From Portibacter lacus (GTDB lineage: Bacteria; Bacteroidota; Bacteroidia; Chitinophagales; Saprospiraceae): a stretch of 64,000 nt of DNA. Both the position numbers and the translations under genes were made by a program. The notes under the pieces are model-generated. The model saw only the letters and a program-made list of their open reading frames with translations, was not told the DNA's origin and searched no databases. Below, piece after piece: positions 1-64,000 of this stretch. The stretch is from positions 27,676-91,675 of the forward strand of contig NZ_JAJNKA010000021.1 in NCBI RefSeq assembly GCF_021533215.1. Direction: 5' to 3'. Numbering within the stretch: position 1 is the first letter of the stretch; every line of letters begins with the position of its first letter.

Positions 1-1
1 T

Positions 2-592
2 ATTACGATCATGAATATTTTTCATGTGAAACATCTTCCTATTGTCAATAATGAACAATTACTTGGTGTTATATCTGAAGAAGAGATTCTAGGACACGAA
101 TTATCTGAGCCGATTGGATCATACACCTTGTCTATGCACAAGCCGTATGCAAAAGCTGAAGATCACATGTTCGAAGTCATGTCTATTATGGCTGAATATA
201 ATCTGACCGTTGTTCCCGTAGTAGATCAAAAAGGAGATTATATAGGGCTCATTACACAGGATGATTTAATTCAATTCTATGCGAAGAGTTTCTCTTTTAC
301 AGAAAGTGGGAGCATCCTTGTGCTAAAAACAAGAAAGCGAGATTATTCGCTTGCAGAAATTTCTAGGATTATTGAAATGGAAAATGCTTCGATACTAAGC
401 TCTTTCATTACGAATAGTCCTAATTCAGATGAAATATTAGTAACATTAAAATTAAATGTACAGGACATCCAGCACATCATTGCTACGCTGGAACGTTATG
501 AATATACCATCAAGTCTACCTTTGCTGAAACGGAGTATATAGATTCGATGAAAGAACGATTTGATTCTTTGATGCATTTTCTGAATGTTTAA
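2..592 (+). CDS. CBS domain protein, 5' end cut by window edge
   Basis: The reading frame is open from base 2, and the first ATG at base 11 falls in the middle of a CBS motif (HVKHLPIVNNEQLLGVISEE). The true start therefore lies outside the window. The visible part is the end of a first CBS repeat, a second CBS repeat (about residues 45-90, VVPVVDQKGDYIGLITQDDL), and a C-terminal ~95-residue region that looks ACT-like. CBS pairs usually bind adenine nucleotides and act as regulatory sensors, but the partner here is unknown. It is followed after about 20 bases by an Omp85-like gene and then nadK, a cluster seen in other Bacteroidota. The family call is secure. Any function beyond ligand sensing is not. 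Confidence 0.85.
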   Translation: MTIMNIFHVKHLPIVNNEQLLGVISEEEILGHELSEPIGSYTLSMHKPYAKAEDHMFEVMSIMAEYNLTVVPVVDQKGDYIGLITQDDLIQFYAKSFSFTESGSILVLKTRKRDYSLAEISRIIEMENASILSSFITNSPNSDEILVTLKLNVQDIQHIIATLERYEYTIKSTFAETEYIDSMKERFDSLMHFLNV

Positions 593-612
593 TATTATAT
601 TCGACGCCTGAC

Positions 613-1983
613 ATGAGGCAATCCCTAATTTTCTTCTTTTTACTATTTGTCAATGTGCTCTTAAGCCAGCAAATCACTATACACAACATTGTTATTACTG
701 GTAATAAAAGAACTAAAGAGAAGGTCATCTTAAGAGAACTCAATTTTAAAATTGGAACCGAATACACCACCGATACCAATATAGAAGAGGTAGAAGAATT
801 CAATGAAAAGAGACTGCTCAGCATCGGACTCTTTAATGAGGTAATCATCAAGATTAAGAATAATACGGCCTTTATTAATGTCAATGAAAACTGGTATATT
901 TTCCCCAATCCCATCTTTGAACTAGCTGACCAAAATTTTAATTTTTGGTGGTATGACCAGATGAGAGACCTAAGCAGAGTCAATTACGGCCTCCGCGCTG
1001 AACACGTTAACCTCACTGGCCACAGGGATAAAATGACCCTTACTTTTCAGCTGGGTTATACTCGAAAATTAGAGTTAAAATATTACTTCCCTTTCTTAGA
1101 TGCAAGCGGAAAGTGGACGACATCCATTAATGCATTTTACGCAGATGTGAGAGAAATCACCTACAAAACAATCGGCAATAAGCCACAATTTGCAACTTTC
1201 AATGACGAAGTCATGGCGACAAGGTTTCGATTAGGAGCGGATATCGGTTATCGTCCGAACCTATTTGTAACTCATGTTTTTCGTTTAGAATATCACGATA
1301 ACAAAATTAATCCCTACGCTGCATCAGAACTTAATCCAGACTACTTCCTTGATGGAAAGACTAGGAATCAATTTATGTTTTTTAATTATGCTTTCTTTTT
1401 CGATAGGAGAGAGTTTAGAATTTTTCCAGAGGCTGGAGATTTTGTACATGTGAACCTTAAAAAAGAAGGTCTTTTTCTTTTTAAAGATTTGAATAACCTC
1501 TCTCTAGCTGTAGAGTATGAAAAATATTTCAATAAAGAATCTAAGTTTATCTGGAATTACAGAGTGAAGGGGAAGTATAATTTGATCCGTAATCAATTAG
1601 CATATGCGAACAATGAAGCTCTTGGAGGAGGTGAGGTAATAAGAGGATACGACCGATATAGAGTGGATGGAAGCGACTATTTCTATTTACAAACTGGCGT
1701 ACATTATAAAATGTATGAGCATTTATTTGATGTGAGCAAATGGATTCCGCTGACCCAATTTAATAAAATTGACCTAAAACTCTACCTAAGTTTAGAAGCT
1801 GATGCTGGATACGTTAATGAGCGCCACTACATCGAAACAAACACCTTTAATAATCGTTGGTTATATGGATATGGACCTTCTTTTGGCTTAATGTTGTATA
1901 ATACTTATTTATTCCAACTTGACTATAGTTGGAATCACTTAGGCGAAGGAGGATTTTTTGTATCCAATAAGATTTCGTTCTAA
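613..1983 (+). CDS. POTRA + Omp85/BamA-like outer membrane barrel protein
   Basis: 456 residues. An N-terminal signal peptide (about 1-18, ending LLSQ) is followed by one POTRA-like domain (ITIHNIVITGNKRTKEKVIL, through about residue 95). The rest is rich in alternating aromatic strands, as expected for a beta-barrel, and ends in an aromatic residue (KISF). The arrangement matches small members of the Omp85/surface antigen superfamily, which insert proteins into or move them across the outer membrane. With a single POTRA and only 456 residues it is much shorter than true BamA (about 800), so it is a BamA-related accessory protein rather than BamA itself. Substrate unknown. The start codon is supported by the signal peptide that follows it directly. 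Confidence 0.8.
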   Translation: MRQSLIFFFLLFVNVLLSQQITIHNIVITGNKRTKEKVILRELNFKIGTEYTTDTNIEEVEEFNEKRLLSIGLFNEVIIKIKNNTAFINVNENWYIFPNPIFELADQNFNFWWYDQMRDLSRVNYGLRAEHVNLTGHRDKMTLTFQLGYTRKLELKYYFPFLDASGKWTTSINAFYADVREITYKTIGNKPQFATFNDEVMATRFRLGADIGYRPNLFVTHVFRLEYHDNKINPYAASELNPDYFLDGKTRNQFMFFNYAFFFDRREFRIFPEAGDFVHVNLKKEGLFLFKDLNNLSLAVEYEKYFNKESKFIWNYRVKGKYNLIRNQLAYANNEALGGGEVIRGYDRYRVDGSDYFYLQTGVHYKMYEHLFDVSKWIPLTQFNKIDLKLYLSLEADAGYVNERHYIETNTFNNRWLYGYGPSFGLMLYNTYLFQLDYSWNHLGEGGFFVSNKISF

Positions 1984-2080
1984 GGCTTTCCACTTTAGAA
2001 AAATCAAGAAAAATGAGATGGATCCTTACTTTTTACAAACGGAACCCAAAATTTTCCTTGAATAGTTCTAAATTCGTCAT

Positions 2081-2965
2081 ATGAATATATTATTGTTTGG
2101 CAAAGGATTCAAGGAAGGAAACGAAGTATACCTTCACACATTAGTTAGTTCGCTAGAAAAAAGAGCAGCAAAAGTTTATGTGAATAAGCTTTATCAGGAT
2201 ATTCTTGCTGAACAAAATATTAATTTTTGCTCGGAGTGTAGTGTAATCGATACAACAGCTGAGTTAAAAGAAGCAAATGTAGACTTTGTCATTACATTAG
2301 GAGGAGATGGGACCATTCTTACTGCTATAACCTTAATTCAGGATCTTCAAATACCTATTTTAGGTATAAATCTGGGACGTCTCGGTTTTCTAGCCATCAT
2401 TGAAAAAAATAAAATAGAGCGAGCACTAGATAAGTTGTTCGCTGGCAGATATTCTATCGGAGAAAGAGTCATGTTGAGATTGAATGGTGCCGATGAGTTA
2501 TTCGGAGAAAAGTCATTCGCGCTGAACGACTTTACGCTTCATAAACGAGATACATCGGCAATGATTAAGGTGCATACCTTTATCGACGGTTCTTTTCTAA
2601 ATTCTTACTGGGCAGATGGACTTATTGTTTCGACGCCTACTGGTTCGACAGGTTATTCCCTCAGTTGTGGAGGTCCGATTGTCTTTCCCTACTCTGGAAA
2701 TTTCATCATCACCCCAGTGGCGCCACACGACATGAATGCTCGTCCAGTAGTCCTTTCAGATAAGACGGAACTGAGTTTTGTGATCGAAGGGAGAGGAGAG
2801 AACTTTTTGTGTACGCTCGATTCAAGATTCGAAATCATTACGTCAGATCATAAACTATCTGTCAGAAAATGTGAGTTTCCAGCGAGACTTGTGCAATTAG
2901 AAGGCGTTTCGTTTCAGGAAACCATTCACAACAAATTATTGTGGGGAAAGGATTCTAGAAATTAA
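2081..2965 (+). CDS. nadK: NAD kinase
   Basis: 294 residues, the usual length for bacterial NAD kinase. It phosphorylates NAD to NADP with ATP or polyphosphate in the cytoplasm. The diagnostic GGDGT motif is at about residue 74 (VITLGGDGTILTAI). The NAD-binding region PTGSTGYSLSCGGPIV is at about 187-202, and the conserved VAPH...RPVV segment follows. It is preceded by about 95 non-coding bases after the Omp85-like gene. Nothing odd in the sequence. Confidence 0.97.
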   Translation: MNILLFGKGFKEGNEVYLHTLVSSLEKRAAKVYVNKLYQDILAEQNINFCSECSVIDTTAELKEANVDFVITLGGDGTILTAITLIQDLQIPILGINLGRLGFLAIIEKNKIERALDKLFAGRYSIGERVMLRLNGADELFGEKSFALNDFTLHKRDTSAMIKVHTFIDGSFLNSYWADGLIVSTPTGSTGYSLSCGGPIVFPYSGNFIITPVAPHDMNARPVVLSDKTELSFVIEGRGENFLCTLDSRFEIITSDHKLSVRKCEFPARLVQLEGVSFQETIHNKLLWGKDSRN

Positions 2966-3089
2966 TAACATCAAGCTGACAAATTTCATACAGAGTATCA
3001 GGCAAGATTAGAGCGACCTAAAAAATAATTATTTTTTCTTTATTTACTTCATTGTCTTTCAGAACAAATCTGATTAACTTGTTGTCTCT

Positions 3090-3097
3090 TATATTTG
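3090..3097 (+). promoter_or_regulatory. Candidate -7 box (TATATTTG) of the 3123 gene
   Basis: TATATTTG is an exact match to the Bacteroidota -7 consensus TAnnTTTG and lies 25 bases before the ATG at 3123. No convincing -33 TTTG is seen at the right spacing, so this rests on the -7 box only. Confidence 0.5.
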
Positions 3098-3122
3098 AAC
3101 ATTCTATCATCAAATAAATAAA

Positions 3123-3797
3123 ATGTCCGCCATTAATTCTACATATTATGCTGATGTGGTTTTAGGCTTCAAGCAGATTCCGGAAAAGAACTATTCCAGA
3201 CAGATTTATTTTATTGAAAAAAATAGAGAGATTGTAGAAAATATGGAGTCCGATTTTCGGATAGATCTCCTTGACAAATATAATATCGCGCTTTATGAAA
3301 TCGGGCATTTCAAAAAATGTCTAGACCATTTAGACTTATTGATTTTTGATGTAATCAATGAGAATTTTCAACAAGGCTCCGATGATTTATTCTGTGTGTT
3401 GTTGAAAAGAAAAGCCTTCGCACTTTTTAATATTGGCGAATTTGAAAAAGCACAACACGTTTCTAGCGAATTATTAAAAATTGATCCCACTTCCTTAGAG
3501 TCTAATTTAATTTTAACGAATGCTGGTTATAAATTGATTAAGCAAAAGACCAAAGGCATAAGAGCTGTAGCAGTAATGATGCTCATTTTCGGCATTTGTT
3601 TTACTTGTTTCGACTTGTTAGTTATTCACAGTTTCTACCCAGAACAGATTGTTAAAGTTGGAAACATTCAATTATTCACCATTGGAAGCGCAATTAGTAT
3701 TATTCTTTGCTTAGAGGTATTTGCATTTTTTAAAGGAAGGCAAAAAACCATTCAAATTCAAAAGGAATCATTGCACAAAAAAAGATTGAGATCATAA
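3123..3797 (+). CDS. Small TPR-like protein with two C-terminal membrane segments
   Basis: 224 residues. The N-terminal ~130 residues are helical and TPR-like (LLDKYNIALYEIGHFKKCLD, then KAFALFNIGEFEKAQHVSSE, then LLKIDPTSLESNLILTNAG). Two hydrophobic segments follow, at about 140-163 and 178-198, and the tail is basic. This suggests a cytoplasmic TPR domain tethered to the inner membrane, a layout used for protein-protein contacts. No catalytic motif is visible and I do not recognise a named family. It stands alone between nadK and secA, with its own candidate -7 box upstream and about 200 non-coding bases downstream. Confidence 0.65.
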   Translation: MSAINSTYYADVVLGFKQIPEKNYSRQIYFIEKNREIVENMESDFRIDLLDKYNIALYEIGHFKKCLDHLDLLIFDVINENFQQGSDDLFCVLLKRKAFALFNIGEFEKAQHVSSELLKIDPTSLESNLILTNAGYKLIKQKTKGIRAVAVMMLIFGICFTCFDLLVIHSFYPEQIVKVGNIQLFTIGSAISIILCLEVFAFFKGRQKTIQIQKESLHKKRLRS

Positions 3798-3973
3798 AGT
3801 ACTGAAATCCATCGCCAAAAAGTCTCATAATTCTTTTTTACCATGCCAATATGGCGTATAATTTCATAAATAAAGTGTTGGTACAACTTATGTACTAGAG
3901 GTAAACGTTATAATATTGACTGTCATTTATATAAATAAATCAGAACTCCTGGTGAAACTTAAAGGGCAATCAA

Positions 3974-3981
3974 TATCTTTG
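3974..3981 (+). promoter_or_regulatory. Candidate -7 box (TATCTTTG) of secA
   Basis: TATCTTTG fits TAnnTTTG and sits 20 bases upstream of the secA ATG, giving a very short leader. No clear -33 element was found. Confidence 0.45.
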
Positions 3982-4001
3982 TGGCATAATAAAACAAGAT
4001 C

Positions 4002-7000
4002 ATGTTAAATGTTTTTCAAAAGTTGTTCGGGACGAAGTATGATAGAGATGTTAAAACATACAGCCCCGTTGTAGAGGTTATAAATAAACATTTCGATTCC
4101 TATAAAAATATCTCGAATGATGAACTTAGAAATAAAACCCTTCATTTTAGGGATAAAATTTCTGAGCATTTAAAGGGAATAGATTCCGATATAGAAGCTT
4201 TACAAGAAGAAGCCAATAAGGAAAAGGACCTAGAAAAAACCGAAGAAATCTATAATCAAATAGATGCATTTATAAAAAAGCGGGACGAGCATCTAGAGGA
4301 AGTGCTGAAAGAAATATTGCCAGAGGCTTTCGCGGTTGTTAAAGAAACAGCAAACAGGTTCAGTAACAATGAAACCATAGAGGTTACAGCAACTGAGCAT
4401 GATCGAAATCTAGCCGCTAAGAAAAATTACATCACGATAAAAGGTGATAAAGCTATCTATAGCAATACATGGCTCGCAGCTGGAGGTGAAATCACCTGGA
4501 ATATGGTTCACTATGATGTGCAACTTATCGGTGGTATGGTGCTTCATGATGGAAAGATTGCAGAAATGCAGACGGGAGAGGGAAAAACACTAGTTGCAAC
4601 CTTACCTGCATATCTGAATGGACTTTCTGGACAAGGTGTTCATGTCATTACCGTGAATGATTACTTGGCAAGAAGGGATAGTGAATGGATAGGACCTATT
4701 TTCGAATTTTTACTTCTTACGATCGATTGTATAGATAAGTATAGACCACATTCTCCAGATAGAAAAAGAGCATACAATTGCGATATTACCTATGGAACAA
4801 ATAACGAATTTGGCTTCGATTATCTAAGAGATAATATGGTGCGAAATGAAAAAGAAAAAGTTCAAGGTAAGCACCACTTTACCATGGTCGATGAGGTCGA
4901 TTCTGTATTAATAGATGACGCAAGAACGCCATTAATTATTTCAGGACCCGTTCCAGAAGGTACTGAAGAACAAGAATATTATGCACTGAAACCAAAAGTT
5001 CAGCGGTTATATGATGTTCAGAAAAAACAAGCTACTGAATATTTAGCTCAAGCTAAAAAGTTGGTAAAAGAAGGCAAACTTGGAAACAATGAAGGTGAAG
5101 CAGGAATGGCGCTTTTAAGAGCTTACCGTTCTCTACCTAAATATAGACCTCTTATTAAGTATTTATCAGAAGAGGGAATAAAAGTAATGCTCCAGAAAAC
5201 GGAGAACTTTTTCATGCAAGAGCAGTCTAAAAACATGCACCTTGTAGATGAGCCACTTTACTTTACAATCGATGAAAAAAACAGAAACGTAGAGTTAACT
5301 GAGAAAGGTTCTGAGTTTCTTGCAAAAGGTGAGGAAGATGCTAACTTCTTCATCATGCCTGACATTGCTTTAGAAATCCAATCTTTACAGGAAAAGGGAC
5401 TTTCTCCAGATAAAGAAAGAGAATTAAGAGAAAGCATCATCAGCGATTATTCTATTAAATCTAGAAGATTACACTCTGTAAGCCAACTATTAAAAGCCTA
5501 CACTTTATTCGAAAGTAATGAAGAGTATGTGGTCATGGATGGTCAAGTGAAAATAGTAGATGAGCAAACAGGTCGTATGATGGAAGGTCGTCGGTATTCA
5601 GATGGTCTACACCAAGCACTTGAAGCAAAAGAAAATGTAAAAGTAGGTGACATCACACAAACCTATGCAACTGTTACTTTGCAGAATTACTTCAGAATGT
5701 ACCACAAACTCTCCGGGATGACTGGTACTGCCGAAACGGAAGCAAGTGAGTTTTGGGAAATCTATAAATTAGATGTGGTTGTAATTCCTACTAACAAACC
5801 AATCATAAGGGATGATAGAGAGGACTTAGTATTTAAGACCGCACGAGAAAAATTCAATGCCGTTATTGATGAAATTGAATCAATGACGAAGAAAGGAAGA
5901 CCTGTACTAGTTGGTACAACTTCTGTAGACATCTCTGAAAGATTAAGCAGGATGTTACAAATGAAAAACATCAAGCACAATGTTTTAAATGCGAAACAGC
6001 ATCAAAGAGAAGCAGACATTGTTGCTGAGGCTGGTAAAGCTGGAAATGTTACGATTGCAACAAACATGGCCGGTAGGGGAACGGATATAAAAATCTCTGA
6101 CGAAGTGAAAGCCGCTGGTGGTCTAGGTATTATCGCCACAGAGCGTCACGATTCAAGAAGGGTCGATAGACAGTTAAGAGGTCGTGCAGGTAGACAAGGA
6201 GATCCTGGATCATCTCAGTTTTTTGTTTCTTTAGAAGATAATCTAATGAGACTTTTCCACTCCGAGCGGATTGCGAAAGTGATGGATAGAATGGGTCATA
6301 AAGATGGGGAGGTTATTCAACACTCTATGGTAACTAAGTCTCTAGAAAGAGCTCAGAAAAAAGTAGAAGAAAATAACTTTGGTATCAGGAAGAGATTGCT
6401 TGAATATGATGATGTAATGAATATTCAGCGGGAAGCCATTTACAAAAAAAGAAATAACGCATTATCTGGTAATCGGATCAAGGTTGATCTGAACAATATG
6501 TTTAACGCTATTGCAGAGAACATTGTTGTAGATCACAAAAATGCTGGTAACTATGACACTTTCAGAAATGAAGTGCTTACTTTCTTAGGTTTCGATCCTA
6601 AGATAGATGCAGCTTCTTTCCAAGAGGGTAATGAACAAGATTTGATTGCTCAGCTGAAGTCAGATCTTCATGAATTTTATGATAGAAAATCAGAAAAGAT
6701 CACTGAAATTCTTCTTCCAGTAATTAAAAATGTCTATGCTAATGAAGGTCACAAATACAAGCGTATCGCAATACCATTTACTGATGGAAGAACTAATCCA
6801 CTTCCTGTTTCTGCGAATTTAGAAGAATCTGTTAAGTCTGAAGGAGCTTCTTTAATGAGAGAAATAGAAATGGCTGTTACTTTAGCTCTGATAGATGAGA
6901 ACTGGAAAGAGCACTTAAGGTCTATGGATGAGCTGAAAGAATCATCTCAAGCAGCATCTTTCGAGCAAAAAGATCCGTTGGTTGTTTATAAAATGGAAGC

Positions 7001-7301
7001 ATACGAATTATTTGAAAGTATCGTTTACCTTATCAATAAAGATGTTGCTTCTTACTTAATGAAAGGAAAAATACTTCTTGGAAACAATCAGGAAATGTCA
7101 GAAGCTCAAGAGCAAAAGACAGATTTGAGTAAAGTGAGAACAAGTAGAGCAGAACAAGAAGCGAGAGCAGCTGCTGAAGGTGTGAGTAGAACTCAAGAGA
7201 AACCTGAAACGTTTATTAGAACGGAGAAAAAAGTAGGTAGAAATGATCCTTGTCCATGTGGAAGTGGTAAGAAATTTAAACTGTGTCACGGAAAAGTATA
7301 A
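4002..7301 (+). CDS. secA: Preprotein translocase ATPase SecA
   Basis: 1099 residues, longer than E. coli SecA (901), as is usual in Bacteroidota, where insertions lie in the N-terminal half. SecA is the ATP-driven motor that pushes preproteins through SecYEG. Walker A is seen at about residue 190 ([19 protein letters not shown]). The DEAD-type Walker B is at about 300 ([20 protein letters not shown]). The helicase motif region is at about 685-740 ([32 protein letters not shown]), and the C-terminal zinc/SecB-binding motif is [14 protein letters not shown]. It appears to head a plus-strand run with the small exported protein, rodA, tgt and a permease, with gaps of only a few bases. Confidence 0.98.
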
Positions 7302-7305
7302 AACT

Positions 7306-7689
7306 ATGAAGTCGATCATCATTCTGTGTTTTTTAGGAATTTGTTTTTCTCTTAATGGTCAAGTTGCCATTACAGAAGAGCCGAACATTTCCAGATTAAT
7401 GAATTCTTATATTAGTCAAAGTCGTTCTTCGGAATATGTTCAAGGCTGGAGAATTCAATTGATCACAACGAATGATAGGAGGAAAATGGAAGCTGCTAGA
7501 TCGAAATGCGCTTCCTTGTATCCTGATTTAGAAGCAGAGTGGAAACATGTGAGTCCTTATTATCAAGTGCAGATAGGCGCATATAGAACGAAGTTAGAAT
7601 TACAAAGTTTTTTACTTGAACTCAAAGAAGATTTTCCCAATGCAATTCCAGTAATGGATAAAATCAGGAAAGTTGAATTATTAAGATAA
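7306..7689 (+). CDS. Small exported SPOR-like protein
   Basis: 127 residues when started at the ATG at 7306, four bases after the secA stop. That start is preferred because it opens directly on a signal peptide (about 1-18, MKSIIILCFLGICFSLNGQ). A longer frame from 7243 would overlap secA and bury the signal sequence. The mature part has the WRIQLITTNDRRKMEAARSK ... YYQVQIGAYRTKLELQSFL pattern typical of SPOR domains, which bind denuded peptidoglycan. Sitting directly in front of rodA is consistent with an envelope role. Whether it truly binds glycan is inference. Confidence 0.7.
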   Translation: MKSIIILCFLGICFSLNGQVAITEEPNISRLMNSYISQSRSSEYVQGWRIQLITTNDRRKMEAARSKCASLYPDLEAEWKHVSPYYQVQIGAYRTKLELQSFLLELKEDFPNAIPVMDKIRKVELLR

Positions 7690-7692
7690 TAT

Positions 7693-9087
7693 ATGGCTAG
7701 AATAAATACTGCCATTAGATCTGGAATCGACTGGGTAGCTTTGTCTACCTATCTTGCTTTGGTTTTAATCGGTTGGCTAATGATCTATTCTTCGAACGCC
7801 GATTCAAGTGTAGAAGAATCAGCATTTTCATTCGCAGATTTATTTAGTGGTCATTTTATTTGGGTAATCATTTCCTTTTTTGTTTTCATTTGTACCTTAT
7901 TCATAGACTGGAAGTTCTGGGATACTTTTTCCTATGTATTCTACGCTCTTGGAATTCTATCCCTAATTGGAGTTTTAATATTTGGACTAGAAATCAATGA
8001 TGCTAGGTCATGGTATTCCTTTTTTGGATTAAGTTTTCAACCAGGGGAGACCGCAAAGTTTTTTACTTGTCTAGCCTTGTCGTCCTATCTGAGTTCTTAC
8101 AAAACAGATCTGAGTACACTTAAGTCCCAAGCAATTGCGATAAGTATTTTCATCTTGCCTTCATTCTTGATCATATTACAACCAGATGCAGGTTCAGCAA
8201 TTGTATTCTTTTCCTTTTTTATATTGCTCTTTAGAGAAGGGATTTCCCCTCTTTACTTTGTAATAGGACTTTCACTTTTAGGAATCTTTGTTTTCTCATT
8301 AATTTTCGGTCCTATAACAGTGATCTTTCTATTAATTGCATTAGGTATAGGCGTTCTAATTTCAAATTTCAAAAATAGAACGCCATGGGTTTTGGGACTT
8401 TTAGCTGCAGTGATTTTAAGTCTCGTGTTTGTCCCTAAGACTGACTTTATCTATACTGTCCTTGCATCTATCGCTCTATTCTTCGTTGTTCTTTTTCTTC
8501 AATGGGACGCGCGAAAGCTATCATACTACATTATCATAGGTTCCGTCATATTAATTTCAGGTCTATTTTCGTATGGTTCCAATTATGCATTTGAGAAAGT
8601 ACTAGCTCCACATCAGCAAGACAGGATTAATGTTTGGTTAAGGCCAGACCTAGCTAGCTATGATGTAAAATATAATATCATTCAGTCGAAGTTAGCCATT
8701 GGCTCAGGAGGACTTCAGGGTAAAGGTTTTCTTCAAGGTGATATGACAAAACTGAATTATGTACCAGAAAAATCTTCCGATTTTATCTTTAGTATCATCG
8801 GAGAAGAGCAAGGTTTCTTGGGCGTAATAAGTGTCGTTCTTCTATTCCTATTACTACTGTATAGAATTATAGTCATCGCGGAAAGATCTAAGAGCAACTT
8901 TGTGAGGCACTACGGATACGGAGTGGCGGGCATCTTATTCGTTCACTATTTTATAAATATAGGTATGACGATGGGTATTATGCCTGTCATTGGGATACCT
9001 TTGCCTTTTTTAAGTCAAGGAGGAACCTCCTTACTTGCATTTTCACTAATGATTGGTGTACTACTAAAAATGGACTTATCCAGATAA
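7693..9087 (+). CDS. rodA: Rod shape-determining glycosyltransferase RodA (SEDS family)
   Basis: 464 residues, polytopic membrane protein of the FtsW/RodA/SpoVE family. These polymerise lipid II into glycan strands during elongation. Diagnostic parts are the FQPGETAKF segment (about 116-124), the IILQPDAGSAIVFF region with its conserved Asp (about 159-172), LAIGSGGLQGKGFLQGDMTK (about 335) and the C-terminal PFLSQGGTSLLAF motif. About ten membrane segments are visible. FtsW would normally lie in the division cluster, and the neighbours here are not mur genes, so RodA is preferred over FtsW. It starts three bases after the SPOR-like gene and ends one base before tgt. Confidence 0.92.
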   Translation: MARINTAIRSGIDWVALSTYLALVLIGWLMIYSSNADSSVEESAFSFADLFSGHFIWVIISFFVFICTLFIDWKFWDTFSYVFYALGILSLIGVLIFGLEINDARSWYSFFGLSFQPGETAKFFTCLALSSYLSSYKTDLSTLKSQAIAISIFILPSFLIILQPDAGSAIVFFSFFILLFREGISPLYFVIGLSLLGIFVFSLIFGPITVIFLLIALGIGVLISNFKNRTPWVLGLLAAVILSLVFVPKTDFIYTVLASIALFFVVLFLQWDARKLSYYIIIGSVILISGLFSYGSNYAFEKVLAPHQQDRINVWLRPDLASYDVKYNIIQSKLAIGSGGLQGKGFLQGDMTKLNYVPEKSSDFIFSIIGEEQGFLGVISVVLLFLLLLYRIIVIAERSKSNFVRHYGYGVAGILFVHYFINIGMTMGIMPVIGIPLPFLSQGGTSLLAFSLMIGVLLKMDLSR

Positions 9088-9088
9088 T

Positions 9089-10219
9089 ATGAAATTTGAT
9101 ATTTTAAAGAAAGACGAAGGATCTAGAGCAAGAGCTGGATCAATTCATACAGACCATGGGATCATAGAGACACCTATCTTTATGCCTGTAGGGACTATCG
9201 GAACTGTGAAAGGAATCCATCAGAAAGAACTGGAAGATGTTATTAATGCAGATATCATTTTAGGTAATACCTACCACCTTTATTTGAGACCAGGAATTGA
9301 TATTATCAATAAAGCAGGTGGGCTTCATAAGTTTATTTCATGGGATCGTCCTATCTTAACAGATAGTGGTGGTTATCAAGTTTATTCCTTAAGTAATAAT
9401 CGGAAGATAAAGGAAGAGGGCGTGATGTTCTCTAGTCATATCGATGGTTCAAAGCATTTCTTTAGTCCTGAAAAAGCCATTGACATACAAAAAAATATAG
9501 GTGCGGATATTATTATGGCATTCGATGAATGTACACCTTATCCATGCGAATACAATTACGCTAAGCGAAGCATGCATATGACACATCGTTGGTTAGATCG
9601 ATGTATGGTTCATATGAAAAAAACTGAAGGTTTATATGGCTATGAGCAATGCTTAGCTCCAATAGTACAAGGAAGTGTCTACAAGGATCTGAGAAAGCAA
9701 TCTGCTGAATATATTGCGAGCAAAGACGCTGATATTAATGCCATCGGAGGTTTATCAGTAGGAGAGCCACATGAGGACCTTTATGCGATGACCGAAATAG
9801 TGACGGATATATTGCCCGAAGACAAACCGAGATATCTAATGGGTGTAGGAACTCCAGCTAACTTGCTAGAAAGTATTGCATTGGGAATTGATATGTTTGA
9901 TTGTGTATTGCCTACAAGAAATGCGAGACATGGGTTAATATATACAAATGAAGGCGTTATTAATATAAAGAATTCTAAATGGGCAGAAGATTTTAGTCCT
10001 TTAGATCCTGAATTAGGAATCGAAACAAGTACCAGATTTACGAAAGCATACGTTAGACACTTGTTTCAAGTTAAAGAGCTGTTAGGACCACAGATTACGA
10101 GTTTGCATAACTTGAGTTTCTTTTTGAAATTAGTTAGAGAAGCTAGAACAAGAATTATCGATGGAACATTCGTAGAATGGAAAAATCAGATGGTCGTTAA
10201 ATTACAAACCAGATTATAA
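9089..10219 (+). CDS. tgt: tRNA-guanine(34) transglycosylase (queuine synthesis), zinc cysteines absent
   Basis: 376 residues. Tgt swaps guanine-34 for preQ1 in tRNAs with GUN anticodons. Visible signatures are TDSGGYQVYSLSNNRKIKEE (catalytic Asp, about residue 92), the substrate-pocket region NAIGGLSVGEP, YLMGVGTPANLLESIALGID, and the nucleophile region MFDCVLPTRNARHG. In the zinc-site region just before KAYVRHLF, the usual C-x-C-x2-C ligands are replaced (IETSTRFTKAYVRHLF). My recollection is that some other Bacteroidota share this variant, so it is probably a clade trait and not decay. It lies in the secA-rodA gene run. Confidence 0.95.
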   Translation: MKFDILKKDEGSRARAGSIHTDHGIIETPIFMPVGTIGTVKGIHQKELEDVINADIILGNTYHLYLRPGIDIINKAGGLHKFISWDRPILTDSGGYQVYSLSNNRKIKEEGVMFSSHIDGSKHFFSPEKAIDIQKNIGADIIMAFDECTPYPCEYNYAKRSMHMTHRWLDRCMVHMKKTEGLYGYEQCLAPIVQGSVYKDLRKQSAEYIASKDADINAIGGLSVGEPHEDLYAMTEIVTDILPEDKPRYLMGVGTPANLLESIALGIDMFDCVLPTRNARHGLIYTNEGVINIKNSKWAEDFSPLDPELGIETSTRFTKAYVRHLFQVKELLGPQITSLHNLSFFLKLVREARTRIIDGTFVEWKNQMVVKLQTRL

Positions 10220-10226
10220 GGTATTA

Positions 10227-11315
10227 GTGCTTAAAAAAATAGACAGATATATCATTAAGAAGTACTTAACTACTTTCTTCTTTACCATTTTGCTCATCAC
10301 TATGGTTGCCGTGGTGATTGATTTCAGCGAAAAGGTCGGGAAATTTTTAGATGAGGAAATTAGCTTTAATGAAATTGTCTTCGACTACTACCTCAATTTT
10401 ATTCCATGGATAAATGGTCTCTTGTGGCCACTATTTGCCCTGATCGCAGTTATTTTCTTCACTAGTAGACTGGCTAAGGACTCCGAGATCATTTCAATCC
10501 TAGCATCTGGAGTTAGTTACTACAGAATCATGGTTCCTTATTTAATTGCATCCTGTTTCTTAGCAACATTATTATGGGTAGGGAATAATTACATCATTCC
10601 GATCAGTAATGAAAAAAAAGCCACCTTCGAGAATACATATATCTGGAGAGGAAATAAAAAGACGCTGAATGAAAATGTGCATATGCGGATTGCGCCAAAT
10701 GAAAAAATATTTGTCCGATATTTCCGGCAACGAGATTCCACTATGATCGACTTTCGTTTAGAAACCTTTGAGGAAGGCCAATTAACAAGGTTTCTAAAAG
10801 CTAAACGATTAAAGTTTAATAATTCTTCAGGCAAGTGGACCATGAAGGATTATATGGTTAGGACTTTCGATGGAATGAATGAAAGCATGGAGATAGAATC
10901 GGGGAAAGAGTTAGATACTTTGTTGAATTTCACGCCAGAAGAGTTTATCCGATTTTCTAATCAAATGGAAATGATGACTTCTCCTGAGATTCTGAATTAT
11001 ATAGAAGATCAGAACGAGAAAGGGATTACCAATCCGAAAAAATTCCTTGTAGAGTATCATCGGAGAAATGCCGATCCATTCACTATTATCATATTGACCA
11101 TTATCGGAATGTCTCTTGCTTCTAGAAAAGTACGTGGTGGGTTGGGTCTAAATTTAGCCTTGGGTTTATTGCTAGGGTCATTGTTCGTATTGATATCGAA
11201 GTTCTCTACCACTTTTGCCTACAGTCAGACTTTAACTCCATTAGTCGGCATATGGATTCCCAATATAATATTTACCATTGTTGCAATCGTCTTATTGTTT
11301 AGAGCGCAGAAATAG
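10227..11315 (+). CDS. LptF/LptG-family permease
   Basis: 362 residues, started at GTG 10227, seven bases after the tgt stop. The family pattern is clear: an N-terminal amphipathic start (LKKIDRYIIKKYLTTFFFTI), membrane helices at about 12-35, 55-75 and 95-115, a ~150-residue periplasmic beta-jellyroll region (about 120-265), and three C-terminal helices. LptF and LptG form the inner-membrane channel of the LPS export ABC complex. F and G cannot be told apart from this gene alone. Bacteroidota often carry the two genes apart, as seems the case here. The C-terminal FRAQK marks the end of the gene run. Confidence 0.88.
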   Translation: MLKKIDRYIIKKYLTTFFFTILLITMVAVVIDFSEKVGKFLDEEISFNEIVFDYYLNFIPWINGLLWPLFALIAVIFFTSRLAKDSEIISILASGVSYYRIMVPYLIASCFLATLLWVGNNYIIPISNEKKATFENTYIWRGNKKTLNENVHMRIAPNEKIFVRYFRQRDSTMIDFRLETFEEGQLTRFLKAKRLKFNNSSGKWTMKDYMVRTFDGMNESMEIESGKELDTLLNFTPEEFIRFSNQMEMMTSPEILNYIEDQNEKGITNPKKFLVEYHRRNADPFTIIILTIIGMSLASRKVRGGLGLNLALGLLLGSLFVLISKFSTTFAYSQTLTPLVGIWIPNIIFTIVAIVLLFRAQK

Positions 11316-11612
11316 TCTAATTCTAAAGACTTAATTTATTGCTTTTAGACTGTTTTACTGATATCCACTTCAATAAAGCATAGTATATTCTTAAATCAGT
11401 ATCAACGTAATTGTCTTATTAGGCACACTTTAGCTATCGCAAACAAGACTTTTACCCCTCATTAACACTTTGTTTAACTTTTTTTAAAAATATTTCAACA
11501 AACAAATCGTTATATAGTAGTACTTTAGAGCATACAGAGCAAAAAGTCTTCGTCAAGACCTATGTTTTGTTTAATATTTTTGTATATTTGTTAAACAAAA
11601 AAAACAAACGTT
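11316..11612 (+). other. Non-coding interval with candidate -7 box of the ECF gene
   Basis: 297 bases with no credible reading frame. TATATTTG at 11583-11590 fits the Bacteroidota -7 consensus and lies 22 bases before the sigma factor ATG. A TTTG occurs only 13 bases upstream of it, closer than the usual -33 spacing. A weak 7-bp inverted repeat (11314-11320 with 11345-11351) may end the upstream transcript. Confidence 0.4.
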
Positions 11613-12143
11613 ATGTCAACAATAGAATTTGATTCAAAATTAAACAGTCTTTCAGGCTTGCTTCATTCTTTTGCATATAACTTAACTAAGAATACCGAAG
11701 ATGCAAAAGATCTATATCAAGAGACTGCATACAGAGCTATTACTAATAGAGATAAATTTAGACCTGGTACTAACTTTAAGGCTTGGTTGTTTACTATAAT
11801 GAAAAACATCTTCATTAATAATTATAGAAGAAAAGCAAAAGCGAACACGATTATCGATTCTACAGATAATATGTACTTTATCAATTCTGGTGGAGCAGCG
11901 ATATCTAACGATGCTCACTCTAACATTCTAATGACTGAATTGCATGGAATGATAGATAGCTTAGAAGATTCGATCAAAGTACCTTTTGAAATGCATTACC
12001 AAGGTTTCAAATACCAAGAAATTGCAGACGAGTTAGATCTCCCTTTAGGTACTGTAAAAAGTAGAATTTTCTTCGCAAGAAGAGCATTAAAAGAGATGAT
12101 CCAGAAACAATTTGGTGAACTACATACAGCCAAAGCAGTATAG
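11613..12143 (+). CDS. ECF-type RNA polymerase sigma factor
   Basis: 176 residues, standard ECF size. Region 2 is at about 15-75 (TKNTEDAKDLYQETAYRAI, FKAWLFTIMKNIFINNYRRK). Region 4 is at about 118-168, with the helix-turn-helix MHYQGFKYQEIADELDLPLG followed by TVKSRIFFARRALKEM. No anti-sigma gene is adjacent, which is common for this widespread Bacteroidota group. A strong terminator follows the gene, so it is probably transcribed alone. Regulon unknown. Confidence 0.93.
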   Translation: MSTIEFDSKLNSLSGLLHSFAYNLTKNTEDAKDLYQETAYRAITNRDKFRPGTNFKAWLFTIMKNIFINNYRRKAKANTIIDSTDNMYFINSGGAAISNDAHSNILMTELHGMIDSLEDSIKVPFEMHYQGFKYQEIADELDLPLGTVKSRIFFARRALKEMIQKQFGELHTAKAV

Positions 12144-12170
12144 TAGAACAACACAAAAAATAATTAATGA

Positions 12171-12217
12171 TCAGTGTAAGCTCAATAAGTTGCTTACACT
12201 GATTTTTTATTTTATTT
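12171..12217 (+). terminator. Rho-independent terminator after the ECF gene
   Basis: A perfect 11-bp stem (12171-12181 TCAGTGTAAGC with 12192-12202 GCTTACACTGA) has a 10-base loop and is followed by a T-rich run. It separates the sigma factor from mutY. Confidence 0.92.
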
Positions 12218-12236
12218 TACTCCAATAGTATTTTAG

Positions 12237-13271
12237 ATGGCTTCATTTTCTTCAACGTTACTTTCATGGCATGAAACAATTCAACGAGAACTACCTTGGA
12301 AGGACAATCCGAATGTTTTTCACATATGGCTTTCTGAAATCATTCTTCAACAAACAAGAGTAGAACAAGGTATTCCTTATTTCCTTAAATTTAGAAACCG
12401 ATTCAAGACAGTAAAAGAACTCGCTGAATGCTCAGATGAAGAACTCATGAAGTTATGGGAGGGTCTTGGGTACTATAGTAGAGCAAGAAACCTCCACAAA
12501 GCTGCTAAGCTCATTCATGATTCTGGAGGAAATTTTCCAGACACTTACGAAGGGTTAAAAGCGCTTCCAGGCATAGGACCATATACTGCCGCTGCCATAG
12601 GTAGTTTTGCATATGGACTTCCTGTTCCCGTAGTAGATGGAAATGTAAATCGGGTTATCTCTAGGATATTTGGCATAAGAGAAGGAATCGACACAAAGGA
12701 AGGGAAAGCACTCATTGAAAAAACAGTTGAGCAAGTATTTGACAAGGAAAAACCTGCCGCATTTAATCAAGCCATAATGGATTTTGGTGCTTTATTCTGT
12801 AAGCCTAAAAATTCGGACTGCAACTCTTGCGTTTTCAATGATGATTGTTATGCTTTTCAGAATGAAATGGTTTCAGAATTACCATTGAAAGTGAAGAAAA
12901 TTAAAAAGGTCAATAGAAGTTTAAACTTCGCAGTCATTTCCTATCGTGGTAAAATACTGATCAAGAAACGCATCGGGAAGGATATATGGAGACATTTGCA
13001 TGATTTCTATGAGTTAACGGCAGATGGTGGAATAAATGAGGAGGATTTTTCAGCAATAGATTATAAACTTGATGGAATTCAAGGGCCAATAAAACATGTT
13101 CTTACTCATCAAAACCTGAGCATCACCTTTCACAATTATGAAGCGCAAAAACTTATTTTAAAAAATGGGACAAGCTATTTTTTGGTAGAGCGAGAAAACT
13201 TACGGAAATTTGCGTTCCCAAAAGCATTTGATTGGTATTTCGATAAGAATTCGATATATTTAAAATATTAA
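12237..13271 (+). CDS. mutY: A/G-specific adenine glycosylase MutY
   Basis: 344 residues. It removes adenine mispaired with 8-oxoguanine. The catalytic Glu lies in [13 protein letters not shown] (about residue 33-45). The helix-hairpin-helix is [18 protein letters not shown] (about 106-123), followed by the catalytic Asp in [13 protein letters not shown]. The 4Fe-4S cluster cysteines are in [17 protein letters not shown] (about 183-199, C-x6-C-x2-C-x5-C). The C-terminal ~120 residues are the NUDIX-like 8-oxoG recognition domain. The mutY-ssb-gldE-gldD order is a conserved Bacteroidota cluster, and ssb begins 13 bases after the mutY stop. Confidence 0.97.
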
Positions 13272-13284
13272 AAATAAACTTGAA

Positions 13285-13779
13285 ATGGTTAATAAAGTAA
13301 TCTTAATCGGTAACTTAGGAAAAGATCCTGAAGTGAGGCACTTAGAGAGTGGAAGTGTTGTTGCAAAATTCTCTGTTGCGACCAATGAGAATTACCGAGA
13401 CAAGAGTGGTGAATGGCAAACCATAACGGAGTGGCATAATGTTGTCGTATGGAGGGGTCTTGCTGAAAAAGCTGAAAAAACCCTTAAAAAGGGAATGCAA
13501 GTTTATATAGAAGGGAAATTAACGACTAGAAAATGGCAGGATAAAGATGGTAATGACCGTTATACAACAGATGTTGTGGGTAATTACTTGAGAGCACTAG
13601 ATCGTAAAGAGAGTTCAGGTGAATCCGGTAATAACTTTCCTTCCGAAGAAGATGAATTGAAAAGTTTTGGAAATTCATCCACTAAAACCGAATTTAATCT
13701 GCCAGGAGAAAAAGCAAAAAGTCCAGAAAAACCAGCTGCACAAGATTTCTCAGGAGTAGATGATGACTTACCATTTTAA
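13285..13779 (+). CDS. ssb: Single-stranded DNA-binding protein
   Basis: 164 residues. The OB fold occupies about 1-110 ([20 protein letters not shown], then [20 protein letters not shown] and [11 protein letters not shown]). A disordered acidic tail ends in DDDLPF, the peptide that docks partner repair proteins. SSB coats single-stranded DNA in replication, recombination and repair. The gene lies between mutY and gldE, as in other gliding Bacteroidota. Confidence 0.97.
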
Positions 13780-13812
13780 TAATGGCTATTTATTTAACGA
13801 AATCATAAAATC

Positions 13813-15222
13813 TTGGGTATTGAACCTCCTCCCGAACTGGGTTTGTTAATATTAAACGTTTTTTTACTCATCACCGTTAACTGGGGCTTAATTGGTTTAT
13901 TACTAATGCTATTTGTATTATTAATATGCTCAGCTCTCATTTCAGGCTCAGAAGTGGCTTTCTTTTCATTAAACAATAATGATGTAGAAGAACTAAAAAA
14001 AGGTGAAAGTAATACCCGCTTACTAAAACTGAGAGATAAGCCTCGTTCATTATTGGCTACCATTCTGATCAGCAATAACTTTATAAATATTGCTATCATT
14101 ATTATTTCAGATTTAATCTTTACCGAATTACTTCCTGAAGGCTATTTTAACAATACCGCAACATGGTTTCAAGAGAACATCTTTTTTTTGAAAGGGCTTT
14201 CTATCCCAGCTATTTCTAATGCCATCATCTTTTTCATAACCGTAGTTGGTGTAACTTTTTTATTGGTATTATTCGGAGAGGTACTTCCGAAAATATATGC
14301 GAATATTAATAAGATCAAATTTGCAAAGCTAATGGCAACACCACTGGCTGTTCTTATGTTCTTATTAGGAGGTTTCAGTAAAATTCTCGTAAAGTGGTCT
14401 AACCAAATAGAAAGCAAGGTAGACAAACATAAAGGAAGTGCTAAGTCAAGATTAAAAGATGATATTGATAAGGCCATTGATCTAACCGTTAGTCAAGAAG
14501 AAAATGCTGAAGAGGAAGCAGACATACTGAAAGGGATCTTGAAATTTAGTGATGTTTTGGTTAAGCAAATTATGACTTCTAGAATGGATACCGTTTCTGT
14601 AGACATGCAGACATCATTTACAGAAGTACTTAAGGTTGTTAAAGAATCAGGTTATTCAAGAATTCCTGTCTATAAGGAAGATTTTGACAACCTAGAAGGT
14701 ATCCTTTATGTAAAAGACTTACTAGGACATACAGACAACAACCAAGATTATAATTGGCAACAATTCATCCGAAAGGATATGTTATACATTCCTGAATCGA
14801 AAAAAATTAATGAACTTCTACGAGAGTTTCAATTGAAGAGACTTCATATGGCGATTGTAGTTGATGAATATGGTGGAACTTCAGGAATTGTGACACTCGA
14901 AGATATTATGGAAGAAATCATCGGAGATATAAGAGATGAATTCGATGAAGATAGTGATATTGAATTCTTGAGGATTGATGACAACAACTTTATTTTCGAA
15001 GGAAAAACACTTCTCAACGATGTTTGCAGAGTGATCGGAGAGGATATTAATATCTTTGATGAAATAAAAGGGGAGTCAGATTCCTTGGCAGGAATGTTTC
15101 TAGAAGTTACTGGACGATTCCCTAAAGTAGATAGTGAATTAGATTTGAATCCTTATAAATTAAAAATTGTTTCCATGACAAATAAGAGGATTGAAAAAAT
15201 TAATTTAATGATTAAGCGTTAA
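13813..15222 (+). CDS. gldE: Gliding-motility protein GldE (CNNM/CorC-type membrane protein)
   Basis: 469 residues from the TTG at 13813. An ATG-led frame would cut into the first helices, so TTG is favoured, but the start is not certain. There are four hydrophobic segments in the first ~200 residues (CNNM domain, e.g. LICSALISGSEVAFFSLNNN). A CBS pair follows at about 245-380 (VKQIMTSRMDTVSVDM; MAIVVDEYGGTSGIVTLEDI). The C-terminal CorC_HlyC domain is at about 395-465. Family members are transporter-like. GldE is linked genetically to GldD in gliding and type IX secretion in Flavobacterium. Its place between ssb and gldD supports the name. Confidence 0.9.
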   Translation: MGIEPPPELGLLILNVFLLITVNWGLIGLLLMLFVLLICSALISGSEVAFFSLNNNDVEELKKGESNTRLLKLRDKPRSLLATILISNNFINIAIIIISDLIFTELLPEGYFNNTATWFQENIFFLKGLSIPAISNAIIFFITVVGVTFLLVLFGEVLPKIYANINKIKFAKLMATPLAVLMFLLGGFSKILVKWSNQIESKVDKHKGSAKSRLKDDIDKAIDLTVSQEENAEEEADILKGILKFSDVLVKQIMTSRMDTVSVDMQTSFTEVLKVVKESGYSRIPVYKEDFDNLEGILYVKDLLGHTDNNQDYNWQQFIRKDMLYIPESKKINELLREFQLKRLHMAIVVDEYGGTSGIVTLEDIMEEIIGDIRDEFDEDSDIEFLRIDDNNFIFEGKTLLNDVCRVIGEDINIFDEIKGESDSLAGMFLEVTGRFPKVDSELDLNPYKLKIVSMTNKRIEKINLMIKR

Positions 15223-15229
15223 TCGTAGC

Positions 15230-15817
15230 ATGAAGTATTTATCAATTCTATTCCTCTTTTTATTTATATGGGCCTGCAGCTCGGAGCAAATATACAATCC
15301 GAAGCCACGATCCTTTCCAAAAATTGACTTTCCCGAAAGAAACTATGTTACTTTTGACACTAATTATTGTGCTTTCACATTTGACTATCCAGATTACGCA
15401 ACCGTAGAAAAGGATGAATTCTTTTTTGATGGAAAACCGATCAATGAATGTTGGTTTAACCTTAATCTTGCTCCTTTTAATGGTGACTTGCATTGCAGTT
15501 ATATTCCTTTAAATAATAGGGAACACTTCGATAAGATGGTGAATGATGCGTTTACGTTAGTTGGAAAACATAATATTAAAGCACAGTATAGAGATGATTT
15601 TCCTATTCAAAAGGAAAACAACGTTTCTGGAATGATGTTCGAACTTAGAGGTGATGTTGCTTCTAATTTGCAATTTTATCTTACAGATTCTACGAACCAC
15701 TTCTTTAGAGCTTCCTTGTATTTTAATAGTAAGGTATATCCTGATTCTATTGCACCCATTTATGACTTCGTAAAAGAAGATGTGCTTCGGGTGATTGAGT
15801 CTTTTGAATGGAAGTAA
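15230..15817 (+). CDS. gldD: Gliding-motility lipoprotein GldD
   Basis: 195 residues. A lipoprotein signal peptide ends at the lipobox FIWACSS (Cys about 16), followed by the GldD-like sequence PKPRSFPKIDFPERNYVTFD and a C-terminal KEDVLRVIESFEWK. GldD is needed for gliding in Flavobacterium, although its biochemical role is unknown. The gene starts seven bases after gldE, so they are almost certainly co-transcribed. A tandem repeat follows. Confidence 0.88.
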   Translation: MKYLSILFLFLFIWACSSEQIYNPKPRSFPKIDFPERNYVTFDTNYCAFTFDYPDYATVEKDEFFFDGKPINECWFNLNLAPFNGDLHCSYIPLNNREHFDKMVNDAFTLVGKHNIKAQYRDDFPIQKENNVSGMMFELRGDVASNLQFYLTDSTNHFFRASLYFNSKVYPDSIAPIYDFVKEDVLRVIESFEWK

Positions 15818-15819
15818 TT

Positions 15820-15994
15820 CCTTCCTGATGTTAGGACTCTAAAGCGATGACATCAGTCTTCCTCACCAAATCTTAATTCACTAAGAGTGCTGTCAGATTA
15901 ACAAAACGTCATCCTTCCTGATGTTAGCGCTCTAAAGCGATGACATCAGTCTTCCACACCAGATCTTACATCACTGAAAGTGCTGTCAGATTAA
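15820..15994. repeat. Two tandem copies of a ~83-bp repeat, period 93
   Basis: Copies at about 15820-15901 and 15913-15994 match except for a few substitutions. Each contains an inverted pair CTGATGT...ACATCAG around a ~20-base loop, and a second conserved block GTGCTGTCAGATTAA. There is no reading frame. It lies between the convergent gldD and recA and may help end transcription or be a dispersed element. Confidence 0.8.
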
Positions 15995-16013
15995 TGAAGA
16001 GATAGATTGTAAA

Positions 16014-16045
16014 ACAAAAAAAGGCACCTCTTTTCAGAAGTGCCT
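16014..16045 (-). terminator. Terminator of recA
   Basis: Read on the minus strand: AGGCACTTCT, a 4-base loop, AGAGGTGCCT, then a run of seven Ts. The stem has one mismatch. It lies 37 bases after the recA stop. Confidence 0.88.
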
Positions 16046-16081
16046 ATGTTCCTTGTTCTCAATAAGGAATTGGTTGACGTT

Positions 16082-17125
16082 TTAAGCCTTTACAGCTTTT
16101 GCATCTTTAGCAGATTCATTTCTATCCACGCCAACATTATATTTTGCTTTAATCAAGTTCTCTATTTCAAGTGCCAACTCAGGATTATCTCTCATAAATT
16201 GTTTCGCACCTTCTCTACCTTGAGCAACCTTAGTACTATTATAAGAATACCAAGACCCAGATTTCTGAATTACTTCACATTCCACACCAAGATCGACAAT
16301 CTCACCAACTTTAGAAATTCCTTCACCATACATGATATCAAACATGGCTATTCTAAACGGTGGCGCTAACTTGTTCTTTACCACTTTTACTTTCACTGGA
16401 TTCCCAACTACATTTCCTTCTTTATCCTTAATCGCAGAACCTGATCTTCTGATGTCTAATCGCATAGAAGCATAAAACTTAAGTGCGTTTCCACCAGTTG
16501 TTGTTTCTGGATTACCGAACATCACTCCGATTTTCTCTCTTAACTGGTTAATGAAAATACAACAACAGCCTGTCTTACCGATAGACCCAGTTAGTTTTCT
16601 CATCGCTTGTGACATCAACCTTGCCTGAAGACCCATCTTAGAATCTCCCATTTCTCCTTCTATCTCACTTCTCGGCACCAATGCTGCAACAGAATCTATC
16701 ACTAGGATATCAACTGCACCTGAACGAATCAAGTTTTCAGCAATCTCTAACGCTTGCTCACCATTATCTGGCTGTGATATCAATAAGTTCTCTGTATCTA
16801 CACCAAGTGCTTCTGCATAAAATCGATCGAAAGCATGCTCCGCATCAATAAATGCTGCAATTCCTCCTTTCTTCTGACATTCTGCTATTGCGTGAATTGC
16901 TAATGTCGTTTTTCCTGATGACTCAGGACCATAAATTTCTATAACTCTTCCTTTAGCAAATCCACCTACTCCTAATCCTATATCCAGTCCAAGTGATCCA
17001 GTAGAAATCACTTCTGCGTCTACTACTTTTTTATCACCTAATTTCATTATGGTTCCTTTACCATAATTCTTTTCAATATTTGCCATTGCTAAACTCAGTG
17101 CTTTTAGCTTGTCATCTTTACTCAT
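16082..17125 (-). CDS. recA: Recombinase RecA
   Basis: 347 residues when started at the ATG at 17125 ([20 protein letters not shown]). The upstream in-frame ATG at 17206 would add 27 residues with no family match, so it is rejected. RecA forms filaments on single-stranded DNA, drives strand exchange and triggers LexA-type self-cleavage. Seen: Walker [14 protein letters not shown] (about 67-79), Walker B region [20 protein letters not shown], the DNA-binding loops, and the C-terminal acidic/alanine-rich tail. The divergent S24 repressor/dinB pair at 52 kb is a plausible responder in the same cell. Confidence 0.98.
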
Positions 17126-17160
17126 AATTAATTTAATATTATAAAAATTAAATATACGTA

Positions 17161-17168
17161 CAAATTTA
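17161..17168 (-). promoter_or_regulatory. Candidate recA -7 box
   Basis: On the minus strand this reads TAAATTTG, matching TAnnTTTG, 36 bases upstream of the chosen recA ATG. It lies inside the longer frame and so supports the shorter start. No clear -33 box was seen. Confidence 0.45.
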
Positions 17169-17330
17169 ATATATACCCGATAAGTCACAGAACTATTTAC
17201 CAACAAAGGCAGCTAACCTTCCCGAATAATCATTCGGCTCGTACGAAAGTTAATTTATAAGTTCTATTGTACTAGTGTAAGGAAACGCGAATTTGTCCAG
17301 TAAAGTTTTGATTATTTTTTAAAAAAGGCA

Positions 17331-17471
17331 GAAAAACTTCATCGTATCACCTACCGTGAGCCTATGAATGTTTTTTTGAAAGTCCTGATTAGTTAATAAA
17401 AAAGGAGAAAAACTTCATCGCATCACCTCTAGACTTGTCCTTTTACCAACGGAAGCCTATGAATGTGTTTT
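17331..17471. repeat. Two copies of dispersed repeat family B (variant)
   Basis: Both copies share AAAAACTTCATCG.ATCACCT ... GCCTATGAATGT. The ends can pair (AACTTCAT with ATGAATGT, imperfectly). The second copy contains an extra middle CTTGTCC...ACCAACGGAAG that is also found in copies at 29.7 kb and 37.4 kb. Confidence 0.7.
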
Positions 17472-17649
17472 ATGTACAAGGAAATTAAGTAGAAAAGTCA
17501 TGGCAACTAAAGCTATCTGTTATCTAACAATTATGTAAAATGTAAAATAAATCTGTTGACTTTTTCCACGAAACGGGATTTCATGAATATTAATACTAAT
17601 ATAATTCTATAGGACCATTGGGTGATATTTATTTAGTTTGAATCACGAT

Positions 17650-17745
17650 GAATTCTGGCTGAAAATCCAGTGAACATTTAGACTCGTAAGCCGCGTGGAG
17701 CCTTGTAGAGAAAGCAAGGACTGCGAAGCTAAATGTAGATGCAAC
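17650..17745. other. Compact element with nested inverted repeats, possible structured RNA
   Basis: Three complementary pairs lie within 90 bases: CTGG/CCAG (17655-17658 with 17667-17670), ACATTTAG/CTAAATGT (17674-17681 with 17729-17736), and nested within that CCTTG/CAAGG (17701-17705 with 17715-17719). It is more GC-rich than its surroundings. No family recognised, strand unknown. Confidence 0.35.
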
Positions 17746-17869
17746 TCTGAAAAAACATTCAAGCATTCTTAAAAGTGAAGGTTTATTCAATGTTTCTTAA
17801 TCTCAAGAACAGTATAGGAACCCACAGAAAATGCTGGATAGACTTTGAAGTTTATGACGGTAAAAAAAT

Positions 17870-18325
17870 CTAATTCAAATAATTCTCTGAAAACAGAACG
17901 CCTTTTTTAGAATCATACTCCGCCTGAATCCCGGAATTCATTAATGATTTCTTATATGGATATCGTCTAGTATCAATAATAAATACCTTACAAGCTATTG
18001 CTTTATTCAACTCAGGATGAGTCTTTCTCCAACAATTTCCCAGCTCGTGTGCTGTCGCGTTATGTGACTTTCTCCACTTTCTGCCGATGACTACTTCTAA
18101 ATGAATTACTCCATTTCTGTAGTCTATTAATTTAGAAGATAGACCGTATCCTACACGGTAAAACATGTCTGTTTCTAAAAAATGTTTTCTATTTAATTCT
18201 TCGATATTCATGCATTTTATGAAACGCATAAACTGTGCCAAAGCTAGGAATGACGGCACTGTCCGCATAGTCATATTCCTCATATTAGAAATATTGACAT
18301 TGCTTAAGTCATAGATTCTCAACAA
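17870..18325 (-). CDS. Hypothetical protein
   Basis: 151 residues as the longest frame, starting seven bases after the stop of the TRIC-family gene, so a shared transcript is plausible. The true start may be further in (Met at about residue 17, 20 or 39). The C-terminal half looks like a real folded protein (VIHLEVVIGRKWRKSHNATA, then HELGNCWRKTHPELNK and CKVFIIDTRRYPYKKSL), with no signal peptide or membrane segment. No family recognised, no function proposed. Codon use resembles its neighbours. Confidence 0.5.
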   Translation of the reverse strand: MLRIYDLSNVNISNMRNMTMRTVPSFLALAQFMRFIKCMNIEELNRKHFLETDMFYRVGYGLSSKLIDYRNGVIHLEVVIGRKWRKSHNATAHELGNCWRKTHPELNKAIACKVFIIDTRRYPYKKSLMNSGIQAEYDSKKGVLFSENYLN

Positions 18326-18332
18326 GAAACTA

Positions 18333-18935
18333 CTACTTATTAAAATTTAATGACCAATGATTTCTAACCGCAAGAATTCTAATCAAAATCACAATAAATA
18401 TCGAAATCGACTGTGCAACATAAATTGGTATTGCTAATTGAAGTAAAAAGTAGAAAATCGTTCCTCCCAGCAAACAAGCCGTTGCATAGATTTCTTTCCT
18501 GAATATTAATGGAACTTCATTAGATAAGGTATCTCTTAGTACACCACCGAATACGGCACCGATCGCACCCATTAAAATACAGATGATCGGTGATAAGCCA
18601 AGCGCTAAAGTTTTCTGAACACCTAAGACAGTGAACAATCCTATTCCTATAGAATCAAATAGGAACATCGTCTTCCTTAGTTTCAATATTTGCTTTTGAA
18701 ATAAATACACCATAGGAAGAGCTGCAATAATTAAAATCACATAGTTGATGTCTTGAATCCAAGCTACAGGCAATGCACCTGTAAGCATATCCCTCAATGT
18801 ACCTCCACCAATAGCTGTAACAAACCCAAGCACTAACGTACCGAAGATGTCAAATTTCTTCGAAATTCCAGTCATTACGCCACTTATCGCGAAAACGAAT
18901 GTCCCGATAAGGTCAATAGAATAGATTATACTCAC
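18333..18935 (-). CDS. TRIC/UPF0126-family membrane protein
   Basis: 200 residues with about seven membrane segments. The two-fold internal repeat typical of bacterial TRIC homologues is clear: TAIGGGTLRDMLTGALPVAW in the first half and GAVFGGVLRDTLSNEVPLIF in the second. Family members form homotrimeric monovalent-cation channels, and glycine transport has been suggested for some. Its ATG overlaps the stop of the DUF4920 gene upstream by four bases, so the two are probably translated from one message. Confidence 0.9.
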   Translation of the reverse strand: MSIIYSIDLIGTFVFAISGVMTGISKKFDIFGTLVLGFVTAIGGGTLRDMLTGALPVAWIQDINYVILIIAALPMVYLFQKQILKLRKTMFLFDSIGIGLFTVLGVQKTLALGLSPIICILMGAIGAVFGGVLRDTLSNEVPLIFRKEIYATACLLGGTIFYFLLQLAIPIYVAQSISIFIVILIRILAVRNHWSLNFNK

Positions 18936-19408
18936 TTCAGAATTACCGCATCAGCCATAAACTTCAACTCTACCTTAGGTTCAGTAATCGCTTCTATTAC
19001 TTCTTTAGAATCTCCATTGTCTTCTGCATAGTGACGTAACTCGTCTACTGAAGTCTCTTCTTTATACGCTTTTCCTCTTAGAATTACAGTTTCACCAGCA
19101 ATATCCTTTGGCATAAAGAATCCATAATCCTTGAATTTAACGAACATTGGCTCAGCTCCTTCTGTTTCCGAAACAATATTCATCCAGCAACCTATCGATT
19201 GACATACTCCTTCTACTTTCCCTATAACTTTCACACCATCAACTTCATCTTTCGACTCTAACTGCGCAAGCAATTCATCATAAGTAATTGCACCTGAACC
19301 ATCCATCATTTCTCCGAAATGTTGTCCTTCATCAGTCGTTACAACTTCTTTGTTTTGAGCACATGCAACACTTACAATTGCAAATAATAGGATAATAATA
19401 TTTCTCAT
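18932..19408 (-). CDS. DUF4920 exported protein
   Basis: 158 residues when started at the ATG at 19408, which opens directly on a signal peptide (MRNIIILLFAIVSVACAQNK, possible lipobox at Cys 16). A longer frame from 19456 would run into the upstream oxidoreductase gene, so it is rejected. The DUF4920 hallmark is visible: VIGKVEGVCQSIGCWMNIVS (about residues 61-80), with a conserved Cys pair, then FFMPKDIAGETVILRGKAYK. The fold is likely OB-like. The Cys pair suggests metal or redox chemistry, but function is unknown. It starts four bases after the Gfo/Idh/MocA gene. Confidence 0.85.
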   Translation of the reverse strand: MRNIIILLFAIVSVACAQNKEVVTTDEGQHFGEMMDGSGAITYDELLAQLESKDEVDGVKVIGKVEGVCQSIGCWMNIVSETEGAEPMFVKFKDYGFFMPKDIAGETVILRGKAYKEETSVDELRHYAEDNGDSKEVIEAITEPKVELKFMADAVILK

Positions 19409-19412
19409 ATTT

Positions 19413-20567
19413 TTATAATTTATACCATTTTTCATTACTATTCGAAGATGCAACAACAGCTTCTATAAATTGCATTCCTCTTAAACCGTCTTCTACTGAT
19501 GGAAAGTCCTTATAAATCGGATCCACCTCTGTTCCAGCTAACCTAGCTTGAACACATTTAGCAAAGTTACGATAAATATTTCCAAATGCTTCTAAATATC
19601 CTTCAGGGTGCCCTGCAGGAATTCTTGTGTGTGCTGTCGATTCTGGGTATAAATTCCCCACTCCAGTTCGCATCAACTCGGTTGGCTTGTCCAGGTGTTT
19701 AACCAATAATGAATTAGGCTCCATCTGATGCCATTCCAGCCCAGCTTTTGTTCCATATATTCTAATGGTCAATGCATTTTCTTCTCCAGCTGATATTTGC
19801 GAAGCGTACAATACCCCTCTAGCGCCATTGTTAAATCTTAACAACACACTTCCATCGTCATCCAATAATCTGCCTTTAATATGAGTGTGCAGATCAGCAC
19901 ACATTTCTGAAATTTCCAAGCCAGAAATGTATTCCGCCAGGTTTTCTGCATGTGTTCCAATATCGCCCATTGCTCCGGCTGCACCTGATCGTTTCGGATC
20001 TGTCCTCCATGATGCCTGCTTGTTATCTACATCATCTTCCACTTTAGTACTCAACCATCCTTGTGGATATTCCACTACTATTCTTCTAACTTCTCCGATA
20101 TCTCCATTCTTCACCATCATCCTCGCTTGTTTCACCATCGGATATCCAGTATAATTATGGGTCAATGCAAATATTAACCCCGTCTTATTTACCAATTCTA
20201 CTAACTCCTTTGCTTCCGCCATATCGAAGGATAAAGGCTTATCACATACCACGTGAAAACCATTCTCTAGTGCCATCTTAGCTGGACCAAAGTGCATGTG
20301 ATTCGGTGTGACAATAGAAATAAAATCCATTCTGATATCTTCCGGTAATTCTTTTTCTTTCAATATCATTTCCTCGTAAGAACCATAAACTCTATCTTCT
20401 GGAAGATAAAAATCTTGACCTGAAAGTTTCGATTTCTCTGGATTGCTTGAAAACGCACCACACACTAATTCTATCTGACCATCTATTGCTGCAGCCATTC
20501 TATGAACTCCTCCGATAAATGCTCCACGGCCACCTCCGACCATTCCCATTCTAATTTTTCTTGACAT
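19413..20567 (-). CDS. Gfo/Idh/MocA-family NAD(P)-dependent oxidoreductase
   Basis: 384 residues. The N-terminal Rossmann fold has GMVGGGRGAFIGGVHRMAAA (about 7-26) and the variant of the EKP motif CDKPLSFDMAEAKELV (about 112). The C-terminal alpha/beta domain includes the GAMGDIGTHAENLAEYISGL segment (about 195-214), with the catalytic-type His. Members oxidise or reduce sugar hydroxyls. It is directly downstream of a large lipoprotein that carries a DUF1080 (3-keto-glycoside hydrolase-like) domain, and 3-keto-sugar formation is a known Gfo/Idh/MocA activity. A shared carbohydrate pathway is therefore a reasonable inference. Substrate unknown. Confidence 0.9.
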   Translation of the reverse strand: MSRKIRMGMVGGGRGAFIGGVHRMAAAIDGQIELVCGAFSSNPEKSKLSGQDFYLPEDRVYGSYEEMILKEKELPEDIRMDFISIVTPNHMHFGPAKMALENGFHVVCDKPLSFDMAEAKELVELVNKTGLIFALTHNYTGYPMVKQARMMVKNGDIGEVRRIVVEYPQGWLSTKVEDDVDNKQASWRTDPKRSGAAGAMGDIGTHAENLAEYISGLEISEMCADLHTHIKGRLLDDDGSVLLRFNNGARGVLYASQISAGEENALTIRIYGTKAGLEWHQMEPNSLLVKHLDKPTELMRTGVGNLYPESTAHTRIPAGHPEGYLEAFGNIYRNFAKCVQARLAGTEVDPIYKDFPSVEDGLRGMQFIEAVVASSNSNEKWYKL

Positions 20568-20612
20568 CTTTATTTAGAATTTTCTTTATATAATTAACTA
20601 TCCTACTAGTCT

Positions 20613-23600
20613 TTATAGTTTACGAACCTTAATATTTTTAAACCAAACTTCATTACTATGATCTTGGAAAGCAATATGCCCTACGTTATAGGTTCCAAAA
20701 CCTTTCCAGTCCTTAAATTTAGAATTGGAAATCATGGTTTTCCATTGCTCATCAAACATAGTAAACTCTACCACTTTTCTTCCATTCTGCCATTGCTCTA
20801 CTTTCCCGTCTTTAGATACAATCCGAGCAGTATTCCATTCGCCTGCAGGTTTCACCGTTTTGTACTTTCCTTCTATCATATCATATAGGTCTCCAGCTCG
20901 GTGCGTAGGATACTTTGTATCTGGATGACAGATATCATCAAGAATCTGCATTTCTGGTCCTGTTCTATAAGTCTTATTGTATTCATCCGACTCATGGATA
21001 TAATAAATAATACCACTATTTCCACAATTGGATATTTTCCAGTCTACCGTAAATTCAAAATCCTTGTAGGTATCCTTAGTCATCAGGTCTCCGCCATCCA
21101 CAACTTTTAATTTTCCTTCATCATTAGGCTGCACCGTTAAAGTGATCATCCCATTTTTAGCGATCCAACTAGATCCAGGCTTATCTTTTTGGTAACCCTT
21201 GAAAGCATCTAAACTCTGACCATCAAATAACAATTCCCATCCAGCTTCTTTTTCAGATGGAGAAAGTGTATTGTCCGTAGCAACGTATGTTGGCTTTGTT
21301 CTTTCACCTGGAGTCGTAGAGATATTATTCATTGTGTACCAAGCATCCGTCGACCAAAGCTCATGTCCCATTTCACTAATAAACATATTATTCAAGTGAA
21401 CATAAATCACATGACCTTTCTTCATCCCAGATAACTCCAAAAATACTTTCTTCCTATCAGCTGAAACATTTACCGATCTAATCGGAAGCGTTCTTTGATC
21501 TAATTTAGGACCACCATATTCTACGGTCGGCTTATAATAGTATTGCTTGATATCATAATCTGACGCTTTCCAGCCATCACCTTCTTTAAGCGCTTCAGTA
21601 AATTCTATTTCTATACCATTCGACTTCGACCTCACTGCTAACATCTCGAAGGTGGATTTTTCATTGTATTCAAGACGTTGTACTCCGAACCAGTTGGTCC
21701 CCACATTCTGCCAGTTTCCAGGATTTCCTACTCCACCTACATATAATGCACCATCTGGACCCCAAACCACTCTGTTTACTCCAGCCTCCAGTCCTTGGGT
21801 AAATCTAAATACCGCTCCTTGATATTCTCCATTGATTTTCTCCACGAAGACCCGCTTAAGTCCACCATGTGTTACTTCTCCATGTAACATCTGTCCCTTA
21901 AAAGGTCCCACATTGATATACGTAGGAGTAGATGGAGAATTTCCTATTTCATCTTGTGGTAGCCAAACTACAGGTGGTTTTTCCTTTAAGTTTGCTGTTC
22001 CTTCGAAATCCACGGACCGACCTCCGAAAAAGTCACCTTCTGATAAGTGAAGAATTTTGCTTGAAGGAAGCCAATCACCTTGGTTATCGGCAATGAAGAA
22101 TTCATTATCAACACCGATTCCTATACCGTTCGGAGTTCTTAACCCTTGAGCAATAAACTCGAGCTCACCTGTCTCTTTATTAACTTTAATTACTTTTCCT
22201 CTATCTTGAATCTGAGGTTGTCTACTTGCTCCACCAGGAAGAATAGCCGTTGCTAAAGTTGCATAAAAATTACCATCTTTATAACCTAATCCGAAACCAA
22301 ATTCATGAAAATTCGTGGAAACATCCCAGTCGTTAGAAACAGTGATATATTCATCTATAATATCATCTCCATTCGTATCTACTAACTTCGTTAGTTCTTG
22401 TTTCTGCATAATGTAAATCACTCCATCTACCACTTTCAGACCCAGAGGCTCAGCAAGCCCTCCTGCAATTTGCTTAACAGACATTTCGGATGGGTTACCC
22501 GATTCAGGATTCGTGATTAAATAAACGCCACCTTCTTCATCCCAAGTACTGACAGCAAGTCTGCCATCTGGAAGAAAATCCATCCCACCTACTTTAGGCT
22601 GAAAAGATCCAGGTCTTGCTTGACTCAGATCGAAACTAGGATGCACTCCATTCAGAACAGATTTATCTCCCGGGATTGCATTTACGGTTGACATCGGTAA
22701 AGAAAGCCCCTGAATATCATTTACTTTTGTTCGGTCGTGATAGATAACAGCTGCTGGAACAAGTTCGAAAGAACCGGCACCTTCAGGTTTCCAGTTAAAC
22801 GATAAAAACTTACCACCTTCTCCATTATAGTACTCGATTCTGAAAGCATGAAAGCCTTTATTTAAAGCCACATTTGCTTCTTTTCCTTCCACTCCATGTG
22901 GACCATCGTGATCCACTATTAATTTATCATCTATGTATAGCTTAGAACCATCATCACTCCACATTCTGAAAGTAGCCTGCATATCCTTTTCGATATTTAA
23001 ATAGCCATCAGCAATCAGAACAAAATTATCTCCTAAGTCCACAAATTTAGTATCTGAAATATTACCAAGACTTGGCATAATTCCACCCATGACTGGTTTA
23101 CTTAATGTTCGATAATCCGGTATCAATGAAATTCCAGGACTAGCATTAAACACCTTAACTTTAGCTCCTAATATTAGATTGTTTTCACTAATATCTGATG
23201 CTTTCATATAATCTTCCTTAGCAATCTCGCTTTGTGCTGCACTCGCTGCTTTTTCAGATTCCGGAACTAACCCTACGATATATTCTACCATTTTCTGAAG
23301 ATCATCATCCGACACATTCGGGTGAGGAGTCATCACTTGTTCTCCCCACACACCATTTCCTCCAGTCTTAATTTTATTTTTCAGGTAAGAATAATTTTCT
23401 GGTGTTGCTGTATATCTTGCTGCTATACTTTTATAAGAAGGTCCCACCGTCTTCGCTGATATATTATGACAAGTTCTACAGTCACTTTTAGAAATCAAGG
23501 TCAAACCTTCATTTGCAGTTTCCGCTCCTGGCTTTTTCTTGTACAGCTTATTTTCGATCATCGGCTTTGTTACAAAATCGACGGTAAGGGAAGTCGGTCC

Positions 23601-24284
23601 ATCAGACTTCATCCATACGATTCCATCTAGTTCTAAAGAAGTAACAATTCCTTTCTTAATATCTTTACTTTCGATCACTTCGAGCTTTCCATCTGTAGTA
23701 ACATTACTCGGAATAAGAATAGAACTAAAATTGGACCTTAGCCCAACTTCCACGCCTGATGGAACACCATCCAGTGTGAATACCCTTTCAAATGCAACTT
23801 TTCCATCAGGAAGTTTTATAGCTTCTGGCGTTTCGGTAATTTTAATAACCTGATTATTAGGCGTCGTTATTTCATACATCATGGTCGCTTGATCTCCTAC
23901 CATTTTGTGACCTTTATAAGCTGCCATCACTTCAGTAATTTCACCACCTGATTTAATCCGCCATGGATGTTCGTACTTATTATCGATGTAAGCATCTCCT
24001 ATAACCTTAGGTTGTGGTCCATGTGCTTGCGTATATACCGCTCCGGAAAAATCGACAGATCCTTTCCATGCCTTATATAATGAGGCATTCTTTGCAGAAT
24101 AAGACACCCACAGATCATCATCTAATGCGAATGTAATTGCTCTTGGCATTTCATCCATTACCGAACGAAAAACCCATGGAGAATGAGGTCTTCCTTCTTC
24201 TTCTATCACCGTAACATCCTTATCACAGGAACTAAAGGTTACGATTGCGAAAATGATTAAAAAAGACTTATATAGCTTGATCAT
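20613..24284 (-). CDS. Giant lipoprotein: cytochrome c + PA14 + beta-propeller + DUF1080
   Basis: 1223 residues. A lipoprotein signal peptide ends at the lipobox FSSCDKD (Cys 20). There is an unassigned N-terminal domain (30-250). A class I cytochrome c domain follows, with heme motif CRTCH at 269-273 and a candidate axial Met in QVMTPHP (about 318). Next is a PA14 carbohydrate-binding domain (about 375-510, with MWSDDGSKLYIDD and FHAFRIEYYNGEGG). A glucose/sorbosone-dehydrogenase-like beta-propeller spans about 560-930. The C-terminal DUF1080/3-keto-disaccharide hydrolase domain starts near ELLFDGQSLDAFKGY and contains NSGIIYYI. The heme could take electrons from sugar oxidation in the propeller, which is inference. 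The downstream oxidoreductase fits the same theme. Confidence 0.88.
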   Translation of the reverse strand: MIKLYKSFLIIFAIVTFSSCDKDVTVIEEEGRPHSPWVFRSVMDEMPRAITFALDDDLWVSYSAKNASLYKAWKGSVDFSGAVYTQAHGPQPKVIGDAYIDNKYEHPWRIKSGGEITEVMAAYKGHKMVGDQATMMYEITTPNNQVIKITETPEAIKLPDGKVAFERVFTLDGVPSGVEVGLRSNFSSILIPSNVTTDGKLEVIESKDIKKGIVTSLELDGIVWMKSDGPTSLTVDFVTKPMIENKLYKKKPGAETANEGLTLISKSDCRTCHNISAKTVGPSYKSIAARYTATPENYSYLKNKIKTGGNGVWGEQVMTPHPNVSDDDLQKMVEYIVGLVPESEKAASAAQSEIAKEDYMKASDISENNLILGAKVKVFNASPGISLIPDYRTLSKPVMGGIMPSLGNISDTKFVDLGDNFVLIADGYLNIEKDMQATFRMWSDDGSKLYIDDKLIVDHDGPHGVEGKEANVALNKGFHAFRIEYYNGEGGKFLSFNWKPEGAGSFELVPAAVIYHDRTKVNDIQGLSLPMSTVNAIPGDKSVLNGVHPSFDLSQARPGSFQPKVGGMDFLPDGRLAVSTWDEEGGVYLITNPESGNPSEMSVKQIAGGLAEPLGLKVVDGVIYIMQKQELTKLVDTNGDDIIDEYITVSNDWDVSTNFHEFGFGLGYKDGNFYATLATAILPGGASRQPQIQDRGKVIKVNKETGELEFIAQGLRTPNGIGIGVDNEFFIADNQGDWLPSSKILHLSEGDFFGGRSVDFEGTANLKEKPPVVWLPQDEIGNSPSTPTYINVGPFKGQMLHGEVTHGGLKRVFVEKINGEYQGAVFRFTQGLEAGVNRVVWGPDGALYVGGVGNPGNWQNVGTNWFGVQRLEYNEKSTFEMLAVRSKSNGIEIEFTEALKEGDGWKASDYDIKQYYYKPTVEYGGPKLDQRTLPIRSVNVSADRKKVFLELSGMKKGHVIYVHLNNMFISEMGHELWSTDAWYTMNNISTTPGERTKPTYVATDNTLSPSEKEAGWELLFDGQSLDAFKGYQKDKPGSSWIAKNGMITLTVQPNDEGKLKVVDGGDLMTKDTYKDFEFTVDWKISNCGNSGIIYYIHESDEYNKTYRTGPEMQILDDICHPDTKYPTHRAGDLYDMIEGKYKTVKPAGEWNTARIVSKDGKVEQWQNGRKVVEFTMFDEQWKTMISNSKFKDWKGFGTYNVGHIAFQDHSNEVWFKNIKVRKL

Positions 24285-24383
24285 ATTTTATATTTAACTT
24301 TGAAGGAATGAATATAAAAAATTATTACGGTGTAATAGCGTTGAGCGTTAACTTTCACTCATAATATATAAAACTGCTTATCC

Positions 24384-25766
24384 ATGTCTTTAAATCTTGA
24401 TCATTTGACCTTGAAAAGGTATGGTTACCATTTAGGTGGTTTCTTTCTATTTTTCTTACTTATTCTTTCTATCTATTTTTTCAAGGAACGCATTATTTTT
24501 CTCGATAATGCTTTTCAGACCTTTCTCCTTATTCACGAAAAGTCTATAACAATTATGGTCGATCGCTGGCCTTCGATTTCGATTAGAGTTCTGCCATTAT
24601 TAGCCGTAAAGTCAGGCGCCTCTTTACCTATAATTATGGTGCTATTTTCAGCATCTTATGCTTTATTTCATCTCCTTGTTTATGGACTCACTCGGTACCT
24701 TGCAAGTGATGTAAGATACGCTCTTGTTATTCCCGTAACAATTGCCTTGCTCACTGGCCATTCCTTTTTCTGGTGTGCTTCAGAAATTCTCCAAGCGATT
24801 TCACTTTGTGTTCTGATCCTTGCCATCACCATGAACTTCTACCGAAAAGAACGATGGTCACTATCTGTTTTTACAACTATGATCGGCAGTATTATTTTAT
24901 CTTTTTACCATCCACAAAGTCTGATTTGCTTAATCTTCGGTCTACTGTATCTATTATCAGAAGTAAAATGGACAACACGGGATGTGATCTTTCCACTAAT
25001 CTGTGTTGTTATCTTCTTCCTTAAGTCCATGCTTTTCCCTAATTGGTACGACGCTATGAAGTTCGAAGGCTTAATGGCCAACATAAAAACTTATCAATTT
25101 CAGGTTTTTCAAAGCGAGTCCTTTAGCGATTTTATTCACTGGCTATACAAAGACTTGCTGTTATATTCCGTTACTTTTTTAATTTCATTCATTGTCTTAA
25201 TAAGGCAAAAAAAATATTATAAATCATTACTCTTAGTTTGCTTTACGTTTGCATTATTACTCATATATAACGTAACGAATCGAGATTCTATGGCGATCTT
25301 CTATGCCGAGGCGAGTTATATGCCTCTTGCATTTTTCGTTGCTATTCCCTTACTATTCGATGTCATAAAAGGGAATCGAATGGGACTATATGCCATCGCC
25401 TCTATATTCATTTTATGCCTTCTGAAAATTACTTTAGTTGCCCACCTCTACTCAGACCGAATCGTGCAAGTAGAAAAAATCACAGCTGAACATAAAGAAA
25501 GTAAAGTGATCATTTCGAAAAATGGGCTTCCTGAAGAATTGAAACCGATAACTTGGGGCCTACCCTTCGAAACATTGCTGATTACTACCCTTTCTGATAA
25601 GGATAAGTGCAAGACGATCGTCGGAGCTGCTTCCATAGATGAATATGAAAGATTTATGGGTTTAGGTCAATTTATAAATGGAATGGGGAATACAATTAAA
25701 GGTAGTATTGACACCAGTTATTTTAAGTTGGATACGTCTAATTATGTTATAAAATGGAAGGAATAA
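24384..25766 (+). CDS. Polytopic membrane protein, unknown function
   Basis: 460 residues with about nine to ten hydrophobic segments through residue ~360 (for instance GGFFLFFLLILSIYFFKERI and SLIIYNVTNR-like stretches), then a soluble ~90-residue C-terminal tail. No glycosyltransferase, transporter or protease motif is recognisable, although the general shape recalls GT-C/O-antigen-type membrane enzymes. It is divergent from the giant lipoprotein gene, with about 100 bases between them, and is followed by a DUF1801 gene. Confidence 0.7.
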   Translation: MSLNLDHLTLKRYGYHLGGFFLFFLLILSIYFFKERIIFLDNAFQTFLLIHEKSITIMVDRWPSISIRVLPLLAVKSGASLPIIMVLFSASYALFHLLVYGLTRYLASDVRYALVIPVTIALLTGHSFFWCASEILQAISLCVLILAITMNFYRKERWSLSVFTTMIGSIILSFYHPQSLICLIFGLLYLLSEVKWTTRDVIFPLICVVIFFLKSMLFPNWYDAMKFEGLMANIKTYQFQVFQSESFSDFIHWLYKDLLLYSVTFLISFIVLIRQKKYYKSLLLVCFTFALLLIYNVTNRDSMAIFYAEASYMPLAFFVAIPLLFDVIKGNRMGLYAIASIFILCLLKITLVAHLYSDRIVQVEKITAEHKESKVIISKNGLPEELKPITWGLPFETLLITTLSDKDKCKTIVGAASIDEYERFMGLGQFINGMGNTIKGSIDTSYFKLDTSNYVIKWKE

Positions 25767-25815
25767 TATCATTTCCAGATGCGAAATTTAATTTCCCTTT
25801 AGGTATTTTTATAAC

Positions 25816-26181
25816 GTGGAACAAAAAATATTATCAATGAAAGACGTGACAGCATATATTGGTCAATTTCCCGCAGAAGTTCAAGAAATACTGCGTCAGA
25901 TTAGAAGTATTATTATTGAACTTGCTCCTTATGCTGAAGAATCTATCTCATACGGAATGCCAGCATATAAGCTAAATAAAAAGCCTCTAGTCTATTATGC
26001 AGGATATAAAAAACACATCGGATTTTATGCAACGCCCCAGGGTCATGAGGCCTTCGCAGAAGAACTTTCAAAATATAAACAAGGAAAAGGTTCTGTACAG
26101 TTTCCCCTAGACAGTGCCATCCCATATGACCTCATTAAAAGGATGGTTTCATTTCGAATTGCTCAAAATCAGGGTTTATAA
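25816..26181 (+). CDS. DUF1801 (YdhG-like) small protein
   Basis: 121 residues from GTG 25816. An ATG at 25837 (MKDVTAYI) is an alternative and leaves the domain intact. Family pattern: VQEILRQIRSIIIELAP, EESISYGMPAYKLNKKPLVY, HIGFYATPQGHEAF, then KGSVQFPLDSAIPYDLIKRM. DUF1801 members are small frataxin-like-fold proteins, and one, Fra of Bacillus, acts as an iron chaperone. Whether this one handles iron is not shown. Confidence 0.88.
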   Translation: MEQKILSMKDVTAYIGQFPAEVQEILRQIRSIIIELAPYAEESISYGMPAYKLNKKPLVYYAGYKKHIGFYATPQGHEAFAEELSKYKQGKGSVQFPLDSAIPYDLIKRMVSFRIAQNQGL

Positions 26182-26262
26182 ATGTTTTTTAAAAGTTAAA
26201 TTCCACATTCTGGTGGGGTATTACTTTTCTAATTGGGTCTTATATTAAAATAACACCTTTTT

Positions 26263-28095
26263 ATGAGAATTTCTAACTACCCATTAGTATTCGCCTTTCT
26301 TTTGCCCTTTTACCTCATAGCACAAGATGGACCAGCAGGCGTAGGAAACAGTCTAAATAATGGACTTTGGCTTCGTGCCGATAAAATTCAACAAGCAGAT
26401 AGTTCCTTCGTGTCCGAATGGCAGGATGTTTCTGGAAACATGAACGATGCTGAACAAACTACCGCCTCTTTGCAACCTGTATATTTAGAAAGCAGTAATC
26501 TTAACGGCCAACCAGTTGTGAGATTAGATGGTACGAATGACCAATTATATATTTCTGATGCAGCGATTCTGGATGGAAGTTCAGGGCTTACCTACTATGC
26601 AGTAGTGAGACCTAGAAATCTTACCTCTGCACCTCGAGGAATTCTTGGAAAACGAATAACTTATAATACCAATATTGATTATGCCTATACTTGGTTTTTT
26701 TACACCAATTCTAGACTTTACACTGATATAAATACAGCAAATAATCGATTTAGTTCTGGTTCTACTACTTACTCAAATAATAATAATTATATCTTAAGTC
26801 TTGATTTCGATGGGAGCCAACCATTGACAGAAAGAAGCAGAATGTATAGCAATGGAAATATTTCTGCCATCGCTTCAGAAACATCCACTTCTATTATAGA
26901 TAGTGATCAAGATCTTGTTCTGGGCGCACTTAATGCGAACTATGGCACCTATCTAGGAGCGGATTATGCAGAAGTCATTCAATTTAATTATTCTTTAGAT
27001 AGTCTAGAGCACATATTAGTTTCTAACTATTTATCAGCAAAATATAATATTCCACTGGGAATGAATGATGTATATGTTCAAGATAATAGCACGAATGGAG
27101 ATTATGATTTTGACGTTACAGGAATCGGTAGAATAGATGCAAGTACTATCGTAGATAATGCGAAAGCTTGTTCCATATTACGAATATCTAATCCTACAGA
27201 CTTGAATGATGATGAATATCTTATATGGGGCCACAATAATAAAACCCAAGTGGCAAACAACAACTCAGATGTTCCCTTTGGAATAGATGCCCGTTTCGAG
27301 AGAGAATGGAGAGTCAGTGAAGTAAATGGAAGTCAAACTTCGATAGATGTAGGAGCAGTAGATTTGACATGGGATTTATCTAATCTAGGAGGAATAATAG
27401 CTAGCGATCTTAGGTTATTAATAGATACAGACAATGATGGTATTTTTTCGGATGAAACTCCGATTAGTGGAGCCACGTCTATAGGAGGAAACCAATACGC
27501 ATTTTTGGGCATTACTGAGATTGCGGACAGCGTAAGATTTACATTGGCAACCATAGACCAAGACCAGACTGCACTCCCAGTAGAATATATATCTTTCTCT
27601 GGTCAAAAAATGGAAAATCATAATGAAATCAACTGGGTGACTGCCTCGGAAATCAATAATGATTTTTTTGAGGTGGAAAAATCCATTGACCAAGAAAACT
27701 GGGCACTTCTTGCTACTGTTAATAGTCAAGGCAACTATCGTCAAGACAATTCGTACACTACAATCGATAGAAACCTGAACCATGAAATAAACTATTATAG
27801 ACTTAAACAAACAGATCTTAATGGTCAGTTTTCCTATTCAAAAATTATTCTTATAGATAACAATAATCAAAGGACCGTTGTAGAAATTTATCCTAATCCT
27901 TCTTCTGAAATGATAAGCATTAAAGGCAAGTTGAACTGGTTTCGTATATACAATGAAATGGGAGAAGATATCACAAGAAAAATTGGGATAAAAGCGTCTA
28001 GTGATCACATTCATCACTTAGATGTGGCCTTCCTTCCGAATGGTATTTATTTCATACACTCTGAAAAAGGAACCTATTCGTTTATTAAAATCTAG
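26263..28095 (+). CDS. Secreted T9SS cargo with LamG-like domain and C-terminal sorting domain
   Basis: 610 residues. Signal peptide about 1-20 (ending YLIAQDG). A concanavalin/LamG-like region spans about 25-260 (GLWLRADKIQQADSSFVSEW, LNGQPVVRLDGTNDQLYISD). A middle beta-rich region follows at about 270-430, and an Ig-like stretch at about 440-530 with the common Bacteroidota VEYISFSGQKMENHNEINWV...NYYRLKQTDLNGQFSYS pattern. The end is a type A T9SS sorting domain (VEIYPNPSSEMISI ... LPNGIYFIHSEKGTYSFIKI). It should be exported by Sec, passed through type IX secretion and anchored at or released from the cell surface. The ligand is unknown. Confidence 0.88.
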   Translation: MRISNYPLVFAFLLPFYLIAQDGPAGVGNSLNNGLWLRADKIQQADSSFVSEWQDVSGNMNDAEQTTASLQPVYLESSNLNGQPVVRLDGTNDQLYISDAAILDGSSGLTYYAVVRPRNLTSAPRGILGKRITYNTNIDYAYTWFFYTNSRLYTDINTANNRFSSGSTTYSNNNNYILSLDFDGSQPLTERSRMYSNGNISAIASETSTSIIDSDQDLVLGALNANYGTYLGADYAEVIQFNYSLDSLEHILVSNYLSAKYNIPLGMNDVYVQDNSTNGDYDFDVTGIGRIDASTIVDNAKACSILRISNPTDLNDDEYLIWGHNNKTQVANNNSDVPFGIDARFEREWRVSEVNGSQTSIDVGAVDLTWDLSNLGGIIASDLRLLIDTDNDGIFSDETPISGATSIGGNQYAFLGITEIADSVRFTLATIDQDQTALPVEYISFSGQKMENHNEINWVTASEINNDFFEVEKSIDQENWALLATVNSQGNYRQDNSYTTIDRNLNHEINYYRLKQTDLNGQFSYSKIILIDNNNQRTVVEIYPNPSSEMISIKGKLNWFRIYNEMGEDITRKIGIKASSDHIHHLDVAFLPNGIYFIHSEKGTYSFIKI

Positions 28096-28177
28096 CAATT
28101 ATCAATGTCCGCTGGAATTAAGCTTCGATATTAATGCTAAATTCGTGTTTTAATTCATCTCAATTGCATAAAATAAA

Positions 28178-29149
28178 TTGACTGAAATAGCTGGATTCGA
28201 AAAAATGAATCACCTTGGTGCAAGTAGGACACCATTTTTCTTTATGATAGACTTCGAGTTAGAAAACATTAACGTTTTCAAGCTTGATGAATTAGATGAT
28301 GTCTTTTTCGATGTGAATGGCGTTAAGAATCACCATATCCCCTATGGACAAGCGAACATTAAACTAGAGAAAGGGAGAATTCCGTTTATGGATTATAAAA
28401 AATCCTTCGATCTGGTTTATAAGGAATTGCAATACGGAAACACATTTCTCCTTAATCTTACAAGTGCAACAGAAATTAAACTAAATAATAGTTTGTTTGA
28501 TATTTTTCTCAATTCTAAAGCAAAGTATAAGTTATTTTTCAAGGATGAATTTGTATGTTTTTCGCCGGAACCTTTTATTAAAATTGACAATGATATCATA
28601 TCTAGTTATCCGATGAAAGGTACGGCTAATGCGAATATACCGAACGCCGCAGAGAAATTAATAGCGAACGAAAAAGAACTTTCTGAGCATTATACTATTG
28701 TTGACTTAATACGAAACGACCTTTCCATTGTTGCAGATAATGTGCGGGTGAGTAAGTTTAGATATTTAGAAACCATCGCGTCTAACAATCAAGTGCTTTA
28801 TCAGTTATCAAGTAAGATAGAGGGAGACCTTTCCTCTGAGTGGCACAATGAAATTGGGAGTATTCTAGAAAAAATTCTACCCGCTGGAAGCATCTCTGGA
28901 GCGCCGAAAAAGAAAACAGTAGAAATTATTCAAGCTGCTGAAAACCAGAAAAGAGGTTACTATACTGGTATAATGGGTTATTATAATGGAGTCACGCTGG
29001 ATGCTGGAGTGATGATTCGATTTATAGAAAAGAAAGGTGACCAATATTTCTATAGAAGTGGTGGTGGTATCACTTTTATGAGTGATCTCAATAGTGAATA
29101 CTCAGAACTAATAGATAAGATTTATGTCCCTGTTTTTAGAAACAATTAA
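28178..29149 (+). CDS. pabB: Aminodeoxychorismate synthase component I (PabB)
   Basis: 323 residues from TTG 28178, with ATG 28205 as an alternative start that costs nine residues. It makes 4-amino-4-deoxychorismate from chorismate for folate synthesis. The chorismate-binding domain is evident: YPMKGTANANIPNAAEKL (the Lys of the P-x-K-G-T type motif marks PabB rather than TrpE), HYTIVDLIRNDLSIVADNVR, LPAGSISGAPKKKTVEIIQA and GYYTGIMGYYNGVTLDAGVM. It overlaps the downstream aminotransferase class IV gene by 26 bases. That gene should provide the lyase step. Confidence 0.92.
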   Translation: MTEIAGFEKMNHLGASRTPFFFMIDFELENINVFKLDELDDVFFDVNGVKNHHIPYGQANIKLEKGRIPFMDYKKSFDLVYKELQYGNTFLLNLTSATEIKLNNSLFDIFLNSKAKYKLFFKDEFVCFSPEPFIKIDNDIISSYPMKGTANANIPNAAEKLIANEKELSEHYTIVDLIRNDLSIVADNVRVSKFRYLETIASNNQVLYQLSSKIEGDLSSEWHNEIGSILEKILPAGSISGAPKKKTVEIIQAAENQKRGYYTGIMGYYNGVTLDAGVMIRFIEKKGDQYFYRSGGGITFMSDLNSEYSELIDKIYVPVFRNN

Positions 29150-29726
29150 AATTAATAATGGTCGAAGGATCAATCTGGATGGACACAACCATAGGATGAA
29201 TCGTGTTCGAAATCGTCATTTTCATGAGATCCGAGATATAGACCTTCGGGATTTCATCTATGTTCCTGATGAATTTCAAGATGGAATCGTTAAGTGCAGA
29301 GTGGTTTATGGTCGATTGATACAAGAAATAACTTTTGAAAAGTATCACTTTAGAAATCCGAGAACTTTTAAACTTGTAAATGCAAATGAAATTAGCTATT
29401 CAGAAAAATCATTGGATCGATCTGCCCTAGATTCCTTATATAATATGAGGGAGGAAGCTGATGATATCATTATTGTCAAAGACAATTTTATAACCGATTC
29501 TTACTATGCGAATCTAGCATTTCTACAAAATGGAAGGTGGTACACACCAGCAAAGCCTTTACTCGAGGGTACTTTTAGGGCGAAATTAATTAAGGAAGGA
29601 AAAATAATTCCTCGATCGATTAAAGCGGAAGACATTTCGGATTTTTCCAAACTTAAAATATTTAATGCACTGACAGAGTGGGAGATGCATGATCCAGTTT
29701 TGATATCCAGAAACCAAGATCATTGA
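29124..29726 (+). CDS. pabC: Class IV aminotransferase-fold protein, probable aminodeoxychorismate lyase
   Basis: 200 residues, shorter than typical PabC (about 270), but the fold markers are present. They are FLETIKINNGRRINLDGHNH at the start, the likely PLP lysine in ISYSEKSLDRSALDSLYNMR (about residue 95), DDIIIVKDNFITDSYYANLA, and the cofactor-loop region PAKPLLEGTFRAKLIKEG. PabC splits aminodeoxychorismate into p-aminobenzoate and pyruvate. The 26-base overlap with pabB supports this over an unrelated branched-chain aminotransferase role. Confidence 0.82.
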   Translation: MSLFLETIKINNGRRINLDGHNHRMNRVRNRHFHEIRDIDLRDFIYVPDEFQDGIVKCRVVYGRLIQEITFEKYHFRNPRTFKLVNANEISYSEKSLDRSALDSLYNMREEADDIIIVKDNFITDSYYANLAFLQNGRWYTPAKPLLEGTFRAKLIKEGKIIPRSIKAEDISDFSKLKIFNALTEWEMHDPVLISRNQDH

Positions 29727-29790
29727 GAAAAGCTTAATAGTATCACCTCTAGTACTTGTCCGATTACCAGCAGAAGCCTAAGAATGTTTT
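29726..29790. repeat. Dispersed repeat family B (variant copy)
   Basis: It matches the 17.4-kb copy over ATCACCTCTAG.ACTTGTCC, ACCAgC.GAAGCCTA and GAATGTtTT. It begins right at the pabC stop codon and could also serve as a transcript end. Confidence 0.65.
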
Positions 29791-30624
29791 GGGCTTACAA
29801 CATTTCAGAATATTCAATCTGACATTATAGTTTTGCTTGAGCAAGTAAAGAATCCGCTGGCAATCATGCCGGCTATTAGAAGTTTTGTGGCTGTGATGCA
29901 GCATTCCTTTCAAACCCCTGATCATAATGAGGCCGACTATAGGTCAGAGTTTCAGATTATTAAATTATTTACGGACTTATGATTATTGAGTCTGGTGTAG
30001 CTATAGGAGCTTATACTTTAGGCCGATTTGGAAAGAACGAGAACAAAGATCGAGTGAATTTCCTTTAAGAATAATTAGACCATGGACTTATAAATATCTT
30101 CGGCCTTTACGATCCTCCCTAAAAAAGGAATGACCCTCCTCTGGAGAGAGGAGAGCCAAGCCATTTAACACCCTTAAAACCTAAAATGAGAACAATAGAA
30201 TATATTTCTTAAGTGTATTTCGTATTTTTTAATCTAGAATCCTCCACTATCGTCAACAATTGAAGTAGAGAAGAACATCATAGACATCATTTCGTAAAAA
30301 TCCATAGCAAGTAATTTTTATTTTGTTTAATTAATAAAACAAAGTTACCTACTAGGTATCGATAAAAATATAACAGAAAGCCTCCTTTGAGGACAATCAT
30401 TTATATAATTTTTAATACTTCACCATAATACAATCAACTCTAAGTCAATGTATTATCACTGTCAAAGTTGCAATTAGGTGCTGTATGTTAAGTACAATAC
30501 AAATATATTTTATATTTATATTACAAACTATAACAATATATTATAAACTAGGACTACCTAAATAGCACGCTAATTCTAAATTATAATTTATACAATACTG
30601 ATTATCAATCTGTAACAATCAAAG
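29791..30624. other. Non-coding or decayed stretch between pabC and the TPR island
   Basis: About 830 bases without a sound gene. Around 29880-30060 there are broken frames that look like eroded coding sequence, with no family recognised. A 23-codon frame on the minus strand (30234-30305) with a matching -7 box is listed separately. The last 300 bases are very AT-rich and should hold the promoter of the first TPR gene. Confidence 0.5.
30234..30305 (-). CDS. Possible 23-residue peptide gene
   Basis: A tiny frame starting ATG 30305 (MDFYEMMSMMFFSTSIVDD, then SGGF). On the minus strand TAACTTTG, a TAnnTTTG match, lies at 30340-30347, 35 bases before the ATG. No homologue recognised and the length is far too short for a confident call. 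It lies just outside the TPR island, so a peptide ligand is conceivable but unproven. Confidence 0.25.
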   Translation of the reverse strand: MDFYEMMSMMFFSTSIVDDSGGF

Positions 30625-32139
30625 ATGGAAGAACTAATATCACTTATCGACTTATTAAGTAAGCAAAAACTTCATCAGATTGAGGTTGTTGATGAGCTAG
30701 ATGATTCTGAAAACCTGCTCTCTAAGTTATACAATGAAATCAATAATGGAAAAATAACAGATGAAAAATCTGCAACAATCTCACTTTATGGGTCTCTAGA
30801 ACACATTAGCAGACTTAAAAAACTAAAAAATCGATTATACAACAAGCTCATCAATTCTATTTTCTTTATAGATCAGTCTAACTCTTTATACAGTGATTCT
30901 CTTACCGCTGCTAAGAACGCATTTAAAAATTATTCTGCCATTAGACTTTTAATAGGAAGTAGAAAAAGAGGGGTTGCGATTGATCTTGCACATAAAACTT
31001 TCAAGGTTTCAAAAAAGTATGGCTTTACAGATCTAAATTATTTACTAACCTCAATTCTCACTGACCACTATGTAGCCATTGCCTTTGATAAAACAAAATA
31101 CAAGAAATATAAAAAGTTCAAAAATTACTACTTAAAAGCAATGATTGCCGAAAATGACATTCAAGAATTACAAGCTATTTTCAATATGGACTTATCTAAA
31201 AGTAGCTCCGGACTAAATGAAAAAGAATTGCATGAACATGCCGAAAACATAAAGACTATAAGGAAGACTCAAAAAGAAATCCATACTTATCGATATAATC
31301 TTTACGCTTACTTGTATCAAATCAATTTTTTTCTTGAAACCAGAAAGTATACGGAATTAATTACCTTGGCTGACGAAGCTTTACATTTTTTTAAAAAACA
31401 AGGTATTAACTCCATGGATGCGGAATTAATGATAAAAATCCGTGCTGGCCTTGCTTACTTTATGTTGAAAGATTATAAAAGTGCTGAGAATAATTTCATT
31501 ACGCTTAATAAAATTTCTCGACCTTATACCACTAACTGGCACTCTACCTATAATTACCTAAGCTCTTTATATATAAATACAGAACGATATCATGACACTT
31601 ATGACATCCTTTCCATTGTTTTTAATTCACCTAACTTCGAAAAAGCGCATCCCATACTCGTGCAACTCTTTAAGATTAAAGAAGCCTACTTCCATTTTTT
31701 GATAGAACTTGGAAAAATAGACCCCTCTAAATCCAAAGAAAAGCCCTTAAGGAAATTCAGACTGGGCAGGTTTCTAAATGAAACTCCTATTTTCTCGAAA
31801 GATAAGCGTGGTGTTAATATTTCCATCCTTATCATCCAGATGATCCTTCTTGTTCAGAATAAAAAACATGGCGAAATCATAGACAAGCTAGATGCCTTGA
31901 ACATGTATAGTCACCGATACTTAAGAAGCGACAATACTTTTCGTTCGAATTGCTTCATTAAAATGTTAGCAAAACTTCCTGATGCCGACTATCACCCCAT
32001 CCGATGGGAGCGATATGTGAAAAAGTATCGACAACGACTCGAAGAACATCCTTTCGAACTTTCTTACCATAACATTGACCTAGAAGTAATCCCTTTCGAA
32101 ACTTTGTATGAGCTGGTCTTAGAGATGCTGAAGAAATAA
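30625..32139 (+). CDS. TPR-like repeat protein, paralogue 1
   Basis: 504 residues, all helical in character, with no signal peptide or membrane segment, so cytoplasmic. The first ~77 residues (LIDLLSKQKLHQIEVVDELD ... SLEHISRLKKLKNRLYNKLI) look like a small N-terminal helical domain, possibly winged-helix-like. From residue ~78 on there are TPR-like helix pairs (YTELITLADEALHFFKKQGI, GLAYFMLKDYKSAENNFITL, TYNYLSSLYINTERYHDTYD). From residue ~78 it is about 93% identical to the protein at 32841, but the N-terminal parts differ strongly. The plan of a short head plus a TPR body recalls RRNPP-type peptide-sensing regulators, but direct homology is not shown. No function assigned. Confidence 0.75.
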   Translation: MEELISLIDLLSKQKLHQIEVVDELDDSENLLSKLYNEINNGKITDEKSATISLYGSLEHISRLKKLKNRLYNKLINSIFFIDQSNSLYSDSLTAAKNAFKNYSAIRLLIGSRKRGVAIDLAHKTFKVSKKYGFTDLNYLLTSILTDHYVAIAFDKTKYKKYKKFKNYYLKAMIAENDIQELQAIFNMDLSKSSSGLNEKELHEHAENIKTIRKTQKEIHTYRYNLYAYLYQINFFLETRKYTELITLADEALHFFKKQGINSMDAELMIKIRAGLAYFMLKDYKSAENNFITLNKISRPYTTNWHSTYNYLSSLYINTERYHDTYDILSIVFNSPNFEKAHPILVQLFKIKEAYFHFLIELGKIDPSKSKEKPLRKFRLGRFLNETPIFSKDKRGVNISILIIQMILLVQNKKHGEIIDKLDALNMYSHRYLRSDNTFRSNCFIKMLAKLPDADYHPIRWERYVKKYRQRLEEHPFELSYHNIDLEVIPFETLYELVLEMLKK

Positions 32140-32143
32140 GGGG

Positions 32144-32192
32144 AAACCACTGATGGTCTCACCTCAAGCTGAGGCTATCAATGTGGTTTTCG
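32144..32192. repeat. Palindromic repeat family B, copy after TPR gene 1
   Basis: Outer arms AAACCAC/GTGGTTTT enclose GATGG...CTATC and CCTCA-AGC-TGAGG. It is a long imperfect hairpin five bases after the TPR stop, and the T-run at its end makes it a possible terminator. Related copies are at 32386-32430, 34368-34400, 37437-37510, 39229-39276 and 45690-45738. Confidence 0.75.
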
Positions 32193-32234
32193 GGTTGATG
32201 AAAGTATATGAAAGGTTGATTATAAAGGTTGATG

Positions 32235-32430
32235 TGAATGAAAAAAATATCGACAACGACTCGAAGAACATCCTTTCGAACTTTCTTACCCCAACATTGA
32301 CCTAGATGTAATCCCTTTCGAAACTTTGTATGAGCTGGTCTTACTTTGTATGAGCTGGTCTTAGAGATGCTGAAGAAATAAGGGGAAACCACTGATGGTC
32401 TCACCTCAAGCTGAGGCTATCAATGTGGTG
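32235..32430 (+). pseudogene. Duplicated 3' end of TPR gene plus its repeat tail
   Basis: From about 32240 the sequence repeats the last ~35 codons of the TPR gene (AAAAATATCGACAACGACTC onward), with a 20-base internal stutter (ACTTTGTATGAGCTGGTCTT occurs twice), then the stop and a second copy of the family B palindrome (32386-32430). There is no start codon. This is a tandem partial duplication left by recombination. Confidence 0.8.
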
Positions 32431-32589
32431 TCAATTTGAATTCTTCTTATAAAGGAGATACTTACTAAATAATCCAATTATAAAAAGAATATAAATTAAT
32501 ACCCTAAAAACTATATCCTCACTTACAATGGATACTCTTATTACAATACAAATTGCAACAATTAAAAACAAGATATCTATTAATTTCAT
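32431..32589 (-). CDS. Small two-segment membrane protein (52 aa)
   Basis: ATG 32589 to TGA 32431. There are two hydrophobic segments (IDILFLIVAICIVIRVSI, about 4-21, and VFRVLIYILFIIGLFSKYLL, about 28-47) and a basic tail (YKKNSN). Directly upstream on the same strand is a reading-frame remnant ending in a Gly/Ala-rich tail (32592-32645). The same order of Gly/Ala-rich tail then tiny membrane protein occurs at 34.8 kb and 36.0 kb. The pattern is typical of a peptide toxin or bacteriocin followed by its immunity protein, but no family is recognised and the role is inference. Confidence 0.55.
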   Translation of the reverse strand: MKLIDILFLIVAICIVIRVSIVSEDIVFRVLIYILFIIGLFSKYLLYKKNSN

Positions 32590-32591
32590 TT

Positions 32592-32645
32592 CATATGTTT
32601 TTTAACCAGCTGCACATCCAACTGCTCCAAATCCAACAATAACTG
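32592..32645 (-). pseudogene. Remnant with Gly/Ala-rich hydrophobic tail
   Basis: The frame ends RAGAVIVGFGAVGCAAG and stops about seven bases before the small membrane gene. Two stop codons lie just upstream, so only the tail survives. Another frame over the same bases gives GNKKELGQLLLDLEQL ..., which could equally be the real one. Which frame was functional is undecided. Confidence 0.3.
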
Positions 32646-32679
32646 CCCCAGCTCTTTTTTATTACCTTTTCTCAAATTT

Positions 32680-32840
32680 TATTATAAATCCGAACTGATT
32701 TATTACAAATACAAGCCGCTTTTCGCATAAAACAAATAACAAACTACGTATTTTACCGCCATAGCTATTAATATAATAATTAAATATATAATTTACATAC
32801 TTCTATTAATCATAACGTTATAATATTACAATCATAATAA
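32680..32840 (+). promoter_or_regulatory. Conserved leader upstream of TPR gene 2
   Basis: Parts of this leader recur upstream of the decayed copies at about 36940-37080 and 45150-45297. Shared blocks are CTGATTTAT.TACAAATA, ACCGCCATAG.TATT and CTTCTATTAATCATAA.GTT, the last continuing as TATAATATTA.AATCATAATAAATG. Conservation of a non-coding leader among decayed genes suggests shared transcriptional or translational control. Confidence 0.55.
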
Positions 32841-34358
32841 ATGTTAGACACAATCATTTCATTAGCCGATTTAATTACAAAACAAAAGCTTTATAAAGTT
32901 GAAATTATAGATGAAGTAAAAAATCCAACAACAAAAATTGGGAGGTTCTATCAAAATGTATCCAATGGTACTTTTAAAACTGAAGAGCAAGCAGCAGAAT
33001 CATTAGGGTATTCAGGACCAACCGACAAAAATTACAATAATTTAAAAAGTGACCTTTTTAATCGAATGGTTAACTCAGTTTTCTTTATCGACCAATCGAG
33101 TTCTTTATATAGTGATTCCTTAACTGCTGCTAAAAATGCATTTAAAAATTATTCTGCCATTAGACTTTTAATAGGAAGTAGAAAAAGAGATATTGCTATT
33201 GATTTAGCTCATAAAACGATCAAGGTTTCTAAAAAATATGGTTTCACAGATCTAAATTATCTATTAGCATCGATCCTTACCGATCACTATGCAGCTATAG
33301 CCTTTGATAAATCAAAATACAATAAATATAAAAAATTCAAAAATTACTACTTGAAAGCAATGATTGCCGAAAATGACATTCGAGAACTTAAAGCCATCTT
33401 TGACATGGAATTATCTAAAAGTGGTACTGGATTAAATGAAAAAAAATTGCATGAACATGCCGAAAACATAAATACTATAAGGAAGACTCAAAAAGAAATC
33501 CATACTTATCGATACAATCTTTTCGCTTACTTGTATCAAATCAATTTTTTTCTTGAAACCAGAAAATATACGGAATTAATTACCTTGGCAGACGAAGCTT
33601 TACATTTTTTTAAAAAACAAGGTATTAACTCCATGGATGCGGAATTTATGATAAAAATCCGTGCTGGCCTTGCTTACTTTATGTTGAAAGATTATAAAAG
33701 TGCTGAGAATTATTTTATAATGCTTAATAAAATTTCTCGACCCAATACAACCAATTGGTATTCTACTTATAACTACCTAAGCTCATTATACATTAATACA
33801 GAACGATATCTTGACACTTATGACATCCTTACCATTGTTTTTAATTCACCTAACTTCGAAAAAGCGCATCCCATAATTGTGCAACTCTTTAAGATTAAAG
33901 AAGCCTACTTCCATTTTTTGATAGAACTTGGAAAAATAGACCCCTCTAAATCCAAAGAAAAGCCCTTAAGGAAATTCAGACTGGGTAGGTTTCTAAATGA
34001 AACCCCTATTTTCTCGAAAGATAAGCGTGGTGTTAATATTTCCATCCTTATCATCCAGATGATCCTTCTTGTTCAGAATAAAAAATATGGCGAAATCATA
34101 GACAAGCTAGATGCCTTGAACATGTATAGTCACCGATACTTAAGAAGCGACAATACTTTTCGTTCGAATTGCTTCATTAAAATGTTAGCAAAACTTCCTG
34201 ATGCCGACTATCACCCCATCCGATGGGAGCGGTATGTGAAAAAATATCGACAACGACTAGAAGAACATCCCTTCGAACTTTCCTACCACAACATTGACTT
34301 AGAAGTAATCCCTTTCGAAACACTGTATGATCTGGTTATCGAAATGCTGGAGAAGTGA
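32841..34358 (+). CDS. TPR-like repeat protein, paralogue 2
   Basis: 505 residues, soluble and helical. The body (residue ~78 to the end) is about 93% identical to the protein at 30625, with many stretches identical at the DNA level too, including the last ~150 codons. The head is different: ITKQKLYKVEIIDEVKNPTT, then TEEQAAESLGYSGPTDKNYN, which reads like a helix-turn-helix-type fold. The decayed copies at 38.9 and 45.3 kb carry the same head type. The gene is followed after ten bases by a short family B palindrome. Function unknown. A DNA- or partner-binding head joined to a TPR sensor body is my inference. Confidence 0.75.
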   Translation: MLDTIISLADLITKQKLYKVEIIDEVKNPTTKIGRFYQNVSNGTFKTEEQAAESLGYSGPTDKNYNNLKSDLFNRMVNSVFFIDQSSSLYSDSLTAAKNAFKNYSAIRLLIGSRKRDIAIDLAHKTIKVSKKYGFTDLNYLLASILTDHYAAIAFDKSKYNKYKKFKNYYLKAMIAENDIRELKAIFDMELSKSGTGLNEKKLHEHAENINTIRKTQKEIHTYRYNLFAYLYQINFFLETRKYTELITLADEALHFFKKQGINSMDAEFMIKIRAGLAYFMLKDYKSAENYFIMLNKISRPNTTNWYSTYNYLSSLYINTERYLDTYDILTIVFNSPNFEKAHPIIVQLFKIKEAYFHFLIELGKIDPSKSKEKPLRKFRLGRFLNETPIFSKDKRGVNISILIIQMILLVQNKKYGEIIDKLDALNMYSHRYLRSDNTFRSNCFIKMLAKLPDADYHPIRWERYVKKYRQRLEEHPFELSYHNIDLEVIPFETLYDLVIEMLEK

Positions 34359-34692
34359 GGGGGGACCAAAAACCACTTGATGGTCTCAAATGTGGTTTTC
34401 TGGTTGAAGAAAGTTGATGAAAGGGTTGATAATAGAGGTTGATGCGAAAACCGCTGCAAGGAGTTTGTAACTCAGCGTTGTGTTCCTCGGTTTAACCGCT
34501 ATAAGGAGTTGGTAACTCCTTTTTGAGTCTCATATATTATTGCATTAGATCTTCGAAACGGAGTTCGGAAACTCCGCTCGAATCAAAACAAGGGAGGTCT
34601 AAAGAATATGAGCATTAGTAATAAATCATTTCAATAAACATAATATGCAGGGAGCCATTCCATTTGGATGACACCCTGCCTCTTAAATCTTA
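34359..34692. repeat. Cluster of short palindromes (family B copy and family C hairpins)
   Basis: About 330 bases without a gene. A short family B palindrome (34368-34400) is followed by three hairpins with the core GGAGTT-3 nt-AACTCC (about 34458-34475, 34506-34524 and 34560-34575). The last is followed by GCTCGAAT. A fourth copy of this family, also with GCTCGAAT, is at about 34899-34921. This dense REP-like clustering suggests mobile or recombinogenic elements. Confidence 0.65.
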
Positions 34693-34818
34693 TTATCTAT
34701 CTGGGAATACCTTTTTAAAAATATACTTCCCTATCCAAAAGAATAAAAGAACTCCAAGAATAATAAAAATTCGAGATATTAAAAATTCCAAAGACATAAT
34801 AGTTAATTGTAGAATCAT
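34693..34818 (-). CDS. Small single-segment membrane protein (41 aa)
   Basis: ATG 34818 to TAA 34693. One strong hydrophobic segment (RIFIILGVLLFFWIGKYIF) is followed by a basic tail (KKVFPDR). The ATG at 34797 (MSLEFLISR) is an alternative start. It follows by about ten bases a broken frame ending in an Ala/Gly-rich tail. It is the second example in this island of the tail-then-small-membrane-protein order. An opposite-strand frame over the same bases is treated as a shadow. Confidence 0.5.
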   Translation of the reverse strand: MILQLTIMSLEFLISRIFIILGVLLFFWIGKYIFKKVFPDR

Positions 34819-34827
34819 AATTTTTTA

Positions 34828-34957
34828 TTATAAACCAATTGATGCTGTGAGTGCTCCAGTTGCAGCATCATAAAGAACTTCACTTCCTGTAAACTGTGAG
34901 GAGTTTGCAACTCCGCTCGAATTATATATTAAAGCATCAATACTTTAAAATACCCAT
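34828..34957 (-). pseudogene. Broken small peptide gene, apparently interrupted by a family C hairpin
   Basis: An ATG at 34957 gives MGILKY and then a stop. The family C hairpin (GCGGAGTTGCAAACTCC) follows, and after it a clean frame resumes as FTGSEVLYDAATGALTASIG-L and ends at 34828. The simplest reading is a peptide gene with an Ala/Gly-rich tail split by a hairpin element. No homologue recognised. Confidence 0.35.
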
Positions 34958-34971
34958 TTGTTTCAATTTAT

Positions 34972-35544
34972 TTATTGCCTACAGAATTTATTTTTAAAAG
35001 CATGATTTAAGTTAACTGTAACTCCTATGTCAAGAGATTGCTTCAATATTTTAAACTGGTTTTCACTTAAATTATGATTCCAAAGTTCTCTAGAAGATCT
35101 AAAAAATAGACCATAAGAAGCACATTCGGTAAACTTTAGATCATACTTGAGTTGAAAGATTATACCTGTTCGACTCCCTTTTTGAGAAGAAATTGGCTGA
35201 TCAGCGTAGAATGATTGAATTACACCAAATCCATACTTTAACTAATTATTTGGTGATAACTGCGATGTTTGTATACCGCTAAAAAGCAGCCCATATTCTG
35301 TAAGAAAATTGACAGGCGTAGAATTGTCAAAAACCCTGTATTCTGTATCAGTAATAAGTAAATCGAAAGAATACTTCTTTAATCTATATCCTAATTCAAA
35401 ACTTAAAGTGCTTTCCAGTGGAATATTTGTTTTATAATTTTCAACACTCTGGATTGAGGTAAAGCTGAACTGCGAACTGGTATAGAATTGCCCAAAGATT
35501 GTTAAATTTGAAAAAACAAATAAAAAACTAATAATATATTTCAT
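34972..35544 (-). pseudogene. Outer-membrane barrel-like gene with one in-frame amber stop
   Basis: ATG 35544 opens on a signal peptide (MKYIISFLFVFSNLTIFGQ) and runs 100 codons to a TAG at 35242-35244. The same frame then continues without a break for about 90 more codons (LKYGFGVIQSFYADQPISSQ ... HAFKNKFCRQ) to TAA at 34972. Alternating beta-strand patterns on both sides suggest one small beta-barrel protein of about 190 residues with a single nonsense change. It lies between two peptide/membrane-protein sets on the same strand. Possibly still expressed by readthrough, but more likely a recent pseudogene. Confidence 0.65.
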
Positions 35545-35557
35545 GATCAACTTTTTA

Positions 35558-35583
35558 AAAGAGGTGCATATAAAATGCACCTC
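35558..35583. terminator. Hairpin between the peptide remnant and the barrel pseudogene
   Basis: A perfect 9-bp stem (GAGGTGCAT, 35561-35569, with ATGCACCTC, 35575-35583) and a 5-base loop. T-runs lie on either side, so it can act on both strands. On the minus strand it ends the transcript from 36.7 kb. Confidence 0.7.
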
Positions 35584-35591
35584 CTACTTTT

Positions 35592-35782
35592 TTAAACATT
35601 ACATTGATTACCACAAAATCTTCTTATTCTTGAAAGAAGAAATGCACCACCAACTGCGATTACACAAGCGATGAAGGCAGGTCTTGCAACAACAACTCTA
35701 TTATCATTCTAAAATGCTCAATTTAAATTGCCATATAGTCCATTAGCCAAGAAAGCATCAATTAATTTTGATTTACTACATT
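35592..35782 (-). pseudogene. Decayed bacteriocin-like small peptide gene
   Basis: The frame reads SKSKLIDAFLANGLYGN, then two stops, then RVVVARPAFIACVIAVGGAF and RIRRFCGNQCNV before TAA. An ATG at the expected start is out of frame by one base. The hydrophobic middle, GG pair, basic patch and terminal Cys pair resemble small membrane-active peptides. No family recognised, and the gene is clearly broken as it stands. Confidence 0.35.
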
Positions 35783-35986
35783 TTACTCTTTCTTCTTTTT
35801 TGATTTGTTTATCGTCATAATAGAAATTATAACTCCTCCAATTTGGAAAAGTACAAATGACAAAATCACAAGAAGATAGACATATTTGCTACTATAATGA
35901 TTTGAACTCTTGAAAAGAAAATAAGCATGATACACCACAAACATAATTAATCCACTCAAAACTGACTTTAATGATATATACTTCAT
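35783..35986 (-). CDS. Small membrane protein (67 aa), candidate immunity protein
   Basis: ATG 35986 lies three bases after the stop of the upstream lipoprotein gene, so the two are almost certainly translated together. The longer frame from 36151 only shadows that gene and is rejected. Two hydrophobic segments (about 9-27, SVLSGLIMFVVYHAYFLF, and about 35-58, YVYLLVILSFVLFQIGGVII) are followed by a highly basic tail (NKSKKKKE). It is the best-preserved example of the Gly-rich-tail/small-membrane-protein pair in this island. An immunity role is inferred from layout only. Confidence 0.6.
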   Translation of the reverse strand: MKYISLKSVLSGLIMFVVYHAYFLFKSSNHYSSKYVYLLVILSFVLFQIGGVIISIMTINKSKKKKE

Positions 35987-35988
35987 TT

Positions 35989-36756
35989 CTAACATGTTAT
36001 TGCTCCCCAAATGCTTCCAAGAACTCCACCAACTACTCCCCCAACTAATGCAGCTGGGGCTGCTCCAGTGCAACCAGAGAAAATGCAAGCAGAAATTCCC
36101 CCTCCAACAGCACCTGTAACTATTCCTCCAACTACATTGTCTCTCATACAACTGTTATAAGATCTGTTTGAACTTTCGGAATTAGAACCCTCAAATGAGT
36201 TAACGTAGTCCTGAAATTCAAGACTAGCTTGTAAATAAGACGCTCGCGCAATTGACAATACTTGTCTTAATCCCTCTTTTTCAAAACTTGCATTGTACTT
36301 TACATAAATTGTAAATAATTTTAAATCTACTTCCGATTTAGAAGGCATGCTCAATAAGAAATTAGAAATTTCATTAAATAGGATATTTTGTTGTTCACTC
36401 ATTTGTACTTTCCCACCAGTCCAATATTTAAAATTTTCTTTATTCAAATTCATATGATCTTCTATAAAATTGATAGTACCAGAAACATCTGTCTCCAAAA
36501 TTTGTGATGATTTACTAACTATTACTTCTTGAAACATCGCATCATATACATTATTCTGAGAGTATATTGATGAGTTTATATCTTGTGCTCTAGATATTTG
36601 TTTATCCGTAGCAGAGATAATATTAGCAATTCCAAAATTAAAATCATATTCGATAAAAAAATCTTTAATCGATTCATCAATAGTTTCTTCCTTTTGACAT
36701 GAGACTATCAAAAGCCCAAATCCAAAATACATAAAAAAATAAATAAACTTTTTCAT
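35989..36756 (-). CDS. Lipoprotein with glycine-rich, bacteriocin-like C-terminus
   Basis: 255 residues. The signal peptide ends at a lipobox (LLIVSCQKEE, Cys 20). A helical, non-membrane middle (about 25-205) follows. The last ~48 residues form a Gly/Ala-rich hydrophobic glycine-zipper-like segment (VVGGIVTGAVGGGISACIFS, then GAAPAALVGGVVGGVLGSIW and a terminal GAITC) containing Cys residues. This tail resembles the pore-forming part of some bacteriocins, and the gene is followed at once by a small membrane protein. Lipidation argues for an envelope-anchored precursor or a self-associating membrane protein. No family recognised; the toxin idea is inference. Confidence 0.6.
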   Translation of the reverse strand: MKKFIYFFMYFGFGLLIVSCQKEETIDESIKDFFIEYDFNFGIANIISATDKQISRAQDINSSIYSQNNVYDAMFQEVIVSKSSQILETDVSGTINFIEDHMNLNKENFKYWTGGKVQMSEQQNILFNEISNFLLSMPSKSEVDLKLFTIYVKYNASFEKEGLRQVLSIARASYLQASLEFQDYVNSFEGSNSESSNRSYNSCMRDNVVGGIVTGAVGGGISACIFSGCTGAAPAALVGGVVGGVLGSIWGAITC

Positions 36757-36855
36757 TCCTTAAAAATTTATAAAATAAGCCCTACTCCTTTTTTAGGTAG
36801 TCTTTCGGCTAGCAAAATTGCATTTCTACCCAAGAAAAATGAAATGAAAAAACCC

Positions 36856-36863
36856 TATATTTG
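36856..36863 (+). promoter_or_regulatory. -7 box of hairpin RNA, copy 1
   Basis: TATATTTG, an exact TAnnTTTG match, 16 bases before the hairpin. The same box occurs at the same distance before copy 2 (45020-45027). Confidence 0.6.
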
Positions 36864-36869
36864 CAGTCA

Positions 36870-36923
36870 ACAACGACGGAGTCTGCGTATCCTATTTCGA
36901 TAGGTGATCGTGGGCTCTTTTTT
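36870..36923 (+). ncRNA. Short hairpin RNA or attenuator, copy 1
   Basis: The outer stem is GAGTCTGCG (36879-36887) with CGTGGGCTC (36909-36917). The inner stem is CCTA/TAGG, with a conserved TGAT bulge on the 3' side, followed by six Ts. Copy 2 at 45.05 kb keeps the shape with paired base changes. It originally stood upstream of a TPR gene copy whose remains lie at 37109-37266. It could be a stand-alone small RNA or a leader attenuator. Confidence 0.6.
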
Positions 36924-37108
36924 ATTTCTTCTTCTCGATTTTCTGATTTATATCAAATATATGCAACTCAAGTCTGGAAGAATATAACAAAACACAAAAT
37001 ATTACCGCCACAGTTATTTGTATAAATAAATAAACATAATCTTACATACTTCTATTAATCAATAATTTACAAGATCAAACATATACTATTTCTGAATAAA
37101 ATGCTTTC

Positions 37109-37266
37109 ATTTCCAAGGATAAACGAGGTATGAATATTTATTTCCTTACTGTCCCTAACAACGACTCGAAGAACATCCCTTCGAGCTCTCCTACCACAAC
37201 ATAGATCTAGAAGTTATTCCTTTCGAAGCGTTGTATGAGCTGGTTTTAGAGATGCTTGAAAAGTAA
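37109..37266 (+). pseudogene. TPR gene fragment (two pieces of the 3' half fused)
   Basis: It begins with codons matching SKDKRGVNI of the TPR genes (here ISKDKRGMNIYFLT), then jumps to the last ~35 codons (QQRLEEHPFELSYHNIDLEV in the intact genes) and ends at TAA 37266. Upstream (about 36940-37080) the TPR leader is still visible. It is a large internal deletion derivative. Confidence 0.75.
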
Positions 37267-37531
37267 GGGAAATGATAGATATTTCTTAGGGTTAATACTC
37301 AAAGTTCTAATATCAATTTAACAAACTTGTTGTAGTGTTCATAGGACCTCGTACTTCAGTGCGAGATTTTCCAATCTATTTCTAGGGTTAAAACCCAAAG
37401 CCTGTCCCGCATTTTCTGCGGGGCTCCTGTGAGCATAAAAACAACTTGATGGTCTTACACATTCAGTTGCTTGTCCGATCACCAGCGGGAGGCTATCAAA
37501 TGTGGTTTTCGTAGTTGGAGGGGAAAATGCA
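37267..37531. repeat. Palindrome cluster: family A hairpin and long family B copy
   Basis: No gene. It holds the RAYT-associated hairpin CTCGTACTTCAGTGCGAG (37348-37365), a degenerate GGGTTAAAACCC (about 37385-37396), a GC-rich hairpin CCCGCATTTTCTGCGGGG (about 37407-37424), and the longest family B copy (37437-37510). That copy links the 17/29-kb and 32-45-kb variants through CTTGTCCGATcACCAGCGGgA. Confidence 0.7.
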
Positions 37532-38068
37532 CTAATATTCAAATATTAACATATCTCCATATTCTGTCCAAGAATAGAACTGATCTGGAAGCTTAACAAT
37601 TGTTGAATTTAACCCATCTAACTTAATACAAAACTGCAACCTTCCTTCCTTATTCTTTGAAATGTGCTTTCTAATATATTCATCTATTTCTGCATCGAAT
37701 GGATCTATGCTGACATCTTCTTGAAGAATATGTCGATAGACACCATAAAGAGCACAATGGAACTTGTGTTCCATAATCTGAGTATAATTGCACATTGCTG
37801 CGTACTGCTGAAAGAAATCATAGGTACTTTTATATCTACTTTCTTTAATTTTTAACCGCGTAACCACTTCATTTTTAAAATCTTCACTTTGTTGCTTCCC
37901 ATCACTTCCGTTAAGAAAAGATTCATACCATAGACTTGCAATTTCTATGGCATGAATCCTGGTAATACTATCTTCCGTAGAAAATGAATTATCACAAAAA
38001 TATTCAGCAAAATCTAATAATGCAATTCTTTCAAGAAAACTCTTTATTGTATATTCTATTGATTTCAT
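37532..38068 (-). CDS. Hypothetical soluble protein beside an immunity-like gene
   Basis: 178 residues, no signal peptide or membrane segment. N-terminal FLERIALLDFAEYFCD, middle HAIEIASLWYESFLNG, and an acidic C-terminus (LPDQFYSWTEYGDMLIFEY). The ATG is one base after the stop of the gene at 38070, so the pair is co-translated. No family recognised. The pairing with an Imm11-like protein suggests an immunity or toxin-related role, which is inference. Confidence 0.6.
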   Translation of the reverse strand: MKSIEYTIKSFLERIALLDFAEYFCDNSFSTEDSITRIHAIEIASLWYESFLNGSDGKQQSEDFKNEVVTRLKIKESRYKSTYDFFQQYAAMCNYTQIMEHKFHCALYGVYRHILQEDVSIDPFDAEIDEYIRKHISKNKEGRLQFCIKLDGLNSTIVKLPDQFYSWTEYGDMLIFEY

Positions 38069-38069
38069 C

Positions 38070-38780
38070 TTAAGCGTATTCTAGCCAAGGAATTTCTTCA
38101 AATCTTATGCCTGTAATTCCACTTTCTTCTATATCCTTCTTCACAAGTTCATTACAATACCTTCCCGACATTTCTAAAATTGGAATATCAAAGATATCAT
38201 AAGCTTTCTCCTTTCGAATGAATATTTTTCTTGCTCTTAAATTTTGTCCTGATTCTAAGTTTAGAATACCGTTCTCATTCAGAATTGAAATATCTTTCAA
38301 ATCTTCCAGTGTAGCACCTTTCACATTAATATCAATTTCCAAGTCGCCCTTGTTGTGGTCAATAATGTAAAACCTTGATTCTGACAAGTTAAGATCACTC
38401 CGATTTTTAAATTTATGAAAAGGAAAAACAAGTACGTGGCAGTCTAGACAAACACTTGGTTCATAATGAGTTGTAATCAATTTTGCTAAATAATGTTGAT
38501 GCTCGCTAAAATTAAAACTACTAAAGATTTTGTAACCAAGGTCATCTATAAATATTGTAGATCCACCAATTAGTCCTTCACTCATAACGTTTGTAAGTTT
38601 CGAGCTTTTTTCTAATTGAAAGTAATTAAGATTTGGTGTAACTTGATTTTGTCTAAAGTGCCAAACAGAATCGGGTTTATTATAGTCATAACCTTTTACC
38701 ATAGTAGCAATTTGTGGATAATTCTTTCCCACTATTTTAGAATCAAACTCATTCAGTATTTTATAAAACATGCTTTCCAA
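38070..38780 (-). CDS. Imm11/DUF1629-like protein, candidate immunity protein
   Basis: 236 residues, soluble. The C-terminal third matches the Imm11 pattern I know: ARKIFIRKEKAYDIFDIPIL, then a receptor-like helix region (CNELVKKDIEESGITGIRFE) and a final EIPWLEY. Imm11 proteins neutralise toxins of polymorphic or contact-dependent systems. No cognate toxin gene is adjacent, so it may be an orphan immunity gene. The protein at 43947 shows the same ending pattern. Confidence 0.55.
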   Translation of the reverse strand: MESMFYKILNEFDSKIVGKNYPQIATMVKGYDYNKPDSVWHFRQNQVTPNLNYFQLEKSSKLTNVMSEGLIGGSTIFIDDLGYKIFSSFNFSEHQHYLAKLITTHYEPSVCLDCHVLVFPFHKFKNRSDLNLSESRFYIIDHNKGDLEIDINVKGATLEDLKDISILNENGILNLESGQNLRARKIFIRKEKAYDIFDIPILEMSGRYCNELVKKDIEESGITGIRFEEIPWLEYA

Positions 38781-38885
38781 TTAATAAACAATAAAAGTAA
38801 TTTTGTCCAATGTTTTTCCAGATTTTAACTGATCTTTCACATTATCTAACATTTTCTTAAAATTATTTAAAGCGGTTTCAGGAGA

Positions 38886-39219
38886 TGTATAAAGTCGAAA
38901 TTAATTAATGAAGTAAAGATCCAACAACAAAAATTGGGAAGTTCTATCAAAATGTAGCAAATGGCACATGTAAAACTGAAGACCTAGCAGCTGAATCATT
39001 AGGTTACTCAGGACCATCCGATGCTTTCCGTTCGAATTGCTTTATTAAAATGCTAGCGAAACTTCCTGATGCTAATTACCACCCTGTCCGCTGGGAACGT
39101 TGTGTGAAAAAATATAGAAAACGACTAGAAGAACACCCCTTCGAACTTTCTTACCCAACATTGACCTAGAAGTAATCCCTTTCGAAACCTTGTATGACCT
39201 AGTCTTAGATATGCTTTAG
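38886..39219 (+). pseudogene. TPR pseudogene (5'-truncated, internal deletion, stop codons)
   Basis: Head codons corresponding to YKVEI are followed by in-frame TAATGA. After the codons for AAESLGYSGPSD, about 390 codons are missing and the sequence resumes at AFRSNCFIKMLAKLPDA, running to a TAG at 39217. It is cut at its 5' end by unrelated sequence. Same deletion as in the copy at 45298. Confidence 0.85.
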
Positions 39220-39319
39220 AAATAAGGGGAAACCACTGTTGGTCTCACCTCAAGCTGAGGCTATCAATGTGGTTTTCGGGTTGATGAAAGTATATTGATA
39301 ATAAAGGTTGATGTGAATG

Positions 39320-39441
39320 AAAAAAAATATCGACAACGACTAGAAGAGTATCCTTTCGAACTTTCTTACCCCAACATTGACCTAGAAGTAATTCCATTCG
39401 AAACCTTGTATGACCTAATCTTAGAAATGCTTGAAAAGTAA
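39320..39441 (+). pseudogene. Second TPR gene tail fragment
   Basis: It repeats the last ~38 TPR codons (KYRQRLEE-like to EMLEK) without a start, ending at TAA 39441. It parallels the tail duplications at 32.24 kb and 45.78 kb. Confidence 0.75.
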
Positions 39442-39522
39442 GGGAAGTGATAGATATTTCTTAGGGTTAATACTCAAAGTTCTAATATCAATTTAACAAA
39501 CTAGTTGTAGTGCTCATAGGAC

Positions 39523-39766
39523 CTCGTACTTTAGTGAAAGATTTTCCTTAACCTTTCTCGGGTTAAAACCCGAGCTCCTTTGGATACTCTGATTTAATTG
39601 TTTAACTACTTTTTTTTAAAAATTTTCAACTGATAAATAAAGCAGACTCCCTATCCCCAACTATCAATCTAGCCTTACCTCCTAGACCTCGTACTTCAGG
39701 TCGAGATTTCTTCAGCAACAAAAATAAAAGGATATTCCTCAAATGAATTGACTATTCCTGGAGAGC
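39523..39766. repeat. Family A palindromes and RAYT gene fragment
   Basis: Contents: CTCGTACTT-type hairpins at 39523-39540 (degenerate) and 39688-39705, and CTCGGGTTAAAACCCGAG at 39557-39574. About 60 bases (39706-39766) equal the 3' end of the RAYT gene at 46159, with substitutions, and then stop abruptly. Confidence 0.7.
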
Positions 39767-39792
39767 TTCTCAAGCGTATCCTATACTTAATT

Positions 39793-40638
39793 TTATAGTT
39801 TAATGTTTAATTCATATTCATAAATAGCATAAAACACTCCTTCTCCATTAATGATATTCCCCTTTGTAATTATTGGGCTTGAAACAATTTGTTCAAATTC
39901 GCTAGGTTGGTTATTAATAGAGCGGTAATAGATTCTAGCTTCTGGGCTAATAAGCCCAATAAAATATAATATTTCGTCACTGTTTCCATTTGAAATTGTT
40001 CTTTCTTGAAACTCAACTACATTTCCAATGAAACAATCTTTATTATAAACAGATAAGTTCTTGTATGAGAATCGTGTTGTCTGACAGTTTTCAATATTCG
40101 GATTACTTGTTGGTAAATATTTAAAGTTAAGTGGGTTTGCTCCCAAATCAAAACCAAAGGAAAAATCTGACATGTCTTCATTAGAATGTGTCAGTGATAA
40201 ATCAACAACAATGGTATCGTTAAAAATTTGATAAGTAGTGTCAATTTTTTTAAACGGTTTGGGAATATCAACCCAAGCAGTTGTTGCGGTCGGGTAATTA
40301 TCATGACTAATTTCTAGTCTATAACTTTCAGTAATATCAAGTACAATAGGCGAAGAAGAACTATACTTTCCATTTTGAGATTCAATTAAAGAGTCAACTT
40401 TTATGTTATTAGAATTGTAAAGTAATATCCTAGCATTAGAAATCCCATAACTACTAAAGTCCTTAAACTTTGTGCCAACTGGATAAGTACTCGTTAAATA
40501 AACTTTTACACCTTTCTGAGCGGAAATAAATGACTCAACAACTAGTTCTGGTTCTTTTTCAGGAATATCCAAATCATAAATCTTTCCGCAACTTATAAGT
40601 AAAATAATGATTGATAATAATTTAAAACTTTGTTTCAT
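39793..40638 (-). CDS. DUF4249 lipoprotein
   Basis: 281 residues, with lipoprotein signal MKQSFKLLSIIILLISCGKI (Cys 17). The DUF4249 pattern is present: YDLDIPEKEPELVVESFISA, an early Ig-like part with LTSTYPVGTKF, and YRLEISHDNYPTATTAWVDI. The domain usually sits next to a TonB-dependent receptor, as here, and is thought to be the surface partner that helps bind cargo. It overlaps the receptor gene by 17 bases. Cargo unknown. Confidence 0.85.
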   Translation of the reverse strand: MKQSFKLLSIIILLISCGKIYDLDIPEKEPELVVESFISAQKGVKVYLTSTYPVGTKFKDFSSYGISNARILLYNSNNIKVDSLIESQNGKYSSSSPIVLDITESYRLEISHDNYPTATTAWVDIPKPFKKIDTTYQIFNDTIVVDLSLTHSNEDMSDFSFGFDLGANPLNFKYLPTSNPNIENCQTTRFSYKNLSVYNKDCFIGNVVEFQERTISNGNSDEILYFIGLISPEARIYYRSINNQPSEFEQIVSSPIITKGNIINGEGVFYAIYEYELNIKL

Positions 40639-42940
40639 ATGATATGCTGGGTATTAAAATAAAATTAGATTGACCATATATTACAGACTGGGATTCTACC
40701 GGTTTAGATACACCGTTTTCATTTCTAAACGTACCAATAAAAGTGTATTCGTAAAACATTGGGTTCTGATATGCATAGAGATTATAAATGCCAAACTTCC
40801 ATTTAACTTCTCTTTTTTTCTTTTTGTATTTATATATTATTGCAATATCAGCTCTATTATAATCACGAGTTTTAACACCATTCCATTCATCTATTATAGC
40901 AGTTGGATATCCGTTTTGATCTATATATGATGTATTAGGAAGCGTAATATAATGGCCTGAAGAGTATATAAAATTAATGTTCAGGTTTAGCTTTTCTTTA
41001 AGAATATAATTAAAGTTTAATTGCAAATCATGTTTTCTAGAAAATGCTGAATTAAAAGCTTTGCCTTCATTAAAACCTGGAAACACCCTTGTATTATATA
41101 GAAAAGTGTAAGAAAAAGAATATTGAAACCTGGTTTTTTCTTGTCGAAGAAAAAATTCAAAACCATAAACTTTACCGACGCCATCTTTAATGAGGTTGTC
41201 AACAAAAGAAGAATTAGCAAGATAAAGGTCATAAAAATCTGGAAGGTATAGGATTTGATTTTTTAAACTTCGGAAAAATAGATCACCATTTAGACTAAGA
41301 TTGTGTTTCTTGAAATTTTTGAAATAACCTATTGCATATTGATCTGAAAGTTGAGGACTAATTTCTAGACTTGGGATAAATATATCACTTGGAACACCAC
41401 CATTATTGCCAGATAATAAATGTTCAAACTGAGAAGCCTTATCATATGTGAAAGAAAATTTGTGAGATTTATTATAATACTGAATTTTAAGTCTTGGAGA
41501 ATAGTATAATTTTGTTTCAGATGGGACATTGTAGTTGTCAACCCTAGCACCAATATTTGCAGTAAAGTTACTGGGCAGCGCTATATTCATGTCGACATAA
41601 TATCCTTGTTGATAGAAAGTTGAGGAGTTTTTTTTTGAAAGGGTTTTGCTTGTATCGGCAAAATTAATTTTGGTATCTATTTCAAATGGAGAATACCTTG
41701 GATTAGTAATGTTAAAACCATATTCTATTTTCAAATTGTTGTTGGGTCGAAATTCTGCTTTAAGATTTATTTCATATTCAACAATCTTAGATAAGTTTTT
41801 AAATTCACCAATATCGATCCCTGATAAAGTGCTATTTCGCAATTGGTACAAGTATTGATTTCGCAATATATTAAAATTTACAAAATGGTTTTTAGATACA
41901 TGGTTCGTATACCGTATATTCATTAGTTCGCTTCCCCAGTTTACAGCGCTTTCATATGAGTATTCGTTGGAGGATCTGTCACGTAATGAAAAATTATCAT
42001 CCCCTTGAAAATACGATAGACTGACAGATTGCTTTTTTCCGATTTTGAATTTTACTTTACCATTAATATCGTAGAAAAAATAATTTCTATAACTATTGTT
42101 TTTTCCAATATTATATCTAATCAAACTAGGTAATGTAAATGCACTAAGATAAAATACTCGTCCTGCAAAAACGTAAGTAGCATTAAGATTTTTTATAGGA
42201 CCATGAGTAGATATTCCGGATTCTAATATACCCGCAGTAATTTTCGTTTCTTGTTTTTTTGAATTTCCATCTATTGTATTTATACTCAAAATTGATGAGA
42301 CCCTACTTCCATATTGTGCTGGAAAACCAGACTTATACAAATCTACAGACTTTACCACATTGGGGTTAAACACTGAACTAAATCCATATAAGTGAGAATT
42401 GTTATAAACTTTATTTTCATCGAGTAGAATTAGGTTTTGACCTGGACCGCCACCGCGAATAAATAATCCAGATGTACCTTCTACTCCTGATTGTATACCA
42501 GGATATAAAGCAAGTGATTTCATTATATCTGTACTACCAAATAATTGTGGTAGCTTTTCGGCAATACTGATAGGCATGGAAATTTTTCCGCTAACTTCTT
42601 GTTTCTGTCTGATTATAGGAGCTTGAATAAAGATGCTGTCTAAGTAATTTTCAGCTTCTAATAAAAAATGTAATGTTGAATTAATTTCTAAGGTATCTTG
42701 TTTAAAACCGATATAACTTGCTAATAGATATGTGCAAGTGTCAGGAACATTAATCTGGAACGCACCAAATTCATTCGAACTTGTATGATACCTAAAATCA
42801 GGTGTGTATATTGAAGCTCCAATAAGTTTTTCAGTAGACTTCAAATCTGAAACATCACCGACAATAGAAATCAATGATTGTGCAGTAACTATTGTGCTTA
42901 GTGTTATTCCCAATAATATAAAAAGTACTTTCCTTACCAT
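40622..42940 (-). CDS. TonB-dependent receptor with carboxypeptidase-like N-terminal domain
   Basis: 772 residues. Signal peptide about 1-20 (ending TIVTAQS). A CarboxypepD_reg-like domain spans about 25-95. The plug is at about 110-215 (SLALYPGIQSGVEGTSGLFI, then RGGGPGQNLILLDENKVYNN). The rest is a 22-strand-type barrel ending in aromatic ISYETKF. It imports a bulky substrate across the outer membrane using TonB energy. Together with the DUF4249 lipoprotein it makes an uptake pair. The genes around are accessory, so this pair may have moved in as a unit. Confidence 0.92.
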   Translation of the reverse strand: MVRKVLFILLGITLSTIVTAQSLISIVGDVSDLKSTEKLIGASIYTPDFRYHTSSNEFGAFQINVPDTCTYLLASYIGFKQDTLEINSTLHFLLEAENYLDSIFIQAPIIRQKQEVSGKISMPISIAEKLPQLFGSTDIMKSLALYPGIQSGVEGTSGLFIRGGGPGQNLILLDENKVYNNSHLYGFSSVFNPNVVKSVDLYKSGFPAQYGSRVSSILSINTIDGNSKKQETKITAGILESGISTHGPIKNLNATYVFAGRVFYLSAFTLPSLIRYNIGKNNSYRNYFFYDINGKVKFKIGKKQSVSLSYFQGDDNFSLRDRSSNEYSYESAVNWGSELMNIRYTNHVSKNHFVNFNILRNQYLYQLRNSTLSGIDIGEFKNLSKIVEYEINLKAEFRPNNNLKIEYGFNITNPRYSPFEIDTKINFADTSKTLSKKNSSTFYQQGYYVDMNIALPSNFTANIGARVDNYNVPSETKLYYSPRLKIQYYNKSHKFSFTYDKASQFEHLLSGNNGGVPSDIFIPSLEISPQLSDQYAIGYFKNFKKHNLSLNGDLFFRSLKNQILYLPDFYDLYLANSSFVDNLIKDGVGKVYGFEFFLRQEKTRFQYSFSYTFLYNTRVFPGFNEGKAFNSAFSRKHDLQLNFNYILKEKLNLNINFIYSSGHYITLPNTSYIDQNGYPTAIIDEWNGVKTRDYNRADIAIIYKYKKKKREVKWKFGIYNLYAYQNPMFYEYTFIGTFRNENGVSKPVESQSVIYGQSNFILIPSISYETKF

Positions 42941-42959
42941 TCAAATTAAGAAATTTTGT

Positions 42960-43463
42960 TTAAATCATGTTAGTACAGGATACTAACGAACCGTGATCTG
43001 TAATCTTGTGTTCTACATCTGCATCTAAAAATTCTACAGCAGGTGGGCCACTGTACCAAGACTTAATGGTGAGATAAATATCTTTCTTTTTAGACCCATA
43101 ACTAGAATTATATGCACCCGCATTTAAGTAAGTCCAACTACTTATTGGTGTGTTTTTATATCTAATATTTACATATCCTTGATTAATTAGCTGATCTGCT
43201 TTAATTTTGTACCATCCGAAAACACCTTTTTTCCAATTTGATGTAGTTACTGCAACATCCCAATAAACAGCATATGTATTTAATTGAATTTTACCTACTC
43301 CTCTTAATTTACTAGTAAAATAACTGTTGCAGTATCTAACATTTACTCTAGGCTGAACTTCACCAGCAACGTCTAAAACATCCCTTCCAATTTTCTCTTT
43401 CCTTAAATTGGAAATCTCCTGATAAGAATTACTTCGTAATAAATAATTTGATTCAGAAAACAC
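42960..43463 (-). CDS. Hypothetical protein, probably 5'-truncated
   Basis: 167 residues from GTG 43463. The frame is open upstream to a stop at 43551-43553 but has no ATG, so the original start may be lost. Content is beta-rich with many Tyr/Trp (YNSSYGSKKKDIYLTIKSWY, VAVTTSNWKKGVFGWYKIKA), which suggests a secreted or surface domain. It is 19 bases upstream of the TonB receptor start, so it could be read with it. No family recognised. Confidence 0.5.
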   Translation of the reverse strand: MFSESNYLLRSNSYQEISNLRKEKIGRDVLDVAGEVQPRVNVRYCNSYFTSKLRGVGKIQLNTYAVYWDVAVTTSNWKKGVFGWYKIKADQLINQGYVNIRYKNTPISSWTYLNAGAYNSSYGSKKKDIYLTIKSWYSGPPAVEFLDADVEHKITDHGSLVSCTNMI

Positions 43464-43946
43464 ATCAATTTCTTTTTCATAAAAACTGAGCGAATTTGTT
43501 TTAACAATCTTGGATGATAAAGATTTATAATATGCTGCGATAATTCTGGACTATTGATGTCTAATAATTATAAACTTTCTCTCACAAAAGCAGTATAACT
43601 TGGATGATTGGCATGGACACCACCATCATCAAAATTTTTCCTTAATCTCTTTAACGATATTCCGATTTTTGGATGATTCATATGAAAAGGTTAATCATAC
43701 TTATTCGCAGCTTTTTGGATGGTTGGGTGATTCCAAAATTCCCACGGATTTAAATGATGAGCTTCATCATATGTGTCGAGACTGAAATTGGACTTTATTG
43801 CTCACCACCAACCACTCGATAATCATCGGATTATTGAACGAAAATGATCTTCCTGCTTCAAATAGATTTAAAATTAAATAATTGAGTATTCTATTAATTA
43901 AAAAAGTAAGCATCTTTGCAGGAAAACATAATTGCATATTTTTTAT
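43464..43946. other. Non-coding or decayed stretch
   Basis: About 480 bases with no sound gene. The plus strand has several near-repeats of GGATGATT (about 43600-43740) and short frames rich in His/Asp that look like chance or decay. The right end abuts the stop of the gene at 43947. Confidence 0.45.
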
Positions 43947-44618
43947 CTATCTTGGTTTAGACGGCAACCTTACATCACAAAACTCTACTATTGGAATAAA
44001 TTCAATTCCTGAAATATTTATTAATTCCAATTCTTGTTTAACCTTTTCGGAAACAACCATTTTTCTAATAGTTTCAAGAATGAAACAATCACCTGAAATT
44101 TTTTCTTCGAATAGCGATAATTTTCTAAAGCGTATTCTCTGTCTCTTATATTTAGAAACAGCTACTTCATATTCTCTATGCGAATTTACGTTAAGACTTT
44201 GTTCATAAAAACCAATAGCATTAGTTGCTACAACCTCAGAATTTTCAATATTGATTACTTCACTATTAACAATTGGCAAATACGTTATAAAGTACTTTTC
44301 TTTGAATTCACCACAATCCAAATTGACAGAGAAAAATTTGTATAATTCTTTGCTTTTCATGTTAGATTCAAGAAGTTTCTTAAGTCTTTCGCTCACAAGT
44401 CTAAACTTCCATTGCAAAAAGCTACAAGACAACATATCTGTTAGTTGTGCCCGTTTATCAAGTTCGTATTTAAACAACAGGATTGAACTCTCGTTATCGT
44501 CTTCCCATCCATCATTGTAGATTACCAAATTATCTTTGTGTTGTGGCTCAAAAGTCTGTACTTGGGGATACACCCCAACTTCATGTTTTTCTGCACTATT
44601 ATTTATTATATAAAACAT
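43947..44618 (-). CDS. Imm11/DUF1629-like protein
   Basis: 223 residues, soluble. The N-terminus MFYIINNSAEKHEVGVYPQV and the C-terminal FILETIRKMVVSEKVKQELE followed by INISGIEFIPI fit the Imm11 pattern of a late receptor helix ending in a G-I-x-F strand. It shares this ending with the protein at 38070, although overall similarity is low. It is likely an immunity protein without an adjacent toxin. A small lipoprotein gene lies upstream on the same strand. Confidence 0.5.
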   Translation of the reverse strand: MFYIINNSAEKHEVGVYPQVQTFEPQHKDNLVIYNDGWEDDNESSILLFKYELDKRAQLTDMLSCSFLQWKFRLVSERLKKLLESNMKSKELYKFFSVNLDCGEFKEKYFITYLPIVNSEVINIENSEVVATNAIGFYEQSLNVNSHREYEVAVSKYKRQRIRFRKLSLFEEKISGDCFILETIRKMVVSEKVKQELELINISGIEFIPIVEFCDVRLPSKPR

Positions 44619-44660
44619 ATTAAAATAATTCGTTAATTTTTATTTCTGGACTACTTTCAA

Positions 44661-44930
44661 TCAATTGTCGTAAACTATTTCTAAGTAATTAAATTCCTTA
44701 TCTTTCAGAATCATTTCACCAATAATTCTTAGGATAATCTCGTCTTTATTCTCTCTATTATCTACTGAATTTTTATCAATTATATATGGATTTGAGTTGT
44801 ATATATAATCTAAATCATAAAGGCGTAATTCTACTTCTGTTAAATTTTTTTTCTCTTTTTGTAAAAGATCTTTATTACAAGAAATTAAAGCAAATAATAA
44901 TACTGCAATTACAAAATTAAATTTCTTCAT
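44661..44930 (-). CDS. Small lipoprotein (89 aa)
   Basis: The lipoprotein signal MKKFNFVIAVLLFALISCNK has its lipobox Cys at 18. A charged ~70-residue mature part (LTEVELRLYDLDYIYNSNPY) follows, with no recognisable domain. It lies 42 bases upstream of the Imm11-like gene on the same strand and may be co-transcribed with it. Confidence 0.6.
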   Translation of the reverse strand: MKKFNFVIAVLLFALISCNKDLLQKEKKNLTEVELRLYDLDYIYNSNPYIIDKNSVDNRENKDEIILRIIGEMILKDKEFNYLEIVYDN

Positions 44931-45019
44931 TATTCAAATTAAAATGTGTCCCATTTACAATACGATTCAGGAAGAGGAACAATATTCTCCCAAAGAATAT
45001 TGAATAATAAGAATAACCT

Positions 45020-45027
45020 TATATTTG
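45020..45027 (+). promoter_or_regulatory. -7 box of hairpin RNA, copy 2
   Basis: TATATTTG, followed by GCAG as in copy 1, 18 bases before the hairpin. Confidence 0.6.
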
Positions 45028-45033
45028 CAGCTC

Positions 45034-45093
45034 AATTACCACATGGAGCCTGCATGAACCTTTTAAAAAGGTGATTGTAGGTTCTTCTTTTTT
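45034..45093 (+). ncRNA. Short hairpin RNA or attenuator, copy 2
   Basis: Outer stem GAGCCTGCA (45046-45054) with TGTAGGTTC (45076-45084), inner stem CCTT/AAGG, the same TGAT bulge, and a T-rich end. Compared with copy 1, the pairs U-G, U-G, G-C and A-U have become C-G, U-A, A-U and U-A, while pairing is kept. This covariation supports a real RNA structure. A decayed TPR gene starts about 205 bases downstream. Confidence 0.6.
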
Positions 45094-45297
45094 ATTCTAC
45101 TTCTTTAATAACATTCAAAAAAGCTCAACCAATAAATTTATAAATCAGATCTGATTTATATCAAATATAAGCACCATATCTCTTAAATTATATAACAAAA
45201 GTCGTAATATATCCGCCATAGTTATTTGAATTAAATTATAACTTTTATTACGTATACTTCTATTAATCATAAAGTTATAATATTAAAATCATAATAA

Positions 45298-45680
45298 ATG
45301 TTAGGCGCTATCATTTCATTATCCGATTTAATCTCAAAACAGAAGCTGTATAAAGTCGAAATTAATTAATGAAGTAAAGATCCAACAACAAAAATTGGGA
45401 AGTTCTATCAAAATGTAGCAAATGGCACATGTAAAACTGAAGACCTAGCAGCTGAATCATTAGGTTACTCAGGACCATCCGATGCTTTCCGTTCGAATTG
45501 CTTTATTAAAATGCTAGCGAAACTTCCTGATGCTAATTACCACCCTGTCCGCTGGGAACGTTGTGTGAAAAAATATAGAAAACGACTAGAAGAACACCCC
45601 TTCGAACTTTCTTACCCAACATTGACCTAGAAGTAATCCCTTTCGAAACCTTGTATGACCTAGTCTTAGATATGCTTTAG
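45298..45680 (+). pseudogene. TPR pseudogene with intact start, stop codons and internal deletion
   Basis: ATG 45298 gives a head like TPR 2 (MLGAIISLSDLISKQKLYKV), which ends after 23 codons at TAA. The rest is out of frame or deleted exactly as in the 38886 copy. The upstream leader and hairpin RNA are still present, which makes this the most complete 5' region of the family. Confidence 0.85.
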
Positions 45681-46111
45681 AAATAAGGGGAAACCACTGT
45701 TGGTCTCACCTCAAGCTGAGGCTATCAATGTGGTTTTCGGGTTGATGAAAGTATATTGATAATAAAGGTTGATGTGAATGAAAAAAAATATCGACAACGA
45801 CTAGAAGAGTATCCTTTCGAACTTTCTTACCCCAACATTGACCTAGAAGTAATTCCATTCGAAACCTTGTATGACCTAATCTTAGAAATGCTTGAAAAGT
45901 AAGGGAAGTGATAGATATTTCTTAGGGTTAATACTCAAAGTTCTAATATCAATTTAACAAACTAGTTGTAGTGCTCATAGGACCTCGTACTTTAGTGAAA
46001 GATTTTCCTTAACCTTTCTCGGGTTAAAACCCGAGCTCCTTTGGATACTCTGATTTAATTGTTTAACTACTTTTTTTTAAAAATTTTCAACTGATAAATA
46101 AAGCAGACTCC
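45347..46111. repeat. 765-bp direct duplication, copy 2
   Basis: Apparently identical to 38886-39650. This copy has the intact flanks (TPR start on the left, full RAYT gene on the right), so it is probably the source and the 38.9-kb copy the derivative. Confidence 0.9.
45781..45902 (+). pseudogene. TPR gene tail fragment (in duplication copy 2)
   Basis: Same as 39320-39441. It begins at the KKYRQRLEE-like codons and ends at TAA 45902, with no start codon. Confidence 0.75.
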
Positions 46112-46168
46112 ATTTTCATAACTATCAATCTAGTCCTACTTCCATAGGACCTCGTACTTCAGTACGAG
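45984..46168. repeat. Family A palindromes next to the RAYT gene
   Basis: Degenerate CTCGTACTTTAGTGAAAG at 45984-46001, perfect CTCGGGTTAAAACCCGAG at 46018-46035, and perfect CTCGTACTTCAGTACGAG at 46151-46168. The last covers the RAYT stop codon. Confidence 0.8.
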
Positions 46169-46830
46169 ATTTCTTCAGCAACAAAAGTAAAAGGATGTTC
46201 CTCAAATGTATTAACTATTCCTGCCTTAACAGGGTTATTTAAAATATAACCCACAACCTTACTCAACATCTTTTCATTTCTGATATAGATGTCAAAACTT
46301 TCATTCTCCCAAACCTGTCGACCTGGAGTTTTGCAATATTCATTGATAAATTTTGCAGATCCTCCTTTGATTAATTTCATAACCTTATCAAGTTGAACAT
46401 AATTTTCAGGTATAAAATCAGGAACTAAATTCCCTTTTAACTGAACACTTGTATCTATAAGCATATGAAAATGATTAGACATAATTGTCACTGCCAATAA
46501 ATTGTAGTATTTTTTATGGTATGATTCGATTCTTTCTAGTAATATTCTTGCATTAGCAGGAGAGTCTAGATAGCTAGGTCCTTTATTTTCGTGAATAATA
46601 TTATCTATATCCAGTATATATTTCCTTCGAGCGAAGTATTTCTGATAATTAATTTCCTTTTTCGACATTGAGTCGTCTATTATCGTTTTTCGTAGATTAT
46701 ACTCCTCTCTTATTTCCGCCAATTTATTTTTAGAAATAGATCCTTTAAGAGAGCAGGTTATGAAGAAGATAGCGCCTACTGTTTGGATGTGTGGTAAATT
46801 TCTTTTATAAAATATTTTTTCATTTTCCAT
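46159..46830 (-). CDS. REP-associated tyrosine transposase (RAYT, Y1 transposase)
   Basis: 223 residues. The HUH motif is visible in TIMSNHFHMLIDTS (about 116-129), and the catalytic-Tyr region is in VVGYILNNPVKAGIVNTFEE (about 190-209). Family members cut and join single-stranded palindromic REP elements and are thought to have spread them. Fitting this, the gene is surrounded by two kinds of hairpins (CTCGTACTTCAGTACGAG and CTCGGGTTAAAACCCGAG). Its own last codons (SY and stop) lie within one of them. A fragment of a second RAYT gene survives at 39706-39766. Confidence 0.88.
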   Translation of the reverse strand: MENEKIFYKRNLPHIQTVGAIFFITCSLKGSISKNKLAEIREEYNLRKTIIDDSMSKKEINYQKYFARRKYILDIDNIIHENKGPSYLDSPANARILLERIESYHKKYYNLLAVTIMSNHFHMLIDTSVQLKGNLVPDFIPENYVQLDKVMKLIKGGSAKFINEYCKTPGRQVWENESFDIYIRNEKMLSKVVGYILNNPVKAGIVNTFEEHPFTFVAEEISY

Positions 46831-47044
46831 ACTTATTTTATAAAATAACGATAGGGAATGTTAACAAACTTAGTATGATTATTCTCTTTCTCGGGTTAAA
46901 ACCCGAGCTCCTTTGGATACTCTGAACTTATTGTTTACTACCTTTAAGTAGTATAGGACCTCCTACTTCAGTGCGAGATTTTCCTTAACCTTTCTCGGGT
47001 TAAAACCCGAGCTCCTTTGCGTAATATTGATACAATATGTTTCT
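46831..47044. repeat. Family A palindromes upstream of RAYT
   Basis: CTCGGGTTAAAACCCGAG at 46890-46907 and again at 46994-47011, each followed by CTCCTTTG. Between them is CTCCTACTTCAGTGCGAG (46960-46977). Together with the 3' set they bracket the transposase gene. Confidence 0.8.
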
Positions 47045-47215
47045 TTATTTCTTTTTTAGCCGCTTGTAAACAGAATCGAAAAGGATAGACATTATTAATC
47101 CAAATATTAACCCGATAATAAGGGTTGATTTGATATCGAATTCACTACCTCTGATGAAATAGCTTAATAAGGTATACACTAAACCAGTCAATAAGACTCT
47201 CAGAATGAATTTCAT
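47045..47215 (-). CDS. Small two-segment membrane protein (56 aa)
   Basis: ATG 47215 to TAA 47045. Hydrophobic segments at about 3-20 (FILRVLLTGLVYTLLSYF) and 31-46 (TLIIGLIFGLIMSILF), and a basic tail (YKRLKKK). A longer frame on the same strand in another phase (47145-47390) would include the yceI terminator and is rejected. Upstream is a fragment of frame reading GSFGTLPAVFGVVF and stop, which echoes the Gly-rich tails before other small membrane genes here. Function unknown. Confidence 0.5.
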   Translation of the reverse strand: MKFILRVLLTGLVYTLLSYFIRGSEFDIKSTLIIGLIFGLIMSILFDSVYKRLKKK

Positions 47216-47313
47216 GTCTCAAAATATGGATTAAAAGTATAATAAAAAAGCAAGTGTTTAGTCTGATTAGAATACGACTCCGAAAACTGCTGGGAGTGTT
47301 CCGAATGATCCAT

Positions 47314-47346
47314 AAAAAAAGCCACAACGAACAAGTCGCTGCGGCT
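47314..47346 (-). terminator. Terminator of the yceI-like gene
   Basis: On the minus strand AGCCGCA pairs with TGTGGCT (one G-U) and is followed by seven Ts. It lies about 28 bases after the stop at 47374. Confidence 0.85.
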
Positions 47347-47373
47347 AAATGTATTCTTGCTATAGAATTGATT

Positions 47374-48039
47374 TTATCCTGCTGTAACATTTATCTTAAG
47401 TGCGATTTCATCATTGATCGCTTTGTCCTTAAGACCATCCACAAATTTTGCAGATCCGTATTTGATATCCCATTCTGTTCTATCAATTGTAAATTGCGGC
47501 GTAGTTACGTTTACTTTACCATTTGCTTCAGAAACCATTGCTTTAAAGCTTACACTCTTAGTAATATCTTTCAATGTTAGATTCCCTGTCACCACATAAT
47601 TTCCTTCTTCATTATTCATCAACTTAGTTGCCTTAGTAATTTCAAATTTAGCAGTTGGAAATTTCGGAGTATTAAAGAAATCAGTTTCTTTTCCTTCGAC
47701 TGTTCCTTTCAAGTGATTCACTAGATTAGCTTGCTTATCTTCTGGTAAGTCTAAATCTTTTATTGAATTCATATCGATTGTGAAACTACCACCTGTCAAA
47801 GTTCCTGATTCAAAATTAATTGTACCTTCAGAAATGTCAATTGTTCCATTGTGGCTTCCAGTTACTTTACTTCCTTCCCACATAATAGAACTGTTAGCTG
47901 TATTAACAGCATATGCTTTGCCTGTTGCTTCTGCTACTTCTTTAGCATCTCCAGTTGCAGCTTTCTCCCCTTTAGGACCACAAGAAGCTAAAAAGCTCAC
48001 TAACATGATCATAAAAGATAATTTAAATAGAATCTTCAT
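47374..48039 (-). CDS. YceI-family lipoprotein
   Basis: 221 residues. Lipobox in SFLASCGPKG (Cys about 20), a short Ala/Glu linker, then the YceI lipocalin-like beta-barrel (YAVNTANSSIMWEGSKVTGS; FNTPKFPTAKFEITKATKL; GNLTLKDITKSVSFKAMVSE). YceI proteins bind isoprenoid-type lipids, although their physiological role is often unclear. It has its own terminator and is followed upstream by a MerR regulator on the same strand, 30 bases away. Confidence 0.92.
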   Translation of the reverse strand: MKILFKLSFMIMLVSFLASCGPKGEKAATGDAKEVAEATGKAYAVNTANSSIMWEGSKVTGSHNGTIDISEGTINFESGTLTGGSFTIDMNSIKDLDLPEDKQANLVNHLKGTVEGKETDFFNTPKFPTAKFEITKATKLMNNEEGNYVVTGNLTLKDITKSVSFKAMVSEANGKVNVTTPQFTIDRTEWDIKYGSAKFVDGLKDKAINDEIALKINVTAG

Positions 48040-48069
48040 AATTAGTTGATTAATTGTTTTACGTAATAT

Positions 48070-48960
48070 TTATTTTACTAATTGCTTACTACAGTAAGTC
48101 AATATTTGTTCAAGACTTGATAATACCTTAACCTTACGAGATGATTTAATCTTTTGCTCTATTGTCTGATATCCTGTCAGTAGAACACTCGTGTTGTTAA
48201 TGTTTTTGCATAGATCATTTAAGTACAACTCTAACTTGTTGCCCTCGAAAGACTCATTTGCAAATAATACTAAATAATCAGGATCGATTATATCACATGT
48301 TTCAATAATCATCTCTTTAGTGATTCCCTTCCCTATATTCGTCACTCTTAATCCATCCTTTTTCAACATAAAATGCAAATAAAGCAAACTTAGATCTGAG
48401 TTTTCATTTTTAGGCAAAAATATTAAGAAACTAGGGACTGTTATGTCTGTATTAATCGGTATTTCGTCAATTGCCTTAATTATCTTCCGTTTGATGATTT
48501 CTGAGACAAATAATTCATGCACTGGCTTTATGCAACCACTCATCCATAACTGTCCTACCTTGTCTAGAAGCGGGAAAATCACCTCCTCCATAGATCGCTC
48601 AAAACCCAATTGGTTAATATTCGCTTCTATGATCCTATTAAACTTGAATTCATTAAGCTCCATTAGTGACATCGTCAAACAATCTACCCGATCCTCTAGT
48701 CCATCATCAAAATCTGAAATCTCTGCAACTCTTTTAGCAATTTCCTCTTTCGGCATTTTCGCAATGTGGGAAATTTTATGCCCATGATTGTTAAGCAAGG
48801 CCACATTAAGAATGTGCTGTAAATCCGTTTCAAGATAATATCGAATATTGGTTTCTGTTCTCTTAGGCGTAACGATACTATACCTCTTCTCCCATATCCT
48901 GATGGTATGGGCTTTCACACCTGCAAGATGTTCAAGGTCTTTTATCGAATAGATTACCAA
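48070..48960 (-). CDS. MerR-type regulator with degenerate cobalamin-binding domain
   Basis: 296 residues. The N-terminal MerR helix-turn-helix (YSIKDLEHLAGVKAHTIRIW) is followed by a four-helix and Rossmann-like C-terminal part, as in CarH/LitR light sensors. Two hallmark sites look lost. The lower cobalamin ligand motif E/DxHxxG reads ENSDLSLLYLHFMLKKDG, with no His in place. The W-x9-EH cap reads WMSGCIKPVHEL, with only part kept. It therefore probably senses something else or acts through protein contacts. It is divergent from bshA, sharing about 125 bases of control region. Confidence 0.85.
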   Translation of the reverse strand: MVIYSIKDLEHLAGVKAHTIRIWEKRYSIVTPKRTETNIRYYLETDLQHILNVALLNNHGHKISHIAKMPKEEIAKRVAEISDFDDGLEDRVDCLTMSLMELNEFKFNRIIEANINQLGFERSMEEVIFPLLDKVGQLWMSGCIKPVHELFVSEIIKRKIIKAIDEIPINTDITVPSFLIFLPKNENSDLSLLYLHFMLKKDGLRVTNIGKGITKEMIIETCDIIDPDYLVLFANESFEGNKLELYLNDLCKNINNTSVLLTGYQTIEQKIKSSRKVKVLSSLEQILTYCSKQLVK

Positions 48961-49085
48961 AGCTTCGTTATAATTTGTTGTAATGCAAACATATTGGATG
49001 AATAAATGTTCATATAAGCCATATGAATCGGCTAAAATATTATTTGTTATCGTTTTATAATTATTTTTAAGATAAATTTTAAAGA

Positions 49086-50225
49086 ATGAATATAGGAATA
49101 GTTTGTTATCCCACTTTCGGAGGAAGTGGCGTTGTTGCTACAGAATTAGGGATTGCACTATCTAAAAAAGGACACCAAGTTCACTTTATGACTTATAAGC
49201 GTCCTGCAAGACTAACTCCGTTTATGGAGAATGTTTTCTACCATGAGGTAAGTACTTATGAGTACCCGCTCTTTGAATATAAGCCATACGAAACGGCATT
49301 AGCTTCGAAAATGGTAGACGTAGTACTTCATGAAAACTTAGATATTCTTCATGTTCACTATGCCATACCACATGCAGCTGTTGCTTATATGGCTCAGCAA
49401 ATTCTTAAAAGCAGAGGTAAGTTTATTCCTATTGTTACGACTTTGCACGGGACAGACATTACCCTTGTAGGAAATGATCCTGCTTTTTCTCCCGTAGTAG
49501 AATTCAGTATTAATTTTTCTAATGGTGTAACAGCTGTATCGAACCATCTTCGGGAGGCAACTTTCGATAGTTTCAACATTACGAATGAAATAGAAGTGAT
49601 CTATAACTTCATCGATTTCGAGCGTTTTAATAAAATTGACAAGAACCATTTCAAAATGGCCATTTCACCTAATGGTGAAAAAATCATAGCACACACTTCG
49701 AATTTCCGAAAAGTGAAGCGCGTTCAAGATGTCATTATGGCCTTTGCAAAAATTCATAAAGAAATTCCATCGAAGTTGTTATTAATCGGTGACGGTCCAG
49801 AAAGAAATAATCTAGAGCAGTTGTGCAGAACAATTGGACTATGTGATCATATTCGATTTTTAGGAAAGCAAAATGCAGTAGAGGAATTACTTGCTGTTGC
49901 AGATCTTTTCATCATTCCTTCAGAAAATGAGAGTTTCGGACTTGCGGCATTAGAGGCAATGGCTTGCGGTGTTCCCGTAATTTCTTCGAACGCTGGAGGT
50001 CTTCCTGAATTAAACCTGGATGGAAAAACAGGTTACACTTTAGATGTAGGCGATGTAGATGGAATGGCAGAAAAGGGAATTTACATCCTAAAAGATGAAG
50101 CTACTCATACACAATTTAGTGAAGCTGCATATGCTCATGCTAAAACATTCGACATAAAAAATATACTTCCTAAATATGAAGCTTACTATGAAAAGGTAAT
50201 CGAAAAAATGCTAGCTAGTGCCTAG
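49086..50225 (+). CDS. bshA: N-acetylglucosaminyl-malate synthase BshA (bacillithiol)
   Basis: 379 residues, a GT-B glycosyltransferase of family 4. It joins UDP-GlcNAc to L-malate in the first step of bacillithiol synthesis. Diagnostic parts: MNIGIVCYPTFGGSGVVATE at the start, HVHYAIPHAAVAYMA, TTLHGTDITLVG, and the nucleotide-binding region IPSENESFGLAALEAMACGV followed by PVISSNAGGLPE. The length and start glycine motif fit BshA well. bshB and bshC are not in the window. Confidence 0.94.
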   Translation: MNIGIVCYPTFGGSGVVATELGIALSKKGHQVHFMTYKRPARLTPFMENVFYHEVSTYEYPLFEYKPYETALASKMVDVVLHENLDILHVHYAIPHAAVAYMAQQILKSRGKFIPIVTTLHGTDITLVGNDPAFSPVVEFSINFSNGVTAVSNHLREATFDSFNITNEIEVIYNFIDFERFNKIDKNHFKMAISPNGEKIIAHTSNFRKVKRVQDVIMAFAKIHKEIPSKLLLIGDGPERNNLEQLCRTIGLCDHIRFLGKQNAVEELLAVADLFIIPSENESFGLAALEAMACGVPVISSNAGGLPELNLDGKTGYTLDVGDVDGMAEKGIYILKDEATHTQFSEAAYAHAKTFDIKNILPKYEAYYEKVIEKMLASA

Positions 50226-50257
50226 TTTCCATACTGAATAGGAGTTATTCTTAGGAG

Positions 50258-51715
50258 TTATTTAAAATTGGTAATTAATCTATTATAGAACCTAACCATG
50301 TTCTTATAGTTTTCAATGCTGAGTTTTTCATTCACGCCATGAATACCTTCTAAGTCTTTATTCGAAACCATTACCGGCATGAATCTGTAGGTTGCTTCCA
50401 CAACTTCTGAATAATGACGCGCATCTGTTCCTGCAATAACTAATCCTGGAGCGACAATCACATCGCCGAATACTTCGTATATGCTCTTCCGAATACTCTC
50501 GAATCCGATGTGGTCTGTAGGCGAAATGGCCGTAGGATTTCGTGGTTTATTTACCGCTTCTGAGCTGACACTGATTCGGTCATCATCTATTGTTGCGTTC
50601 ACATATTCCAATACCGATTCCACTGTTTCTCCGGGTACAATCCGAACATTGATTGTTGCTTTTGCTTGGCTAGGTAGCACATTATCCATGATTCCTCCTT
50701 CTATAATCGTCGGTGCTAAGGTTGTCTTAATCAAGGCATTCGCGGCATTGCTTTTACTTAGACTGCTAGCAATCAGTGGCTTAAACAACCATTGGTTCGC
50801 GAAGAATAATTTTTCTGGCCATTTCATTTGTGGGCCAATGTTAGCAAACATCTTATCCACAGATTCATTAAACTGAACTTTCGGCGGACTGTTTTTCAGC
50901 TTGACCAAGGCTTCACTAAGAATCGTAATGGCTGTTTCTTTAGGTGGCATCATCGCGTGACCACCATTTTCTAAATTGACAGTTAGCGTCATACTCATTG
51001 CTCCTTTTTCAGCTAAGCCTATCAATCCTATCGGCTTAGATATCCCTGAAAGCCCATCGGTAATTACGACTAATCCTTCATCTATAATAAAACTGAATTT
51101 TAGTTTTTCCTTTGCAAATTTCTCAACAATCTTAACCGCACCCATTTCACCTCCTATCTCTTCATCGTGTCCGAACGCAAAATAAATGTCATGTTCTGGC
51201 ACAAATCCTTTTTTCAACAATCCTTCCGTAGCTTCTAAGATACTGAGGACAGATCCTTTATCATCCATCGTCCCTCGTCCCAAAATATACCCATCCACTT
51301 CTTCTCCTGAAAAAGCATCAAAGTCCCAATTCGATTCTGAGGATTCATCTACAGGGACAACATCCATGTGTGCTAGAAACAATGCTGGATCCACACTACT
51401 ATCTTTTCCTTTCCAATGATAAACGAGACTTAAGTCACCCACAACTTGTTTTTCTAATGATCCGTGAATCATGGGAAATTCCGTTTCAAGGTATTCGTGA
51501 AAGGTAAGCATGGTCGCAGTATCTGCTCTATCAGGATATGATATTGTAGGAATTCGTATGGCTCCTTGGAATCTACTTATTGCTCCTGCGTCCACTTCCA
51601 TCTCCAGCTTTTCCACTTGAATCGTTTCTGGAGCATGATACACAAGGGTTTTAACAACCATTACTAGCAATAATAAAAGTAGAGCAGCAAGTATGAAAAG
51701 TATTGTTTTTTTCAT
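50258..51715 (-). CDS. M20-family metallopeptidase (PM20D1-like), membrane-anchored
   Basis: 485 residues when started at ATG 51715, which gives a clean N-terminal membrane anchor (ILFILAALLLLLLVMVVKTL). The ATG at 51724 adds three residues. Zinc-site motifs: LFLAHMDVVPVDESS (about residue 115), ILGRGTMDDKGSVLSILEAT, and HDEEIGGEMGAVKIVEKF. A C-terminal His is in GTDARHYSEVV. The closest recognisable group hydrolyses N-acyl amino acids or acts as a carboxypeptidase. Substrate unknown. Confidence 0.88.
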   Translation of the reverse strand: MKKTILFILAALLLLLLVMVVKTLVYHAPETIQVEKLEMEVDAGAISRFQGAIRIPTISYPDRADTATMLTFHEYLETEFPMIHGSLEKQVVGDLSLVYHWKGKDSSVDPALFLAHMDVVPVDESSESNWDFDAFSGEEVDGYILGRGTMDDKGSVLSILEATEGLLKKGFVPEHDIYFAFGHDEEIGGEMGAVKIVEKFAKEKLKFSFIIDEGLVVITDGLSGISKPIGLIGLAEKGAMSMTLTVNLENGGHAMMPPKETAITILSEALVKLKNSPPKVQFNESVDKMFANIGPQMKWPEKLFFANQWLFKPLIASSLSKSNAANALIKTTLAPTIIEGGIMDNVLPSQAKATINVRIVPGETVESVLEYVNATIDDDRISVSSEAVNKPRNPTAISPTDHIGFESIRKSIYEVFGDVIVAPGLVIAGTDARHYSEVVEATYRFMPVMVSNKDLEGIHGVNEKLSIENYKNMVRFYNRLITNFK

Positions 51716-51760
51716 AAGAAGCAATTTATTAAAAAAAACACCGCTGTGCAGAAAAGTGCT

Positions 51761-52516
51761 TTACTTCTTTATAAATCCTTTTATTTCTTCAATGTTTTTT
51801 TGAATATCGATGATTCTGTCTTCTACTCTATTGTCAAATATTTTCTTCTCATCCGAAAAACTTAGATGTGCATAGTACTGCCAAATTTCTGCTACATCTT
51901 CGTAATTTATCTCATATGGTGCATATAATGGATTATCTGACATCAGGATGAGAGACCGTCTTCCTTCATTTCTGATAACGCGCTTATAAACGAGGCCTTC
52001 GTTTTTGCCAACAATAATATACGTTCGGTCGTCTTTTATCTGACTTAGATTTTCTACATATGAGCAGACCACAATACTCCCAGGCTCCATCGGCAACATG
52101 GATTCTCCTTCTATTTCGAAGCCTCTAAAGGTTCCATCAGGAATATTCGGAAACTGGATTTTAGGAAGGTCTTTGATGTATTCGGGATCACTAAAACTTT
52201 CTAAGTATCCGGCTTCTGCTTTCGTGTCTACTAGTTCTATATTTCCATTGTTATTTTGGTCTACAGAAATGGCAAGCACTCTAAAGTTTTGATTTTTTAT
52301 GATTTCATAGTCTTGCAGTCCAAGGTTAGAGGTCAGCAATCGATCTAGATTGGTTTCATAAAACGAGGAAAATCTAATGAGGGTATCGATATTCGGTTCT
52401 GTTTTCCCTCGTTCATAATCTCCCAATGTTGTTCTAGGAATCTCTAGTGTATCTGCAAGTTCTTGTTGAGATAGCTTTTTCTTCTTTCGAAGGTATTTTA
52501 AATTTTCTGCGAGCAT
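51761..52516 (-). CDS. XRE-type repressor with S24 self-cleaving domain
   Basis: 251 residues from ATG 52516 (MLAENLKYLRKKKKLSQQEL). The ATG at 52534 is less likely. N-terminal helix-turn-helix LADTLEIPRTTLGDYERGKT. A candidate Ala-Gly cleavage site is in TKAEAGYLESF. The S24 catalytic Ser is in IEGESMLPMEPGSIVV and the Lys in EGLVYKRVIRNEG. Such proteins act like LexA or a phage CI: RecA filaments trigger self-cleavage and release of target promoters. It is divergent from dinB, so direct control of a translesion polymerase is likely. The C-terminal ~40 residues form an extra coiled tail. Confidence 0.88.
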   Translation of the reverse strand: MLAENLKYLRKKKKLSQQELADTLEIPRTTLGDYERGKTEPNIDTLIRFSSFYETNLDRLLTSNLGLQDYEIIKNQNFRVLAISVDQNNNGNIELVDTKAEAGYLESFSDPEYIKDLPKIQFPNIPDGTFRGFEIEGESMLPMEPGSIVVCSYVENLSQIKDDRTYIIVGKNEGLVYKRVIRNEGRRSLILMSDNPLYAPYEINYEDVAEIWQYYAHLSFSDEKKIFDNRVEDRIIDIQKNIEEIKGFIKK

Positions 52517-52536
52517 AATATTTCTGTGAAGCACAT

Positions 52537-52544
52537 CAAAAATA
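52537..52544 (-). promoter_or_regulatory. Candidate -7 box of the S24 repressor
   Basis: TATTTTTG on the minus strand, a TAnnTTTG match, about 20 bases upstream of the preferred start. Confidence 0.4.
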
Positions 52545-52586
52545 CGTCGGTTTTTTCGGTATTCATAATAAATATTAGCCTAAAAG

Positions 52587-52597
52587 CGGAATATTCG
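52587..52597. promoter_or_regulatory. Candidate operator 1 (CGGAATATTCG)
   Basis: A near-palindrome in the S24 repressor/dinB intergenic region, similar in sequence and length to the site at 52705. Confidence 0.45.
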
Positions 52598-52704
52598 TGG
52601 GTTTCTGACGATTTTTCCATCTTTTTGTGTTTAAAAATTAACATCTCTTCCAATAAATAAATCAGAAACTTCGCTGTAAATATTGAATATAATTTAGATA
52701 TTGG

Positions 52705-52715
52705 CGAATAATTCG
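52705..52715. promoter_or_regulatory. Candidate operator 2 (CGAATAATTCG)
   Basis: An inverted repeat CGAAT-A-ATTCG, 31 bases before the dinB ATG, where a bound repressor would block the promoter. Shares CG.AT...TTCG with operator 1. Confidence 0.5.
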
Positions 52716-52745
52716 TCTTTGTTGGGCGTTTTAATCGACTAAATA

Positions 52746-53954
52746 ATGTATAATAGAGCTGTACTCCACTTAGACCTGGACTCTTTCTTTGTGTCCGTAG
52801 AGTGTTTAAAAAATTCAGATTTTATAGGCAAGCCTCTCTTAATCGGAGGGAGCAGCAACCGAGGTGTTGTTGCCTCGTGTAGTTATGAAGCTCGGCGATT
52901 CGGTATACATTCTGCTATGCCGATGAAAATGGCAAGACGACTTTGTCCACATGCAATCATCCTGAAAGGAGATATGGACAGTTATTCTTATCATTCTAAA
53001 GTGGTGACCGACATCATCGCTGAAGATGCGCCGATATTTGAAAAGGCGTCCATCGATGAATTCTACTTAGACCTCAGTGGAATGGATAAATATTTCGGCT
53101 GTCTGAAATGGTCAGTAGAAATGCGCAAACGGATCATAGACAATAGCGGATTACCTATTTCATTTGGATTATCTGTGAACAAGTTGGTTTCTAAAGTGGG
53201 AACAGGAGAAGGGAAACCTAACGGAGAAAAGGCTGTTCCTGTCGGCGAAGAAAAGAATTTTCTTGCTCCACTTTCTACAAAAAAGATTCCTGGTGTAGGA
53301 AAAGAAATGTATAAAAAGCTCAGTTTTATGGGCGTTAGAAGTATAAAAACATTGAGCGAAATCCCTCAGCGATTGCTCGAGAGAGAGTTTGGTAAATCAG
53401 GACGCTCGCTCTGGAACAAGGCGAATGCCATAGACAATTCTCCTGTTGTTCCTTATTCAGAGAAAAAATCTATTTCTAAGGAACGAACCTTCACCGAAGA
53501 CACGCTAGATCTCCAGATGATCAAAAGTCTTCTAATGCGTATGGTAGAAGAGCTTGCTTTCGAACTTCGAGATTCAGAAAAACTATGCTCATGCATTACT
53601 GTCAAAATCCGATACGCAGATTTCAACACGTACACAAAGCAGAAAAGAATTACCTATACGGCGAATGATCACTTCCTCATTGATACGACGAAAGAGCTTT
53701 TTAATAGTTTATATGAACGACGCCAACTAATAAGGCTGGTCGGGGTGCGGTTTTCTGGACTCGTTCACGGAAAATATCAGATCAGTCTATTCGAAGATAG
53801 CGAAAAGCACATCCGTCTATTACAAGAAATGGATCAATTGAGAAAGCGCTTTGGAAAAGATGCTGTGAAACTAGCACATAGTATCGGTCGTAATCATAGA
53901 CTAGAACACTCTGGTTCGCTACTCGCAGCTAAATACAATAAAGGAGATAAATAA
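52746..53954 (+). CDS. dinB: DNA polymerase IV (Y-family)
   Basis: 402 residues. It copies damaged DNA with low fidelity. Catalytic acids are in LHLDLDSFFVSVECLKNSDF (about 5-24) and KASIDEFYLDLSGMDKYFGC (about 101-120). The steric-gate region and little-finger domain (about 230-340) are present. The C-terminus extends about 50 residues beyond the core (SLFEDSEKHIRLLQEMDQLR). Divergent from the S24 repressor, with two similar palindromes between them, so DNA-damage control is likely. Confidence 0.95.
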   Translation: MYNRAVLHLDLDSFFVSVECLKNSDFIGKPLLIGGSSNRGVVASCSYEARRFGIHSAMPMKMARRLCPHAIILKGDMDSYSYHSKVVTDIIAEDAPIFEKASIDEFYLDLSGMDKYFGCLKWSVEMRKRIIDNSGLPISFGLSVNKLVSKVGTGEGKPNGEKAVPVGEEKNFLAPLSTKKIPGVGKEMYKKLSFMGVRSIKTLSEIPQRLLEREFGKSGRSLWNKANAIDNSPVVPYSEKKSISKERTFTEDTLDLQMIKSLLMRMVEELAFELRDSEKLCSCITVKIRYADFNTYTKQKRITYTANDHFLIDTTKELFNSLYERRQLIRLVGVRFSGLVHGKYQISLFEDSEKHIRLLQEMDQLRKRFGKDAVKLAHSIGRNHRLEHSGSLLAAKYNKGDK

Positions 53955-54168
53955 ATCAATATATTATTTTATTATAATAATTATTTAATATTTATTATTT
54001 TACATATAACGTATTTATCAAAACATATAAACGTATATGCGACAATACTCAATCTTTAATTCTTAAGACAAATAGGGTACGCGCTGTATTCCGTCATCTA
54101 GTCTTAGCATTAGAGAAATTCCTATCGCAGCTTTTCAGAATAGATTACTTAATCAAAAATTTAAGACA

Positions 54169-54972
54169 ATGAAAAAAGCAATATGCATCAGTATCGTAAT
54201 CGCCACCCTTCTTATCATGGCAAGACCAAGTCAAGGACAAAATGAACTACCTCGGAGCATCAGCCAAGTCGCATACATGAAGGTGTTTCCAGAAAACATT
54301 GACCTATATATTAGCGTCGAAAAGATTTGGAAAAAAATACATCAATACAACATTAAGGAAGGGAAATATCAGTTCTGGACCATACAAGAAGTTCTTTCGC
54401 CAGTGGGTACATTATATGATTATAATTATATCGCTAGAATTTCATTTGAAAATGCTAAGCAATACTCGAACTTTATCGAAGGAGACTTCGTTCCTAGCAA
54501 TCTCTCTGAAATATTGACAAAGGAAGAAATGATCATTTACAATAACACTGAAAAATCAAGATCCTTAGTAAAAACAGAGGTCTGGCAATTAATGAGTGAA
54601 ATGGATGATGCAGATCAAAACGATGAAGATTGGCGATATTCGAAATTCAACTACTTTTCCATAAATGATGGTTACACACCGGATGACTTTGTAGCAGTAC
54701 AGTCCATCTGGAGTCCTATACATGAAGCTAGGATCAAAGATGACAAGCTAGAAGGATGGGTTGTCTTGAGAAAGCTCCTACCTGAAGGAACACTCTATAA
54801 GGAAAAGTATGCTACCGTAGACCATTACAAGAATATGGGTGATTTATTAACCGATGACCCTAGTCGTTATTTCGACATGTTAGGCGATGCAGAAGAAGCC
54901 TTCAAGAAAACTGAAGAAGGAGCGAATCTAATCCGACAGGAAGTCCGAAGAATTGTCTTAGATTCTAATTAA
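54169..54972 (+). CDS. Exported protein with two copies of one domain
   Basis: 267 residues. Signal peptide about 1-23 (ending SQGQNE). The mature part has two related halves. The first has EKIWKKIHQYNIKEGKYQFW ... LSPVGTLYDYNYIARI (about 50-90). The second has QSIWSPIHEARIKDDKLEGW ... LLPEGTLYKEKYATVD (about 182-225). The shared pattern IW..IH...IK..K..W...L.P.GTLY marks an internal duplication. No catalytic motif. I do not recognise a family with certainty. It is convergent with the TPR membrane gene, overlapping its 3' end by four bases. Confidence 0.75.
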   Translation: MKKAICISIVIATLLIMARPSQGQNELPRSISQVAYMKVFPENIDLYISVEKIWKKIHQYNIKEGKYQFWTIQEVLSPVGTLYDYNYIARISFENAKQYSNFIEGDFVPSNLSEILTKEEMIIYNNTEKSRSLVKTEVWQLMSEMDDADQNDEDWRYSKFNYFSINDGYTPDDFVAVQSIWSPIHEARIKDDKLEGWVVLRKLLPEGTLYKEKYATVDHYKNMGDLLTDDPSRYFDMLGDAEEAFKKTEEGANLIRQEVRRIVLDSN

Positions 54973-55697
54973 TTCGCATTAAGCATTCGAATAGCATCTG
55001 CCGCTACTTTTTTCTTAGCAGCATCATCACTGACTTCATAAAAAGTCTGAAACCGGTCTATGGCTGCAGGTGCATTCCCAAGCTTGAGATAAAACAAACC
55101 TAGATACCAGAGGCATTCATCATAATATGCTGACTGAAAACGTCTAATATTTTCTAGATTCTTAATGGCTAGTGGAAGATTGCCCATTCCTGCATAAGCC
55201 ATCGCTTGATAAAACTTTAACTCTATGGCCTCACTCGTTTTGATTCTTTCTTCTAAGAGATCTGCTGCAGCAACATAATCTCCATTTTCGTAAGCCATAA
55301 ATGCCTTAGTCATCAGATCTCCATTGCCACGGGTGGTCGGATAATACACATTCGGATAAACCTCAAAATGAGTGGCATAGATTCCAGATGGTGTGTTCTT
55401 CATCTTATCTAATCGATATCCCACGAAGGCAGCAACTAGCAATAAAACACCTAGGACAATTAATAATACTCTTCTGATTAAACTTTTCTTTTTGTTACCC
55501 ATCTTATCTTCTACTTTAGTTAATCTAGCACTTAACACATCTTTCTCGTGTGATTCCGCAACCACACTTAGATTGCTATAAAATTGAACATCATTCCTAA
55601 ATTTCTCATCTTCCTTCATCCACTGATCAAACTGAACTTGCTCTTCCTTATTCAGCTCACTGATAATGTACTTATCAATTAATGTTTTCTTATCCAT
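54969..55697 (-). CDS. Membrane TPR protein, likely anti-sigma partner
   Basis: 242 residues. The N-terminal ~85 cytoplasmic residues (LIDKYIISELNKEEQVQFDQ, then WMKEDEKFRNDVQFYSNL) resemble anti-sigma heads of Bacteroidota. There is one membrane segment at about 75-95 (VLLIVLGVLLLVAAFVGYRL) and periplasmic TPR-like repeats at about 130-235 (AFMAYENGDYVAAADLLEER; FYLKLGNAPAAIDRFQTFYE). Its ATG overlaps the sigma stop codon by one base, so the two are coupled. It probably holds the sigma factor until an envelope signal arrives, which is inference. Confidence 0.82.
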   Translation of the reverse strand: MDKKTLIDKYIISELNKEEQVQFDQWMKEDEKFRNDVQFYSNLSVVAESHEKDVLSARLTKVEDKMGNKKKSLIRRVLLIVLGVLLLVAAFVGYRLDKMKNTPSGIYATHFEVYPNVYYPTTRGNGDLMTKAFMAYENGDYVAAADLLEERIKTSEAIELKFYQAMAYAGMGNLPLAIKNLENIRRFQSAYYDECLWYLGLFYLKLGNAPAAIDRFQTFYEVSDDAAKKKVAADAIRMLNAN

Positions 55698-56236
55698 TAT
55701 TTCTTATTTACTAAGCTTCGCAATTGTTTCACACATCTTGATTTATGACTTTTCACAGAGTTCGCATCCTTATAACCTCCGATTTCCACAATGTCACTAA
55801 TATCAAGTCCTCTGTAATAAAACATGGTTAGCATTTTCTGACAACTTTCTCCTAACTGAGTAAAATGTCTTTTTAATTTTTGCTGCTCAGTAGTTAACTC
55901 TTTTTCATCTAGTTCAATGGTTTCAAACTCATCAGAAACATTCAGAAGTTCAGCATTCTTCTTTTGCTTTCGAATCATATCTATCGCTTTATATTTACCT
56001 ATTCCAAAAATATAGGTCTTAATAGAGCTGCTTAAATCCTTTAACTTACCACGAACTCCGTTCTGATAAAATGCAATCATCGTTTCTTGATACAGATCCT
56101 TGATTGCATCTTCTGATAACGCATACCTTTTGAAATAATTCAAAAATGGATCTCTATATTCCTTATACAGGGCATCGAGTACGCTTTTATCATCTTTCGC
56201 TATTCTAATTAATACCTCCTTTTCAGCATTTACCAT
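55697..56236 (-). CDS. ECF-type RNA polymerase sigma factor
   Basis: 179 residues. Region 2: YKEYRDPFLNYFKRYALSED, then IKDLYQETMIAFYQNGVR and IFGIGKYKAIDMIRK. Region 4: LGESCQKMLTMFYYRGLDIS, then DIVEIGGYKDANSVKSHKSR. It is divergent from the beta-helix lipoprotein/CHAT genes, with about 125 bases between, and co-translated with a membrane TPR anti-sigma-like protein. It probably controls the neighbouring genes. The same sigma/anti-sigma + CHAT layout is, as far as I recall, common in this phylum. Confidence 0.92.
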   Translation of the reverse strand: MVNAEKEVLIRIAKDDKSVLDALYKEYRDPFLNYFKRYALSEDAIKDLYQETMIAFYQNGVRGKLKDLSSSIKTYIFGIGKYKAIDMIRKQKKNAELLNVSDEFETIELDEKELTTEQQKLKRHFTQLGESCQKMLTMFYYRGLDISDIVEIGGYKDANSVKSHKSRCVKQLRSLVNKK

Positions 56237-56361
56237 TTAATCGAACTACTTTATATTAAGTTAACATCAAAAATAATTTTTCTTTTTCCACCAGCTAAGT
56301 TAACCTCTCCTTTTTTCATGCGACCAAAAGAAAATTACAATTCTAAAAAAATAAATTAAAC

Positions 56362-57546
56362 ATGAAAAGTACATCAAACTTATTGATTTTAACAGCAGTA
56401 ATTATCACTATGTCTTCATGCAAATTGGATATAGGTGGAGGAATTATCGACAATCCTAAAAAGATAGAACCTATTCTTCTTAAGGACAGATACGATGAAA
56501 ACATTACCCTAACAGACCATAATGAAGACGGAGTTGATTACATCGCTTCTGATGAAATAGAATTATATAATGGGACCATGAAGATAGAACCAGGGGTAAC
56601 TATAGAGTTTGCAGATGGAGCTTCTATCATCGTCGGTATCGAAGGCAAAATAGATGCAGTAGGAACTTCTGGTGAACCTATCCGCATGATTGCTAAAACC
56701 AACGAACCATCATGGGCTGGTATATACATTAATACCAACAAATCTAACAAACTTCACTATGTACAAATAGAAAATGCTGGTGCAGGAGAAGAATATGGTG
56801 TCTATAATGAAAATGCCGCTGCCATTACCATCGATGGAAAAGTAAGCATAGAAAACACGACCATTTCTAAAAGTGGCGATGTAGGTGTAAAGATCAATGA
56901 CGGAAATGCTTCTGATATCACCTCATTCAGTGGAAATACCATCAAGTCATGCAAAAATTTTCCAATTCTAACTAACATAAATTACGTAGGCGCATTAGAA
57001 CTTTCAAATAATGTATTCAATGATAATGGTATTAATATGATAGGTATCGAAGATACCTATTCTGATCGTCTGAATGTAAATACGGACTTAGAAGGGCTAG
57101 AAATTCCTTATTTTATACAAGGGCAATTCGAATTGTATGCTAACCTTACGCTAGGTCGGGGTGTAGAATTCGTCATGGATGAAAATAGTGTTTTATTACA
57201 TGTCGCAGGTGATGACTACCGATTTGAAATAAAAGGCACTGAAAATGAACACGTCGTAATCAGAGGCTTAGAATCTGAAAACGGCTATTGGCAGGGAATA
57301 TTTATCACTTCTGAAAATAGTGGAAATGTATTCGAATACCTAGATATATCAGACGGTGGAGGAAAAGCATTGACCTATGCAAATGCTAAAGCAAACATTT
57401 CTATAGAACAAGAAGGGAAACTAGAGCTTAATAATTCTACCTCAGCAAGAAGTGGAAGTTGTGAGGTACTTCTTAGCAATTTCGGAGGAAGTAAATATGA
57501 ATTCATCAACAATAGTCCAGCAATAACAAAAGTATGTGAAGAATAA
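56362..57546 (+). CDS. Lipoprotein with right-handed beta-helix
   Basis: 394 residues. Lipobox in TMSSCKLD (Cys about 20). Repeated short beta-strand units with Asn/Gly turns are typical of parallel beta-helix proteins (GTMKIEPGVTIEFADGASII; GYWQGIFITSENSGNVFEYL). Such folds usually bind or cut polysaccharides, but no catalytic triad is recognisable. It lies upstream of the CHAT protease gene, separated by a hairpin. Confidence 0.8.
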   Translation: MKSTSNLLILTAVIITMSSCKLDIGGGIIDNPKKIEPILLKDRYDENITLTDHNEDGVDYIASDEIELYNGTMKIEPGVTIEFADGASIIVGIEGKIDAVGTSGEPIRMIAKTNEPSWAGIYINTNKSNKLHYVQIENAGAGEEYGVYNENAAAITIDGKVSIENTTISKSGDVGVKINDGNASDITSFSGNTIKSCKNFPILTNINYVGALELSNNVFNDNGINMIGIEDTYSDRLNVNTDLEGLEIPYFIQGQFELYANLTLGRGVEFVMDENSVLLHVAGDDYRFEIKGTENEHVVIRGLESENGYWQGIFITSENSGNVFEYLDISDGGGKALTYANAKANISIEQEGKLELNNSTSARSGSCEVLLSNFGGSKYEFINNSPAITKVCEE

Positions 57547-57592
57547 AATTTGTACTTTTATATAACTATTTCTAAACAACCATTTGGGGGTT

Positions 57593-57625
57593 AATAGGAA
57601 GTCGGCGTTGAGCTGACTTCCTATT
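57593..57625 (+). terminator. Strong hairpin between beta-helix and CHAT genes
   Basis: A perfect 11-bp stem (AATAGGAAGTC with GACTTCCTATT) and an 11-base loop. There is no long T-run, and the CHAT ATG is only 17 bases on. It may be a partial terminator or attenuator that sets CHAT expression lower. Confidence 0.65.
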
Positions 57626-57641
57626 TGTAGGTAATCTAGTT

Positions 57642-60638
57642 ATGATGAACATAAGGCTTACGATTTTATTTATTTTCTTTTTATCCTGTGTTTTTGGAAA
57701 AAACGCTACTAAGGAAGCATACCTCAAGAAAGCTGACTATTTTATTCAAGAACAACACGTAGATTCTTGCCTATATTACCTCTCACTCATTAATGATGAT
57801 GATCCAGCGGTCTCTTTTCGTAAAAACGTAATGTCTATTCTTCGGAGTGATAAGAGCGAAGAAGAGGTTATTACTACGATGGATTCTATTATCGCAGCAA
57901 ACGTCGAAGCTCCTTTTTCTAATCTAGCAAAGATTAACTATATCGGCTACTACACTGAATTAATGATTGCTGATGACTCTAAGAATAGCTATAATCTCTC
58001 TGTCATAAATCAAGCTGTAGCTCTACATGAAAAAAGCGAAAAAAAAGATAGTTTTCTCCTTATGCACTTACTGCATAATAAAGGGAACTTACTCTATGAA
58101 CTCGATCGAAATATAGAAGCTACTGGAGTTTTGGAAAAAGCGCTTGCAATCGCACAGCAGATCGATACGAGAAATGAAAGCATGATCGGAGTTATTTACT
58201 TTAACCTTGCGAATGCTTATTCGGGACTTTTCGATTTTCAAAAGAGTTATGAGCTTGTTGAAAAAAGTGAAGCAGAACTATCCAAGTTAGAAAACCCAAA
58301 TTTAGATTATTTGCAAACGGTCTACCTTGATCTATTCTCAACGTCACTAGACTTTAGTTATATAGAAAAAGCAAGAAACTACCTTAATAAGTCGGCGAAG
58401 CTTTATGAGAACAAAAAAAAGGAAATTACACGTGGCAATCCGGAGGCTATAGCAAGGAAAGAAATTTCGCTACTCTATAATTATATGAGGCTCTACTCCG
58501 AAACGAAGGATCTAGAAAATGGCAAAAAAACCTTGGAAGAAGCTACTGAAAAATTCGGTGATAATAAAGATCCTTTTTTTAAATTAAGACTTGCGGCAAT
58601 CTATAATTATATGGGAGAATTGTACGTCAAAGATCAACCAGAGAAAAGTTTTAAATATTACCAGAAAGCTATAGAAATATATGACAACAAAGATGATCTT
58701 AGATACGGATTAATGTTCGAATTCAATCTAGGGAAGGCTTACTTGAACTCTAAAAACTATAAAAAGGCTAGAGAGACCTCCGCTTCTATTATTCGAAAGG
58801 GGGAATCTATCAACGATTATCGACTTTCCTTTTTCTATTTTTATGACGTAAAAGCACTTCTAGAACAAGGTTATTTCGAAGAAAGCTTACCCCGTTTCAA
58901 TCAATTAGTTGCATTCCAAAACGATTCTGACGTTGAAATTGACCTCGTTACCCAAAAAGGCATACCTGAATTTATTCCAAAATCTAACTTAGATGCTGCG
59001 TACTTGCTATCCTCTGCTGCACAAACAATAGAAACTCACATTCCTGATTCTAGGGAATCTAACATGGCAATGAATAGCCTTTACCAGCTGGCAATTAAAC
59101 TTTTCCAGTCCAATTTTAAGCAGGCATTGTTCAATGAGAAATCCCAGAAAGAATATGAAATGATGTTAGAAGGTCTACTTAAAACCGATGCGTATTTAGG
59201 GCAGTCCGGTCTTTCTTACGATGAAATTATTCGTTTCTCCGAAAATGCTACCTCCAGATATCTTTGGGAAAAATTCAAGTTTAAGAATAAAAGGCTGGAC
59301 TTGTTAGACAAAGAAACTCTGGCAAAAATCCAGGAACTCCGATCTCAGATTACCGACTTGAAACTTGGAAATACTGGAATGGATAGTATTGAAATTTCCG
59401 CTGAAATTTTTGAAAGAGAGCTGGACTTAGAACGAATAGAGTTAGAAAACAGGAATAAATTTAATTCCTTCTATCAATACGAAGATTTTGACTTTAATTT
59501 TGCAGCATTTAAGTCTAAGTTATCAGACGACCAGTTAGTTCTCAAGTATGAATTTCTAGATAGTATGCTCTATGTTTATGAAATAACGAAGGATACTATT
59601 TCTATTCAGCCTCTGGACAGTCTTCAGATCATTAATGAAAAAGTACAGCAATTTGTTAATCTGTTAAGAACTCCGAATTCGGATGTCCAGGAATTAAATG
59701 CTCTAGGAGGAGTGTTGTATAATATATTATTACCAGAATCGCTAAAGCCGGAAATTCTAATTGTTGCGGACGGATTGCTTAATTACTTACCATTCGATCT
59801 GCTGAGAAAGAATGGGATGTATTTATTGGAAAACAATATCGTGAGTAATGCTAGTTCATTGTCTTTATTAGAGTTGGCCGAGAATGACAACAAGATTAAT
59901 AACGCAATGATCATTGCCCCATCATATGATCAGTATATTCTCAATGATCAGCAATTAGCAGTAAGAGGTGCAGCATATGATCTAGAGGGTGCTCTTGCGG
60001 AAGCTGAGGCCATTTCTGACATCATAAATAGCAAAAAATATATTAGAGAATCGGCGAATAAAGCGCTCTTTGTCAAAGAGGCGGGGAGTTTCGACCTTTT
60101 ACATTTATCCATGCACTCCTTTATGAATGATGAAGATCCTGAATTGAGTAGTTTGGTTTTCTATGATGGTGATGATGATAACGAACTCTTTATTAGTGAG
60201 CTTTATGGTATGAATCTGAAAGCGAAACTTGCTGTTCTTAGTGCCTGCAATACTGGTGTCGGAAAGGAAAAAACAGGTGAAGGAATGGTTTCTGTGAATC
60301 GAGCATTCACCTATGCTGGCGTTCCATCTATCGTTTCTAGTCTGTGGAGTGCACCGGACAAAGCGACTAAAGAACTAATGACCGCTTTTTATGGTGAACT
60401 AAAACAAGGAGAATCCAAGGCTTCGGCATTGCGTAATGCGAAACTAAACTATATCCAAAATCAAACAGTAGATGGACTGAAGCATCCTTTTTTCTGGGGA
60501 AGCTTTATCTTACACGGTAACACAGAACCTCTCGTTTTCAAGGGTAACAATCTAAATTTTAGAATTACAGCATTTATTGCCGTTCTCATTTTTCTGATTG
60601 GCTACTTCATTGGCAAGAAAAAACTAAAGACATCCTAG
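57642..60638 (+). CDS. TPR-CHAT protease with C-terminal membrane anchor
   Basis: 998 residues. Signal peptide-like start (about 1-18). TPR repeats span about 30-520 (LLHNKGNLLYELDRNIEATG, ALAIAQQ; SFKYYQKAIEIYDNKDD). The CHAT caspase-like domain is at about 640-960, with the catalytic His in DLLHLSMHSFMND and Cys in LAVLSACNTGVGKEKTGEGM, followed by GVPSIVSSLWSAPDKA. One membrane segment lies at the end (FRITAFIAVLIFLIGYFIGK). The CHAT domain is probably periplasmic or external, given the signal sequence. CHAT proteases are activated by partner proteins and cut specific targets. The target is unknown. ATG 57645 is an equal start candidate. Confidence 0.9.
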   Translation: MMNIRLTILFIFFLSCVFGKNATKEAYLKKADYFIQEQHVDSCLYYLSLINDDDPAVSFRKNVMSILRSDKSEEEVITTMDSIIAANVEAPFSNLAKINYIGYYTELMIADDSKNSYNLSVINQAVALHEKSEKKDSFLLMHLLHNKGNLLYELDRNIEATGVLEKALAIAQQIDTRNESMIGVIYFNLANAYSGLFDFQKSYELVEKSEAELSKLENPNLDYLQTVYLDLFSTSLDFSYIEKARNYLNKSAKLYENKKKEITRGNPEAIARKEISLLYNYMRLYSETKDLENGKKTLEEATEKFGDNKDPFFKLRLAAIYNYMGELYVKDQPEKSFKYYQKAIEIYDNKDDLRYGLMFEFNLGKAYLNSKNYKKARETSASIIRKGESINDYRLSFFYFYDVKALLEQGYFEESLPRFNQLVAFQNDSDVEIDLVTQKGIPEFIPKSNLDAAYLLSSAAQTIETHIPDSRESNMAMNSLYQLAIKLFQSNFKQALFNEKSQKEYEMMLEGLLKTDAYLGQSGLSYDEIIRFSENATSRYLWEKFKFKNKRLDLLDKETLAKIQELRSQITDLKLGNTGMDSIEISAEIFERELDLERIELENRNKFNSFYQYEDFDFNFAAFKSKLSDDQLVLKYEFLDSMLYVYEITKDTISIQPLDSLQIINEKVQQFVNLLRTPNSDVQELNALGGVLYNILLPESLKPEILIVADGLLNYLPFDLLRKNGMYLLENNIVSNASSLSLLELAENDNKINNAMIIAPSYDQYILNDQQLAVRGAAYDLEGALAEAEAISDIINSKKYIRESANKALFVKEAGSFDLLHLSMHSFMNDEDPELSSLVFYDGDDDNELFISELYGMNLKAKLAVLSACNTGVGKEKTGEGMVSVNRAFTYAGVPSIVSSLWSAPDKATKELMTAFYGELKQGESKASALRNAKLNYIQNQTVDGLKHPFFWGSFILHGNTEPLVFKGNNLNFRITAFIAVLIFLIGYFIGKKKLKTS

Positions 60639-60653
60639 TCTGAATAGAATTGA

Positions 60654-61916
60654 TTACTTCATCCATGAATAAATTATATTCCAAATTTCATCTTGCTTCT
60701 CTTTTTCAAAACTAGCAATCCTAACCGAGTGGCCTCCGCCTTGTTTCACGAAATAAAATTGATCTTTCCCTTCCAGTTTTAATCCACATGCAGACCAAGG
60801 ATCCAATTCTCCTTGAATCTGAAGGACTCTTTTTCTCTTTGTCAATTTCTTTTTGGCCTTTATCATAAACTCTGGTCTATAGGTTAGGTCGGTATTTCTC
60901 GGAGCGAAATATTGATTATTGAATTGTTTTATTTCGGTCAATTTATCATCAAGGTGCTCATGAACAAAGCCGTAGTAACCATTCTCTGTCATGAATTGAT
61001 AAAAGGAGGGTCTGAAATAATCAATGGTTGCATCCGCATAAAAAGCGAAGCCAGAGATGCTTTCCAGGTATTGAAAACTTTGGTTTGGTGTAGAGTTTGT
61101 TGGAATTTTATCACACTGATGTGCATATTGCCAAAAGGAAAAACTTAATTCTAAGACGCTATATTCGAGTGCCTTCTCGATTCCCATGGAAAAGACCATA
61201 TCTCGTTGTTTAGACATCGAATCCAGCTTAGGAAGAATCTCTTCTTTTTGATCTAGAACTCGTTCTTGGAAATCCATTAATGCTTGTCGACATCCAGAAT
61301 CTCCTATTGATTTCAGGTGTTCATCACATCGAACATCTGTGGGACTATCTGCCATCGGGCCTACATAAGGAATTGCAATTCTAGAGTCTTTCGGATATGC
61401 AGCTTCATAAAAAAGGCAAGTTGTTCCTCCTTTGCTAATTCCAGTGGTAATCCAGTTTTTAGATTTGTAAATTTTAGAGAAAAGCACATGAATTCTGTGC
61501 AAGTCTTTCATTGCATTTTCATTGGTTAGATACTTCCATTCTGCATCTTCTGGAACCGACTTCCCAAAATATCTGTATTCAACAATGAGTTGATTCGATC
61601 TTAATTTTTTAGCAATTTCATAGGTAACATCATTGGCAGAATACCCTTCTGTGACCATTACTATCGGACTTTCATAGTCAAAGTGTCCCAGAAAAACTCG
61701 CTGCATGAATGTTCCTGCCTTAGGATCTTTATGATCCACCATCTGAGGAATCAAGATCTCATATTCTTCGAGAAAATGATCCGAAGCATTTAATTTATTA
61801 ATTTCTACTCCTGGTAGTATTTTATCTATTTGAGCCTTTAAAGATATGGGCTGTCCTTTTAAAAAATTGACCATTAGGAAAAGCATCATGGTTGTGCTAA
61901 GAGTCAATTTAAACAT
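60654..61916 (-). CDS. S37-family secreted serine peptidase
   Basis: 420 residues. Signal peptide about 1-21 (MVNFLKGQPI). Alpha/beta-hydrolase fold with the nucleophile elbow TGISKGGTTCLFYEAAYP (about 164-181). The Asp is in IQGELDPWSACGLKLEG and the His in FVKQGGGHSVRIA near the end. It matches S37 (PS-10-type tripeptidyl aminopeptidase) by pattern and size. Its stop is 16 bases from the stop of the CHAT gene (convergent), and it ends two bases before the galK stop region on the other side. Confidence 0.85.
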   Translation of the reverse strand: MFKLTLSTTMMLFLMVNFLKGQPISLKAQIDKILPGVEINKLNASDHFLEEYEILIPQMVDHKDPKAGTFMQRVFLGHFDYESPIVMVTEGYSANDVTYEIAKKLRSNQLIVEYRYFGKSVPEDAEWKYLTNENAMKDLHRIHVLFSKIYKSKNWITTGISKGGTTCLFYEAAYPKDSRIAIPYVGPMADSPTDVRCDEHLKSIGDSGCRQALMDFQERVLDQKEEILPKLDSMSKQRDMVFSMGIEKALEYSVLELSFSFWQYAHQCDKIPTNSTPNQSFQYLESISGFAFYADATIDYFRPSFYQFMTENGYYGFVHEHLDDKLTEIKQFNNQYFAPRNTDLTYRPEFMIKAKKKLTKRKRVLQIQGELDPWSACGLKLEGKDQFYFVKQGGGHSVRIASFEKEKQDEIWNIIYSWMK

Positions 61917-61917
61917 G

Positions 61918-63057
61918 TTATTTTATTTTTTCTATACCATTTTTACTAACGACAGGTATGATATCCATTTCTAATCCAAAGCTATCAAAGTAGCTTTTCT
62001 TCAAGTCTTTAAAATCATTTTCTGTATCCTTTAAGAGTGCAATGACGCTACCTCCGAATCCACCACCCATCATTCTTGCACCATAACAGTAATCTTCTTC
62101 TTTCAACTTAGCCACTATAAAATCAAGCTCTTCGCAGCTCACTTCGTAAAGTTCTGCCAAGCTCTGATGTGATTCATAAAGAAGGATTCCTGCATTTTCC
62201 AGATTATTGCTTTCAAGGTCTTTGACCATTTGCAAGACGCGTTTGTTTTCATCTACATAGTGCGTAATTCTATCGAATTGCTTTTTACTGATTAGGTCAA
62301 TGTAAAGGTTTACACTTTCTGTATCTAAGTCTCTAAGCGACGTAATTTCTGGATTTTTCTGGTTGATAATCTGAAGAGCTTCATCGCAATCTGCCCTTCT
62401 GTCGTTGTATTCTGTTTCTGCTAAGTTATGTTCAACATTGGAATTAAATAAAAACCAAGAAGCGTTCTGGGTATTATTTTCAATGAGTGTGTACGAGTAA
62501 TCTTTGCAATCTAGCAGTATGGCTTTGTTTTCTTCACCCATACAAATAGAGAATTGATCCATTTTTCCACCATTTACACCGGTTCCATTTTCAGCTCTAC
62601 TGGCTAAGAAAACGATATCACGCTTAGTATAATTTAAGTTATACAGAGATTTAATGGTATAAAGGAATCCGCAAGTTAATGCAGAAGAGGAAGAAATTCC
62701 TGCGCCGAATGGAATATCGCCATTAATCATGATGTTAAATCCACCAAAAGAGAATTTATCTTCAGCTAAAACATTTAAAACACCAACAAAAAATCTTGTC
62801 CAAGGCTCTAAAAGTTTGACATCATCCAAATTTATGATGGTATCTTTCTGAATATCAAGCGCATGGATGTGAATTTCGCGATCGGAACGCTTTGTTGCTG
62901 CGAAATAGATGGCTTGTTTTATAGGAAAAGGAAGGACGAGACCTTGATTGTAGTCTGTATGTTCTCCAATAATGTTAACACGACCAGGCGCCCTGAAAAT
63001 ACTAGGTTCTTGATTGAAAACAGCAATAAACTTTGACTCTAATTCCTCTAAATTCAT
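61918..63057 (-). CDS. galK: Galactokinase
   Basis: 379 residues when started at ATG 63057. The ATG at 63069 adds four residues. GHMP kinase that makes galactose-1-phosphate for the Leloir pathway. Seen: GRVNIIGEHTDYNQGLVLPF (substrate signature, about 25-44), the ATP loop IPFGAGISSSSALTCGFLYT (about 107-126), and MMGGGFGGSVIALL near the C-terminus. No other gal genes are in the window. Confidence 0.96.
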   Translation of the reverse strand: MNLEELESKFIAVFNQEPSIFRAPGRVNIIGEHTDYNQGLVLPFPIKQAIYFAATKRSDREIHIHALDIQKDTIINLDDVKLLEPWTRFFVGVLNVLAEDKFSFGGFNIMINGDIPFGAGISSSSALTCGFLYTIKSLYNLNYTKRDIVFLASRAENGTGVNGGKMDQFSICMGEENKAILLDCKDYSYTLIENNTQNASWFLFNSNVEHNLAETEYNDRRADCDEALQIINQKNPEITSLRDLDTESVNLYIDLISKKQFDRITHYVDENKRVLQMVKDLESNNLENAGILLYESHQSLAELYEVSCEELDFIVAKLKEEDYCYGARMMGGGFGGSVIALLKDTENDFKDLKKSYFDSFGLEMDIIPVVSKNGIEKIK

Positions 63058-63189
63058 CCTTATCAGCAATTACAAAATGTTAAAATACTATATATATTGG
63101 AATCCGCAAATATCTTCAAAAATTAAGTTACTGGCGTGATTTTTGAAACTTATTCTGTGGAATGAAAACATAATTTATAAAAATTCGTT

Positions 63190-63197
63190 TATATTTG
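63190..63197 (+). promoter_or_regulatory. -7 box of tRNA-Cys
   Basis: TATATTTG, an exact TAnnTTTG match, 17 bases before the tRNA 5' end. Confidence 0.6.
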
Positions 63198-63214
63198 CAT
63201 TCCTTTACAAAAAG

Positions 63215-63286
63215 GGTCGCGTGGCCGAGTGGCTTAGGCACTGGTCTGCAAAACCAGTTACAGCGGTTCGAATCCGCTCGCGACCT
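63215..63286 (+). tRNA. tRNA-Cys (GCA)
   Basis: Acceptor GGTCGCG pairs with CGCGACC (63279-63285), and the discriminator is T. The anticodon stem is CTGGT/ACCAG with loop CTGCAAA (anticodon GCA). The T arm is AGCGG-TTCGAAT-CCGCT. CCA is not encoded. All stems close, and a terminator follows. Confidence 0.96.
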
Positions 63287-63295
63287 CAAGTTAAA

Positions 63296-63327
63296 AGCTT
63301 CAATCTTAGATGATTGGAGCTTTTTTT
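63296..63327 (+). terminator. Terminator of tRNA-Cys
   Basis: A 10-bp stem AGCTTCAATC/GATTGGAGCT (one G-U) with a 6-base loop and a T-run. An identical hairpin returns at 63692-63717 and a variant at about 63463-63489. Confidence 0.9.
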
Positions 63328-63350
63328 ATTCCATTTATTTCCTAGGTATT

Positions 63351-63789
63351 ATTCGCGGATTCGAAGCTGCCCATCCGCCAGGTTTGCTGGCAGGTCACTG
63401 ACTATAATGCCTCTGGCATTATTGCTACGCATCGTCAGCTCGTGCTCGCGACCTCAACTATTAAGCTTCAGTATTAATTTACTGGAGCTTTTATTATTTC
63501 ATTTATTTTCAACATGGTAGCCGCGGATTCGAAAGGCACCCGCAACCGTCAGTTTTGCTGACGGGTCACTGACTATAATGCCCCTGGCATTATTGCTGCG
63601 CAACGTCAGATCGTGTTAGTTTCGGGTCTCAGCTAAAAAGGTTTCCCAAACCTTTTTTTTACGCTGTTCGTGCTCGCGACCTCAAGATAAAAGCTTCAAT
63701 CTTAGATGATTGGAGCTTTTTTTTATTTCAATACAATTTACTTTTATGGCGAGCGGATTCGAAAGGCACCCGCAACCGTCAGTTTTGCT
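63351..63789. repeat. Array of tRNA-Cys-tail repeats
   Basis: Three units. Each opens with GCGGATTCGAA (63355, 63523, 63753), the reverse of the T-arm. Then come a hairpin of the type CCGTCAGTTTTGCTGACGG, the block TCACTGACTATAATGCC.CT with GGCATTATTGCT, and finally GCTCGCGACCTCAA (63444, 63672), the tRNA 3' end, followed by the tRNA terminator hairpin. Unit 2 has an extra AAAGGTTTcccAAACCTTT terminator-like insert. Unit 3 stops at 63789, where an insertion sequence begins. Confidence 0.8.
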
Positions 63790-64000
63790 CTGTCATTAGG
63801 ACACATCTTTTTATATATTATAAATTTTTTATATATTTAGTGAGGACTAAAAAGTATAAATAATGAAAACTACATCTTCTACTAGTCTCTATGGTGACAA
63901 GAGATTAGAAAAAAAAGGGCTGCTTTGAGCAAAGGCTCATTGATTCGCAATCTTCGAGCCTTCACAATTTCAGTTCTGATGCTTCGGAATTAAAGTCATT
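63790..64000 (+). mobile_element. Left end of an IS4/Tn5-like insertion sequence
   Basis: The third repeat unit breaks off after AGTTTTGCT, and the new sequence starts CTGTCATTAGGACACATC, the likely left inverted repeat. A transposase start follows at 63863. The right end lies outside the window, so the inverted repeat and target duplication cannot be checked here. Confidence 0.65.
63863..64000 (+). pseudogene. IS4/Tn5-type transposase N-terminus, frameshifted, cut by window end
   Basis: ATG 63863 reads LYGDKRLEKKG, the start of a transposase DNA-binding domain, but meets a stop at 63926-63928. After a run of eight As (63909-63916) another phase continues FEQRLIDSQSSSLHNFSSDA and SELKS, exactly what this domain should contain next. 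One A too many explains it. A programmed frameshift is possible but less likely. Confidence 0.6.

Follow-up and report, generated by a model that had tools for sequence, protein, structure and literature searches.

We propose that two adjacent minus-strand genes at 36 kb of the window (the entire 64,000-nucleotide stretch of Portibacter lacus DNA that was analysed) encode a surface-lipoprotein toxin and a small membrane immunity protein, lying within a decaying toxin/immunity island. We assign this reading, in which we infer both the killing and the immunity, a probability of roughly 0.55.

A lipoprotein gene and the small hydrophobic ORFs around it

The candidate toxin is a listed ORF of 255 residues (35989..36756, minus strand) with a signal peptide and the lipobox LIVSC at its N-terminus, a mature start of CQKEE, a body of about 180 residues and a Gly/Ala-rich tail at the C-terminus. 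The CQKEE start fits the export signal C-X-K-(D/E)2 as given in the available part of its description (PMC5080379); an exact version of this signal was present in only 1 of the 12 lipoprotein starts checked. The last 55 residues contain three GxxxGxxxG motifs, a number equalled in 68 of 2000 shuffles, and the codon score of the gene beats those of all 40 null ORFs of at least 80 residues. Searches with this protein returned nothing over cut-off in Pfam and NCBIfam (no Gly-zipper Pfam match, and no nuclease family in the Pfam scan), itself alone among 1,532 candidates in a global protein search, and 0 accepted loci by tblastn at 1e-3. A class-wide search (E ≤ 1e-4) found 2 of 295 genomes: the window itself and one lipoprotein that carries no such tail. 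PADLOC defence models, run on 10 proteins (7 from the window, 3 from relatives), gave just two weak matches (E 0.018 and 0.021), both to the 255-aa lipoprotein. Five viral stretches matched a pattern, and none was a relative; a ‘fulvocin C-related’ label was dropped, as the literature search found no paper for it. The predicted structure was set aside because of its pLDDT of 39.8.

The candidate immunity gene, a 67-aa small membrane ORF (35783..35986, minus), starts 2 nt past the lipoprotein stop; a 70-aa form is possible from an overlapping ATG. The earlier note had described three such pairs of Gly/Ala-rich tail and membrane ORF, and this one (pair 3) is the only one that is intact. The tail of pair 1 is a remnant, an 18-codon open stretch with no start codon (32605..32658, minus; KRAGAVIVGFGAVGCAAG), separated by 12 nt from a 52-aa membrane ORF (32431..32589, minus; hydropathy 2.85) that may be an orphan immunity gene. 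Pair 2 is weak: its doubtful 38-codon stretch (34831..34944, minus), also without a start codon, is Gly or Ala in just 6 of its last 18 residues, and its stop lies 9 nt ahead of a 41-aa membrane ORF (34693..34818, minus; hydropathy 2.43), a doubtful orphan immunity candidate. By eye, the GVANSS part of this stretch sits within a short repeat that recurs in intergenic DNA. The spacing originally given as 3-10 bases is thus 12, 9 and 2 nt. What had been called a decayed peptide at 35.6 kb is a hydrophobic open stretch, seen in translation (35595..35708, minus): the 38 open codons are there, possibly as a remnant, with no listed ORF of at least 30 residues inside.

Composition-matched Markov sequence (600 kb) served as a null for the small ORFs; it yielded 7 ORFs of 40-70 residues with a peak hydropathy of at least 2.3, or 0.027 expected per 2.3 kb, as against the three observed (the 52-aa and 41-aa ORFs, and the 70-aa form of the third at 2.63). 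Among 7,639 null ATGs, none had a Gly/Ala-rich tail (at least 50% of the last 18 residues) ending within 12 nt; on this scale pair 1 scores 10/18, and pair 2 would fail. The codon usage of the small ORFs is indistinct from that of null ORFs (p 0.70, 0.25 and 0.30) and is therefore no proof that they are coding. Furthermore, the small proteins had no family over cut-off in Pfam, NCBIfam or PADLOC, and homology of the 67-, 52- and 41-aa ORFs, whether with the partners in relatives or among themselves, could not be demonstrated (best p 0.037).

Similar pairs in the family

In the Saprospirales family, loci of this kind were accepted in 8 of 398 genomes, the P. lacus window included, a figure that is a lower bound because it was set by reading. 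The order of lipoprotein then small ORF was found in the seven other genomes, in one of which (G321) the lipoprotein is broken. A small hydrophobic ORF follows the lipoprotein in 9/9 intact members and in 1/33 other lipoproteins, these controls being drawn from 80 TPR loci; in its initial form, which three members failed, the test gave 6/9 versus 1/26, and it was then extended to allow any ATG as the start. The family of peptides with membrane immunity partners that had been suggested for this DNA thus recurs as glycine-tailed lipoproteins with small membrane ORFs, and not as free peptides.

These members came from several searches. One for relatives reached 16 of 199 genomes at E ≤ 0.1; L094, L095, L099 and L102 were read and L094 was accepted, while L096, L097, L098, L100 and L101 were left out of the reading. 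A family search giving 10 of 398 genomes included G004, G014, G275 and G392, all rejected on reading. Another, at E ≤ 0.01, gave 68 of 398 genomes, from which 30 loci were kept (6 already-known members and 24 new): 19 of the new loci were rejected from their rows, among them L139, which is borderline with a glycine-rich end, and L127, L128 and L138 were read, L127 and L128 being accepted; L143, L150 and the genomes without a locus were left out of this inspection. The L138 match is a glycine-rich OmpA-like lipoprotein. Searching a protein database with a nine-row alignment, scoring being confined to the 7,993 candidates with the most words in common, recovered G204a (P0122) and its close relatives P0123 and P0124, G067b (P0125), the 327-aa P0126 and, at E above 2, two Gly-zipper proteins. 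Across the relatives scanned with Pfam, NCBIfam and PADLOC, the only match over cut-off was that of the G382 tail to PF21724 (DUF6861; 31.8 bits, cut-off 28), which we read as a glycine-rich stretch; G199 has Gly-zipper Pfam and NCBIfam matches, all under cut-off. A PDB sequence search with the alignment gave 12 matches up to E 1, including a helical pore-forming toxin component (E 4e-5) and AopB (0.039); the pore-forming match is a lead only, since glycine-rich composition may drive it.

A core of five members is related beyond block shuffles: leave-one-out profile bits, against the best of 200 block shuffles, were 71.9/21.2 for G204a, 62.4/15.0 for G234 (partly inflated, because P0126 has the same signal peptide), 46.2/21.0 for G382, 39.5/30.2 for G183 and 25.4/18.2 for G204b. 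The window lipoprotein scored 14.4 bits against 23.7 for its best block-shuffled version, so the profile does not establish it as a member; G067a, G067b and G199 likewise fail this test. Of eight relatives compared pairwise, two matched the mature window lipoprotein better than shuffles did: G183 (p 0.0005) and G067a (p 0.0015). Its body without the tail was at chance level for 7 of the 8, the exception being G234 (p 0.02), and the pairwise signal therefore resides in the tail; the homology of the window protein to the other members is weak and confined to that region.

Another observation to emerge from the relatives is that a broken lipoprotein stands beside an intact partner in three places (G321, G183 and G234). 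In G321 the lipoprotein is broken over two frames next to an intact 69-aa partner that is 47% identical to the G382 partner (pN 0.34, pS 0.74); in a second copy in G183 it is broken after about 51 residues, with an intact 111-aa partner. Two contigs of G234 have 77/77 identical upstream bases and a flanking gene at 79%, and their lipoproteins share 95% identity over the first 40 residues, 48% over the N half and 30% over the C part, with partners alignable across merely 18 residues; one of these two lipoproteins is split over two frames, its 77-aa partner intact. Instead of being separate loci, these contigs may come from two strains within a single assembly. In G192, an intact lipoprotein has an AHH-like end (just under cut-off), and an Imm11 gene overlaps it by 4 nt.

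Immunity-family and TPR-like genes in the island

Only one gene here reaches a curated immunity cut-off: an Imm11 gene (43947..44618, minus; PF07791, 25.5 bits, cut-off 22.1; own-genome search). Near it are an 89-aa lipoprotein stub with a signal peptide, lipobox and short body (44661..44930, minus) and an AHH nuclease remnant with two in-frame stops (43559..43777, minus), the core of which is visible and the PF14412 score under cut-off (E 0.0025; 20.2 bits, cut-off 22.3). A 236-aa protein (38070..38780, minus) is weakly Imm11-like (25% over 239 against the window Imm11; E 0.012 for the pair) and has no Pfam immunity match; the 178-aa protein encoded directly downstream (37532..38068, minus) is without a Pfam or NCBIfam family. 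So is a 100-aa frame from an ATG (35242..35544, minus) that to the eye resembles the beginning of an outer-membrane protein and continues past a stop. Pfam scans of 15 ORFs of the island (41-772 aa), TPR gene 1 being one of them, matched no type I secretion transporter.

As first described, the pairs are interleaved with TPR-like genes: there are two full copies on the plus strand, gene 1 (30625..32139) and gene 2 (32841..34358; modelled as an alpha-solenoid, pLDDT 85.9), which differ by dN 0.107 and dS 0.423, and several plus-strand remnants, namely a 3' end (37126..37263; C13:64801-64938), an additional copy of the 3' end (32239..32343), N- and C-terminal pieces (38876..39438) and further pieces (45298..45899). 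Their supposed tail-to-tail placement applies on one side of the pairs only; on the right, pairs 1 and 3 each face a TPR copy or remnant head to head.

A role for the TPR proteins as peptide sensors, part of the original proposal, was rejected. The TPR gene is absent from 10/10 of the relatives’ toxin-candidate loci (3.5-15 kb); none of 774 ORFs (≥150 aa) of the 80 TPR loci was recognised by the family profiles; and the gene is single-copy in both genus mates, where YceI and MerR genes lie nearby. A strict scan of the 80 loci for Gly/Ala-rich tails gave one 28-aa chance frame, and tblastn of the lipoprotein and Imm11 against TPR loci gave none; the latter is a weak check, given that accepted relatives escaped this lipoprotein query too. 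The solenoid model bears a weak likeness to many TPR folds, the peptide receptors Rap and AimR being among them, with no PDB match at E ≤ 0.001. It is thus the pairing of lipoprotein and membrane protein, and not that of TPR and peptide, that is conserved in relatives, and the TPR genes look like bystanders to these pairs.

Interpretation and comparison with known systems

Bearing in mind the short Gly/Ala-rich frames ahead of membrane ORFs, and a solenoid with a faint likeness to peptide receptors, one could still envisage bacteriocins of the short class II type, or peptides used for self-sensing, each with an immunity partner and with the TPR proteins acting as sensors. We consider this highly improbable: besides the distribution of the TPR genes and the missing PDB match, free bacteriocin peptides are unsupported because the pair 3 tail ends a lipoprotein and the pair 1 tail is startless, and neither has what marks a class II bacteriocin, namely a short peptide that brings a start and leader of its own. 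The island might instead be junk: AT-rich DNA in which hydrophobic ORFs arisen by chance, RAYT/REP repeats and duplicated pieces of TPR genes surround an orphan lipoprotein of unrelated function. The abundance of TPR remnants and repeats, small-ORF codon usage that is not gene-like, and a lipoprotein for which the protein search gave no relative and the profile test no membership would all suit such an origin, which is nevertheless quite unlikely given the excess of hydrophobic small ORFs, the codon score of the lipoprotein and an Imm11 gene over cut-off.

Somewhat less improbable, though still unlikely, is an ordinary structural glycine-zipper outer-membrane lipoprotein (of the OmpA-type or Rick_17kDa kinds), the small ORF being a partner or chaperone and not an immunity gene. 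The sub-cut-off Gly-zipper matches to G199, the OmpA-like L138 among the profile matches and the uneven profile homology between members point in this direction; against it stand the rare and patchy occurrence of the loci, the divergence of C part and partner between conserved flanks in G234, the lipoproteins that break while their partners remain intact, and the Imm11 gene and AHH remnant as neighbours.

For the toxin/immunity pair that we favour, we hypothesize that CQKEE would direct the lipoprotein to be flipped onto the cell surface, that on contact it would reach a neighbour’s membrane, and that the glycine-rich tail would insert there and depolarise or permeabilise it; the small protein, in the producer’s inner membrane, would block the tail. 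The 52-aa and 41-aa ORFs could then be orphan immunity genes that remain after toxin loss, and the TPR copies passive repeats that aid cassette recombination, in a decaying island located between the TPR-like gene and YceI. More tentatively, and with slightly less than even confidence, we suggest that this Saprospirales family has an undescribed family of polymorphic surface-lipoprotein toxins that kill neighbours through insertion of a cysteine-flanked glycine-zipper hairpin into the membrane, each with a tiny multipass immunity protein, whose front end can carry an AHH nuclease or other domain: a Bacteroidota counterpart of SitA, of which the window would be a graveyard island keeping orphan immunity genes. 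If this is true, killing by lipoprotein toxins (SitA of myxobacteria by cell contact; BcpT of gut Bacteroidales) would reach into a large environmental group, where the payload inserts into membranes and the immunity genes are very small and missed by annotation. It would also be a testable system of two genes, and more could be sought by a simple rule: a glycine-rich-tailed lipoprotein with an adjacent small hydrophobic ORF, polymorphic between conserved flanks.

Known systems are compared here as far as the available portions of the papers describe them. In the polymorphic toxin and polyimmunity loci with Imm11/Imm43 and Tox-AHH (PMC3482391), the likeness is in Imm11 beside an AHH remnant and the clustering of several immunity-like genes; here one gene alone is over a curated immunity cut-off, and the glycine-rich lipoprotein kind was not found in the text available. 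The likeness of TelE/TipE (PMC10434224) to the proposed toxin is a C-terminal glycine zipper, on which TelE toxicity depends, together with damage to membranes and diverse variants; TelE is a Gram-positive T7SS effector, and TipE lacks a transmembrane domain. As proposed for the pair here, Fab1/RFab1 of Bacteroides fragilis (PMC8406203) comprises an antibacterial protein and an immunity gene directly downstream, with orphan rfab1 genes occurring without fab1; Fab1 is secreted, fragipain-activated and, in the portions available, neither described as a lipoprotein nor given a known domain. On analogy, the 36-kb pair likely resembles three systems. SitA/SitI of myxobacteria (PMC5562445, PMC8546572) has a lipoprotein toxin followed by an immunity gene, in many diverging alleles, and AHH nuclease ends occur in SitA4, SitA5 and SitA6 alleles as an AHH-like end does in G192; in contrast, the main tail here is a glycine-rich hydrophobic stretch and no nuclease, with a predicted membrane protein as its partner. 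In BcpT/BcpI of Phocaeicola (PMC9308784), also from Bacteroidota, a very small immunity gene lies directly behind the gene of a toxin that is likely a surface lipoprotein; BcpT has 499 aa and is activated by protease and plasmid-borne, and BcpI is a 57-aa lipoprotein where the partner here is a predicted transmembrane protein. In the Cdz system of Caulobacter contact killing (PMC5380434), CdzC and CdzD are two proteins (86 and 84 aa), exported by a type I system and not described, in the text available, as lipoproteins; the likeness would lie in a glycine-zipper killer at the cell surface matched with a small transmembrane immunity protein, CdzI, which is found mainly in the inner membrane and protects against the glycine-zipper proteins.

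Lipoproteins with a small membrane partner

On the minus strand of the window (G000:C13:27676-91675, in a genome of 6.3 Mb) lie three small hydrophobic ORFs of 52, 41 and 67 aa, and the open stretches that precede them differ in quality: the 52-aa ORF starts 12 nt after an 18-codon Gly/Ala-rich stretch that has no start codon, the 41-aa ORF 9 nt after a 38-codon stretch that is weakly Gly/Ala-rich, and the 67-aa ORF 2 nt after a 255-aa lipoprotein. An earlier note had described them as three repeats of a Gly/Ala-rich tail closely followed by a tiny membrane protein. Part of this description holds, in that the hydrophobic ORFs exceed chance (three seen, 0.027 expected per 2.3 kb of Markov sequence), as does the tail that precedes the 52-aa ORF (0 of 7,639 null ATGs); the regularity does not, given the weak second tail and the spacing of 12, 9 and 2 nt. 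Codon usage was uninformative for all three ORFs.

Portibacter belongs to the order Saprospirales and, per NCBI, to Haliscomenobacteraceae; we use ‘its family’ in a wide sense, and many related records (among them P0122, a protein of G204) carry the name Saprospiraceae. A relaxed search of 199 family genomes brought up a lipoprotein with a similar tail in G183, and 398 family genomes were searched with this protein first and with an alignment second. Since most of the profile matches that were read covered the signal peptide alone, members were accepted by reading (lipobox, body and glycine-rich tail) from a part of the matches. Besides G183, they come from G204 (two), G382, G199, G067 (two), G234 (on two contigs, one copy broken) and G321 (broken), so that at least 8 of the 398 family genomes carry a member, the window genome counted. 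Under our first criterion, a downstream partner accompanied 6 of 9 members vs 1 of 26 other lipoproteins; because longer overlapping frames had hidden three partners, the criterion was widened to any ATG start. Under the widened criterion, 9/9 intact members have a hydrophobic ORF of 65–125 aa no more than 400 nt downstream, vs 1/33 other lipoproteins. Two pairs stand in tandem in G067, where the final partner runs past the contig end, and G183 has two adjoining units, the lipoprotein of one being broken. We also noted, outside the family count, a borderline 276-aa lipoprotein with a glycine-rich end in G077 (L139), and a 327-aa metagenomic protein (P0126) that resembles a family lipoprotein joined to the last part of a small membrane protein and may be a deletion fusion.

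How the window lipoprotein relates to these members was examined in two ways. Leave-one-out profiles back both G204 proteins, G234, G382 and G183 above 200 block shuffles (the G234 result is helped by P0126, the signal peptide of which is nearly the same); they do not back G199, either G067 protein or the window lipoprotein, which scores 14.4 bits against 23.7 for the best shuffle. In pairwise comparison of the mature window protein with eight members against 2,000 block shuffles, G183 (p 0.0005) and G067a (p 0.0015) stand above chance; the body alone is at chance level save for G234 (p 0.02). No homology was found between the window’s small ORFs and the relatives’ partners. Taken together, these results tie the window lipoprotein to its relatives by architecture and tail, and not by proven descent.

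Other members bear on a possible toxin and immunity role. On the two G234 contigs, which may represent two strains in one assembly, 77/77 upstream bases are identical, as are 95% of the first 40 residues; further on, the lipoproteins fall to 48% identity in the N-terminal half and 30% in the C-terminal part, their partners can be aligned over 18 residues only, and the following gene is 79% identical. One of the two G234 lipoproteins is broken across two frames, next to a partner with an open frame. A stop and a change of frame interrupt the lipoprotein of G321, and the partner there is intact. This G321 partner is 47% identical to that of G382 (pN 0.34, pS 0.74, the latter nearly saturated). 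The partners of G183, G204 and G234 resemble one another beyond shuffles in five pairs (p 0.003–0.007).

The Imm11 gene and the surrounding island

At 43.5–44.9 kb, an Imm11 gene above cut-off (43947..44618, minus strand) is situated between a lipoprotein stub (44661..44930) and an AHH remnant (43559..43777) that has two stops and scores below cut-off. Another site in the window genome has matches to both families, about 480 nt from each other; there the AHH match passes its cut-off and the Imm11 match falls short. In G192 (L164:429-2902), the gene of an intact 587-aa lipoprotein has a 4-nt overlap with an Imm11 gene; the first 534 residues of the lipoprotein give an AHH-like match at their end (21.2 bits, cut-off 22.3), and the G192 Imm11 shares 27% identity with that of the window over 172 residues. 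This is, as judged from sequence, a SitA-like module in the family, and the simplest reading of the window region from these observations would be a lipoprotein toxin island.

The island also holds a TonB-dependent receptor with a DUF4249 lipoprotein (39793-42940), an IS200-like Y1_Tnp gene that we take for a RAYT (46159-46830), and palindromic REP-like repeats near it (39516-39582, 45977-46043, 46953-47019). Two plus-strand elements (36858-36914 and 45022-45081), each directly upstream of a TPR remnant, have a Bacteroidota-like -7 box followed by a strong hairpin and a T-run; the pattern has no genome matches beyond these two copies. By eye, their stems differ in paired changes, so a role as short RNA or attenuator is possible.

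TPR-like genes

The TPR proteins, once proposed as sensors of the peptides, look like bystanders. A protein search limited to 7,999 candidates returned at least 224 proteins (the window’s own two included). Pfam TPR models do not match the gene; its product is modelled with confidence (pLDDT 85.9) as an alpha-solenoid, and this weakly resembles many TPR folds, with no hit at E ≤ 0.001. Each of the two genus mates has a single such gene. In the MAG Ww117, YceI, MerR and a glycosyltransferase, probably BshA, come after it; in P. marinus, two genes separate it from YceI. Because the window carries the same YceI block at 47,374-50,225, the 15 kb from TPR 1 to YceI can be delimited as an island.

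Across relatives, the expected association of TPR genes with toxins failed to appear: no TPR gene occurs in the ten toxin-candidate loci (nine of the family and one AHH locus, 3.5–15 kb each), and in 80 TPR loci, the family profiles picked up none of the 774 ORFs that are 150 aa or longer (the best decoy reached 13.5 bits). A tblastn search of the TPR loci with the lipoprotein and Imm11 also found no relative, a negative too weak to count, since the same query missed accepted relatives. Four of the 80 TPR loci have a second TPR gene. In the window, TPR 1 (30625..32139) and TPR 2 (32841..34358), both on the plus strand, differ by dN 0.107 and dS 0.423. Their alignment has 45 identical residues in its first 100 positions and 373 in the following 400, which make up the C-terminal part; gene conversion or an exchange of the N-terminal part could have led to this pattern. 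All TPR copies and remnants right of TPR 1 stand head to head with a minus-strand island gene, and TPR 3′ ends recur in the island; these repeats may thus have aided recombination.

Possible mode of action and precedents

The window lipoprotein combines a lipobox, a CQKEE start, a glycine-rich tail and an adjoining small hydrophobic ORF. This start matches C-X-K-(D/E)2, described in PMC5080379 as an export signal of Capnocytophaga; an exact match occurs in one of the 12 starts examined. We hypothesize that the lipoprotein would be displayed at the cell surface and delivered by contact, that its glycine-rich tail would then insert, and that immunity would act at the inner membrane. In the titles and abstract beginnings listed by searches of an open-access library, and in the outline of a paper on TANFOR toxins (PMC7073777), we found no such glycine-rich-tail payload with a membrane partner in Saprospirales. 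Pairs of a lipoprotein toxin and a small immunity gene have been described before, and precedents for the proposed mechanism are provided by CdzC/D with CdzI (PMC5380434), SitA/SitI (PMC5562445, PMC8546572), BcpT/BcpI (PMC9308784), Fab1/RFab1 (PMC8406203) and TelE (PMC10434224).
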